From: Zygnema cylindricum
Lineage: Eukaryota > Streptophyta > Zygnematophyceae > Zygnematales > Zygnemataceae
Assembly (NCBI GenBank): GCA_037447655.1
Contig: JBBHKE010000244.1
Location: 196,001 to 260,000 of the forward strand
Length of the DNA stretch: 64,000 bases
Reading direction: 5' to 3'
The notes under the pieces are model-generated. The model did no database searches. It had not been told where the DNA came from and was given only the letters and a program-made list of their open reading frames with translations. The position numbers and the translations under genes are program-made. Below, piece by piece: positions 1-64,000 of this stretch (position 1 is the stretch's first letter; each line of letters starts with the position of its first letter).

Positions 1-213
1 CTGAAAAGAGTAGGAAGGTTTTGCAAACATTATCTTCTAAGAAACTGCATAGGTATCATATAAATAATATAAAAAAATGGGAGTGGAAGGTTTGATTTTA
101 GCTAAAAAAAATTAAAGCATTTAAAAGATAAAACAAATCATGCTTTTTTATTATTAGTAACTAGCGCAGCTACTGATGAAGTGGGGGGAGAAAACACTAA
201 CATTGATGTTAAC
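1..213. other. AT-rich retroelement-derived sequence
   Basis: No intact frame. Around 110-185 a decayed frame reads roughly IKHLKDKTN and SAATDEVG. It resembles the end of the gypsy fragment near 59.3 kb, so this is probably the upstream part of the same gypsy family. Confidence 0.4.
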
Positions 214-1545
214 CATAAATGAGACACCACTAAAATTTTTGAAAAACTAAATTTTACTTTTGTAACTGACATTAATACATGTGATGTTGATGTTAAAGAT
301 TTGATTTTTAAATTTCAAGATATTTTCCCATGTGATTTACCCTCAAGAAGGCCACCTTCCCCATATGTGGAACATGTTATTAACATTCAACGTGGATGTA
401 ATCCCCTGTCATTTATGTCATTCATAAATGAGACACCACTAAAATTTTTGAAAAACTAAAATCTAATTTTGTAACTGACATTAATACATCTGATGTTGCT
501 ATTAAAGATTTGATTTTTGAATTGAGAGTTGTTTTCACAAGTGATTTACCCTTAGTGAGGCAACCTTTCCCATTTGTGGAATATGTAATTAACATTGAAC
601 GTCGATGTTATCCTTCTATCACAGGAATTTATAAGCAGAGTTTTTTTGAGCAATACGAGTTAATAAAACAGATCAATGAGCTTTACGAGAATAGACATAT
701 TCACCCCAACAACTCACCGTATGGAGAGCATGTTCTCTTTCTCAAAACAAGTGAATGAACATTGAGAATGTGTGTCGACTATCGTAGTCTGAACAAGATT
801 ACGGCGAGGGATAAGTATCCGTTACCATCATTATCTGATTTGATAGATCGTTTAAATGGTGATAAAATATTTTCGTTGATTGATATGCGAAGTGGCTTCA
901 ATCATGTGACGGTTAGAACTGAAGATGTTGATAAAACTGTTTTTATAACTAGAGTTAGTCGTTTTGAATGGATGCCATTTCGCTTAACGAATGCACTACC
1001 CACTCACCAAACTTTTTCATATTATACATATTAGTTTGTTCAACTGTTTATAGATGATATTATGATTTATATTGAATCTAAAGAACAATATGTAACTCAT
1101 TTGAGAAAAGTGTTATAAGGTTAAGAGAAAGAAAACTATATGGAAAATTGTCAAACTCTAGTTTTCTTAAAAGTGAATAGTTATTTTTGGGACATATAGT
1201 TAGCGGGGAAGGTCTTAAAACAAAAGCATCCAAAATTATCGCAATCCAAAATTGGAAGCAACCCACTAATGTCACAAAAGTTAGATCATTTTTGGGATTG
1301 GCCACTTATTACAAAAAAATTATCAAAAAAAATTGTACGATTGCCGCACCATGGATAGATTTATCACAGGAGAAAGAGACGTTTGCGTGCGGAGTTGATT
1401 AGGAGAGAGCTTTCGAATAACTAAAAGAGAAGTTTACTTTTGCCCCTACACTGGTGTATCCCGATCTGGCTGGAGAGTTTGATGTTTTAATCAACACAGA
1501 TGCATTTGATAAAGGTCTAGGTGCAGTCATAAGTCAAAAAAATTG
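214..1545 (+). pseudogene. Decayed Ty3/gypsy pol fragment (RT to RNase H)
   Basis: Three broken reading frames carry gypsy reverse transcriptase landmarks. Around 762-1034 there is CVDYRSLNKIT, a PLP segment, then DMRSGFNHV. Near 1040-1060 the active-site block reads FIDDIMIY in place of the usual YLDDILI. At 1187-1402 comes GHIVSGEGL followed by RSFLGLATYYKK, and at 1454-1540 an RNase H start with NTDAFDKGLGAVIS. Stops and frame changes separate these blocks, so the element is dead. The upstream part is a 209-bp tandem duplication (214-422 and 423-631). No LTR is visible. The coding trace ends near 1545, where a small TIR-type element seems to begin. The family assignment is secure; full extent is unknown because the window starts inside it. 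Confidence 0.85.
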
Positions 1546-1552
1546 GTTAACA

Positions 1553-2125
1553 CTTTCATCCTATTGTTTTAGCGTAAACGCTAATTTAATGTTAATAACG
1601 CTAATTTGTGATTTTGTATCCAAAAGAAAAAAAAACACTAACATTAATATGGATCTTAACGCCAATTTGTGTGTTGACTTTGTACGGTGTCCGCTAAGCT
1701 GTCATCGATATTATTTCAAGTGTAGTTGCACTACCCTGACACTTTTCACCGAAATACATGTTTGCGTGGTTTGGAAATCGAACGTAAGATGTAAATTAGA
1801 GTAAAATTAACGTTGTTTTATGCTTTATATTCCGTAATGTTTTGCTCATTTCGGCGTGTAATTGGTACTGAAATTTAATTTACATGCGAAGCGCATTTAA
1901 AATAGTAAAATACAGATGTCACGAAGACGCGAAATACGTAAACGAGCTTTTTCTACATCACACTAATTTTGACAAACGTAATATAAAAAGGTTAACACTG
2001 AATAAATACTTTTCATATTGTCGTTAATTGTATTTTAATGTTATAACAAATAATTTATGATTTTGGGGCGAAAAACGCTGCGTCACATTTAGTGTTATTA
2101 ACATTAATAACGATTAGTGGTGTAG
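1553..2125. mobile_element. Small TIR element ending in GGTGTA, inserted in gypsy DNA
   Basis: The right end (about 2104-2124) reads taataacgattagtggtgta, the terminal motif of a family seen more than ten times here (general form: TA, CACCG, about 6 nt, CGCTATTAGCGT, and its inverse). The left end is placed where the gypsy coding trace stops and ttttagcgtaaacgctaatt appears; it is diverged. No ORF of note. Confidence 0.5.
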
Positions 2126-3568
2126 TCTTTTGTTTTGCATAATAAATTTTTTGTTGGAGTTTTGATCGAATATCCGCTCTCGAAATTTTATTAACGGTTC
2201 TCCGGGTGAATCTTGGGGCAACTGCATCCCACCGCACCAACATAATTATTTTGATAACGACTACAAGCTCTCGACCAGCAGTTCGTTTCGTTCGGTTCGG
2301 TTCGATTTGTTAATATATTCGTTTTGGTCCTAACCGAACTAAACGTTTGAATATCCGGTTAAGAAATCACGTTCGATTCCGTTGAAACCGAACAACTCAC
2401 ACGGTTAAACTTGTAATCATCTTTAATAATCTTATAAATTGGCCCAAAATGCTAAGAAATGTATAAGGGAGAAGGTACAGTACACTACACCGCTTCAAAT
2501 TTTGAAGTACAATTTTCCATCACTGTACATTAACACGTTGTACTGTTATTTTATTGACGCGTACCTCTACAGTACTGTAGTGTGGTAATTTTGTACTTGT
2601 TTGGTGCAGTAATACCATACATGTGTACATTCTTTGAAGTCGAGTTACAAAATTACAATAGGCTTGAACGAACAAAATCAAACTGTTTTTGAAATTGGGG
2701 GAAGGCGAACCAAACCGTAAAAAACTAAAATGCAAATATAAGGAACGAACTGCAAAAAAATCGTTTTAGTTCGGTTTAGTCTACCTGGATGAGAGCTGCA
2801 ATAATTCCTAATTTTCTAGTTATTTTTTCTATTGGTATACATATTTTGGGCGAACAAAAATCGCATTTTTGTTCGCTAGTACAATACGTCAAAATGAACT
2901 GATTTGAATCAAGTCGAGCCGAACGAATCGAAACCTAAGGGAACCAATACGGTTGAGTTCTAATCAGATGTCGCAAAAGTCAAAATTTAACCGAAACGGA
3001 CATTTTTTTTTTTCAAAATTTGAGTACGCGGCGCACGACCGGGTTATGTCACGGTTCTAAATTGTTACCCGTTACCTGATATGTGTTTACGAAAATAAAA
3101 GTTAATCGAAACTCAATTTCCTGCGACCACCTTTATCCTCCTAAACTCAAATAAGTACAAAATTAGTGGTATATCTCCCTTATACCTTCCACGATACCAA
3201 GAGTACAAAGTACAATAATGTTGGATATTATGGACAGTACAAAACCTTGATTTTTTTCGTTTTTTGCTTACCCGACCGTAACCGACTTTTTTTGTTTTTT
3301 GTTTCTGTGAATCACCCGCCCGAATCCGCCCTGCCCCCAAATTTGACACCCGAATCCGTTCCGGATCCGACGCGAGCGGTCGGATAACGGTCGGTTACGG
3401 TTTCGGGTAACCGTTTGCGGACTCTGGTTCTAATCCCTGACCCGCTTCTTCACGTTCCACGTCGCCTGTCCCAATGAGCCACGTGACTTCCTACTTGGAT
3501 TTAACTGCGTCACCACGAGGTGCGAATCAATGGATTCTATTAAGTAATTCCATCCACCTTGCGCACCA
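2126..3568. other. Intergenic DNA, no gene seen
   Basis: AT-rich with scattered TTCGGTTCGG-type motifs in both orientations (2285-2400, 2760-2780, 2920-2960). Short ORFs on both strands show no family resemblance and no coding bias. A poly-T run lies at about 3003-3014. Confidence 0.5.
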
Positions 3569-3598
3569 ATGGCCGTTGATGATTCACTTTGTCCCTCT

Positions 3599-3905
3599 TC
3601 TTTGGACGCTGAGATCTACTTACAGCGTCCCCTAAATCCCATCCACATGGCTTCTTTTTCACCGTCGATCATACTCCTTTTCTCGAATCTAGACGTTGGA
3701 TCTTCGTTCAAAGAGACGTACGTGCGTTTTGATTGGCTGTTCTCTTTTCCTTCTACTTCGGACGCTGGGATATACTCACTGACTCGCCCTAATCCCATCC
3801 ACCTGGCCCTTTCATCACCGTCGATCCCTCTCCATTTTGTGATTTTGGACGCTGAGACCTTTGTCCAGGGAGGCGTACCTGAGTTTTTATTGGCTGTTGG
3901 AGATG
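3599..3905 (+). repeat. Tandem duplication upstream of HEMA
   Basis: Two diverged units of about 150 bp (start about 3599 and 3757) share, in order, GGACGCTGAG-like, AATCCCATCCAC, TCACCGTCGATC, GACGTACG/GGCGTACC and ATTGGCTGTT. The last is an inverted CCAAT-box core, so each unit brings one copy. The block ends about 210 bp before the HEMA start codon and could be regulatory; that is inference. Confidence 0.65.
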
Positions 3906-4017
3906 TCGCACAGGATTTTGCGATAATGCATTTCCTGTCTCCCAATCATAACGCAGCATCCTTAAAATTCTTGAACTTTTCGTCCCTTTGTTTTTTTTCC
4001 CTTCTTTTACCCTCCCT

Positions 4018-4031
4018 GTATATATGTATTG
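4018..4031 (+). promoter_or_regulatory. Probable TATA box of HEMA
   Basis: The sequence tgtatatatgtatt lies about 85-95 bp upstream of the HEMA ATG at 4113, a normal distance for a short plant 5' leader. No other TATA-like run lies between the duplicated block and the ATG. Confidence 0.5.
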
Positions 4032-4112
4032 CTGATATTTCTTTTTGCTGCTGCAGTTGCTGAGAATTCTCATTGAATTTTCATCATTCTCTAACTGTCA
4101 GCTGCAGTAGCC

Positions 4113-6929
4113 ATGGCCGCAGCTACCACAATACGGTCATCTTTTTCCTTGCGTTCTTCTTCCCCACTAGAACATGCAGCGGAAAATCTAAAACACTCCA
4201 CCGTCGGAGGTTTAGGGTTTGGGAAGTCGACATTTTTGGGGCTCAAAAGTGGAGAGACAGGGAAGCTTCAGGGGGGAAGGAACCATGTGGAAGTTCCTAT
4301 GGCTGGCAAAGGTGTGGCAGTGAGGGCGATGGCGTCCGAAGGTGCTCCTAAGAGTCACAAGCTCAGGTCGGCTAGTGCAGCTGCCTTGGAGCAACTGAGG
4401 TCATCCGGAGCCAATCGTAAGTTTGCCATTCGTTGCTCTCTCTCTCTCGCGCGCGCTATCGTTAGTTCTCTCTCTCGCTGTCCCCCCCATCTCTCCCTCG
4501 CTGCTCCCCCCATTCTCTCTCGCCCTCTCTCTCTTTCTCCTTCTCTCGCGCTGACTTTAAATTTAGGCTCAAGTCTTGCCAGCTAGCAGAATTTTGCCAA
4601 TTTCTTACCTCTATCCAAAATTATATCTCCATTTAACCTTTTTCCCCTAAGTTTGTTCAGTCTTCTCTTTACTCTCTTTATTAGTGTCGCTATCTTATGT
4701 ACCGTATTTAAAATATTGGTCGTTTCTTTGCACTTTCAAGCTTATACGGAGAGTTGTTTTGCTAATGACCTTCTATCGACGAGCTTGTTTTAATGTCCAT
4801 CGATTCCTATTTTCCTCTCAATCTGAACCTCGATTGTCACTGTAGAGCCATATGTTGTTCTCATCTCTACGTCAATACATGATTCGGACTCATATTGCTC
4901 CGACTCAAATAGTATACCGCTCTTGCTTTACATAGGATGTTCGTCTCGTTGATGTTTGTCTCTCAGGCTGACACAGGTTGAACCCTCAAACGTTCTTAAG
5001 TGGGAAATTTAGTATAATGGTAGTCGGGCTGAGTGTTAACACTCCTGTCCCTCCCCTCCCTCTCCTATTCAGGTTCAAATTATTAAAGTTGTCTAAACTG
5101 TCTCTGGTTTTCTTTTCAGGCTACACCAGTGAGAAATCCAGCATCATGGTAGTCGGACTCAGTGTTCACACTGCTCCTGTGGAGATGCGAGAGAAGCTTG
5201 CCGTACCAGAGGCAGAATGGCCAAGAGCGATAAGTGAGCTTTGCAGCTTCCCTCATATTGAAGAGGCGGCGGTTTTGAGCACATGTAACCGTTTGGAAAT
5301 TTATGTGGTCGCGCTCTCGTGGCACCGGGGAGTGAGAGAAGTTATGGAATGGATGTCCAAGGTACTGAAAATTTCTCGTCTTTCTGTATCTGTCGCTGTC
5401 TATTTCCTTTCTCTCCGTCTTTCTCTCTTTATCGCTCTCTCGTGTCATTGGGAAGTGAGAATGGATATATGTTGAAGTCATGGAATAGGTATCTGCCTCC
5501 ATTTGTTTGTCTTTCTGTCTGTTCTTTTGCTCACTCTGGTTCTTGGTTGTTCCCCATGATTTTTGTTTGTTTGTTTTAACTTGTGAATGCTCCAACTCAT
5601 AGGTAGATGTCATTGCATGGAAAGTTTTGCTACAAAGTTTTATTACAGCTACACCTTATTTGTTTAGTGTTTAGTCCTGTGGGTTTAGTTTACAATCTGT
5701 TTATTCCAGTGGCGTCAGTCTGCATTCATCTGTGTCACGCTGCCAGTGGCGATGCTTAAAACTATATCGTTGTCTGACAACTTTACCGTAGTTCAATAAT
5801 TCAAGTTCATGATATTTATGTTCTCATTTTGTTTTGGCAGACAAGTGGAGTTCCTCTTGAAGACCTCCGGTCACACCTTTTCTTATTAAGAGAGCAAGAT
5901 GCAACTCAACATCTCCTGCGAGTGGCCTCAGGATTAGATTCTCTTGTTCTAGGAGAAGGGCAAATTCTTGCACAGGTGAAGCAGGTCACTAAAGTTGGAC
6001 AAGGAGTAATCGGTTTTGGGCGTAATCTGAATGGTCTTTTCAAACAAGCTTTAACTTGTGGAAAACGTGTGCGAACAGAGACGAGCATTGCACAGGGAGC
6101 AGTTTCAGTTAGTTCTGCGGCAGTTGAACTGGCGGCTATGAAATTAAAGGGAGGATTTTCGGTTGCAAGAGTACTTATTGTAGGAGCAGGAAAGATGTCA
6201 AAGCTCCTTGTAAAGCATTTGCTGTCTAAAGGAGTGTCAAAGATGGTTATTGTGAATCGGTCGGAAGGACGGGTTTGTGAGTTACAAGCAGAATTTCCGG
6301 AGGCAGATCTTCATTACCAGCCCTTGGATCAACTTATGGAGTGTGCTTCAAAAGCTGAGCTTGTGTTTACTAGTACAGCCTCAGATGTTCCTTTGTTTAT
6401 GAAGGAACACGTGGAGCAATTTCCGACTGCTGCTGAAGCAACGGAAGGTGTTCGTCACTTTGTCGATATTTCGGTTCCCCGTAATGTTGGTTCATGTGTT
6501 GCAGAAGTTTCCCATGCTCGAGTGTACAACGTGGATGATTTGAAGGAAGTAGTGGCGGCCAATCAGGAAGAAAGGAGAAGGAAAGCTCTCGAGGCTCAAA
6601 CTTTGATTGAGGAAGAATTACAGGCATTTGATGCATGGAGAGATTCATTAGAGACTGTCCCGACCATCAAAAAGCTTCGACAGAAAGTGGAGACTATTCG
6701 ACAAGTGGAACTTGAAAAGTGTTTGATAAAGCTTGGAGATGAAGCGAGCAAGAAAGAGAGGAAGATGGTGGAAGATCTCAGCAAAGGCATTGTTAACAAA
6801 ATCTTGCATGGACCCATGACTCACCTTCGCAGTGATGGTACAGATGCTCGTACCGTCAGTGAAACTCTGGCAAATATGCATGCTTTGGAACGTATGTTTG
6901 GCCTTACAGCAGAAGAAGCTACGAGGTAG
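4113..6929 (+). CDS. HEMA: Glutamyl-tRNA reductase, plastid (3 exons)
   Basis: This enzyme reduces glutamyl-tRNA(Glu) to glutamate-1-semialdehyde with NADPH, the first committed step of tetrapyrrole synthesis in plastids. Exons: 4113-4416, 5120-5361 and 5841-6929. Donors are gtaagt and gtactg; acceptors are ttcttttcag and gttttggcag. The product is 544 aa, close to land-plant HEMA proteins. Residues 1 to about 100 are Ser/Ala/basic-rich and look like a transit peptide. The catalytic motif STCNRLEIY puts the nucleophile Cys at 157; [18 protein letters not shown] follows in exon 3. The NADPH-binding glycine motif VGAGKM is near 296-301, and a C-terminal dimerisation helix region ([21 protein letters not shown]) follows. 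All key residues I checked are present. Family knowledge: activity is feedback-controlled by heme at the N-terminal region and by FLU at the C-terminus. Both introns hold decayed copies of exon 2 edges. Start chosen as the first ATG after the TATA box, in frame with the transit region. Confidence 0.96.
4961..5055 (+). pseudogene. Decayed copy of HEMA exon 2 start, inside intron 1
   Basis: Positions 4998-5050 match the exon 2 start at 5129-5185. Both read gtgRgaaat, then taa/catcatggtagtcgg, then ctSagtgttMacact and cctgt. A tctcaggctgacacag stretch at 4961-4976 parallels the true acceptor ttttcaggctacaccag. The copy then runs into a CT-rich tract like the one before the real exon 2. It lacks the rest of the exon and would not give a useful protein. 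Confidence 0.75.
5428..5535 (+). pseudogene. Decayed copy of HEMA exon 2 end plus donor, inside intron 2
   Basis: atcgctctctcgtgtcattg, ggaagtgaga, and gaagtcatggaataggta mirror the exon 2 end (gtcgcgctctcgtggcaccg, ggagtgagag, gaagttatggaatgg ... ggtact). The match goes past the exon into the intron: gtctttctgtctgttc parallels cgtctttctgtatctgtc. So the copied unit spans the exon 2/intron 2 junction. A stop codon (TGA) appears within the copy. Confidence 0.75.
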
Positions 6930-7860
6930 GATCAAGGATGTCACTTTAATCTGCTAGTACTTTTATCAGTACTTCATCTGAATGGGACTTTGGGCGGGTT
7001 AGGAGGAGAGGATTTTAAAATGCTGTATGGTTTTGTAATTCAGAGCGAAATTCAAAGGATCGATTTATTTGTCCTTGTTATGTTTAGAGTTGTCGACAAA
7101 TACCAGAGGTAGTTGAAGTGTCACTGAAGTTCCAATTTTGTGTTTTTATGTTCATTATAGAGGTAGGAGTTAGGTTTTTAATGAGCATGTAATCATGCTC
7201 TCCAAGGAGGGAATTGACTGTTGTACAAATGCAAAAGGAAAAGTTAAATTAGCTGGAGAGTTAATTGTGATTGGAGCACCAAACCTCCAAATGTTGTTAG
7301 AGTTTGAGCCCTGGAAGGCGCCAGGTGGCAAGTTGTGGCCTGCTGTCACGAAGTGCATAAAATTAATTTATGACTTACTCAGTTCAACATGTTGTGAGTT
7401 TGTATGTCATTGTATTGTATCTTTTGAGTCGTAAAGATAAATATGTTTCAGAAACAGGTGGAATACTTTGCAAAAGTGAATGACAAATTCAGGTAAATCT
7501 AACAAGTGATGTTTTATCATTGCACTGTTGGAGATGTTATTTAGTATTAAATATTGTTGTCATAATATGGACTATTTTTTGTCCTGTGGCTCCATAGTTC
7601 ACTACCAAACAAACAGTTATTTCTAACTGCACACCTTTTTTCTCGAGTATTTTTCTACCCCATATGGAATAGTGTCACAGCAGCCCAATTGCATAAGACA
7701 AACAAGAAAGTACACCAGATTCATGTTAGGCGGTACAGCTCCAGTCCTTTTTCAATCCTTTGAACTTTCCTGAATTTTTTATTCTGGTCAAAGTAAAAGA
7801 AGACCTTTGTGCACAAAAAATAAGGAAGGAATAACGCACCTTTTTACAACAATGACATTT
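6930..7860. other. HEMA 3' flank, no gene seen
   Basis: Contains the probable HEMA 3' UTR. Several AATAAA-like motifs occur, but none can be chosen as the polyadenylation signal. Short ORFs (for example 7195-7434) show no family match. Confidence 0.5.
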
Positions 7861-9535
7861 CTTCCCTCTCCTCCTCTAATCTCCTTCCCTGTGTCAAAAC
7901 CCAATCCTTTCCTCCCTCCCTACTTCCCTCCCTGCTTTATCAAAATCTCTTCCTTCACGTCCACTCCTCCCAATGCCCCCTGATCCCCTCTCCCCTCTCA
8001 CCTCTCCCATTGTACCCTCTCCTCTCTTCCCTCTTCCCTCTCCCCTCTCACCTCTCCCATCGTCCCCTCTTCCCTCTTCCCTCTCCCCTCTCCTCTACCC
8101 TCTGATTTAATGTCTCTGCCTACACTTCCAGTCCTCTCCCTCTTGTCGCCTTCCCCTCCCTCCCCCTCACCTTCCCCTCCCCTTTCCCTTCCTTCCCTTT
8201 TCCCTCCCCTCCCTCCCCCTCACCTTCCCCTCCCCTTTCTCTTCCTTCCGTTTTCATTCCCCTCCCTCCTCCCTCCCTTCCCTTCTCCCCTCCCCCTAAC
8301 TACTCTCCACGGGCCACCTTGCGGAGAGTTTTCGGGGGGGGAGAGAGGAAGGGAGGGAGAGAGAGAGGGAGGGAAGGTTTAATGCAGGCGAGCGGGGAGG
8401 GGGGGAGAGGGGGGAATGCACTGAATAATAAATGTTGGGAGGGGAGGGAGAGTTTTGGGCAGCTAGGCAAAATTTCAGGCAAGAGAGATGGAGGGATTTT
8501 ATTGGGGGGAGGAGAGGGAGGGAGGATTTTTTTCTGGATGGGGGAGCGGGAGGGAGGGGTCCTGGGATATGGGGAGAGGGAAACCAAGAGAGGGAAGAGG
8601 TTTAATTTTTCAGGGGGGCAACTGGCAGCAAAAGGCCCCAGATGGAGGGATAGGGAGGGACAAGGAGGGAAGGGAGAGGGAAGGAGGAGAAGATGGGAGG
8701 GGATGTTGAGATACGACTCTTTTCCCTCCTTTCCTTCCGCTCTCCTTCGTCTCTCTTTCCTCCCTCTCGTCCCCCCTTCTCGCTCTCCCTTTCCTTCTCA
8801 ATCTCCCTCCCCCTCCTTTCTCCAATCTCCTCCTCTAATTTTCTCTTCTCTCCTCTCCTCTCCCCTCTTCTTTTCATCCTCTCCTCTCCTCTACTCTTCT
8901 CCTCTCCTCTCCTCTCCTCCCCTCTCCTCCCCTCCCCCTCCCCTCCCCTCTCCTCTCCTCTCCTCTCCTCTCCTCTCCTCTCCTCTCCTCTCCTCTCCTC
9001 TCCTCTCGACTCCTCTCCTCTCTCCTCTCTCCTCTCCTCTCCTCTCTCCTCTCCTCTCTCCTCTCTCCTCTCTCCTCTCTCCTCTCCTCTCCTCTCCTCT
9101 CCTCTCCTCTCTCTTCCTCTCTCTTCTCTCCTCTCCTCTCCTCTCCTCTCCTCTCCTCTCCTCTCCTCTCCTCTCCTCTCCTCTCCTCTCCTCTCCTCTC
9201 CTCTCCTCTCCTCTCCTCTCCTCTCCTCTCCTCTCCTCTCCTCTCCTCTCCTCTCCTCTCCTCTCCTCTCCTCTCCTCTCCTCTCCTCTCCTCTCCTCTC
9301 CTCTCCTCTCCTCTCCTCTCCTCTCCTCTCCTCTCCTCTCCTCTCCTCTCCTCTCCTCTCCTCTCCTCTCCTCTCCTCTCCTCTCCTCTCCTCTCCTCTC
9401 CTCTCCTCTCCTCTCCTCTCCTCTCCTCTCCTCTCCTCTCCCCTCCCCTCCCCTTCTCCTCTCGTATGTTCTCCTCTCTCTTTTCCTCTCCTCTCCTCTT
9501 CTCTTCTCCTCCCCTCTCCTCTCCTCTCGTCTCTG
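7861..9535. repeat. Pyrimidine/purine-rich block with (TCTCC)n array
   Basis: From 7861 to about 8300 the + strand is C/T-rich. From about 8330 to 8700 it switches to G/A-rich, then back to C/T. Between about 8941 and 9440 it is an almost pure tandem array of the pentamer CTCTC (TCTCC phase), some 500 bp long, with a few irregular units near 9005-9125. Long ORFs run through it on both strands only because the tract lacks stop codons. Homopurine/homopyrimidine tracts like this can form triplex (H-DNA) structures. Confidence 0.9.
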
Positions 9536-9539
9536 CAGG

Positions 9540-10497
9540 AAGATTGAATTTAATCCCTACGACCCGTGTGACACGAGTCTCCCACTTGGGGAGTTTTTTA
9601 TTGCCTTACCCTCGTCTCCCCTTTTTTAGCTTAAGATACTCCTGTTCTTGCTTCCATCACCCCTTGTCTTTTAGACGGCATTTTCTCTTTCCATTGGTCT
9701 ATTTTTTCAGCAATCGGTTCTTCATCCCCTTGCTATCATAGATACGCCGTTTTTTCTCCACTCCACCCTCATTATGGACCCTATTGTGTTTTTTCAAGAA
9801 TTAATTTATGAAGAGGTTGTCGCCACTATTAAATTTGAGTTTTTGAGGACTTTCCCACTAACTTGACACGTGGACAAATTCTCTAGGGGAGCCCTCGTTT
9901 TGGAGCTTATCTATTGGCTACAACTTGCCTTTCCATTCATTGTTTCACGCCTTCTTAATTCCATACGATACCTATCACTCTTAGCGTTAAGAAATTATTT
10001 GTTTTAATGTCAATTTAGAATGTATAATATTAATTTAGCGCAAGAATACGTGGCAGGTTTTTGTCCACTTGCGGAGTTAGTCTTGTTTACACTATTTTAT
10101 GGTTCTCGGCCAAAAAAAGTCGTGACCGAATTGGTGTTATTAACTATAATAAAGATGGAGAGTGTACCTTCGCGAGATATCGCCTTGGACTCCCTTGTAC
10201 GCTTTCCTGGACTCTCTCGTTTGTTCGGGCAATTTTGTTCTTGACCCATATGGCATGCATTTGCTCTAGTGTTCCCATGAAAAGAAATTCACATATTCAT
10301 ATGACAATGCTCGGTCGCACTATTGCGACTATTCCTTTTGAAGGGGAGTTTTTTTTCGTTTATCTAGAGGTTTCATGTACTATTCCCTCCCTTAATATCC
10401 AAATCTTTTTGCTCGAGGTGCCCGTCGTATTTTTTGGGGATATTGATTTTGCGAACCCTGGTTTAATTGTGGCTCGAGGGTGCTCAAAATGTTGAAG
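9540..10497 (+). pseudogene. Decayed non-LTR retrotransposon C-terminus, copy 1
   Basis: The stretch is collinear with copy 2 at 12.47-13.25 kb. Matching blocks include ctcctgttcttgcttccatc at 9640, the VVATIKFEF segment near 9820 (VVAAIKFEL in copy 2), and the endonuclease core GDIDFANP near 10440 (GDVVLANP in copy 2). Many stops and frame changes show it is older than copy 2. It begins directly after the (TCTCC)n array, so its 5' part may have been lost there. Confidence 0.7.
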
Positions 10498-10512
10498 TGC
10501 TCAGGAAATATA

Positions 10513-10736
10513 CTACACCGTGTATTGCTATGTGTTCATGTTTTTGTCGCCACTTAAAAGCATCTTTTCTCCGTACACACTTCTCCGATTTTTGATTGGA
10601 AATCACCAATCGGAAGGTAAGGATCTTGATTTTCAACCCGGGCCTTCGGATCGACAACCCGACTAGTGTGCACGGAGAAAAGATGTTTTAAGCGGCGAAA
10701 ACACATTAACACCAATAGCAATAGACGCTGTAGTTC
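10513..10736. mobile_element. Complete small TIR element (224 bp) with hairpin arms
   Basis: The left end tacaccgtgtattgctat and right end atagcaatagacgctgta are inverted. Just inside lie long inverted arms: catcttttctccgtacacac (about 10560) and gtgtgcacggagaaaagatg (about 10667). Both ends abut a TA dinucleotide, consistent with TA target duplication. It has no coding capacity, so it is a non-autonomous MITE. Confidence 0.8.
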
Positions 10737-10739
10737 TAG

Positions 10740-11639
10740 GAGAAAGGAGAGTGATTAGACGTGTTGTGATGCTATGGAGGATATTATAAGGGACCTCCCT
10801 TTTCCTTCTTTTCTAACTTCTTTTTATCTTTTCTAGTTATAAGTCGTTTTAAAGAGTGCTCTCCATTTTGCTTTTTGCGGTTATAGATTGTCGATGTGTT
10901 TTATATCTCCCCCTCCCTACACGCAGGGTTGTGTCGGTAGTTGTGTGCGTACTTTTTTGTTAGGGTTTTTTTATAATAAACCTTTATTTTTGTGTTGGTT
11001 TACCTTTTCTGTTTACTTTGTAGAGTACGTTATTTTTGCACTTGTCTCTTCCTAAGTTATTTTTCATTTTTTTGCTCTAGGTTTGTTTCTCACTGTGTGG
11101 TTTTCCAATTTCTTTCTCACTGTTCATTTACATTTTACCCAAATACTCACACATGTCGTCTACCCTACAAAAGAATTATAACAAAGGTAGAATAAGACAC
11201 CCACTATTACAAGGTGCCAAGAGTATTGCTTTTATAAGTCTTTGATAGTACACCGTGTATCGCTAGTAGAGTAGGTAAAATATTAGTGTGAGGTTTATAT
11301 TATCGTTATAAGATCATTTATTTTTATTAACACTATTTTGTGGCCAGAGATGAAAAATTCTGGTACCAAACCTTTGCACTTAGCCCTAATAGGGATTCAC
11401 GGTGTCCTTGAAACTCCATACAAAACTCGAGCTTAAGACTAGCGTGAGTAACAAATTCATCCTTAGATATGTGAACTGTATACCAGGCTCTGTAATAATT
11501 TCTTTGCTTCAGGCTAAGCAGAGCCTCTTTTCCTTCACAGAATAATGTAATAAGTCTAATAAAAAATGTCAACTGTCCGAGTACATGCAAATAAAAAAAA
11601 AGTAGAGGCAAAACAAAAGATACACCATGTACCATTATG
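10740..11639. other. AT-rich intergenic DNA with one solitary TIR end
   Basis: A left-type end gtacaccgtgtatcgctagt lies at 11248; its partner is not recognisable. The 100-codon minus-strand ORF at 11333-11635 shows no family signature. Confidence 0.4.
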
Positions 11640-11884
11640 GCCCCCCTGCTCGCTACGTACCTTGAACCTAAAATAGCGTCAATGAATTGTTGTTTTCTTA
11701 TCGCTTATTCTTTAAATGGTTCAAAACCAACCACACCATTCGGAAAGTGAATTTAAATTCATAGCACGAAGATAATCCCACAGTAGTAATTCCTTAACCT
11801 AATTACAACACATAGTACTGTATTTGCGGCTTTTAGTGAGGTTGAAAGAGGTCCAAGCAGAAACTACACCATTAATCGTCACTA
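11640..11884 (+). repeat. Direct repeat, left copy
   Basis: About 240 bp are nearly identical to 13847-14096. Shared landmarks: ccttgaacctaaaatagcgt, ggttcaaaaccaaccacacc, aagtgaatttaaattcatag and gaggtccaagcagaaactac. Both copies end at a TIR-element left end (ctacaccattaatcgtc and ctacaccactaatcgtc). They flank the second non-LTR element. The right copy also holds a 16-bp internal duplication (gcggctttca region). Confidence 0.85.
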
Positions 11885-11885
11885 C

Positions 11886-12020
11886 ACCGTGAATCCCTAT
11901 TAGCGTACATGACGCTAATTGGGGTACCCCTTTTTTTGGGGCAAATTCTCAAATAGAATAAAGTACGCTAAATGTTTTTGCACGTTATTTGAGGTACCCC
12001 GCTCAATACGGTTCATAACT
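11886..12020. mobile_element. Partial TIR element remnant
   Basis: The left end tacaccgtgaatccctatta is followed by gcgtacatgacgctaattgg and GGTACCCC-type sequence repeated at about 11920 and 11993. No clear right end is seen, so the non-LTR copy that follows may have truncated it. Confidence 0.45.
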
Positions 12021-12029
12021 GTACCAACC

Positions 12030-13800
12030 CACTAAGTGTGTTGTTTGGTCTCCCTATGCTTTTCGTTCTTCTTTCACTCCCCCTCCTGGTTTTCAAACTC
12101 CTCTATCCGAAGGAATTCATGTGTTATGTTGCCCGCTCGGTTCTGATCTATACATCAAGCAATTTCTTGATTTTGCTCTTCAGACAGATTTGTCCCATGT
12201 GGATGACCTTCCTAACCTTTCTGATCCCCAAGTGGCTTTTGCACTTTTGACCCGGTTTTTCCCCCATCGCCCCTCCCACCTTACTCGTACTTCCCCTCCC
12301 ACTCCTACTTTTGTGTCGTCCCTTTCTGCATTTGACGATCGCCTCTTGGACGTCCTTCATACTTTGTTAGGTCGTGGGGCTTTTGATTGTGAGTCTGGGC
12401 CCGCAGCTCGTATCCAGGCCTCTCTTCCTGTCTTTGCTGGTGGTTTGGGTTTACTATCGACAGCACGTGTTGCTCCCGGTGCCTATTTGGGAAGGTGTTG
12501 CTCCCGGTGCCTATTTGGGAAGTTGGTGCTTTGTTGCCTCCAGTATTGTCTCTCGTTTTTTGGCTGGGAACACTCCTATTCTTGCTACCGTTGTACCCCG
12601 AGTTTCGGACGGTTTGCTCGCCTTCCAGCGGTCCCTTCTCGATACATCTCGTTCTCTTACTCCTCTTGCTATCGCGGATATTCTAGTTCTTTCCACTCTT
12701 GTTTCGACATCAGTTGCATATATTCAGGAATCTATTTCTGATAAGGTTGTTGCTGCTATTAAGTTCGAGCTTCTCGAAGCGCTTCCTTCTAATACTTCGC
12801 GTGCACTCTTTCTTTCCTGTGGCGGACCTGGTTCCGGAGCTTGGTTATTGGCTATCCCTATCTAATCTACCCTCCGATTCACATTGGCTCAATTCACCAC
12901 GACCCTTAGGTTTCGGCTTGGCCTCCCTCACCCACCTTTGCTTCGATATCTTGTTTGCTCATGTGACCACGTTCTTGAGCTCGACAATGTTCATGTGCTT
13001 CGTTGCTCCCACGGAGGCGAGTTGATTCAGCGCACGACACGATTCGAGACACCATTGCTACTATCGCTTCTGAAGGGGGATATTCTATGTGTCGGGAAGT
13101 TTCCAACATTATTTCTTCCCGTCGGATTGACATTGTATTACTTGATGGTGCTCGTCGTACATTTGGTGATGTTGTTTTGGCGAACCCTACCTCTGATACA
13201 GTTGTCAGCCAGGCAGCTCGACATGTGGGTGTGGCCGCACGCAACGCGGCTAAGAGGAAGGAGCGTGATTATGCCTTTCGCGATGCTATGGATGGTTTCA
13301 TTCCGATGGCAGTCGAGATATTTGGTTGTTTGGGTGTGGCTTTGGACGAGTTCCTCCGTGCTTGTGGTCGGCGTTCGTTTGAGCAGCGGGGACCTGGGAG
13401 CCCGTCGGTTTCAGTACTTACTTCCTTTTACCGTCAACATTTATCGATGGCCCTTCAGCGAGTGCATGCTTCTATCCTCCTTGGATCGTCGACCTGTCCT
13501 GGAACTCCCTCCTCGTGCTCCTCCGGGGTTCGGGGACTTACGTGGTTGCTTTGCGTAGATTTTGAGTTATGTTGGGGTTTTGTTGATAGGTATTAGCTCT
13601 TTCCTTTGATGTTTCGTTTGTTGTTTTTTGCTTCTTTGGGTGTTTTCCGTCTACTAGCCATCTTTTCGTGTTTTCGTTGCTTTTGCCTTGCTTATTGTTT
13701 TTGTTTCTTCCCCCGACATGTAGTTTTTCAGTTTTTGCCGTGCTACTTCCTTTTGTTCCCATGGACTCAGATGGTTTACCATCGCGCTTTTTAATAAAGT
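12030..13800 (+). pseudogene. Non-LTR retrotransposon 3' part: RT thumb and RLE-type endonuclease, copy 2
   Basis: The 5' part (about 12100-12880) reads PLGSDLYIKQFLDFAL and DPQVAFALLTRF, which I associate with the region after the RT palm in plant non-LTR elements. The 3' part (12884-13540) has C-S-C, a later H and C, then HGGE, RIDIVLLDG, GDVVLANPTS and VEIFGCLGVALDEFL. This fits a restriction-like endonuclease domain with a CCHC knuckle and a D...D/E core. A 26-bp tandem duplication (about 12470-12522, unit gttgctcccggtgcctattt plus 6 nt) changes frame. A second frame change lies near 12880-13010. The end (about 13790) reads taataaagtcagcca followed by 13 T. It is 5'-truncated and inactive. 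Confidence 0.75.
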
Positions 13801-13846
13801 CAGCCATTTTTTTTTTTTATTAGCATCAATACAATTGTATGAAGGC

Positions 13847-14096
13847 CCCTGCTCGTTATGTTCCTTGAACCTAAAATAGCGTCAATGAATTGTTGTTTCC
13901 TTATCGCTTATTCTTTAAACGGTTCAAAACCAACCACACCATTCGGAAAGTGAATTTAAATTCATAGCACGAAGATAATCCCACAGTAGTAATTCCTTAA
14001 CCTAATGACAACACAGTACTGTATTTGCGGCTTTCATTTGCGGCTTTCAGTGAGGTTGAAAGAGGTCCAAGCAGAAACTACACCACTAATCGTCAT
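13847..14096 (+). repeat. Direct repeat, right copy
   Basis: Second copy of the repeat at 11640-11884. It is too long to be a target-site duplication of the intervening retrotransposon, so segmental duplication or a larger composite unit is more likely. Confidence 0.85.
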
Positions 14097-14303
14097 TAGT
14101 GTCAAAGATTTTTTCACCACTTAAGACATCTTCTTTCCGTGCACACTTGTCGGATTGTCAATAGGAAGCCAATAGGAGGAGGTCGCAAATAGGAAGCTGA
14201 TAATTCCTTCCAATAGCAAAGATCAAATTGACAATCCGACAAGAGGAAAAGATGTTTAAAGTGGCGAAAAAAACTTTAACACTGATAATGATTAGCAGTG
14301 TAT
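14081..14303. mobile_element. Complete small TIR element with hairpin arms
   Basis: The ends ctacaccactaatcgtcat and aatgattagcagtgta are inverted, with inner arms catcttctttccgtgcacac and gacaagaggaaaagatg. Layout and length match the 10.5-kb element, so they belong to one MITE subfamily. Confidence 0.75.
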
Positions 14304-15168
14304 ATTTCCAAATGCATACACACGCACAACTTTATTCTTCTTCTTTCGTAAACAGCAGTGATCTTAATGTTGTACTTGTTTAAACTCGTGTTACACGTTT
14401 AAACTTCCTTTTGCCTTTTCTTTCTGATTTGCCTGTGTACTAAGATGGTTCACATGGAATAAAGCTCATATTTTATTTCATATACAGAGTTAATTGACGA
14501 GTTATAAACACGAAAACGTAAACAAAAACGAAAACAATAACGAAAACATAAACAAGACAACTGGTGTTACTCTGTATTATGCATAAAAGAAACCGGAGCC
14601 AAACATCATTCCTTTCCCTTTGGAGCTTCTAAAAACAAAAAAGTAGAAGAAAACAGAAAATCTCTCTAGTCACCGAAACCTCAAGGATGGTTCATCTCTT
14701 AGCATATTACTTTGAAAACAAACTTTGTTACTCTGAAATTGCCTATCAAAAACCTAATTTTATGCCATAATAGGAAAAAAAGAAACACATTTCCTTTGAA
14801 CGAGTCCCTGTTGTTAAGCATTCTTGGGAACCTGAGCTATACAGATACCTCTACATTTTCTCTCCTTTTCTCTCCCTTTCTAACACACTTATTTCTGTCT
14901 CCCACACTCTTTTAACCTATCTACTACCGATCTTTGATCCTCGACCTTCGAAAAGGTTTAGAAAGGTTTCGAATTCCAAAAGGACTTCAAAAAAAAAGCT
15001 CTTAAAACTTATCCCCTTCTCCTCTGCTGTACCGTCGTTTCCTTTTAAGAATAATACCCTGTACCGCTTTAAACCCTCGCTCGTCTTTTCTACGAATGAA
15101 CAAAAAACGAACGAAATAGGAAAAAAAAAAAAAAAGGGAGGAAAAGAAAACAGAAAACAAACCTCGTC
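14304..15168. other. AT-rich spacer, 3' flank of the CW/MBD gene
   Basis: No gene seen. A cgaaaac-type A-rich run lies at 14508-14560. The part next to 15168 should hold the 3' UTR of the minus-strand CW/MBD gene. Confidence 0.4.
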
Positions 15169-18100
15169 TCACGATTGATCTCCTCCCGTTAAGGCAAGTG
15201 GTAAAGTTACAGAATCCATTTCATTCTTCCCGGAGCCTCCTCCCTCTGAAGACTCCTGATTGGCAGTCACTCCCGACGGAAACAGTTCCATGTTGTTTTT
15301 GTTCAGTTTTTTGGACTGTTTACTTGGAGTCTCCTCCTCCGTGACATTTGTCGCAGACCGTTTCGAGGGACTCGAAGTTGTCGTATTCGGTGGTAACTCC
15401 AAAAAAGCTCCACCCTCGGCTCCCGCCTTTTTATTTTTCGAAGAGGGAGGGGCTTTAGTATTGGAAGTTGTAAGAGGTCTCGGAGAAGCGAAAGAAAATT
15501 GTTTCGTCGTAATTCCTTGTTGTACATATTCCGGATGTTCTGAAAGAAACCTGAAAAAGACAAAACAGTACTGTCAATCCCACTTGTGATTTGTTAAGGG
15601 AGGGAAAAGGGGGAGAGAGGGAGAGGGAGAGGAAGATCACATTCCACGGAAGGTCTTATAACAAGAATATTTCTAAGAAATGCATTCGCTCATTAGATTA
15701 TTTTATCTCTTTCGATTCACACATTCAAGTCTTGCACATTATTCTTACTTGAACCGCACTATATTCTGTTCCACAATCTCTACAGGATAAGTAAGAATGA
15801 CTACACTACGGACTTAAAAAACATGTTCCCAACTTTGATTCAAGTTCTTTCAATTGACAAAATCTACAAAATAAAATGTACGTTTTCTGCTTGCTTGTAA
15901 ATCAATTCTGTACTCTCGATTCAGAAATTCTCTTCTTTCTGGACAGTGCACTCTTGCATTTTAATTACGTACACTCTTCTAAGAACCCCTACTTATATAA
16001 TTCCATACAGCATACCGCCCATCGCTATTAATGTTGATAACACTAAACCGATTGGAACTTTTTTCAGCCAAAAATCATAAAATAATGTCTGAAACACTAT
16101 TTAAGGGGCTGAAAAACGGCCACGTCACTTTGCGCTAAAATAGTATTATTGACTCTACATTCACTATGTTAATAATAGTTCCTATACACTAATAACAATG
16201 AGTTGGGAACCTTAAGATATCTTGTGTATGAGCATGACAATAATGGGTTGTTAAGACATTCAGATTCCAGCAAAATATCAGAGAGAAAGATATTCTTTTC
16301 TCATTCCTTTCTCACTCCTCTCTCATATCCTTGCTTATAATTAAATACTATGTTACTCGTGTGTGATAAACTAAAGTAAAGAAGAAAGTAAATTTTAAGT
16401 ATGGTAATGCATGCCTTCCCTAATCATATCTAAAATACATGTCTTCGTGTCAAAAATTCTTAGGCCAATAAGGTTTACCCTCGTTTCGAAGGGGAAATCG
16501 TACAATTTGTGCTGTTTTTTGCATGATCGTACACATGGTTTCTAATAAAATTGTATGATTCATCCAGAAAATTAGGGTGCAAGTTCTCTCGTGCAATTAC
16601 TACCCTATCTAATGGTATCCATGCTTCTAAGATTTCTTGGCAATCCGCCAGTATAGAATTTCCAGACAATCTACTTTCAATTCTTTTCAGGAAAAAAATC
16701 AGCTTTTATTTTATCAGTTTTCAGGAAGTTTTCTGAAATGATTGCTAAAAATTTAGTCTGCTGATAATCCAGTTACAAATTCAAACTTTCTTCTGAAACC
16801 TCTTAATGTTATTTTTTATTTAAAGTTCCTTCTCAAATAATCGATTGATTCAGAAACTTGACGTATCTCAGGTTTTCATCCTAGAAATTGCAGTACCACA
16901 AAAACTGAGCATCGAAACTGCTTATGGAGAAAGAAAAGTTTTCAAGACATAAAAAAGTTTTCGAAACAGTAAAGAAAATGCAAACATCTTCAAGTTAAAA
17001 TGATGACGATTGGAACAGCTTTGTCCGATGTGAAAATAAACACTTCCTTGCATGTGAAAATATAAATACAAAATCGAAAAATAGCCTACCTCTCAACGTC
17101 ATTCATGGATCTTAGGGACTTTCCACATGGAGAGTGGTAATACCTGCAATCCTCATTTGAACCCTAATGTCAAAAAAAATATTAAAAAACCTTTAAAAAA
17201 AATTGGTAAACGCATGTTTTCGGGGAAGGGTAGGGTAAGGAGAAAACCTAACAGATACGGAAACAAAAAACAAAAACCTAATTGAAACCCTCTATTACCA
17301 CCATCCTCTCTCTCTCGCCCCCCCCCCCCCCCCTCTCTCTGTCTCTCTTTCTTTCTCTCTCTCCCCCCCCCCCCCCCCTCTCTGTCTCTCTTGCTTTCTC
17401 TCTCTCCCTAACTCCCTCTCCCTCTCCCTCTCACTAGAATATAAAAAAGGCAATCTCGTAAATTTGGGCTTAACGTATTTTTTCTCTCTTGATGTCCTTG
17501 GTATCTGCTATTCATGGCTTTTCCTCCCACTCTCCCTGTCTTCCTCTCCCCACCACCCTCTCCCCTCTCCCCCCCACCCTCTCCCCTCTCCCCCTGCCTG
17601 TCACTTCCTGTGTCCCTCTATCTCAACGAGCCTTAGCCATTGCTCTGCTACTGCCTATGCCTCTCTCCTCTCTGCCTGTCCCTTCTCTATATCCTACCCT
17701 CTATTTCCACTCTTCTGTAACGAAAACTTCAAAAGACATAAACCAAATCCACAAAATAAACAAAAAAAAAATCTTGAAACAACAACAGAAAAACTTTACA
17801 GACTGACATAAAAATACAAAAAGACAAAACAAGCCGACACAAAACAACAAAACACTAAAAACAAAAACCTAAAAACTATGAACCTACAAACCACAAATTA
17901 AAAGAAAAAAAAAAAAAAAAAAACAGACAACCAAAAATAATAACACAAACTAAACACACAAAACAAAAAAAAAAGCTGAAAACAATAAAAAAAAACGCGT
18001 CCAAGTCCTAAAACTTATTGCTCCCTCCTCTCTCACAAAGACTATCCCTCCACCCCCAATTCCTCACCAAAAAAAACCAAAACCAAAAAAAAAAAAAAAA

Positions 18101-19319
18101 AAAAAAAAAACAAAACATACCAAACCACAAACCAAACCAGAACCAAACGAAAATACACAAAACCAAAACCAAAACCAAAACCAAAACCAAGGAAACAAAA
18201 AAAAAAAAAAAAAAACTCCTCTTGTCACGTCACGTCAAGTCACGTCACTTACACGTCCGAAAACTTGTTGCTCCCTCCTCCCCTCACCACGATCCTCCTC
18301 CTCCAATTCCTCGGCGGCTGCGGTATATCCCCCCGGTCCATCGCCCATAGCAGCGACCCGTCCTGCACCAAATCCGGAGGCGTGACACATGTCACAGGCT
18401 CCCCCCCTCCCCCTCCCCCCCCTCCCCCCTCCCCCCCCCCCCCCCCTCCCTCTCCTCCCTGTCCGTACGGAGGATCTTTATTCTGCCAATCCTGGGCCTG
18501 CTCGCACGTGAAAGGATGTTTTCCGATTCGCGCGCGAATGGCTTCGTACGTTTCGAGGGAGGGAACTTTCCTCCACTTGAGACACGTGGCACACTGGACA
18601 GTGAAGGCGGTGAGAGTGGCAGCAGGGCGGCGAGAGGGAGGGAGAGAGTCGGGGGGGGGGGGAGGGAGAGGGGAGAGGGGAGGGGAGAGGGGAGGGGAGA
18701 GGGGTGGAGAGAGGGGTGGAGAGAGGGGTGGAGGGAGGGGGAGTGGTGAGGGGAGTGGTGAGGGGAATGGTGAGGGGAGAGGTGAGGGGAGAGGTGAGGG
18801 TAGGGGTGAGGGGAGTGGTGAGGGTAGGGGTGGAGGGAGAGGGGTGAGAGGGAGAGGGAGAGGGATGAGATTTAGGGGGTTTGCGTTTGGAGGAGGAGGG
18901 TTTGGGAGGGAGGGAAGAGGGAGTGGGGGAGGGAGAAGGGAAGGAGAGGGTAAGGTCACTGGAAGGAGGTTTGGGAGGGAGAGGGGAGGGAGGGAGAGGG
19001 GAGGGAGGGAGAGAGGAGGGAGGGAGAGGGGAGGGAGGGGGAGGGGGAGGCGCGACGGAGGGAGGGGCGGGGAGATCGGAGAGAGAGGGGGAGGGGGAAG
19101 GGGGAGAGGAAGGTAGGGTTGAGGAAGGAGGAGTGGAAGGAGAGGGGGATGGTTGTACGGAGGGTACAGAGGGAGGGGCAGGGAAGGTGGGAGGAGGTGT
19201 TTCAGAGACGGACTGACTGGCTTCGGGGGGGAGGGGAGGGAGAGGGAGAGGGAGAGGGAGCAGGTGGAGTGGGAGTTGGGGAGGAGAGGGAGGAGAGAGA
19301 GGGAGGCTCCTCCCCCTGG
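15169..19319 (-). CDS. CW zinc finger plus methyl-CpG-binding domain protein
   Basis: Three minus-strand exons join in phase: about 19319-18253 (5' limit uncertain), 17143-17090 and 15550-15169. The first has a long Pro/Ser/Leu-rich region from polypyrimidine DNA, then a CW domain (QCATCLKWRKVP ... PFTCEQAQDW ... VTCVTPPD). Next is an MBD that crosses all three exons: GSLLWAMDRGDIPQPP and NWRRRIVVRG, then YYHSPCGKSLRSMNDVER, then FLSEHPEYVQQG. This order is that of plant MBD2/MBD4-type proteins, thought to act in nuclear chromatin. A Gly-rich insert lies between the third and fourth CW cysteines. The C-terminus is Ser/Thr/Lys-rich. The start is unresolved: the ATG at 19327 (MDNQGEEPP) opens a frame that stops after 42 codons near a 7-C run, while the CW frame stays open to 19319 with no ATG. 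This suggests an upstream exon, or an indel or assembly error in the tract. Confidence 0.82.
16475..16669 (-). other. 64-codon ORF in an intron of the CW/MBD gene, unrecognised
   Basis: The frame reads like protein (ILADCQEILEAWIPLDRVV, ARENLHPNFLDESYNFIRN) and lacks low-complexity bias, but I recognise no family and see no splice frame joining it to the host gene. A remnant of an inserted element is possible. Confidence 0.25.
17306..17425. repeat. C/T simple-sequence tract
   Basis: Two runs of 14-17 C alternate with ctctct stretches (17316-17333, 17363-17378). They form a duplicated unit (about 49 bp) within an intron of the CW/MBD gene. Confidence 0.85.
17720..18230. repeat. A-rich intronic tract
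   Basis: Repeated aaaacc and aaaacaa units with several pure A runs (17904, 18080-18110, 18198-18213). On the gene's own strand it is a T-rich intron segment. It contains the exon-edge copy described next. Confidence 0.8.
17993..18066 (-). pseudogene. Decayed copy of the CW/MBD exon 3' end plus donor
   Basis: On the + strand, acttattgctccctcctct and caattcctcacc match the exon's 3' edge at 18249-18314 (acttgttgctccctcctccc, caattcctcggcgg). On the minus strand the copy still reads ERGGSNKF, against RGGGSNKF in the real exon. It lies downstream of the true donor in gene sense. The copy is stop-terminated and unlikely to be used. Confidence 0.7.
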
Positions 19320-19690
19320 TTATCCATAGAGGGGGACAATGGTATAGCGACAGGGGAGGAGAGAAGAATGGGAGTGCAGAAAAGAGTGGAAAGGAGAAGA
19401 GAGAGAGAGGGGGAGAGAGAGGGAGAGAGGGAGGGAGGGAGAGAGAGGGAGAGAGAGGGAGTGAGAGGGAATCAGAGGAAGGAGAGAGAGGAGAGGGAGG
19501 GAATGAGAGAGAAAGGAGAGAGAGGAGAGAGAGAGGAGAGTGAGAAGGAGAGAGAGAAGGAGAGAGAGAAGGAGAGAGAGAAGGAGAGAGAGAAGGAGAG
19601 AGAGAAGGACAGAGAGAAGGAGAGAGAGAAGGAGAGAGAGAAGGAGAGGGAGAGGGAGAGGGAAAGAAGGAGAGAGAGAAAAGTGTGGAA
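18630..19690. repeat. G/A-rich (polypurine) tract
   Basis: About 1 kb of GGGAGAGG, GGTGAGGG and later GAGAGAGAAG (19540-19640) units on the + strand. The part below 19319 encodes the Pro-rich region of the CW/MBD protein on the other strand. Long + strand ORFs rich in Arg/Glu/Gly are by-products of the repeat. Confidence 0.85.
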
Positions 19691-19965
19691 ATTTAGAAAC
19701 GACAAAGGGAGAGGACGAATTGTACAGAAAGGAGAGAACAAATCCAGTCAAAAATTTTAAATTGAAGCTTTTTGTTCCTAAGTACACTACACCGTGTATC
19801 GCTATTAGGGTTAAGATGTTTTTTGCCACATAAAACATCTTTTCTCCGTACACACCTGTCCGATTTTCAATTTGAGACCGCCAATCGGAAGCTGAGAATC
19901 TTACCTTTCAATCGCAACCGTTAGATCTAAGAACCGACACTCGTGTACGGAGAAAAGATGTATAA

Positions 19966-20245
19966 ACCATAGTTCAAAAGTAGGTGAAAGTAGGCCCATA
20001 CAATATGCCTTTGTATGAAAAACATACAATATGACCTTAAGACCCATATTGTATTCGGACCTATTCGGACCAATTAAAACATTTCGGACCAAAAACTTTT
20101 ATTTACACCGTCAGATTCGGACGATCGGACGGTCGCTGATAAAAGCAGCGATCTAAGAAGATCACATGAAAAGACCATAACACAACTTACGACAAAGGCG
20201 CCGACCAAAGGCCTACCATAAAAACGCCTACTTTTGAACTATGGT
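19966..20245. mobile_element. 280-bp TIR element (CATAGTTCAAAAGTAGG termini)
   Basis: About 19 bp of near-perfect terminal inverted repeat: accatagttcaaaagtagg at the left, cctacttttgaactatggt at the right. Inside are repeats of catacaatatg and cccatattgtatt. No ORF. A second, right-truncated copy lies at 24344-24440. Confidence 0.75.
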
Positions 20246-20265
20246 TCAAAGAGACGAAAAAAAAC

Positions 20266-20588
20266 CATAGTTGTTCACGGCGTTTAGTGCGAACGATTTA
20301 GTCGCGACGAATTATACGTAACAAACGCATTGAACCTTTTGAAAAAATCGTAAAAATCGTTAATGAATTTTCGTCCGTACTATTCCGTACATGTAAACAA
20401 AAATAAATTTCACATATACTGCAGTTTGTACCATTTTCGTACATTTTCCGTATCTTTTCGTAATAGCTCGTACATTTTTGGTACAATTTCGTACATTTCC
20501 GTAAAATTTCTTCCGATTTATTCAAAAGTCACGAATTATACGTTTTAATCGGAACAAAGGAAAAAATCGCGCGATTTGAACAACTATG
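20266..20588. mobile_element. hAT-like non-autonomous element, copy 1
   Basis: Perfect 12-bp terminal inverted repeats, CATAGTTGTTCA and TGAACAACTATG. The interior is full of CGTAC-type motifs (cgtacattttcgta). An apparent conserved ORF (NFRPYYSVHVN) is only the repeat read in one frame. Other copies: 24444-24804 and 34084-34565; the third has an 8-bp target duplication. Confidence 0.75.
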
Positions 20589-20659
20589 AAAAAACATTAA
20601 CACTAATAAGTAATAACGATTCACGGCGCAGCGAAAAGAAACATTATTGACGCTAATAG

Positions 20660-20880
20660 CGATCACGGTGTACCGTACACCGCGTTTTAGCTATTATTCT
20701 TCAGAATTTATCACCAATCAAATTTCTCCGTGGCACAGGTGTCAAATTTTCGTTTGGAGACCGCTGATCAAAGGATACGAATCTCATTTTTCCATCGCAA
20801 CCGTCGGATCAGTAATGTAGCAGATGTGCACGGAGATAATCTAGTTTTCGGGCCAGAAACGAAACTTCACAGATCCAATA
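20660..20880. mobile_element. TIR element remnant with CTCCGTGGCAC arms
   Basis: Starts gtacaccgcgttttagctat. Inner arms aatttctccgtggcacag and gatgtgcacggagataat and the internal gcaaccgtcggatc resemble those of the 19.8-kb element, so it is a related subfamily. A second copy lies at 24887-25080. Confidence 0.6.
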
Positions 20881-20937
20881 ATCCTTTCCTCCTTTCTAAA
20901 CAGTCCTCCTACACAAAATTTTTTTTTATATACTTAC

Positions 20938-23900
20938 GTCTTCTCCCTCTCCTTCCACTTCCTCTTCCTCCTCCTCACTATCCTCCTCCTCCTCCGGATC
21001 CTACAAACAAAAACATTCGTAAAAAAAAAATGTAATAAATAAATAACTGGATAAATCATACTTCCAAATTAGAAATTATTTTCTTTGTTTTATTTTATAT
21101 TTACTTTCATTTTCGATTTAAAATAAAATGCATTTTTTGTGATATATTAAGATTGTTTGGAAAGCATAAACTTGTAAAGAAATAGAAAAATAGTTGCCAT
21201 AAAAATGATGAAAGGGAGAGAGGAGGGAGAGGGGGGGAGAGGGAGAGAGAGAGGGGAGAGGGAGGAAGAGGGAGAGGATGAGATGAGGTTTTCAATGAAT
21301 CCCTAGATTAAGTGCGGATACACCGAAAACCGAAAATTGAAAGTTGAAAAAACAAATATAAATGTAACATTAGAGTTTATAGTACTTATTTATAGAAGGA
21401 ATTATTAATATGTGGCGGATTGTAGTCCACTCCCTTCAATAATGTTGTTAACATAATATTGGACCCGAAAAAAAGTCCAGATAGAATTAGTGGTATTAAG
21501 ACTAATAAAAGCGATGGTCGTAGATCCAAGTTCTGTATATAAGTTTTGTATATAATTTTTGTACATAAATTTTTGAATATTATTTTACACATAAATTTTT
21601 GTACATACTTTTGCCTTCTTACGTTAACAAATGAATCAAACAACATTCATTTTTTGCTTTTAGGGTTTTTTGTTTGTTGTTTTTTGCTTTTTGTTTTTTG
21701 TTTTTTGCTTTTTAGTGTGAAACCGTCTCGATCGGATGTCAAAAAACCTGAAAGGGTTGGGATGGTTCAATAAAAGTGTTTATAACAACATTTATTGTTC
21801 TAGAATGTGATTTAGTGTTTTAAAATGATTTAAGGTTATAACATGATTTGATGAACATGATTAATATTTTAGAACGATTTTAGGTTTTAAAACGATTTAA
21901 GGTTTTAAAATGATTTGATGTTTTAAAATGATTTGATGTTTTAAAACGATTTAAGGTTTTAAAACGATTTGATGTTTTAAAATTATTTGATGTTTTAAAA
22001 ACGCATTAATGTTTGATATGGTTCCATGTTTACTGAAACTCTCTCAATGGTCAAAATATATTCCATATATGGTTTAGTTTTAGATATAGGTTTAGGATTC
22101 ATTCGAAACGTAAGATGAGTCTACATCTAAGAAATGGAGATTTGTACACAACAATTTTCTGTGCAAAATGATATTTTTATTTTATAAAAAATTGACATAT
22201 AAGATGATAAAAATGATAATACTATGTTTAAAATAACAAGTCCATGCCTAAAATGATTTTTCTATGATAAAAATGATAACTCTTATGTTTAAATTTTCAA
22301 TGCTATGTTTAAAAAAATAATATATTATTGGAAACATTGCCATTTCAGAATGATAAAAATGACAATACTATATTTAAAACAATAATGTTATACTTTATTT
22401 AACAATTATATATTATGAATTATATTTTTTACAGAAGATTGGCATTTAGGACAAAATAATAATTGCTTTCAATTAAAAAATTGAAAATTAGGACGATGAA
22501 AATGAGAATTTTATGTTAGAAATAATAGTTTTCAAAAAATAAAAATAAAGGACAACAGAAAACCACTTACCCTTCTCTTCCATTTTGGGTCAGAGGTGGT
22601 ACCGGCCTCTGCAATAAAAAACACACACAAAAAAAAGGAGTTTAATACGTGATATAAAAATAATGCAGATTACCACTTATAGAGTTTCCAACATTTTCGC
22701 ACATCAAAAACTCACTATTAAATACGGAACTTATTTCAGGATTAAATACGGATTACATACAAAATTAGATACACGGAACTCAAAACAGAACTAAATACGG
22801 AGTTAATACATAATTAAAAAAAATACATGTTTTAATACTGAATTTAATTCAGAGTTTTCTACAAAAATACCGCATAGTGTTTACATACATATTTTACTCA
22901 TAAAAACTTGGGTGAAATTGATAAGTATTTCGAACATTTTGGATCAGGCAATTGAAAAATGGGCACAAAGGAGAGAGAAAGAGAAAAGAGGAGATTAATT
23001 CATCCTAATTAGGGGGAAACAGAAGGAGGAATATTAATTAGTTACTTCTAAGTAGGGCAAATAGGGTTAAAAGATGTACAATTTGGCGATGGGATAACCA
23101 CAAAATAAAAAAACCCTGAAAAAATGCTTAAAAAAAAAAAATCTCAAAAAAAGAAAACGAAAACTGGAAACAAATCTCAAATATTCATAAACTGAGTGCG
23201 GCAAAAATGGATTAACCCCTACCAAACCACCCATTAAAACCTCAAAATCTCGGAAAAGACTCCAAATAGCCCTGAAAAAACAAAAAAAATCCCTGAAAAC
23301 CAAAAAAGCCCTAAAAAAACAAAAAAAAACCTAAAAAAACAAAAAAAAAACTCTAGGGCATCCTATCAGAAACCACTAAAAGACACTTCCAAAACCTTCA
23401 GAAGAAACTCTTAAAACCCTGAATTCCTAGAAACTCCTAAACCCTAAAACCCTAAAAACCTGCTCCAAAATTCTAAGAAAGCATACACGCCAAAAATCTA
23501 AAATCAGACCCTATACAATAAAACCCTGATTCTTAAAATTCTGAAACCCTAGACCGTACAAATAATGCCCTGGAAACGCTTCAAAAATCCGAAAAAAAAA
23601 AAAAAAAAAAACCGAAAAATCCGAAAAAACCTTAGATAACCTTAAAAAAAACCTAAAAACCTCAGAGATCACAACCGTGACCCTGGGTCAGAGTTTTGGA
23701 GGAAGAAAAGGTACGGAAATAACTGTAAATATAGTAATTTCCGTACGTTTTTGCAATTAAAAAACCTAAAACTTAGACACACAAAAAAATCGTACGAAAA
23801 AAATCTTAAAAAAACCCTAAAAAGTTCTAGAAAGTCCTGAAAAGCAAAACCCTAGCTACTATCTCAAAAAACTTATGAAGGGCAAAAAAAAAAAATGTAG

Positions 23901-24076
23901 TTACAAAATATATTGAAACATAAAACATATGAAAGGTGAATAAATATAAAAATAAACACAGAAAAATCAAAAATAAAAAATAAAAAAGAAAAAATACCTA
24001 TTTCATCAGGACGAGAAAAAGTCCTTCTTCCTGTCGGTCCCCCCTTGAACTTTCCTCTTCCCGCTCCTCCTCCCAT
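20938..24076 (-). CDS. PDAP1: PDAP1-type 28-kDa heat/acid-stable phosphoprotein, 5' exons only
   Basis: Three minus-strand exons: 24076-23998, 22608-22571 and 21000-20938. Donors are gtattt, gtaagt and gtaagt, and phases agree (1, then 0, then 0). The first exon opens with ATG and reads GRGKFKGGPTGRRTFSRPDE. The second gives AGTTSDPKWKRR and the third an acidic run DPEEEEDSEEEEEEVEGEGE. This matches the N-terminal third of plant PDAP1 (casein-kinase-substrate) proteins, which start MGRGKFKGKPTG and continue through an acidic stretch. The family's conserved C-terminal part (an ENPN motif, then a TELSRREREE-type helix) is not seen below 20938. There lie only TIR elements, then the CW/MBD gene. 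So the copy is truncated, or its remaining exons are displaced. Intron 3 carries the left copy of the segmental duplication; the right copy lies just upstream of exon 1. The family's function is poorly defined (RNA- or growth-factor-linked). Confidence 0.75.
21780..22015. repeat. Minisatellite (ttttaaaacgatttaaggtt type)
   Basis: About eight to ten diverged copies of a 21-23 bp unit alternate aaaacgatttaaggtttt and aaaatgatttgatgtttt. Lies in intron 2 of the PDAP1-type gene. Confidence 0.8.
23270..23870. repeat. Degenerate CCCTAAA-like sequence
   Basis: Many scattered units of the plant telomere type (ccctaaa, ccctaaaa, ccctgaaaa), with a short near-perfect run at 23440-23458. They are mixed with aaaaacc units. 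Lies in intron 1 of the PDAP1-type gene. Too irregular to be a telomere remnant with confidence. Confidence 0.5.
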
Positions 24077-24343
24077 ACCTCAAATACGACAAAAAAACTC
24101 GAATATGATTTACTTGCAATCCGAATAGAAGAAAATATCTCTCCGAAGGAAACAAAAGTATTAAAAGTATTAATAAACGAAGAAGTAGAGGAAGAAAGCA
24201 AAAGAAAAAGGATAAGATAGCGAGGATTTTGAGAAAGAGTAAGCAAACACTAAAAAAAACGTACGGAATACAGTAATACCGTATGCGTATGTTTTGGTTT
24301 TCTTTTTTTAAGTCAAAGTGCTGTGAAGTGTGAACCATACGAA

Positions 24344-24443
24344 TCATAGTTCAAAAGTAGGTGACCGTACGCCCATACAATATGCCTATTGTATGCAAAA
24401 CATACAATATGACCTTAAGACCCATATTGTATTGGCCGCAAAA
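24344..24443. mobile_element. Truncated copy of the CATAGTTCAAAAGTAGG element
   Basis: The left 95 bp match 19966-20060, including catacaatatgaccttaaga. The sequence then breaks at the hAT-like element that starts at 24444. Confidence 0.7.
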
Positions 24444-25137
24444 CATAGTTTGTTCACGGCGTTTAGTGCGAACGATTTAATCGCGACGAATTATACGTAA
24501 CAAACGCCTTGAACCTTTTGAAAAAATCGTAAAAATCGTTAATGAATTTTCGTCCGTACTATTCCGTACATGTAAACAAAAATAAATTTCACATATACTG
24601 CAGTTTGTACCATTTTCGTACATTTTCCGTATCTTTTCGTAATAGCTCGTACATTTTTGGTACAATTTCGTACATTTCCGTAAAATTTCTGTTCAGTTTA
24701 CCGGACAGAAAGTACATCGCGTTTTTTTCCGATTTATTCAAAAGTCACGAATTATACGTTTTAATCGGAACAAAGGAAAAAATCGCGCGATTTGAACAAC
24801 TATGAAAAAACATTAACACTAATAAGTAATAACGATTCACGGCGCAGCGAAAAGAAACATTATTGACGCTAATAGCGATCACGGTGTACCGTACACCGCG
24901 TTTTAGCTTTTATCCTTCATAGTTTATCACCAATCAAATTTCTCCGTGGCACAGGTGTCCAATTATCGTTTGGAGACCGCCGATCGAAGGATATGAATCT
25001 CATCTTTCCATCGCAACCGTCGGATCAGTAATGTGGCAGGTGTGCACGGAGAAAATATAGTTTTCGGGCCAGAAACGAAATCAGAAATCCAATAATCCTT
25101 TCCTCCTTTCTAAACAGTCCTCCTACACAAAATTTGG
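24440..25137 (+). repeat. Segmental duplication, right copy
   Basis: Partner of 20262-20920, about 4.2 kb away in the same orientation. Beyond 25137 the sequence departs into a short acttcacaa-rich run. Confidence 0.85.
24444..24804. mobile_element. hAT-like non-autonomous element, copy 2
   Basis: Same family as 20266-20588, with one variant base near the left end (catagtttgttca) and a perfect right end. Part of the right copy of the segmental duplication. Confidence 0.75.
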
Positions 25138-27748
25138 AGCTTCACAAACTTCACAAGCATCACAGATTTCCACTTCACACACTCTTCCACTTCCACTGTC
25201 GTAAAAAAAAAAAATTACAACTACTTAGCGACGTTGTACATATACGAGTTGTAAGTTTTTCTAATCTTTTTTTGAAAATCTTTATCTAAATCCTCCAATC
25301 CACCCATACCGCCCAAAAACTATAGCGACACCACCAATATTGCCTATTCCAATATTGAACACAATCACCACATTATTTTTCTCGTTTAAAAATGCAACAA
25401 AATAAGGGAGAGAAAGGAACGTACTTAGAAAGCATCATCATGTAAGCGAGCTAACAAAATTGCTAATAAAGCTGGATTAAATTATAAAACTTTTTTAAAA
25501 AGTACGATGGAATTCATTCTCTTTAAGTGCATATTCATTCACATTGTGTGTGTGTGCGTGTTTGTTGGTCCATCACATTTCCATGTACTAAACTTTTGAT
25601 GGGCTAGAGTAACAAGTAATGGGCACATTTTCATCTTGAGTGAATACCAAAACTAGGGTGGAATTTGCTAGAATATAAAAAACGCTAATTATTTGCTTTT
25701 GGAAGACGAAGAAAGTACACCAATGAATTGCTACAGCGTCGAGAGCACTTATTCGGCTCCCTGTTTTTTTGTTCCCTGGAAACAATAGCGATAACGGTAC
25801 TAATTGTCTTTTTTCTTAACAAAAATACTTTTTGTGGTCACAATCGTCTAAATCATCGATAACATAGTTATGATAGAAACACGCAAATACAGTTCTTGGG
25901 TTAATTATGTCTTTACTTAAAGTGAAGATTCACACTGTAATTGTTGTGCATTGTTAGAAATTCATTCAGGTTCAGGTGCTCCTCGGCGAAAAAATAAGAC
26001 GAAAGAACTTCCAGTTATCTTCTTTACTAAGAGTCTATCGACAAAAGATGGACCGTTTGCCTCTTTCTCAACTGCAAGGGGCACAACCATCATCAAAATT
26101 GGTATTATACTTTTTTCAGGAAGTTGAAAGTACTTTCATTGCACAATTTTTGACATTCTTAATCGTGAGACGTCACGTTTGCAAGGTGAGACCGTTGCCC
26201 TTCAATTGCTCACCTCAAAATAGGAATCCAACGGTTCAACATAAAGTTTTAACTCCTTCACCTGCCTTGAAAAAGTCTAACAGCAATAAAGATGGGAGCG
26301 TAGCACATCAACTCGTAGGTGACACAAATAACATGCAATATTTTCAAACTACATGCAATATTTTCAAACACTCAATATTTTGATGTTCACATGATCATCC
26401 TGAGAGCCAAAACCGAAACATATCCATGGCAGTAAAGCTAGGAAGATAACAAAGGAAGGAGAGGCGTGCTTCAGCTCGGCCAAACACTGCCTGGCTCGAT
26501 TTTTAGACCAACTTTCTGTTTTAGTGTCTATACGACTGACCATCATTTAGGGAATACTGCCTTTCGATGACCAAGACTATTGCATGCCTACCTATTCCAC
26601 TTACTGTTCTTACAAGAGGCATTTAACTTTTTTGGTAGTATGGTCATTTAAAAAGTGATAGAAATAAGAGGCCAAGCAGAGCAAGCTGAAATACAATTCT
26701 TCAATAATTCTAGTCACAACCACAAACCGTCGGCATTTATTAAAAATGGGAAATTAATTAATAACAATAATTTTCAATATGAAGACACTTACTGACAAGC
26801 CAATGCCAATTAACAAAGCTAAGCCCTCAAACACGAGTGGACGATGATATGCCTTTGCAATACAAGGAGAAGATTAGTCTAGTTTAGTTTTGTTAAGTCT
26901 TCATGACAAAAAAAAAAACCAACCAATAAAAAGCAATTCAAACAGACGGGAATCCACAGCAACTGATTTGCAATTACAAAGGGAAAAAAATGTAATACAG
27001 ATGAAATATCTGCTGAATAACTCTCTGGTAATTTGTAAAATTACAATACTTTCTTGAGCACCTAATATGGTGCAATTTTTTCTATCTTTAAGATCACATT
27101 TAACGCATCTTAACCAGTAATTTTTGAAATTACATTATAACATATGGAAACAAAAACCTCCCCAAAAGACGCTTTGCTGGACTCTTCTTTTCCAACAGCC
27201 GTCCCTAATACCAAATTGAGTGGAAAATCCCCAAAAGACTTCAATCGCCCTTTCACGCTGTGCTATGAGAGCAGACTCCAATAGGAATAGGAAGAGGGAG
27301 AGGGAGGGGGACGAGGGGGAAGGGGGAGAGGGAGAGGGGAGAGAGAAAAGAAGAGAAAGGGGGAGGAGGGGAGAGAGGAGAAGGAAAAGGAAGGGAAATT
27401 TTGTTGTTTCTTCCCTCATGTAGTTGTCTACACAGCTCGATATGTAACTTAATATTGTCAACTTCAGAACTTGAAAATATCTCCTTACCGCAAAACTTCC
27501 CACAAACCATCATCCCATTGTTAGTCCCACAACCCATTTTTACAATTTCAACATCTAACCAAGCAGATACAACAGTTGACTAGGCTTCGCCCAGGCCAGC
27601 TGTACTAACACAACTTACTCCATCCTCCCTTCTGTCGTCCTCCCTCCATCACTCCATTCGAGCTGAGTCTTCCTCATGCAAACTCACATATTATCAACTC
27701 CATGTCACAAAACGGAACTGAGTTTTATACTGAATTTGAAACTGTCTG
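25138..27748. other. Intergenic DNA, no convincing gene
   Basis: AT-rich. A GA-rich run lies at 27290-27395. A possible exon-like stretch at 25970-26102 (after ttcattcag, before gtattata) reads smoothly in one frame but matches no family I know. The segment next to 27748 should hold the 3' UTR of the minus-strand coiled-coil gene. Confidence 0.4.
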
Positions 27749-30700
27749 TCAGTGATTCTCCTCCACTGAGCCTCTGTTCTTCAACACAGAAAGACGTTCG
27801 CTTATGGTGGTAGGTAAGACGATGGACTCTTTTTCTTCCCAAATCCAGGTCTCCATATCCTTCACGTCATCTTCTCCCTGTCTCATCTGAAGAACTTTCA
27901 TCCTCTCTAACACACTCATAAAATTCTTTTCCGTATCCAGATTATTATCCACTACCACCGCTTCAGTAAATGTTTCTGCAAGGGTTTCCTCATGTGGTAG
28001 CAATGTAATTGGTTCAGTTGGACTAAAACAATCTGTACAATCCTTAAAGTCCTCCTCTGACCCTTGTTCTTCCATTCCAAACCTCGACATTATATCACAT
28101 ATGAGTCTTGCATCACGCTCTTCCTTCTCCGGATCCTCATCCCACCATGTGTTATCATCACAAGACAGGCAAATATTTTGTTCTGACAAACTATTATTGC
28201 CACAACCAGCACAATATTCACTATCAGTTTGCTGATCCAATTCGCCAAGAAGCCAATCAGGACCCTCGTCACAATCTGTCACCTGCACATCAGTAATGAA
28301 AACGTCAGGAAAAGGTTACTGATTGATTTCAAGCTGTTATGTTCCAAGCTCTTAACGGACTTTACTATTGAAAAAGTTGCAGCCCAAATGGCTGCATGAA
28401 CTTGACATTTTGACCTGGAAGTCAAAGCCGGGGTTCACTTGCTCGTGAACTTTTTTAGTTTCCATCTATCTTCCATGCTTCCCCTTGATCCTTACCGATT
28501 CATTGCTTCGTGAAAAGTTGAAAAAACCTTGAACAATGTCCTCTTCTTCTCTTGATAAATCTTCAACCTTATCCACTGGTTGTAAATCGTCTGACTCATA
28601 GGCTTCGAGAATAGCGTTTCCTCCTCTGCAAAACAGGTAAAAATGAGTTAAAGAAGAAGCACAAAAGTAAAACTTAGCAAGGCTGCAATGTTGGCTTCTG
28701 AGATGGAACAAAGTAGTAAGAAGCTTCAGATACAGCAAGAAAGAATAAACTGCCTCAACACCCACTTTTTGTACGGCCTATGTTAAACACGTTGAAGGCC
28801 AGCATAAAACCAGAATCATCCTGCATCTGGCATTGTGGTCATTTTCTTCTGTATGAGCTTGAGCACTGAAGTTCAGAGCAATGTTTTTCTGTAGCGATCA
28901 GTTTCTTATCGGAAAGGCGATTTAAAAAAAAAAAAAAACCAAACTAGTCACAGCGATAGTTTTCACACGTCCAGACAGACAAACTAATTATCATGACTTC
29001 TGCCCTTTAACAAATAATTCAATAGACAACCACCGATCAATAACTTTGTCAAGTAATAACTTTGTCAAGTAATAACTTTGTCATTCCTCTGTAAGTTTTT
29101 AGAATACTTAGCCCAGCTGAACTGGTAATATTTAAACATTGGTCAGTTGATGCCATAGGCATTTTCGAGACCAACATACCAACATTTTAAGAAAGGTTTA
29201 ATTTTGACTGTATGCTGTAGTTTGACAAAAATGCCAGCAGCATTTGCATAATGCAACCACATTTTCAAGCATAGGTCACTGCAAGAATATGTGTTGAGAC
29301 AAAGTAATGCAAAAACTGCCCTGCTCAGACGTTAGCAGGTCAAAACCATTGTCCCTGATAATAGATACAGCAATAATTGTCAACTTGCTTTTGGGAATAA
29401 CAATTAAAATAGCAAAAAAAATTGCATAACTAATTTGTACATCGATGATGTTTATACAAAATTATTTTTGGCTAATCTGGACACAAATACATTATTGTCA
29501 ATCTCATTTTATTTGGGTCTGGACGTTTGAAAATTTTTGGGCAATCTATCTTAAGACTAGGCACAGATCCCTGAATTCATGGGGATGTGACATATTTACA
29601 AATGCATCTAGGGTGTCCATTCTTGGCTGAGTGCCATTACCATTGTGATTAAACAGTGTCGACAACCATTGATCTGCGTGCCTATCACAACAGATGCGTT
29701 GCCACGCGACCAGATGTGAAACCTCAAGCATATGACTGTCAGTCTCTGTCTGTGAAAGGAAATGTCACAAACATGGAAACAGAACAAAGCCATCCATCAT
29801 GATATGCAGTAACAGTCATAGGCTATAGTAATGACATACAACAATAAATTACAATGAACATGTCCTATGCCTGTCAGGACCTTAAGGCAAAACCGGGACA
29901 TGAATCTTTTGATAAACACTAGAACTGGGTGAAATAATTGCATATTACCCACACTGTTTCAGAAAAGCCAAACAGAGGAGCTGAAAGGCAAAAGATAGAA
30001 AATCCCAAAAAATCTTGTCGATTGAAGGGACAGGTGAAGTCTTAACTCGCGAAGAGAAACACACCTGAGTGCATGATCTTGCAGCTCAGCTGAAAATTTC
30101 CGCTCTTCTTCCAGTTCTGCAGAATAATAAACTAGCGTAGAAATGAAAAATAAACTTTGTTGTCTTGCACAAAAGACCAGACAATCAAGCTCCGGATTTA
30201 TAATGAGCTACGTAGTCACATTCCTCAATTCTCCCGTTTAAACACACAAACCAAAAGACACATCTAAATAAAGCCAGCCTTCTGATGCAAACGTGCTATA
30301 AAAGAAGGGAATGAATCAACGGAACGGTCTAAAATACTTTCCATAAGCCATTTAACAAAGTCGCAACAGGAATCTTGTTAACAAAAAAAAAACACCCGGA
30401 GCTATTATCCGCAACTTTGTCCACATTCACAGTAAAACAAACATTCAATAATATGCAACAATTGATTTTCATTACCTTGCTGACTGAACTGTAGAACAGT
30501 CCGTAGGTTTTTTATTTGCGAAAGAGCTTGCTGAAGCTGTGCCTTCAACTGTTCCACCTCCTCTAAGGCTTGCTTTTCACCTTTTCGCTGTCCTAACATC
30601 AACCCCATTCAAAAGATTACAATTAAGCACCGCTAAGAAGGCATTGCAAAGTCATCGTTGGAATCAATTAGGGTCAACAAAAAGGATAGGGACAATGAAG

Positions 30701-32463
30701 ACAAAAGAAAAGAAAAGGTTTCCTAGCTGCTCATGCTTCTCCACATTCCTAAACACTGAACACAAAAATAAAACATAGGATTCAATCGGCTCCTAAAAAC
30801 AGTTGAAGCAGACCATACATGGGACCACATATCTTCATCGACGTTCACTTTAAAAAGAAAGTACACAATCCTACAAGTCATAACAGTACAACATCAGCAA
30901 TCAGATTTCTAACTGAATTGAAAAAAAATCAGCTTACCACAATTGCAAGCGATGCTTGTAACCGTTCACACTCAGCATCATTAACATCACTTTTTTGCTT
31001 CCAAACATCTCGAGAATTTCGAAGCTGAATAAGCTCTGCTTCCTGAAAACACTTGAAAATGAACCGACAAAAACAGTGAAGCTTAAAAACATTGACATTA
31101 GCAATAAAAATAAAAATACCCTCATCATTGAAACTAGCAATCGCAATAAAACTAGACTCATCATTTGGGGTCAAGTTCTCAAAAAGTGATTCAGAAACAT
31201 CAGTAAAGCTAGCAGGTATTCAAAGGGCAATCACACAAGATAAGTTCGCCCTCGCGCTGAGGGTGAATTGCCAGTTTTATGAGTAATCGTGCTTAGGATT
31301 AATAAAAGAACTGTACGAGTTGTATAATTTACCCTCAAAATGAGGGTGGAACTTCAATTATGTACTAACCCTATTAGAAACGCCAGCCATGGTAGTATAC
31401 TTAAAGAATACTATGATGCACTAGCATGCAACTTAATCATAAAACTAAAACAATTACAAAACATCAAGCAGCAACGAGCTTTCTGGATTTTACTTCTGTT
31501 TCACAAATTTTCAATAAAGATTTACGAGTTATTTCGCAAAGGTTACTTCTGTTCTGCAAGTTTTAGATTGAGTTTTCAAGTACTTTCACAAATAAAAACA
31601 AATCTGCTTTATTAGTTTTAGATTGAGATTTACAAGGTTCTCACAAAAACAAATCAAGATGTAAACGAGAAGAAAAAGTTAAAACAGAGAATAAATTTGT
31701 TACCTGTTGCTGCAGTCGGCTTCTTAAAAGGTCAGTCATAGCTTGTTCTCTTGCTTCCTTCATTCGGTTTTCAGACACCAGTCTGTTAAGCCAACGACGA
31801 AAATATTAATCATCATCAGAGTGAGGACAATATAATGATAATCAGAAGGATAACAACATTGATGATAATCATAATGATAACAATATTTATGATAATCAGA
31901 ATGATAACAATATTCAGATGATCAGAATGATATCAATACTAATGATAATCAAAATAATAATGATGGTAACATCCTGGGTATGCAAGAGTCAATCAAAAGG
32001 TAACTGTATCGAACTTCCCTCCCTCTCCCTTCTGCCTTCTCTTCCTCCGTTCCTCTCCCTTTACTACAATGCACACTTAATATCTATTCCCCTCTCTCTA
32101 CAACTCAATGGGCCTCTGCTACACTATTATTTCTCTCCTTCCATCTCAATCTCTCCATATACTTAAGCATCTTACCTCTGTTTTCTCTCTGTCCTTGCTT
32201 GTCTGCCTCAGAAAAAGACGACAATGGAAGTGAAAGCGGCGTGGATCGGGTAAGAGAGAATAAAGATAGACTCTAAAGCAACAAGAGGGAGTGAGCGTGT
32301 GGAAGAGAAATAAAGGAAGACAGAGGATCAAATGTCTGGAGGAGAGTTTGGGTGAGAGCGCCAGCCCTGCACTTTTAAAAGTACTGTACTGTTAAGTTCT
32401 ATCCACTTACGTCAACTTGAAAACTGATGCGGAATCTGTAGCCTGCAATTCTGTATCGGTAGT
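27749..32463 (-). CDS. Unrecognised coiled-coil protein with cysteine cluster, 7 exons seen
   Basis: Seven minus-strand exons join with matching phases: 32463-32411, 31782-31704, 31042-30938, 30587-30476, 30116-30065, 28625-28496 and 28282-27749 (stop). All have AG acceptors and GT donors. The joined part is 354 codons; the 5' start is not found. Residues encoded from 31782 to 30065 are helical and Glu/Gln/Lys/Leu-rich (SENRMKEAREQAMTDLLRSR, EAELIQLRNSRDVWKQK, ALEEVEQLKAQLQQALSQIK), strongly suggesting coiled coil. The last exon starts TDCDEGPDWLLGELDQQTD, followed by a Cys cluster (CAGCGNNSLSEQNICLSCDD) that could bind zinc, then an acidic tail. I do not recognise the family. The TIR element at 32541-34012 lies just upstream and may sit in an intron of this gene. 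The consistent phase across six junctions argues for a real gene. Confidence 0.7.
31820..31970. repeat. Short minisatellite (atgataatcagaatgataac)
   Basis: Five to six diverged copies of a unit of about 25 bp, in an intron of the coiled-coil gene. Confidence 0.75.
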
Positions 32464-32540
32464 CTGCAAGCGTAATCCCTAGTCTGCACAAGATTCTGCA
32501 GCAATGGCATGTTCTAAAAGTGCGAACATTTATTACATAC

Positions 32541-34012
32541 TACATCGCCAATCGCTATTAGCGTAGTGTACGCCAATTCCGTCCCGTTTTTTTTTTATTT
32601 TATTCTCCATTAGCGCAGCTTATTCTATTTTTTTCTGTACGCCATTTAGGGTTTTTTTCCAAGTACCGTACAAAATGAAAGTACGTTGTATTTTAAATAG
32701 TGTGGTGTACGGTCAGTTTTGGACCGTATAAAATTGTACCTTTTTAAGTGAAAAAGTATAATTAATGAGTTCTAGTAACCGCGGACGCATGAAGGTATGC
32801 GCTCTAAAAAGGAGATGAAATCGGGCTGTCAAATATTACGTTCGCACATATTCGTCCAACAACCACGTTTCGACTGTGTGAAACGTACAATTTGTGTACG
32901 ATTTGTCAGATTATGTACAAATACCTATATTAGTGTAAGCATGTTTGCGACCGACATTTACCTTTTTCAAAGACCCGAATTAGGGTCAAGTTCCATCAGT
33001 CGAAAAGTGGGGTAGTTTACAGAAATCCGAGATTATCCGTACCAGTTCGTACCGCTTATTTTGTTTTTATACGCGAAACAACATTGCAGGAGAATCTTGC
33101 CAATAATCGGACTTGAAGGTAATACTGACCGTCGGATGTTCATCTGCGAGGCGTTCGCTTCATTTTTCTCTGTAGCTGCAAACGTACTTGTAGGAGGTGG
33201 GTTGGCAGATACAAAAAAAAATTAATCGTGACACGCTGGAAAAATAAGCTACGTGTCACGATGGAAAACCAACGAAAATTGACGAAATTTGTACATGGTA
33301 TGTACTTTTCAAAATGCAACTGAAAATTAAAAAAGTAATCTTGAAACGGTCCTTCGTCGCGCAATTTCTTTCGTCACACTATTTTCAGCTAAGGATTTTC
33401 GTCATGTTCGAAAACAGTAACCCTAAAAAATGAGCTGGCGTAAAAGACTGACGTTTGCAGAAAGTACAAAATTTATGTCGTATTATGACTTGGTACGCAG
33501 GTACATGGTACGCAACTGAAGATTTGAAGCGAAATTTTCTTTCGTCACACTATTTCCAGCTAAGGATTTTCGTCATGTTCGAAAACAGTAACCCTAAAAA
33601 ATGAGCTGGCGTAAAAGACTGACGTTTGCAGAAAGTACAAAATTTATGTCGTATTATGACTTGGTACGCAGGAACATGGTACGCAACTGAAGATTTGAAG
33701 CGAAATTTGTCGGGGTGAAGATTTTTAAAAGATTTTAAATATCCGGTCAAAACCCACGTGGGGTCACTCAATACATAACACGTGGATAACAGACTCTTCG
33801 TGATGGAACATCGACTCAATTAACCCGGCCCGTAGAGTTGGCCGTACGATTACAGAAATGACTGATGGAACTTGACCCTTAGAATTATTAAACAATTAGA
33901 ATGTATGTTTTTTTTCAAAATTTTCAAATTCTTAATTAGCGTAAACCACGGTAATTATTCATATACGCTAAAGAAACTTCTACGCTAATAGTTATTGGCG
34001 GTGTACTGTACC
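32541..34012. mobile_element. 1.47-kb TIR element, mid-size relative of the 9.7-kb element
   Basis: The left end tacatcgccaatcgctatta and right end agttattggcggtgta are inverted. Its first 300 bp resemble the left end of the 34.7-kb element (ccgtacaaaat ... gtgtggtgtacgg ... ttgtacctttttaagt). Its last 110 bp resemble the right ends of both the 44.4-kb and 44.6-kb elements. The interior holds a tandem duplication. No transposase-like frame, so non-autonomous. Confidence 0.75.
33365..33708 (+). repeat. 172-bp tandem duplication in the TIR element
   Basis: Two near-identical units (about 33365-33536 and 33537-33708). Each contains tttctttcgtcacactattt, tgagctggcgtaaaagactg and gacttggtacgcagg. 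The near identity suggests a recent duplication. Confidence 0.9.
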
Positions 34013-34083
34013 GAAGGAAATCGGCATACCGTGCAAAAAGTCCCTATACCGTACGGTACCTTAAAGATTACGTGTGTATTATA

Positions 34084-34565
34084 CATAGTTGTTCACGGCG
34101 TTTAGTGCGAACGATTTAATTGCGACGAATTATACGTAACAAACGCATTGAACCTTTTGAAAAAATAGTAAAAATCGTTAATGAATTTTCGTCCGTACTA
34201 TTCCGTACATGTAAACAAAAAGGGTTTTAACATATACCGCAGTTTGTACATTTTTCGTACAGTTCCCGTCTCTTTCGTCATGGCTCGTACATTTTCTGTA
34301 CAATTCCGTACGTTTCTCGTAAAATTTATGTTCAGTTTACCGGACAGAAAGTACTACGAAGTGCAACATATCTTTTCGTCAAAGTCCGTATTTTTCCCGT
34401 ACAAAGCCGTACATTTAACGTAAAATACTTTACAGTTTCCGTAAATTTTCCGTCCAGTTTACCGGACAGAAAGTACATCGCGATTTTTTGCGATTTTTTC
34501 AAAAGTCACGAATTATACGTTTCAATCGCAAAAAAGGAAAAAATTGAGCGATTTGAACAACAAGG
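34084..34565. mobile_element. hAT-like non-autonomous element, copy 3, with 8-bp TSD
   Basis: Starts CATAGTTGTTCA. The right end reads TGAACAACAAGG, diverged in the last four bases. An identical 8-bp gtattata lies immediately outside both ends (34076-34083 and 34566-34573), as expected for hAT insertion. Longer than the other copies because the CGTAC-type interior and the accggacagaaagta block are duplicated. Confidence 0.8.
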
Positions 34566-34717
34566 GTATTATACGTGGTTAACAAAGTACGTATTTATCC
34601 ACCTATACGAAAACCCGCACATTTTACAAAGTTATGACTCGCGATGACACTGGTGAGCTGGCCAAATTTGAAAATTTGCCACTTTATCAGTACACCGCGC
34701 ATCGTTATTAGTGTCAA

Positions 34718-35750
34718 CGACACTAATTTCGGTTCTTAAAATTTTGATTTTTTTCCAAAAATAGTATTCGTGATTTTAATTTTTCCTTAACTATAATTGA
34801 GGTTCCGTACAAAATAGCGTCAAGACCGAAAGTACAACAATGTATAATTAGTATGGTGTACGGATGATGTTAGACGGTACATATTTGTACTTTTTTACTT
34901 AAAAATATTTAAAATTAATTATAAATTATACGCGCATGCATATGAACATGCGCTAAAAAACTGGGTTCACTCTCGTCGCCAAAAACCTCGTTCGCACACG
35001 ATCTCCAATAATCGCCTATTCTGCATTGTGAACGTAAAATATATTCGCATGTGCGAAGTCATGATGTTACACTTAAAGCAGTGAACTGTTTTTATTTTAC
35101 ACGTCCACGTAAACTGTCTTAAAACTGCGTACTCTTGATTCATGTGATTTTTTACTGTTCAGTTTATATAAACATTATAACATGTATTTTGTCCAATTAG
35201 CGTCAATATGTACTCCATTTCGGTACAACGAACGAATATAGCGTAAATGTTTATTCTAATATGGTGTCTATAGGTGATTTCACTCCAAATTAGAATTAAT
35301 GTATACGTTAATAAGGGGTCGAAGTGACAATGGACCACAAATTACAATTAATGAATTAAAATAATTAGAATAAAAACAACATTTGGCGTTGATGATATTT
35401 GGGACGGCTTAACGTCAAATGCAGATAATCCACAGAAAAATGGATCCTTTATTGAACGAATCTCATCCATCCATTTTTTTTTGTTTTTTTAGGGATGTGA
35501 CGCTGCATTGTCATTTTGTCAAACGAACACATTCTCATTGGTTTCATGAAAAAGCAAGCGAAAATATCGTCGCCACCTTCGTTTCATTTCCATGGATTCG
35601 AGGTCGCATGTGTCGGCTCCTTCTCCCTCTGCATATGGCGGGTCACTCCATTTACCTTTCATTGCCTTCGCCCCTCTTTCACGCTACATTTTTTTCCGAA
35701 CCTACCTATGCTCATCTCCCTCTTTTAATTTTGAAAGTTTTTTAAAATGT
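34718..35750. other. Left interior of the candidate 9.7-kb element, no gene
   Basis: AT-rich with gtacaaaa and ttgtacttt motifs shared with the 1.47-kb element. Short ORFs at 35419-35852 show no family signature. The copia-derived sequence starts at about 35755. Confidence 0.45.
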
Positions 35751-36054
35751 GCTCTCTCTCATTTATGTCGGAAACTATGGGGGGAGGGAGCAGAAAAATC
35801 AGACCGACGAGTTTGGACCAAGGGCTCCCAAAGGTTTATGTCATTTTTGTAAGAAACCTGGGCACTATATGGCAGAGTGCACTAAGCTAACCGAGCTTCG
35901 GTTAAAGGAGGGGCAGACCTGCGGTACCCTGAGAGGAAAGAAAAAGGCCCTTGTGACACAAGTACATGAGGCGGAATCCGAGGACGAGGACGATGAGCTC
36001 CTTTTGGTTGGGGAGTTGGAGGCGAAAAACGAGGTCGAAATTCCACGAAGGTAG
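35749..36054 (+). pseudogene. copia gag remnant with zinc knuckle
   Basis: The frame carries one CCHC knuckle, CHFCKKPGHYMAEC, near residues 30-43, followed by a Lys-rich and then acidic stretch. This is the C-terminal end of a copia gag; the capsid part is missing. It ends in a stop just before the protease frame. Confidence 0.85.
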
Positions 36055-36072
36055 AAATGTGCTTACGGTGGA

Positions 36073-37290
36073 TTGAAAGGTGAAGCAGGCTGGATTGTAG
36101 ATTCAGGTGCTTCCATGCACATGTGTAAGGATAGGCACCTATTCACTAAGATAAGAAATATTCGCACCGTAGAGATAAAGTACAGGGATGGGAGGATAGT
36201 CACCGCTACTCTTGTAAGATCGGTAGATTTGAAAGTGTTAGTAGATGGAAAGACATCCATAGTAACATTCTCCGATGTATTGTTTATTCCGGGGCTGAAC
36301 AAAAACCTCATCTTTACATCCGTATTAGATGATAAAGGTTTTTTTATTAGCACTAGGGAAGGAGTCTTTACTGCTAGTTTTGAGGAGGATGTCTATTTCA
36401 TTGCTGAGAAAGGTAGCCATGGGATGTTTAGGCTGGTTTTAAGTAATGAAAAGAAGAAACTTTATTATGCTGGTGTTCATGATATTATGATGTGGCATAA
36501 GAGGCTTGGGCATGTGAATCTAGACAAGTTAAGAGAGATGAAAAAGATGGGAGTGGTGGAAGGGATTAAGTTCAGTGAGAATGATAATATAAGTGATTGT
36601 AGTGGATGTGCTCAAGGTAAAACACAAAGATTACCCTTTCCTAAAACAACCACCTATAAGGGAGAAAAAATTCTGGATCTAGTACACACAGTTATTTGTG
36701 GACCGGCTAAAGTGCCCTCACCGGGGGGGAAGAGATTTATGATGACTGTCACTGATGATTGGTCTCGGTATTCCCGAGTGTATTTTTTGAAAAACAAGTC
36801 CGAAGCTCAGGATAGTTTTAAACAATATAAAACATGGAGCGAAAAACTCCATGAAACTCGAATCAAGAGAATACGGAGTGACAATGGTGGAGAGTATACT
36901 TCTAACCAGTTTGAGGATTTTTTGAGGGAAGATGGGGTCCAACACCAAAAGACAGTTCCAGAAAACTCGGAACAGAATGGGGTAGCTGAAAGGTTAAATA
37001 GAACACTAAGTGATAGTGCTAGAAGTATGTTGACAGATAAGAAGATAGGAAAAAGGTTTTGGGCAGAAGCAATGAACTATGCTAATTACCTCAAAAATAG
37101 AGTTTTTACTTCAGCTATTAAAGATCAAACACCTAATGAGAGATGGACAGGCCGGAAACCAGACATATCTCACATAAAGGTTTTCGGCAGTCAAGTATTC
37201 AGTCTAGATACTGATCGGTCTAATTGGAAGCTAGATCCTAAAGGAAAACCGGGATACTTATTAGGATATGATGACGATGTTAAAGGATAA
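36073..37290 (+). pseudogene. copia protease and integrase frame
   Basis: About 405 codons. It starts near the protease active site, WIVDSGASMHMC. A pre-integrase HHCC region follows (WHKRLGHVN ... DCSGCAQGK), then the integrase core with RSDNGGEY and NSEQNGVAERLNRTL. The first catalytic Asp, normally in a D-V-CGP segment, is missing: the sequence reads HTVICGP. With the terminal stop this indicates an inactive integrase. Confidence 0.9.
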
Positions 37291-37344
37291 AGTGTTTATG
37301 ATCAAAAAAGGGAAGATATAATCTTAGTAAAGTATCTAGTAGTT

Positions 37345-38313
37345 ATGGATGAACAAAAGTCTGTGGATCCCTTCAAGTATACAAAGTCAGTAAAAATCAG
37401 ATTTGAGTCAAAAAATTCTGATGACTTTGAGCTTCCTAACTATCCAGGTTTTAGAGAAGATGACATTCTTGCAGGTACAAATCAGACCGAAAAGGACTCG
37501 GCTGTGGAAACTCCAGTGACAACTCTACCCGAAGCGAAAGACGTGGTGGAAATTGATTCGGAATCAAGGGATAGGGGAGAAGCCGAGTTTGTTCGAAAGA
37601 ATCCACGAGAACCATCTATTCCGGCCTCAGATTTTGAGGGGGGGAGGAGAAGTAGCAAAAGACTGCAAGAAAAACAGGTTAATAACAAGGTAACTAAACT
37701 ATCTCATCAAGATGAACCTCAAACTTATGGAGAGGCGATGACTTGTCGAGAAAGAAATCGGTGGAAGACAGCCATCAATGAGGAGATGGCCTCAATTATG
37801 GCAGCCGATACTTGGGAGCTGGTGGATTGTCCACCTAACCGAAAACGAATTGGTTGTAAGTGGGTTTTCAAATTAAAACTGAACCCAGATAACACAATCG
37901 AGCGCTACAAGGCACGACTAGCGGCAAAGGGATTTATACAAAAGGAAGGAATTGACTACGAGGAAACCTTTGCCGCGGTGGTCAGATTTCCCTTCGTCCG
38001 CATACTTTTCAGCCTGGCAGCAGCGGAAGACATGGAAGTGCACCAGATGGACATCAAAACAGCCTTTTTTCATGGAGAATTGGAAGAGGAGATCTTCATG
38101 CGACAACCCGAAGGGTTTGTGGAGGAAGGAGAGGAGAGTAAGGTATGCCGGCTGATTAAATCTCTTTATGGTTTGAAACAGGCGCCTCGACAGTGGAATA
38201 AGAAGCTTGATGAGTTTCTTACCGGTCTAGGATATATTCGGATCCGCTCAGATCACTCAATCTATGTTTTCGAAGATTTAGGAAGGTTTTATATTTATAG
38301 CAATTTATGTTGA
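37345..38313 (+). pseudogene. copia reverse transcriptase, N-terminal frame
   Basis: Contains DTWELVDCPPNRKRIGCKWV, YKARLAAKGF, VHQMDIKTAFFHGELEEEI and SLYGLKQAPRQW, the standard copia RT blocks. The frame ends just before the YVDD box, which lies in another frame at about 38308, so a frameshift falls between. Confidence 0.92.
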
Positions 38314-39300
38314 TGATTTGCTTGTTTTAAGTAAATCAATGGAAAAAAATAATAAACTGAAAACCGATCTTAAGGGGATATTTGAAATGAAGGATATGAG
38401 GGAAGCAAAATATATTTTGGGAATTCAAGTAGAGAGAGACCGAAAAAGAAAAATTATAAGATTGACTCAAAAGGAAGCCATAGGGAACATGCTTGAAAAA
38501 TTTCAAATGGATAAAGCTAATAGTTGTACAACTCCAATGGAGTTGAAGAAGGGAAGTGAGGGGAGTGAGGAAGAAGGAGTCATAGTCTTAAACAAGGAAT
38601 TATCTCCTAAAGAACAGAAGTTCATGCAGACTATTCTTTACAGGCAAGTAGTGGGAAGTCTAATTTATTTTATGAATTGTACCCGGCCGGATTTAGCTGT
38701 AGCTGTAGGAGTGCTGAGTACAAGTCTAAATGCTCCCACTAAGAGGGATTAGGAAGCAGCTAAGAGATTCCTTAGATATTTGATAGGAACTAGGGATCTA
38801 TGGTTGCATTTGGGTGGGGAGAATACTGACATCACCACTTGGAGTGATGCTACTTATGGTGATGCTCCGATGAGGAGATGCACTTCTGGATATGTATTAT
38901 ATGTGGGTGATGGGGCTTGCTGTTGGAGTAGCAAACAGCAAAAGTTATTGCTCAGTCCACCATGGAGGCTGAGTATATGGCCTCTTGCTCTGCTGTAAAA
39001 GAATTGATGTGGGTCAAGTCTTTGCTTGGTGAGCTTGGTCACCTTAAGAGTGGTGTGCAGAATTTTTTTTGTGATAATCAGGCAGCAATCGCTATTTCTG
39101 CCAATCCTAAACATCATTTTAAAGCCAAACACATGGACATCAGACTCAGCTTTGTTAGAGAGAAAGTAGAAAACAAAATAATCAGTTTAGAGTACAGACC
39201 AGACAGTGAGATGGTAGCAGATATGATGACCAAACCTGTGCCTTCCCCTAAGCTAATTTTCTGCAGGGAGAAGTGTGGTCTGAAATTAAAGATTGACTAG
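38305..39300 (+). pseudogene. copia RT C-terminus and RNase H, broken frames
   Basis: The YVDDLLVLS active-site segment is followed by the thumb region and VVGSLIYFMNCTRPDLA. RNase H blocks follow (TTWSDATYGD, SGYVLYVGDGACCWSSKQQK, MEAEYMASCSAVKELMWV, DNQAAIAI, KHMDIRLSFVREKV). A stop near 38750 and a frame change near 38970 break it. Confidence 0.9.
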
Positions 39301-39313
39301 AAAATAAGGGGAG

Positions 39314-40435
39314 TGTAGAAATTAATGGTCCATTTTAAGTATTTTCTAGGTCTAAATAGAAATATAGAAAGAAGCCGAGGCAGTCTACCTCTAACTTCTT
39401 TCTCCAACTCTCAAACTTGTCGCAGTCACTGAGAAATTGGAGAGGGAGCTAGAGCCATGGCTACCTAGGCTATCCAGAGGTTTACGGGAAATTTATATTA
39501 GTTAGGGGTTTATTTACTAAAAGGTATGTGCCGGCCACAGGATTTGATCTTGGTACCTACCGGCCGGCAAACAGCAGTTAGCCGGTAGCCTTAGCCGTTA
39601 AGTCTAGAACTAATGTTACGTAGTATATGTTTGATATTTATTTAAACATGAATACGTAGGATAAATCATTTAACTGTAATTGTTTACCGGATACATAGAT
39701 CCGGTAATGTATATGTACGGATTATGGTACGGACAAGAAATCAATACCGCGCATTTATTTCTTTAGTGAAACGAATACCGCGCATGTATTTATTACGGCT
39801 ACGATTAAAATCGAATTTAATCGGACGATCGGAATTAGCGCCGAGATCGCGGAAGAAGATTTCAGCGGTTTGTGGCCATCGCCATATCGGATGACAAGTG
39901 GCAAAATTACATTCGATCGTGGTATCTCCGGAGATTATGGCACCGAATCCGGATATCACCTGTGTCGACATTTAGGCCATGTCGTACAATGTCCGTACAT
40001 AAAGTACGACGGCAGCTGTACTTTCACGTACGAAACTGAAATCTGATTGGTTCCATACATCAGTAGATAGAGTCTGTGAGAGAGATAGGACTTAGAAAAA
40101 TTAGGAGATAGGACCCTCTCTCCGAGAGAGATTCTGTACAAGGGGTCAACTTTGACCCTCCATAACTTACTGCTCAGGGGAGCAAATTCAGAGATTCTTT
40201 TTGCTATCGACTCAGGGGAGTCTTGCCTTCATAGGGCTGAGATTGGTTAGAGTTATTTTCTGCCAGGGTGGCAGTTATTTTTGCTGAAACACAAAGGGGT
40301 CAGGGTTATCTTAGAGGCTTATTGGAAGCTGTCCACTCTGGGGACTTATGGAGGTCTTAGATTTTCACAACCCAAGTTAACCGGGGATCCGCCGGATCAA
40401 ATTGCCTTATGTGGGCAAAGGTTGAGCCTCGGTCC
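39314..40435 (+). mobile_element. Probable copia 3' LTR, right limit unresolved
   Basis: Starts after the polypurine tract. It includes repeated RCCGGY-type stretches (39530-39600), a TA-rich part (39610-39720) and ccgagagagattctgta near 40120, but no terminal CA with a matching 5' LTR can be set. The right part may instead belong to the surrounding element or the 3' flank of the minus-strand gene. Confidence 0.45.
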
Positions 40436-41065
40436 TCAAGCGAGATAAACAACCATGTTCGATGTGCGGTGACATCGGGGGGGGATGTAGAGAATTTGCG
40501 GAAAAGGATTCGCTTCCGGGTTTAGGGGTCGGGGTTCACCATACCTCCAATGTTCCGGCCATTCGGCAACCGAAATATAATGCTTGGGTCGAGGCACGAA
40601 GCTGTCCATTTCCTCCCCTCTCGTGGGAGGAGGAAAATACCAATCGCAATGCTCAACCGGGTATAGAGGTTGAGGATGCGGATGAGCGATTACAATGGCT
40701 CTCTCCCCATTCGGCGTGGGAGGTGCCCCGAACACGTCGTCGTCATCATCAAATTCATCCTCACATTGTTTTTCCTCACTATCCGGGGTTTGTTCGTCCT
40801 CGGTGGTGGGATCATCCTCGTTTTTCCACACCACGATGTCGGTGGGTTCCAAAATTTCGGGTTCGGGTTTGTCTTCCAGCGGTTTTTCACCATCCTCGAT
40901 GCTCTCGTCGCTATACGAAGACGAGGGGACGTATAATTCGTCATTCTCATCTTTCACTTTACGCTTACCCTTTGCTATCTCCTTTTTCCTACATATCTTT
41001 CTTCGTGCGTCAATCCCCCCACCTTTTTCGAGGGTGGCCTCTCCCCCCACTCCTTCCTCCTCCAC
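40436..41065 (-). CDS. Acidic low-complexity ORF, 209 codons (3' part of candidate gene)
   Basis: Starts EEEGVGGEATLEKGGG, then a basic patch (RRKICRKKEIAKGKRKVKDE) and a long acidic part with DEFDDDDDVFGAPP. The C-terminus is Pro/Trp/aromatic-rich (HCDWYFPPPTRGEEMDSFVP) and ends at 40436. It lies downstream of two similar acidic ORFs on the same strand (41457-41155 and 42163-41513), so together they may be exons or decayed parts of one gene. No known domain recognised. The non-repetitive C-terminal part looks like real coding sequence. Confidence 0.45.
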   Translation of the reverse strand: MEEEGVGGEATLEKGGGIDARRKICRKKEIAKGKRKVKDENDELYVPSSSYSDESIEDGEKPLEDKPEPEILEPTDIVVWKNEDDPTTEDEQTPDSEEKQCEDEFDDDDDVFGAPPTPNGERAIVIAHPHPQPLYPVEHCDWYFPPPTRGEEMDSFVPRPKHYISVAEWPEHWRYGEPRPLNPEANPFPQILYIPPRCHRTSNMVVYLA

Positions 41066-41154
41066 GGTCTCACAAAACCCTATTTTTTTATTATCCTTCT
41101 TTTTGTACCTAATCTTCCCCTAACCTCTTTCGACCCACCCTCTTCAACCGTCGC

Positions 41155-41457
41155 CTATTTTCCCTTTCTTTCCTCTCCTAACTCTGTCTTCCTCTCCCTC
41201 TCCTCACTCGACAACTTCTCTTCCCTAAAACCCCCACCATTTTCCTCCTCGACGCCCTTATCAAGAAGTATTAATTTTCTTTTTGTTTTTTTACATTTTT
41301 TTTCTACCTTTTCCCGTGCCTCACTTCCCTCACCCTCTTCTACCGTCGCCTCTATCTCCCCCTCGCTTACACCCATTACCATCTTTCCACCCTTCTCCTG
41401 TAATGGAATTTTTTCTCCCATAACCATATCACTTTCTACCGCCTCCCCCCTCATCAC
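41155..41457 (-). CDS. Glu/Lys-rich ORF, 100 codons (possible middle exon or fragment)
   Basis: Composition matches its neighbours: VSEGEIEATVEEGEGSEA, then a KKCKKTKRKL basic patch. It lies between the ORF at 42163-41513 and the ORF at 41065-40436. No convincing splice pair was found on either side. It may be decayed coding sequence of the same gene. Confidence 0.3.
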   Translation of the reverse strand: MMRGEAVESDMVMGEKIPLQEKGGKMVMGVSEGEIEATVEEGEGSEAREKVEKKCKKTKRKLILLDKGVEEENGGGFREEKLSSEERERKTELGEERKGK

Positions 41458-41512
41458 ATTTACTAATTCACCCCTTTCCTCCCTCCCCTCCTCCGATAAA
41501 ACCCCCCCCCCT

Positions 41513-42163
41513 TTATGCTACCTCATCCAAATTGGTCTCTTCCCTTCCTCCCCCAACCGGTGTCAATCCTTCCACCTCTACCTCTTCTCTCACCTCCCTT
41601 TCATGCTCCCTCCACTCGGGCAGCACCCTTCCCTCCTCCGGTAAAATCTCCTCCTTTGCTACCTCATCCAAATTGGTCTCTTCCCTTCCTCCCTCAACTG
41701 GTGTCAATCCTTCCATCTCTACCTCTTCTCTCGCCTCCCTTTCATGCTCCCTCCCCTCCGGCAGCACCCAACCGGTTTGTAGCGAAGTGGCCGCCTCCCT
41801 TTCTCTCGGTGATTCCTCCGCGGTACACCTTTCTCTTATCACGGTTTCCGAGACATCTCTTTCCCTCTCTACCCCCCTCGGTGTTTGCCTTTCCCTCGTG
41901 GGGCTTTCTCCTCCCACTCCATCCCTTCGTACCTCTTCCCTTTGTACTATTGGCCGACGTCGTACACTACGCCAAGTTAATGGAGGGTGGCGACGACGAT
42001 ACGGCAAGACACTACGCTGTCTCCTATACGACTGGCTGCTGCCCTCCATGTAAATTAGCCACACGTGACAAAAAAAAAACGAAAAAGAGGCGGCTACACA
42101 AAAGGATGAGAGAATACACGAGTTTGTCTTAAAAATGACAGGTCGTACGTAAAAATAACGCAT
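41513..42163 (-). CDS. Arg/Glu-rich ORF with internal protein repeat
   Basis: A likely start is the internal Met at about 42050 (MEGSSQSYRRQRSV). The C-terminal half has two copies of a unit of about 45 residues: EHEREAREEVEMEGLTPVEG, GREETNLDEVA, then KEEILPEEGRVLPE. A third unit begins but meets TAA right after NLDEVA at 41513, next to a run of C (41505-41514). So the repeat continues in DNA as pseudocoding sequence. No family recognised. Confidence 0.4.
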   Translation of the reverse strand: MRYFYVRPVIFKTNSCILSSFCVAASFSFFFCHVWLIYMEGSSQSYRRQRSVLPYRRRHPPLTWRSVRRRPIVQREEVRRDGVGGESPTRERQTPRGVERERDVSETVIRERCTAEESPREREAATSLQTGWVLPEGREHEREAREEVEMEGLTPVEGGREETNLDEVAKEEILPEEGRVLPEWREHEREVREEVEVEGLTPVGGGREETNLDEVA

Positions 42164-42199
42164 AAGGTTTTAACGCATTATATGCGTTCGAAATATACT

Positions 42200-42515
42200 T
42201 ACAGATTGTGTTGTTCGCGACCACACGAAGTCGTCGCTAGCCCAATCAATTTGATCATTCCAACAGTGTGACGACGAAACAAAATTAGGAGTTGTGGCGG
42301 TTGACTACTTAGAAGATTCTAAGAATGGCAACGACGTGCAAATTACACTCACAGACTGCGTGGTCCACGACAAAGGAAAGTCGTCGTGTCCCTAATTTTT
42401 TTGGATAATCCAACAGTGCGACGACGAAAGTGAATCAAAAAATCACGCGGTTTAATGATTCTGCGATTCCAACAATGGGACAAAGACAAAGCCTCGTCGA
42501 CCATACGAAGGTTCA
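42200..42515 (-). repeat. About 150-bp tandem units ending in splice-donor-like sites
   Basis: Read on the minus strand, two units contain tcgtcgtcRcactgttgga, then cgacgact ... cRtggtcg and end caatct/gcagtct before gtaagt (42202-42197) or gtgagt (42352-42347). A third, partial unit lies at about 42515-42465. Each looks like an exon end plus donor copied in tandem, within the candidate minus-strand gene. Confidence 0.55.
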
Positions 42516-42914
42516 TACTTATTGTACTAACTAAAAACAAAAAACTAAAATATGCCTCGTATTGTAGTTTGTCATTTTTATCGTTGTCGTGACGACGAAT
42601 TGTCGTCGCCAGTTCGATTTCTTCATCCACGCGTCGGCGCTTCAATGTGGCCGCCTGCTAACAATATTAGTATATTAGTCACACAAGCGACGACACGTTG
42701 TCGTCGGTGTTTCACGACGGTGCAGGAGGATATAACATAACAACATTAAGAAAATGTGGTGGGGGCGTGGAAAAAAAAATATAAATTCTAACGAACACAT
42801 AATTGTAGAGATAAACAAAATGCCACAATATAAGCGAATTCTATATTGAGAAACAAAATGTAAGCAGCCGTAAAAAGTCATATAAGGTAAGAATAAAAAG
42901 TTAATATTGCTTAC

Positions 42915-43314
42915 ATGTATTATATTCGCCCGTATAGTGTTCCAGAAACTTCTTCACGGTCCTCGGTATAAGGCAATCCTTTCCTTTTGTATTACAATCC
43001 GCAATCATCCAATTGATTACACGAACACGTGCAACCTTTGTCGACACGTGTTGGAGCTTGCGTCTCACCACCGAGCTGATACCGTGGTCCACACGCGGTG
43101 AGTCTGGCGGTAAGTCCGGAGATGAATTTGGGGGTGAACCGAAATCCGACCCACCGCCTTCCATGAGGGTGTCATCATTTGGTGATCCCATCCCTCCACC
43201 TGCCTCTCCCTCCCCCTCTTTCTCGCCCCACTCCATCTCCTCCTCAACCGGAGGTGGGAAAAATACAGCGGGAGCTCTGGCTTTCGCCGCAAAAAAGGTG
43301 GTAATGGGCCACAT
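42915..43314 (-). CDS. First exon of minus-strand candidate gene in the 9.7-kb element
   Basis: ATG at 43314; open for 133 codons to a consensus donor (cat, gtaagc) at 42914-42909. The Pro/Glu/Gly/Asp-rich N-terminus is followed by a compact segment (RRKLQHVSTKVARVRVINWM, then DCLIPRTVKKFLEHYTGEYN). The latter has the spacing of a helix-turn-helix-like DNA-binding region, as found in some transposon-linked proteins; this is a weak inference. The next exon could not be fixed by phase. A TATA box lies 123 bp upstream. Confidence 0.5.
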
Positions 43315-43436
43315 ATTTTCTTAAGATAGTCACGACAACTTGTGAAAGATAAATATGAAGCAACAAAAATAAAATGCAACAACGAAGGTAAATGCGAAGG
43401 GAGGAAAATAGTGCCATTGTTGGAGTTAACGACGAG

Positions 43437-43444
43437 TATATATA
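43437..43444 (-). promoter_or_regulatory. TATA box of the minus-strand candidate gene
   Basis: tatatata, followed on the minus strand by a short leader and the ATG at 43314. Distance (about 123 bp) and orientation fit a core promoter. Confidence 0.5.
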
Positions 43445-43449
43445 GGAGG

Positions 43450-44383
43450 GGAAGGGAATATGTTTTGAAAAAAAAGAGCGAAATGCTTGGTAAAAATTTG
43501 AACATTCAAAATTTTTAGATCAAATATTTTGTTTGAAGTCAAATATTTCTATTTTAAAAACGACACGGTGAGAGCGGGAAAGTTTTAAAATTTGCGTCAG
43601 TTTTCAACGTGAGAGTATGCACGTGGTTGACAATGGACGTTTTTCATGAAAAAGGCGTGAGAAAACATGGCAGCTCAGTGAATGTACGGATCTTTCTTGG
43701 AAAGGCAGCGTGTAAGACATGCTTGTTTTGATGCATATTAAAAAAAGCCATAATGTTTGCGTGGATAAAAAATAAGACACGTGTAATCTTTGGCGACCAA
43801 TCACGTGACGTGAATTATTAATTGGTTGGTCGGTATGTACTTTTTGGTTCATTTTAGTGTCATCATTTACTCTAATACGGAACAACGTTGACGTTAATAC
43901 AGGTGAGACGTCTGAAAGATAGACGAGGTAACACCCTTATTACAATTAAGACTCATATTAGCATACTTAACTCTAATAAAACCACCCAAAAAGGACGTTA
44001 TTAGAATACATGAGATACGGACGAAGGGAAATACGGCCATACGTCCAAGTTACATGTAGAAACGGCGTGGCATGTTAACCATTTCCGTAAACTTCAAACA
44101 AAAAAAAACGAAATTAAACTTTACGTTACGCGGTATAGCGTTAACACGTAACCGCCGTAAAATTGTCTGATCGGTACGGATACTCGATTTGGCGCCGTCT
44201 TACAATTTTTAAGATTGTGTACGGTTACATGGATTAATGTTTACAATCGTACGGAGAATATTCCATTTTTGCTGTCCCCAAATTAGCGTAAACGCCGAAA
44301 TTAGAATAAACCTTTTTTTTTCAAATTTTCAAATTCTTAATTAGCGTCAATGACGGTATATTTACTTACACACTATTTAAACT
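43450..44383. other. Right interior of the candidate element, no gene
   Basis: AT-rich. From about 44281 on it carries subterminal sequence shared with the 1.47-kb and 221-bp relatives (caaattttcaaattcttaat, tagcgtcaatgacggta). Confidence 0.45.
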
Positions 44384-44572
44384 TTGACACTAATAACGAT
44401 GCGCGGTGTAATGTTAGGGTGTTCAGTTATTCACACCGGCAGCAAGGAATGTCTGCATATGATGTTTGTATAATGTTACCCTATATCTGGTAAAATATCG
44501 GATAACATCGGGTAACGTTGCATGAACATCAGATAAACATTATACAAATACTGTACAGTAAAGTACTGTACT

Positions 44573-44793
44573 GTACACTGCCAATCGTTATTAGCGTTGT
44601 GTACGCTAATTCCGTCCCGCTTTTTTTTTTTTTTATTCTCAAATAGAATTATCCACACTATTTAAAAAAACCCTAATTCTCAATTAGAATAGGCGATTCT
44701 TCGAAAATTTCCAAATTCCCAATTAGAGTAAACCACGCTAATTATTCGTATACGCTAAAAAAACTTACACGCTAATAACGATTGGCGGTGTAG
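44573..44793. mobile_element. Complete 221-bp TIR element in the release factor promoter region
   Basis: The left end gtacactgccaatcgttatt and right end aataacgattggcggtgtag are inverted. Its ends match both ends of the 1.47-kb element (gtgtacgctaattccgtccc at the left; aaccacgctaattattcgta at the right), so it looks like an internal-deletion derivative. It lies 176-396 bp upstream of the release factor start codon. Confidence 0.8.
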
Positions 44794-44968
44794 TTTGAAC
44801 AGTAGTTTCCCAAACTTGCCGCAGGTGTGAATACCTCTATTTTGATAGTTTGATGAGACATTCAATTACAACCTTTGCTCCTCCTGGCTTCTCCTTTTCA
44901 GCTCCGTTCACTGCTGTAGCTTCTCCGTTTACTATCTCTGTCTCTCTCTCTCTTTCTCCCCGTCCACA

Positions 44969-55717
<10,749 letters not shown>

Positions 55718-56770
55718 TCGGCAATTTTTTTACGTTTTATTGAGGCTCTTTCAGGCTTTTTTAGGTACTTTTTTCATGTTTTTAGGGTTTTTAAGGTTTT
55801 TAGGGATGTCTATTCTAGGCCTATACATGTAGCTTTCCCTGAGTATCAGGGATGTCTCTTTTTCTATTTTTTCCCTTTCTGCCTTTTTATTCTTTTATTA
55901 AAGATTATTGGGTCCAGTGAGGGAGCGTGCATGTTTTATGGCTGTTTCTAATTTTCAATCAATTTTTATATCAACATAGACCTATCTTTAACCATTAGAT
56001 TCAATACCTAAGCCGATCTTTCGCTCAATCTTTCGGGTAACATTGAATTATGTGGGCATACGTTGATGACTTTTTCTGATTATTTCACACAGTCTTAACA
56101 CATAAAAAGAAAAAAGTCACAAATACAATATGCAAGATTGTTTTTTAGTGACACTCACCATTATGAAATATGGAGAAGTATGAAAGAGAGCACATCTGAC
56201 GAAACTAACTTTGGTTACAATGTCCATTGTTACTAGTGATTCTTTGTTAGGATAAATGCACAAAATTAAAACTAGCTGGTGAATAAGCGTGAAATAAACA
56301 CTATTTGGAAATACAGTAAATAATGAAAAAAAAACAAATAAAAAAAAAAGTGACACAAACACCCTCTTGGGAGGCAAATCAAAACCTTCATGGAAATGAG
56401 TGACGAAACACCCAGACAGACTACCAACATTGAAATAAAACATCTCAGGAAAAACAATCTGAAAAACCATAATCAAAATCCAAAGCCTATATGAATAACG
56501 TCGGAAATCTCTAAGGCGTAGTGGAGCATGTTGCCTTGTTGAGGGCAAAAACTCTACAAAAATCTGGCCACAGCTGTGAACCATACTTGCAATAGCAGAT
56601 CGCTAAATAAGATCAAATTGTTCTTGATGTAAAACCACAGATAAACATTGACAACAAAAAGACATGAAGACAAGAGGGAGAAAGATGGGAGAGGGATTCC
56701 TCTCGTTAGATTGCCGTGCACAAGTACACATGAATTTATTTAAAGAAAAACCTGAAAAACCAAAAATCTC
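55718..56770. other. Release factor 3' flank and AT-rich spacer
   Basis: Probable 3' UTR after 55717, with ggtttttaggg repeats at 55780-55805. The minus-strand ORF at 56117-56584 is hydrophobic but matches no family I recognise. No gene supported. Confidence 0.4.
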
Positions 56771-56774
56771 GATC

Positions 56775-57135
56775 ACCAAATAAAGTCATTTACAGATTCA
56801 CAACCCGCATATTCGCTCTCCTTCAGCTTCGAAGCGTCACACGAGGTCACTTCAACATGTCGAGCCACATAAGCCAAAATTGAATAAGAGACAAGGTTCC
56901 CCAAAACTATTTTCGAACCTACAACGGGCACCATCGAGCAGAACAGTATCAACACACCGCGAAGGAATAGTATGTGAACCTTATGGAAACCACGGAAAAT
57001 ATGAAACACAAAAGCATAAACACGGAAAACTGTCCCATTGGCACCATAGTCGCATCGTCGCCAACAGTTGTCGTGTGCTAATAGCAACTCCCTCTATTAG
57101 AACACTGGATAAAATTTTCACACAAATAGAAAAGT
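56775..57135 (-). pseudogene. Decayed non-LTR retrotransposon endonuclease region, copy 3
   Basis: On the minus strand, VARHVEVTSCDASKLKESEY followed by VNDFI is collinear with AARHVGVAARNAAKRKERDY and MDGFI of copy 2. Upstream, the nucleotide run ttctgctcgatggtgcccgt matches ttacttgatggtgctcgtcg of copy 2's endonuclease core. Frames are broken and only this segment is recognisable. Confidence 0.65.
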
Positions 57136-57299
57136 TCAACGAGCGTTGATAAGAGGAGGGGACATCAAGAGGGGATGGATGACGGAATATGAAGAAACCC
57201 CTAAAAACTTGATCCTTGTGCTTCCCATGGAGGCTTTTTGCCACGTCAAAGAAACCCTTCACCTGTAACCATGGTTTCACAAGACCCGCTGGTTCCCCG

Positions 57300-57545
57300 C
57301 GTGGTTGCTAAAAAGAAAACTCTTGGAGAAAACATGAGGCGAAGGTGCCAAGGAGCAATGTCCAATAGACCAGGGGAAATGTCTAGTAAAAAATAAAATT
57401 CTTGGAGAAAACATGAGGAGAAGGCCAAGGAGCAATGTTCTCTAGACCAGGGGAAATGTCTAGTAAAAAAGATTTTTTTTTGAAAAAACATGAGGAGAAG
57501 GTATCAAGGAGCAATGTCCATCAGACCAGGAGAAATGTGAGACAA
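57300..57545 (+). repeat. Three tandem units of about 85 bp
   Basis: Each unit has cttggagaaaacatgaggMg (diverged in the third), aagg...caaggagcaatgt and agaccaggggaaatgt. Units start at about 57318, 57402 and 57482. Apparent ORFs run through them. Confidence 0.85.
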
Positions 57546-58975
57546 CGGGAGTCGACGGGCCCCTTGCACCAAAACTTTTTCGGAGAGGTTTATAATCAAA
57601 GACACTAGATCCCAATCATAAACCTCCCAATACATCAAGTTCGGAAACAAAATCCCGACTGTAATTTACATAAAACGAAATAACACAAAAAAAACGTTTA
57701 GGCAGATATGAGAATAAATGTAAACATCGGTTGACAGTCACATTATTGATGTGGTTGTTTTTACACAATGCATGGGATTTTGAGGGAGTATAATATATTG
57801 GACAGTTTCCCGACCATAAGTTCGTGAATGGAAATGTAAGTTTAAAAATTATAAACATAAAACTCTTGTAAATTGTAATCAATTTGACCAATGATCTCAA
57901 ATTCACCATGTCGATTGCTTAATCAAGTACCATTGTTTTACATATGGGGAACTCACACCCAATTTTTCACACTATTTCGACAAACTCCTTATTGATGCCG
58001 CAATGCAATTCAAACTATGCTATATTGTACTCGATACAAAATTCATAACAAATACCCCATAATTGGATGTCTTCACATGTCACATGTCGCATTTCCTCAT
58101 TTATTAATTGATTATGTTCGTCGTGAATCGATTAGCAACGCGACTTTACGAGCATCACGTATGACAGGTATTCATATATTATACTTGTTTCATTACCATA
58201 ATCAACATATGATTATGATTGGTCGTGCATAGTGAAGTAGATTAGTTTTAATTATAATAAGTTTGTTAATCATCTAAATAGTAAGTGAAAGTATATAAGT
58301 GTAGGAGTCAAGTTATAAGGCAAAATGAAGATAGCAATGAAAGACGAGGTCGAACTAACAAAATCGTGGTTGCATTGGAAAAGACAAATGACCATTTAAA
58401 AAAAAAGTAAAATCTATATTATGAAATCGTAATGGTAAACCACCTGAGTAAAAACAAAAAGAAAAATTGGAAAAACCAAACTCGGGAGAAACTATCGGGA
58501 AAAACTTCGCAACCGAGAAGGAATCGGAAGAGGCACAAAACACATGAGACAAATTTAAGTCCATAGTTAAGTCTATCTAATCAATTTGTGGAAGAATTAA
58601 CTCTTCAAGGCAGTTTTTTGAGTGGTAAAGTTAGAGAGGCTCAGGTTGTCATGATTTCATTTATCACTCTATCGTTTAACATTTTTTTTGATAAAAACAT
58701 CTAAGCGACCTATTTTTATAAGGTAAACTGACTCGTTGTAGTACTAAATATATCAATAAAATGTTTGACTTTGTGATCAAAGGAACACCATTAACATCAA
58801 CTTTTATTAAAAAATCTCAATAATAAACAACAACCCTTTTTAAAAAACAACAATGGTAAAGTTTTTGGTTCGTATTCAATACAAGCAACTCACAACATAG
58901 AGCTACAATTCACATATATTTGTGAAAGACAATAAAATAGACAAAGTATTATTGTTAACATGTAAAAGTGGCAAA
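57546..58975. other. AT-rich intergenic DNA, no gene seen
   Basis: Short ORFs only (for example 58017-58232), with no recognisable domain. The right part may belong to the gypsy fragment that becomes readable after 58980. Confidence 0.4.
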
Positions 58976-58979
58976 TGAA

Positions 58980-59345
58980 ACAACTCAATTTCACACCTTC
59001 AAATTGATAAATTAACAATAAGCATTCAAGGTCATGAAATGAATATAGTGTTTAAATCCATAAATTTGGGAAGTGAAGAGTTGGTACTGGGAAAACCTTT
59101 TGTTGATAGAGCATAGAGAATAGTTTGGAGATTAACAAATTAATTAACGATAAAACCCAAGTATGTTGAAATGTTTTACAGGAATTACCTTTCAAGAAAT
59201 GGAAAAAACATAATCTAAATAAAACAAATTGGGGGTATAACGTTTGGCATTTCCCGACGATTTAAAACACATTTGAAAAACAAAACCTTTTTTTTTTACT
59301 TTGAGCACTTGAGACAAGTTACCGATGAGGGTGAGGGGAGAAGGA
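58980..59345 (+). pseudogene. Decayed gypsy protease-region fragment
   Basis: One frame reads LTISIQGHEMNIVFKSINLG then SEELVLGKPFVDRA, the end of a retroelement aspartic protease (the LG-PF segment). It breaks down at stops after that. The following sequence resembles the first 200 bp of the window, suggesting the same gypsy family. Confidence 0.55.
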
Positions 59346-60360
59346 GGAGGGGAGAAAGCAATAACATTGTGGAATTCTAGAAGCTAGCACCATTCATTGC
59401 TTTTTTATTTTTATCAATTAATGTTATTACAATCCTGTTTTTTAACAAAGCTTATTATGTCAATTACTCAATGTTTTCTGCCAATTACTTAATAATGATT
59501 TAGTCTACACATCACAACATTGTTTCATATTTGTTTCCAATGTTTGAGAAATGGATACATATCTTACATTTTCCATGATATTATAATCCACACAAGTTGA
59601 ACGGTTTGGTCCATTATTTGGTTTTAACCTAACATTTTCTATCCAACAACGGCGGGCTTAGAAACTCATGAGAAACTCATAAATTGTAATTGTCATCCAG
59701 GTTCAATTGTTTTCCAGAATTTCCGTTTCTTTAAAGAGCTGATCGTACCCGTTGAGTTAAAATTACCTCGCGAGGTGATTTGAGTAGAAGTTTGAAGATG
59801 AGCTGGAGGGACGCGAAAGTGGGTCGAAACGCGCTAAACGACAAACTGTAGTACATCTAAAGTTTCAAAATGACATAAATTGTATTGTGGTGATTTCAAT
59901 TTTTTAATACGGCTGCGGATTTTCTCGCTGAGGGGTAAGTTTTGGAGCAAAATGACAAAACAAAACCCTAACTTTATCACAAGGGAAAGTGCCCTATGCA
60001 AAAAATGAAAAAATATGAAGGTTTCTTAGGTAATTACTATAGTACTACAACAATGTACAGTATTGTACTGTACTATACTATACCGTCCTTAATGTCAATA
60101 CTATCCAGCATTATTGTACTTTGTACCACTACACCACGAATCGTTATTAGACTAAAGAAATTATTGGTATCAATAATAAATTATTGTCATTAATGCTAAT
60201 TTGTATATCAATTCCATCGTCAAAAAAATGTTTAATTGTAATTTCTCCTTATCGCTGATTTAGCGGGAGTGTTGATTTTGGAAAACTTTAAGTCTCAGTA
60301 AATAAGTGTGACGACAGAAAGGTAGTAATCTGTAATGTAAGTTCACAAGGACATCACTTG
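59346..60360. other. AT-rich DNA with one TIR left end
   Basis: The family's left end ctacaccacgaatcgttatt lies at 60129, followed by repeated ttattgRtatcaataataaa. Its right end is not identified. No gene seen. Confidence 0.45.
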
Positions 60361-60361
60361 A

Positions 60362-60645
60362 GTGCAGTACAGGACAACGCAGCTGCTATGCAGACAGAGC
60401 AGCGCAGCACCGCAGATAGCAGACAGAGCAGCGCAGCACCGCAGCTGCTATGCTGACAGAGCAGCGCAACAACGAAGCTGCGACACAGACAGGACAAACG
60501 CAACTGCGGTTACTTTAGATATGATCCGTACAGACAACGCAACTGCTGTTATCTTGGATATGATTCGGTACGGGACACTGCAACCGCGAGTGATATGAAT
60601 GTGATTCGGTACGGGACAACGCACCTGCGATTGATATGAATCAAG
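60362..60645 (+). repeat. cagacagagcagcgcag-type minisatellite
   Basis: Units of about 35-65 bp share acagagcagcgcagcaccgc or its variants, then a longer form with gacaacgcaactgc and gatatgattcggtacggga. At least six diverged copies. GC content is higher than in the flanks. Confidence 0.75.
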
Positions 60646-61189
60646 TCAACACACGAGATTCATAAGAGTATCACAAGTGACTTAGCCGACAAGTATTTCT
60701 ACAATCACTTAATATAGATTCTGAGTAATATTGACTGTACGATGATTGATTGGGTTGGCAGGATTAGGAACACGTAGATCTCAGTAAGTGGGTTGATTTT
60801 GGACATACCTCTCACGTACACTTGTATCGGCAATAGAACACCAAGAGTATAAGACTTAGGACTTATAGCATTTTATGTATCCAGAATTCCAAGTAGTAAA
60901 CTGCAAACAATTTTTGGGAAACTTCTGGGTATTATATCTTGAGTGTTGTCAAGTCAATTATGCTGAAACTTTGGGAGTTGTGAGTGTTTATGCTACTCTA
61001 TAATCTGATATATTTTTGTGAGGTTTGGATGCTTTTATAAGATTTGGTGAGCACTGTAAAACAGCTATTTGATAGGATTCTTGATAGCTTCTAAGAGTGT
61101 ATCATGTCTACTTCTACTACTACTACTACTGCTCCTCCACCTGCACCGGTGGTTGTAGAACAACAGTCTGCATCCTAGCTATTTTAGTA
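60646..61189. other. Spacer, possibly retroelement leader
   Basis: Ends with a small + strand ORF starting at about 61104 (MSTSTTTTTAPPPAP) that stops after about 25 codons. It resembles the start of a gag-like frame but no LTR or primer-binding site was found. Confidence 0.3.
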
Positions 61190-64000
61190 AAGGCCCGAGT
61201 TAAAGTGCGTCTTTTAAAGTGTTTTTGTCACTCCTAAGTGTTAACCTACTTAGTTTCCCTATAAGGAGTATTTTACGTTTCCAATAGAGGGCGGTCGACC
61301 ACCATGGAAAAGACTTCGCTCTGCCATTCAGCGATGAATTCATCCACGACCATGTCGTGCATGAGAGATAAGAAAGCGAACATGCATCAAAACCAGCAAA
61401 GTCATGTTCACAAACATATATAACAACGAAAATAAATATGAAATGCCAAAATGTATATACACCACGAGAAGGAATAAAGATGAAAATGACCCAAAGAGAG
61501 AAGGGGAAGAATACTCCCCTAGAGTGAAATGGAAAGAGAGAAGGGGAAAAATACTTCCCTAGAGTGAAGTGGACCCTATAATCCCCCCCCCAGCTCCTTA
61601 GACTGTAGAGGAGTTGGTCAAAACAGTTGAAGGCCTGATCAAAACAGTTGAAGGCTTGGAACATATATAGAGGCAGCAATGGTCAGCAAGGTTGAAATAA
61701 TGGAGGAGAGAGGCACTCCATGTGGAACCCTTGATCACCACCTGTACATGTATAAACCTTCTAGACACTCAACATCCCGTTAGTATCGCTTTCCACCATA
61801 TGGAGAATGTGTGGAGAGACCTTGGTGTTGACGGTATCCAAAAGATGACGCGAGTCGGTGGGAAAACCGAGCACATTGAAACTATCTCGCAATGGTGGGG
61901 AGGCTGGAAAGAACCTTTCTGGGAAAGGAGAGTCGTAATTGTCTTCCCTAAGGTCGATATTGGAAAATGCAAGGAGAGCAGAAGCGAAATGTGCCATAGT
62001 GGGCAACGGCTTGCGAGCAAAGACAAGAGGGAGGCAGATTTTGCGTCCCGGAAAATTAGAAGGACGGTAGGAGAAGGTCTGATCATGCATATCGACTCCC
62101 CCACCGATTCGGAAGATAACATTTTGTCCATTAAGCATTCGTAGTCGGTGCATTTGGTGACCAATGCTCGGACAGAAACTTCCACGGACTCACCCTCGGT
62201 TCCGTTTTGGAATCGTAAGGTGAGCGGGTCCTTGGTTATTCCAAGCACCGACTCCGTGGTACCGGCTAAAGTGAGAAGCCAAGTAGCCGTGGCTTAAAGC
62301 CTGTCTGTGATCTGACCAACCTTGAGCGCAAATCCGGATTCGAGGATCACCAGTTTGGCTCTAGTGTCCATGAGAGGGAGAGAAGGAGCAACACCATTAA
62401 CGATGAAGGACTTTTGAGAATTGTCCAGCAAACTGATGTGAGGGTCAAGGTCACGGCGCTCATCCGCGGTAACCAACTGAATAACTAAAAGATTACGGTT
62501 CAGCTGCAACGCCCTCAAAGCGGCTGCTGCAACAAACTCATCAACAAGGGGAGAGGCTTTGGGAACCTCATTAGGAAAAAGAGAGGCCGTGGGGGCTTCA
62601 TCAATCATGGTAGAAAGGATGCTTAGCTGTTCCTTGACTCGATGTGCATCATGTATGGTACTATCGAGAATGGTGAGAGCTTCAACCACAATGGAGGAAG
62701 TTGTGTCTGGTAGAGGTGAGAGAGATTCTTTCTCGAAAGAAAGTGGAAGACGCGAATTTTGTAATTTACCGTCCCGATTCTAATCAGGCGAGCCTTTATC
62801 AAAAGTAGCTGCCCGTTGTTGGACAGTAGAATCCCGGAGGATTTGGCCAGCCAACGATGGCATGGGGACGACTGTCCTTGCCATTCCCGTGAACTGGGTT
62901 TAATTTCGGCCATGAAGGCAGCAAATTGCTCCTTTATCATGGTGGCCATCATGACTTGCAACTCGGCCTTTTCCCTCTCTCGTCGAGAGATCTTATGCGG
63001 AGTCGCCTCTTTATCGGTCTCCGTAGGAGGAGTGACCGGCTTTGCAGAACGGGCAGGAATTCCACCGTTCTGAATCTATTTCTGATAAGAGAAATTAGGG
63101 TCTTTAACATGGCAGCGATGGACGTAATGTCCCTTCTGCTGGCAATGGGTGCATATGGCCGACTTATCTGGGCACATGCGGGCATCATGCCTTGTGTTTC
63201 CACATTGCAAACACACTCGGTCTCCGGAATTAAATGGCGGGTTTTACATGGCTGACGTCTTTGGAGGCCTATTAGAAGGCCACGGGTTCCTCAAAGGTGG
63301 TGGGGATTGGTCAAATTGGTTTTCTTGAGATTCAAGATTTTCATGAGCATCCCACCACGATGATTGCATCTCATACCTAACCGCATATACAGCTGCTTGC
63401 TAAAAGGTACATTTCAGCCCGTATGTTTAACTGAGATGAGTCTGAATGAATATTTTTGATTGAGGAGGAAACTTTCCCACGAATTTTTGGACAGCCTCGC
63501 ATTGGACATGAGGTCCGACAAAGCTTTTCGAAGGGTTTCCATTCGATCTCGCAAGGCAAGGGAAGTCTCACCGGGCTAAAGTTTAAAGTTCATTAACTCG
63601 TTCACTTGATCCGGATTCTGCATTCGATATTCCTCTTGAAGGATATCGAACATAAGCGATATCGGGTCACGCAAAATAATTGTTCCCCCCGATGTAGCAG
63701 GGACTGCCGCTCGAGCAGCCACGACATACTGATGGGGAATCTCGGGGACAGCTGAAAACAACTCGTCTCTATTGACATCTAACACCGATGGGACGGCCGC
63801 CTGGTAAAGAATTTCTACACGGCCAATAACCTCAGGTACTCCAGCAAACGGGGGAGCGTACTCTGTCATCGCTACAATGGTATCATACTTTCGAGTGTAT
63901 AGAGTGAGTGCCGAACCGCGGAGGTATCGACCAAGGAGAGAGAAGGCTACCCGGAGGTCGAACCTGTCCTGGTAACGGAATGCTAAATCCCTCATTTCCG
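61190..64000 (-). mobile_element. Minus-strand LTR-type retroelement: gag, double zinc knuckle, protease trace
   Basis: Enters from the right edge. A gag frame (63995-63576) is followed by a knuckle region near 63130-63230 with two CCHC motifs, CLQCGNTRHDARMC and CTHCQQKGHYVHRC. The frame at 62689-62294 ends with SFIVNGVAPSLPLMDTRAKL, a diverged protease active site in which the usual DTGA is DTRA. A further frame at 62248-61769 continues (LRFQNGTEGESVEVSVRALV). Then the element degenerates before RT. Two knuckles plus a DTGA-type protease suggest a gypsy-like element. Frames are interrupted, so it is inactive. Confidence 0.7.
63576..63995 (-). pseudogene. gag-like frame, cut by the window edge
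   Basis: About 139 codons: MRDLAFRYQDRFDLRVAFSL, LGRYLRGSALTLYTRKYDT, later PISLMFDILQEEYRMQNPDQ and VNELMNFKL. The last part resembles the gag segment before the arginine-rich/knuckle region of plant retroelements. The frame stops at 63576 and the next segment (63571-63377) lies in another frame. Confidence 0.55.

Follow-up and report, generated by a model that had tools for sequence, protein, structure and literature searches.

The stretch of Zygnema cylindricum DNA analysed here (64,000 nucleotides; the window) holds a segment, 34691-44410, that raises two questions: whether it is a single transposon and, if so, of which superfamily. A sequence-only reading had claimed exact 27-bp inverted ends with TA at each, and this was borne out, as TACACCGCGCATCGTTATTAGTGTCAA was found once per strand in the window, at 34691-34717 (+) and 44384-44410 (-), with 27 of 27 positions identical. 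We conclude that the segment is a real transposon, but a dead copy, and we put at about 0.92 the probability that it belongs to a large pogo (DDE_1, DDxD) family of IS630-Tc1-mariner with 27-bp terminal inverted repeats (TIRs) and TA duplication. Its outer parts are as follows.

34691-34717, + strand: left TIR, 27 bp including TA, an exact match to the right end; this terminus recurs in sister copies
44384-44410, - strand: right TIR, 27 bp including TA, an exact match to the left end
34691-35767, + strand: left conserved block, probably the 3' end of a minus-strand gene plus subterminal DNA
35448-35453, - strand: AATAAA near the left end, a possible polyadenylation signal judged by its letters only
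40367-44410, + strand: right conserved block, 90.1-95.5% identical to six sister elements

The left end is repeated in the genome, with at least 41 matches listed at 91-100% identity, the window's own included (40 of 1343 first-look candidates were scored). The left block aligned to 18 of the 20 fetched left-end loci at 89-95.5%, as far as about 35767 (35769 in locus L019; 35766 and 35767 in two copies of L025), and in L011 and L021 only to about 35506. Both ends were present in all six sister elements for which the right flank was fetched, 9.5-12.0 kb apart (9507, 9940, 10462, 10343, 10241 and 12023 bp), and each right terminus was of the 44384-44410 type with 0-2 changes. The first exon of the internal gene was inside all six, which upholds the proposed linkage of that gene to the TIRs as well as the claim of one element with linked ends. 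The same six had TA on both sides and flanks that were all different; TA stood at both ends in seven of seven elements. For one sister an uninterrupted site was present that has just one TA and matches at 60/60 positions over the junction (L019 and L009), and the TA is a target duplication, as had been supposed.

The window copy is interrupted by a retrotransposon, which accounts for the following features.

35768-40369, + strand: 5'-truncated Ty1/copia with Pfam rve, RVT_2 and Pol_BBD; longer relatives are found in other loci
39314-40369, + strand: copia 3' long terminal repeat (LTR); in L014 a relative of the same copia has an LTR on each side

The domain order of the insert was rve (integrase) followed by RVT_2 (reverse transcriptase), and the zinc knuckle (zf-CCHC) scored 20.1 bits, just below the cut-off of 20.8. 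A search of the window with 39314-40374 yielded no second LTR copy, the window copia having no 5' LTR. The sequence-only reading made no mention of copia at 35768-40369. Homology between the window and its sisters ended at 35767 (18 of 20 loci) and restarted at 40367 (in the nine loci showing resumption), so that the copia occupies the place where the sisters hold transposase exons. The window gene is disrupted by frameshifts as well as by the copia. Because the transposase exons are missing and the remaining frames are broken, this copy is not the autonomous member that it had been suggested to be; in fact, none of the copies examined had every part intact.

Transposase exons, on the minus strand, were found at 16 of the 20 fetched left-end loci; L009, L011, L014 and L021 had none in the 9.7-9.9 kb fetched, and the window copy lacks the DDE_1 transposase. 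A single exon of L020 matched DDE_1 (PF03184) at 26.4 bits and an exon-joined protein of 471 aa from L010 at 44.6 bits, the cut-off being 22; the splice sites are predicted. The catalytic triad, read by eye in most copies, is MDETH, VDNCGG and QPAD, the second and third being separated by 36 residues (DD36D), although single copies vary, as in L020, where the second position is E. A Tc5-type helix-turn-helix (HTH) domain, HTH_Tnp_Tc5, matched weakly, at 20.3 and 15.0 bits against a curated cut-off of 22.2 (E 5e-4 and 0.024). Scanning nine of the 26 listed open reading frames of L020 together with the joined L010 protein disclosed no transposase families other than DDE_1 and the weak HTH_Tnp_Tc5, and a PDB search with the transposase gave one chance match (E 0.5). 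On the basis of DDE_1 with DD36D plus the weak Tc5-type HTH, we assign the family to the pogo branch of IS630-Tc1-mariner.

In the window, what is left of the internal gene is a minus-strand region of orphan coding sequence.

43437-43444, - strand: TATA-like box TATATATA ahead of the first exon, recognised from sequence only
42904-43314, - strand: first of the gene's coding exons (orphan protein), open for 137 aa and scoring above the other five frames (z 3.9)
41155-42053, - strand: acidic coding stretch of low complexity in which 141 bp (47 codons) are duplicated in tandem; the window copy has a frameshift here
40375-41119, - strand: orphan coding region further downstream, which the copia interrupts; in sisters it continues towards the transposase exons (L020:5646-6768)

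The claim of a minus-strand gene with its own TATA box held in part: the TATA-like box is present and four of five scored pieces were the best of six frames by the codon measure (z 5.5 for 40499-41098), but the last piece of 42 codons, 40375-40500, was not, and open reading frame length was not significant as coding evidence (P 0.05, 0.37 and 0.07). Among copies, changes fell mostly at third positions, a tendency that was slight in the acidic piece. The dN/dS was 0.66 for exon 42904-43314 among seven copies, 0.42 for the downstream region and 0.65 for the acidic region, where off-frame values of 0.69 and 0.86 lie so near that the coding evidence is weak. Values upstream were 0.39-0.66 against 0.26-0.34 in the transposase exons (six copies); the orphan region is under purifying selection, weaker than in those exons. 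Pfam gave no match above threshold for the orphan exons (a sub-threshold match to Microcephalin, E 0.018, was in low-complexity sequence), and two of them had no match at E ≤ 1 among 5.8 billion proteins in a search that finds only relatives sharing exact five-residue words. AlphaFold models of orphan pieces, made without an alignment, had mean pLDDT of 41.5 and 58.5, and all Foldseek matches of the second model, the only one searched, were at E > 5; the modelling was uninformative. A Ulp1-like protease was considered for the C-terminal piece and dropped for want of Pfam support.

The orphan sequence lies directly upstream of the sisters' transposase exons on the same strand, which speaks against the suggestion that it is cargo of unknown origin. 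It most likely forms the 5' half of the transposase's transcription unit, and its product would be fused to the transposase. The HTH exon has no start codon ahead of the HTH, an acceptor-like site abuts conserved sequence, and by eye an in-phase fusion of orphan and HTH is possible in L020. It is possible, if the less probable arrangement, that the element instead holds two genes without fusion, one for the pogo transposase and, upstream of it, an accessory gene comparable to the second open reading frame of CACTA elements. The weaker selection upstream would suit two genes, and so would the phase of the orphan/HTH junction, which differs between copies; this variation stems from an A-run. The missing start codon, the acceptor-like site and the possible L020 fusion favour a single unit.

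The suggestion of a new or divergent TA-target superfamily, with the window's orphan minus-strand protein as its transposase, has become very improbable. The lack of matches to the orphan exons in Pfam and, for two of them, in the word-limited protein search, together with the purifying selection on them, count in its favour, but the sisters carry inside them a DDE_1 transposase with the D/D/D triad, and this is the most strongly constrained part of the element. Since that transposase is of pogo type, we regard the family as a remarkable form of an established group. Like pogo elements (Lemi, Mover, Fot-like), as described in the parts of a pogo survey used here (PMC7386202), it has DDE_1, a D/D/D triad with a spacing of 36 (Mover is DD36D and Lemi DD29-42D), TIRs below 40 bp, TA duplication and a putative HTH_Tnp_Tc5-like DNA-binding region, here below the curated cut-off. 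It differs in the 9.5-12.0 kb of its sisters, about twice the survey length of 1.2-5.2 kb (with transposases of 300-977 aa), a range that is descriptive and not defining (PMC7386202, same parts), and in the several predicted introns and large orphan upstream coding region of the sisters. Those parts name one green alga with Fot-like elements, and a second paper, likewise in the portion used, gives two pogo-like sequences of Selaginella (PMC7325037); Zygnematophyceae are not named as hosts in these parts of either. PlantMar, the DD39D plant mariner-like group, shares TA duplication and the green lineage, whereas the family here is DDE_1 with a spacing of 36; none is reported from Zygnematales in the same portion of PMC7325037.

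A CACTA/CMC-type element with a TA target, for example Mirage or ESTA, was considered because the ends begin with CAC and subterminal TTAGYGT motifs are repeated. CACTA/CMCT elements are large, as is the window family. With CACTA/EnSpm and CMCT (Mirage, ESTA, Plavaka) the family shares CAC..GTG termini, subterminal motif clusters and a second coding region; 12 of 15 TTAGYGT/TTAGAAT motifs were in the outer 1.3 kb of the element, the interior counted being largely copia. The TA duplication would also fit: the sections consulted of PMC12730594 describe TA duplications for ESTA families, and for CMCT lineages mostly ends of the CA..TG type with duplications of 2-5 bp. However, plant CACTA elements duplicate 3 bp (PMC4158355, in the part used) and not the 2-bp TA defined here by the empty site, and the transposase is from another family, matching DDE_1 and no CMC family. 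This reading of the termini, abandoned once the transposase proved to be DDE_1, now seems barely credible.

The window also holds smaller relatives with termini of the same type, among them the following.

44574-44792, + strand: 219-bp non-autonomous relative with the same left and right end types
32541-34005, + strand: 1465-bp non-autonomous relative with the same left and right end types
45479-47496, + strand: 2018-bp relative, ends matching at 24 of 27 positions

A 170-bp relative is among the further elements of like terminus type, and L009 contains a 222-bp MITE built from both element ends (87 bp + 41 bp). These non-autonomous MITEs, the 219-bp relative included, share the terminus type (identical ends in the L009 MITE) but are too short to encode a transposase. 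Degenerate termini with up to three mismatches occurred at 18 window sites against 0.00 expected (100 shuffles), far more than chance would give. A position weight matrix trained on the window's own sites, and therefore partly circular, found 29 sites at a score of at least 10, and 31 above 9 against none in three Markov nulls. The TIR pattern had no matches in viral contigs. The subterminal match to smaller relatives that had been described for both sides stood on the right (44299-44410 versus 33894-34005, 76%; 44323-44410 versus 44705-44792, 74%), but was thin on the left, where it covered roughly the outermost 36-60 bp and a single patch of 61 bp at 74%. That two ends of different elements face each other by chance, a thought invited by the 29 related termini, has next to nothing in its favour when this pair of ends and the interior recur together in six of six sister elements. 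Among all pairs of the 29 sites only 34691/44410 reached 27/27 (the runner-up had 24), and an inward-facing order of termini was not significant across the window (nine adjacent pairs against a null mean of 7.2, P 0.16).

Taking the pogo assignment as our basis, we propose the following history. One minus-strand gene region would start close to the right end and extend almost to the left end, probably as a single transcription unit, in the order exon 1, acidic repeat region, coiled-coil-like tail, HTH exon and DDE_1 catalytic exons, and splicing would yield an orphan-transposase fusion protein. From what is known of the family, the DDE_1 transposase would act by cut-and-paste at TA. A Ty1/copia element probably inserted into the orphan coding part of the window copy, and a later deletion would have taken the transposase exons together with the copia 5' LTR and the start of gag, this order of events being the one we favour. 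Lacking the transposase exons, the copy would be mobile only if a sister supplied the transposase.

What is new is the size of the element, its large orphan coding region and its zygnematophycean host, whose placement is based on a tree. Searches of the pogo, CACTA, MITE and DNA-transposon literature on Zygnematophyceae showed no such element in the titles and abstracts among the matches listed, which does not prove absence. The case also illustrates how a single window can mislead, the transposase being missing from the window copy and present at 16 of 20 sister loci. Land-plant pogo comprises only the small Lemi clade of eudicots in the survey (PMC7386202, in the parts used), which also describes pogo transposases as the source of the repeatedly domesticated genes CENPB, POGZ and JRK. 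Found in an alga closely related to land plants, a pogo family this large, present in multiple copies and having introns and an orphan region under selection, would extend what is known of the group's sizes and domains. The Zygnema genome paper, in the passages used, gives MITE contents of 4.3 and 11.6% in two genomes (PMC11096116). The pogo family is the probable origin of a dense TA-targeted MITE population in the genome studied here.

The perfect ends ascribed to the 9.7-kb element (window 34691-44410) are confirmed here: its 27-bp inverted repeats match base for base, and no second such pair exists in the window. We found 18 window sites within 3 mismatches of a degenerate terminus pattern (0.00 expected), and a PWM scan disclosed 29 related termini scoring at least 10, which belong to TA-flanked relatives and span window 2100-60154. 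Their subterminal sequence is of two types, and the type labels, given by eye first and then scored by leave-one-out over positions 27-56, were regained at 21/21 sites. The 9.7-kb element has one end of each type, like the smaller relatives with which the sequence-only reading had compared it. Across the window the orientations of successive termini showed no significant inward-facing excess (P 0.16), so that the window by itself is no proof of how the ends pair. Terminus pairs spaced 158, 170, 199, 203, 219 and 224 bp occur in the window, and a second subfamily of TA-flanked elements, with longer, symmetrical ends, lies at 10514-10732 and 14079-14302.

The genome (352.8 Mb, 2689 contigs), in which the window is C185:196001-260000, was searched with the left 300 bp of the element. 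With 40 of 1343 candidates scored, at least 41 matches of 91-100% identity were listed, the window's own among them, and 40 of these 41 covered 293 bp or more of the 300. Starting at left ends, we retrieved 20 sequences of about 9.8 kb each (L numbers below), together with right flanks for six sisters picked as apparently near-complete. Copies with both termini at similar spacing, proposed earlier as a check on the element, were found in 6/6 (9507, 9940, 10462, 10343, 10241 and 12023 bp from end to end; 88.0-96.5% identity between pairs). These six and the window copy all had TA on both sides, and no two of the seven had both flanks in common. AC preceded 18 of the 36 distinct termini in the window and fetched sequence (up to 4 mismatches allowed), which suggests a preference for ACTAGT-like insertion sites.

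Empty sites with one TA, the companion check, were found for the sister element on contig C2254. When joined with a single TA, its flanks matched L019:9670-9385 (268/286) and L009:2534-2249 (258/286) without interruption, with 60 bases identical over the junction in both, about 43 aligned bases to its left and the remainder to its right. The L019 match is the left flank of a different family member, and two further, shorter L009 matches also cross the junction. These results show that TA is duplicated upon insertion. A second candidate, matching the flanks of the element on contig C2321 and lying in L027, was less clean, with alignment gaps at the junction, and the window and fetched sequence held no empty site for the window copy. 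A repeat containing TGCGCGCAGG and then TA is present at L009:2249-2534, L019:9385-9670 and L009:88-320 and in the flanks of the elements on contigs C2254 and C238, both of which inserted beside this motif.

Homology to the sisters reaches window 35767 in 18 of the 20 loci (in the other two it ends near 35506) and restarts at 40367 in the nine loci showing it. The stretch between is a copia element with integrase and RT, a zinc knuckle just under cut-off, a broken reading frame and a 3' LTR only; a longer relative, flanked by LTRs on either side, lies in L014. In L020 the corresponding stretch is filled by about 4.6 kb with minus-strand exons: an HTH exon (HTH_Tnp_Tc5, 20.3 bits, below the cut-off of 22.2) and two DDE exons, one matching DDE_1 at 26.4 bits (cut-off 22) and the other, scanned alone, without Pfam match. 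The window copy, with copia where L020 has HTH and DDE exons, is thus a non-autonomous relic and not the autonomous member, which had been one of the options considered. Joined at predicted splice sites, the L010 exons encode a 471-aa protein matching DDE_1 (44.6 bits, E 1.5e-11). The three catalytic aspartates stand in MDETH, VDNCGG and QPAD, with a spacing of 36; in L020 the second is E. Transposase exons were found in 16/20 loci. Of these 16, only L010 keeps the three exon groups at full length and stop-free, and it carries an LTR within the upstream gene region, so that no wholly intact copy was seen among the 20 fetched loci. Members of this copia family, or LTRs belonging to it, are present in L010, L014, L015, L018 and L027; relative to the element, the copia in L014 and L015 points the opposite way to the window's. 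An insertion preference is possible.

The minus-strand coding sequence upstream of the transposase exons (the orphan part) gave no Pfam match at cut-off, in keeping with the earlier description of an unrecognised gene, and two of its exons had no match at E <= 1 among 5.8 billion proteins in a search requiring shared 5-residue words. Rough counting of substitutions among the six elements, to which the right block of the window copy was added wherever it has sequence, with stop-containing codons excluded and the divergence being partly post-insertion decay, yielded dN/dS values of 0.66 for orphan exon 1, 0.65 for the acidic part (hardly different from 0.69 off-frame), 0.42 and 0.39 for the downstream orphan parts, 0.26 for the HTH, 0.34 and 0.33 for the DDE and 0.32 for the C-terminal tail in one frame (1.49 in a frame shifted by one); off-frames of parts other than the tail ranged from 0.69 to 1.83. 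On these values the orphan part is most likely protein-coding and was under selection during the spread of the family, less strongly than the transposase. Its last part ends in a stretch that, by eye, is coiled-coil-like. Since a start codon is absent ahead of the HTH and the HTH exon opens at an acceptor-like site, an exon further upstream is probably required for the transposase; an orphan-HTH fusion would be in phase in L020, and the A-run at the junction differs between copies. An intron-like part of the gene (window 42180-42760, minus strand) contains two 95-bp copies of 70.5% identity, both ending in donor-like GTRAGT, as well as CGACGAC/GTCGTCG motifs.

Elsewhere in the window, protein matches and a tree were obtained for one exon:

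5778-6926: glutamyl-tRNA reductase exon

It is 81% identical to one contig, 75% to a protein under the JGI code Mesen1 (which we take to be Mesotaenium endlicherianum), 74% to Ceratopteris and 72% to Closterium and Selaginella. FastTree, run on 28 sequences picked from 120 listed matches plus the window, grouped it with Mesotaenium, Closterium and SM000189, presumably Spirogloea (support 0.99), with Chara and land plants apart. On this tree a zygnematophycean alga is the most probable host. A repeat of about 650 bp, with two copies at 91% identity and a third, partial one close to the left of the element (20262-20900, 24440-25114, 34083-34561), contains terminus-like motifs. Long polypyrimidine and polypurine tandem repeats occupy 8850-9520 and 18390-19690.

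The DDE_1 transposase exons of the sisters place the family as a pogo variant, and the idea of a new TA-target superfamily is abandoned. Judging from the family and the TA empty site, transposition would be by cut-and-paste at TA, carried out by the DDE_1 transposase. The small relatives would most likely be mobilised by the family's DDE_1 transposase or by sister transposases; a 222-bp MITE in L009, with 87 bp of left end and 41 bp of right end around some 95 bp of other sequence, shows that such short derivatives do form. Our best guess is that the orphan region is an extra DNA-binding or multimerisation module aiding synapsis of the distant ends. The family is thus a variant of the pogo kind, ordinary in its mechanism and unusual in its body.
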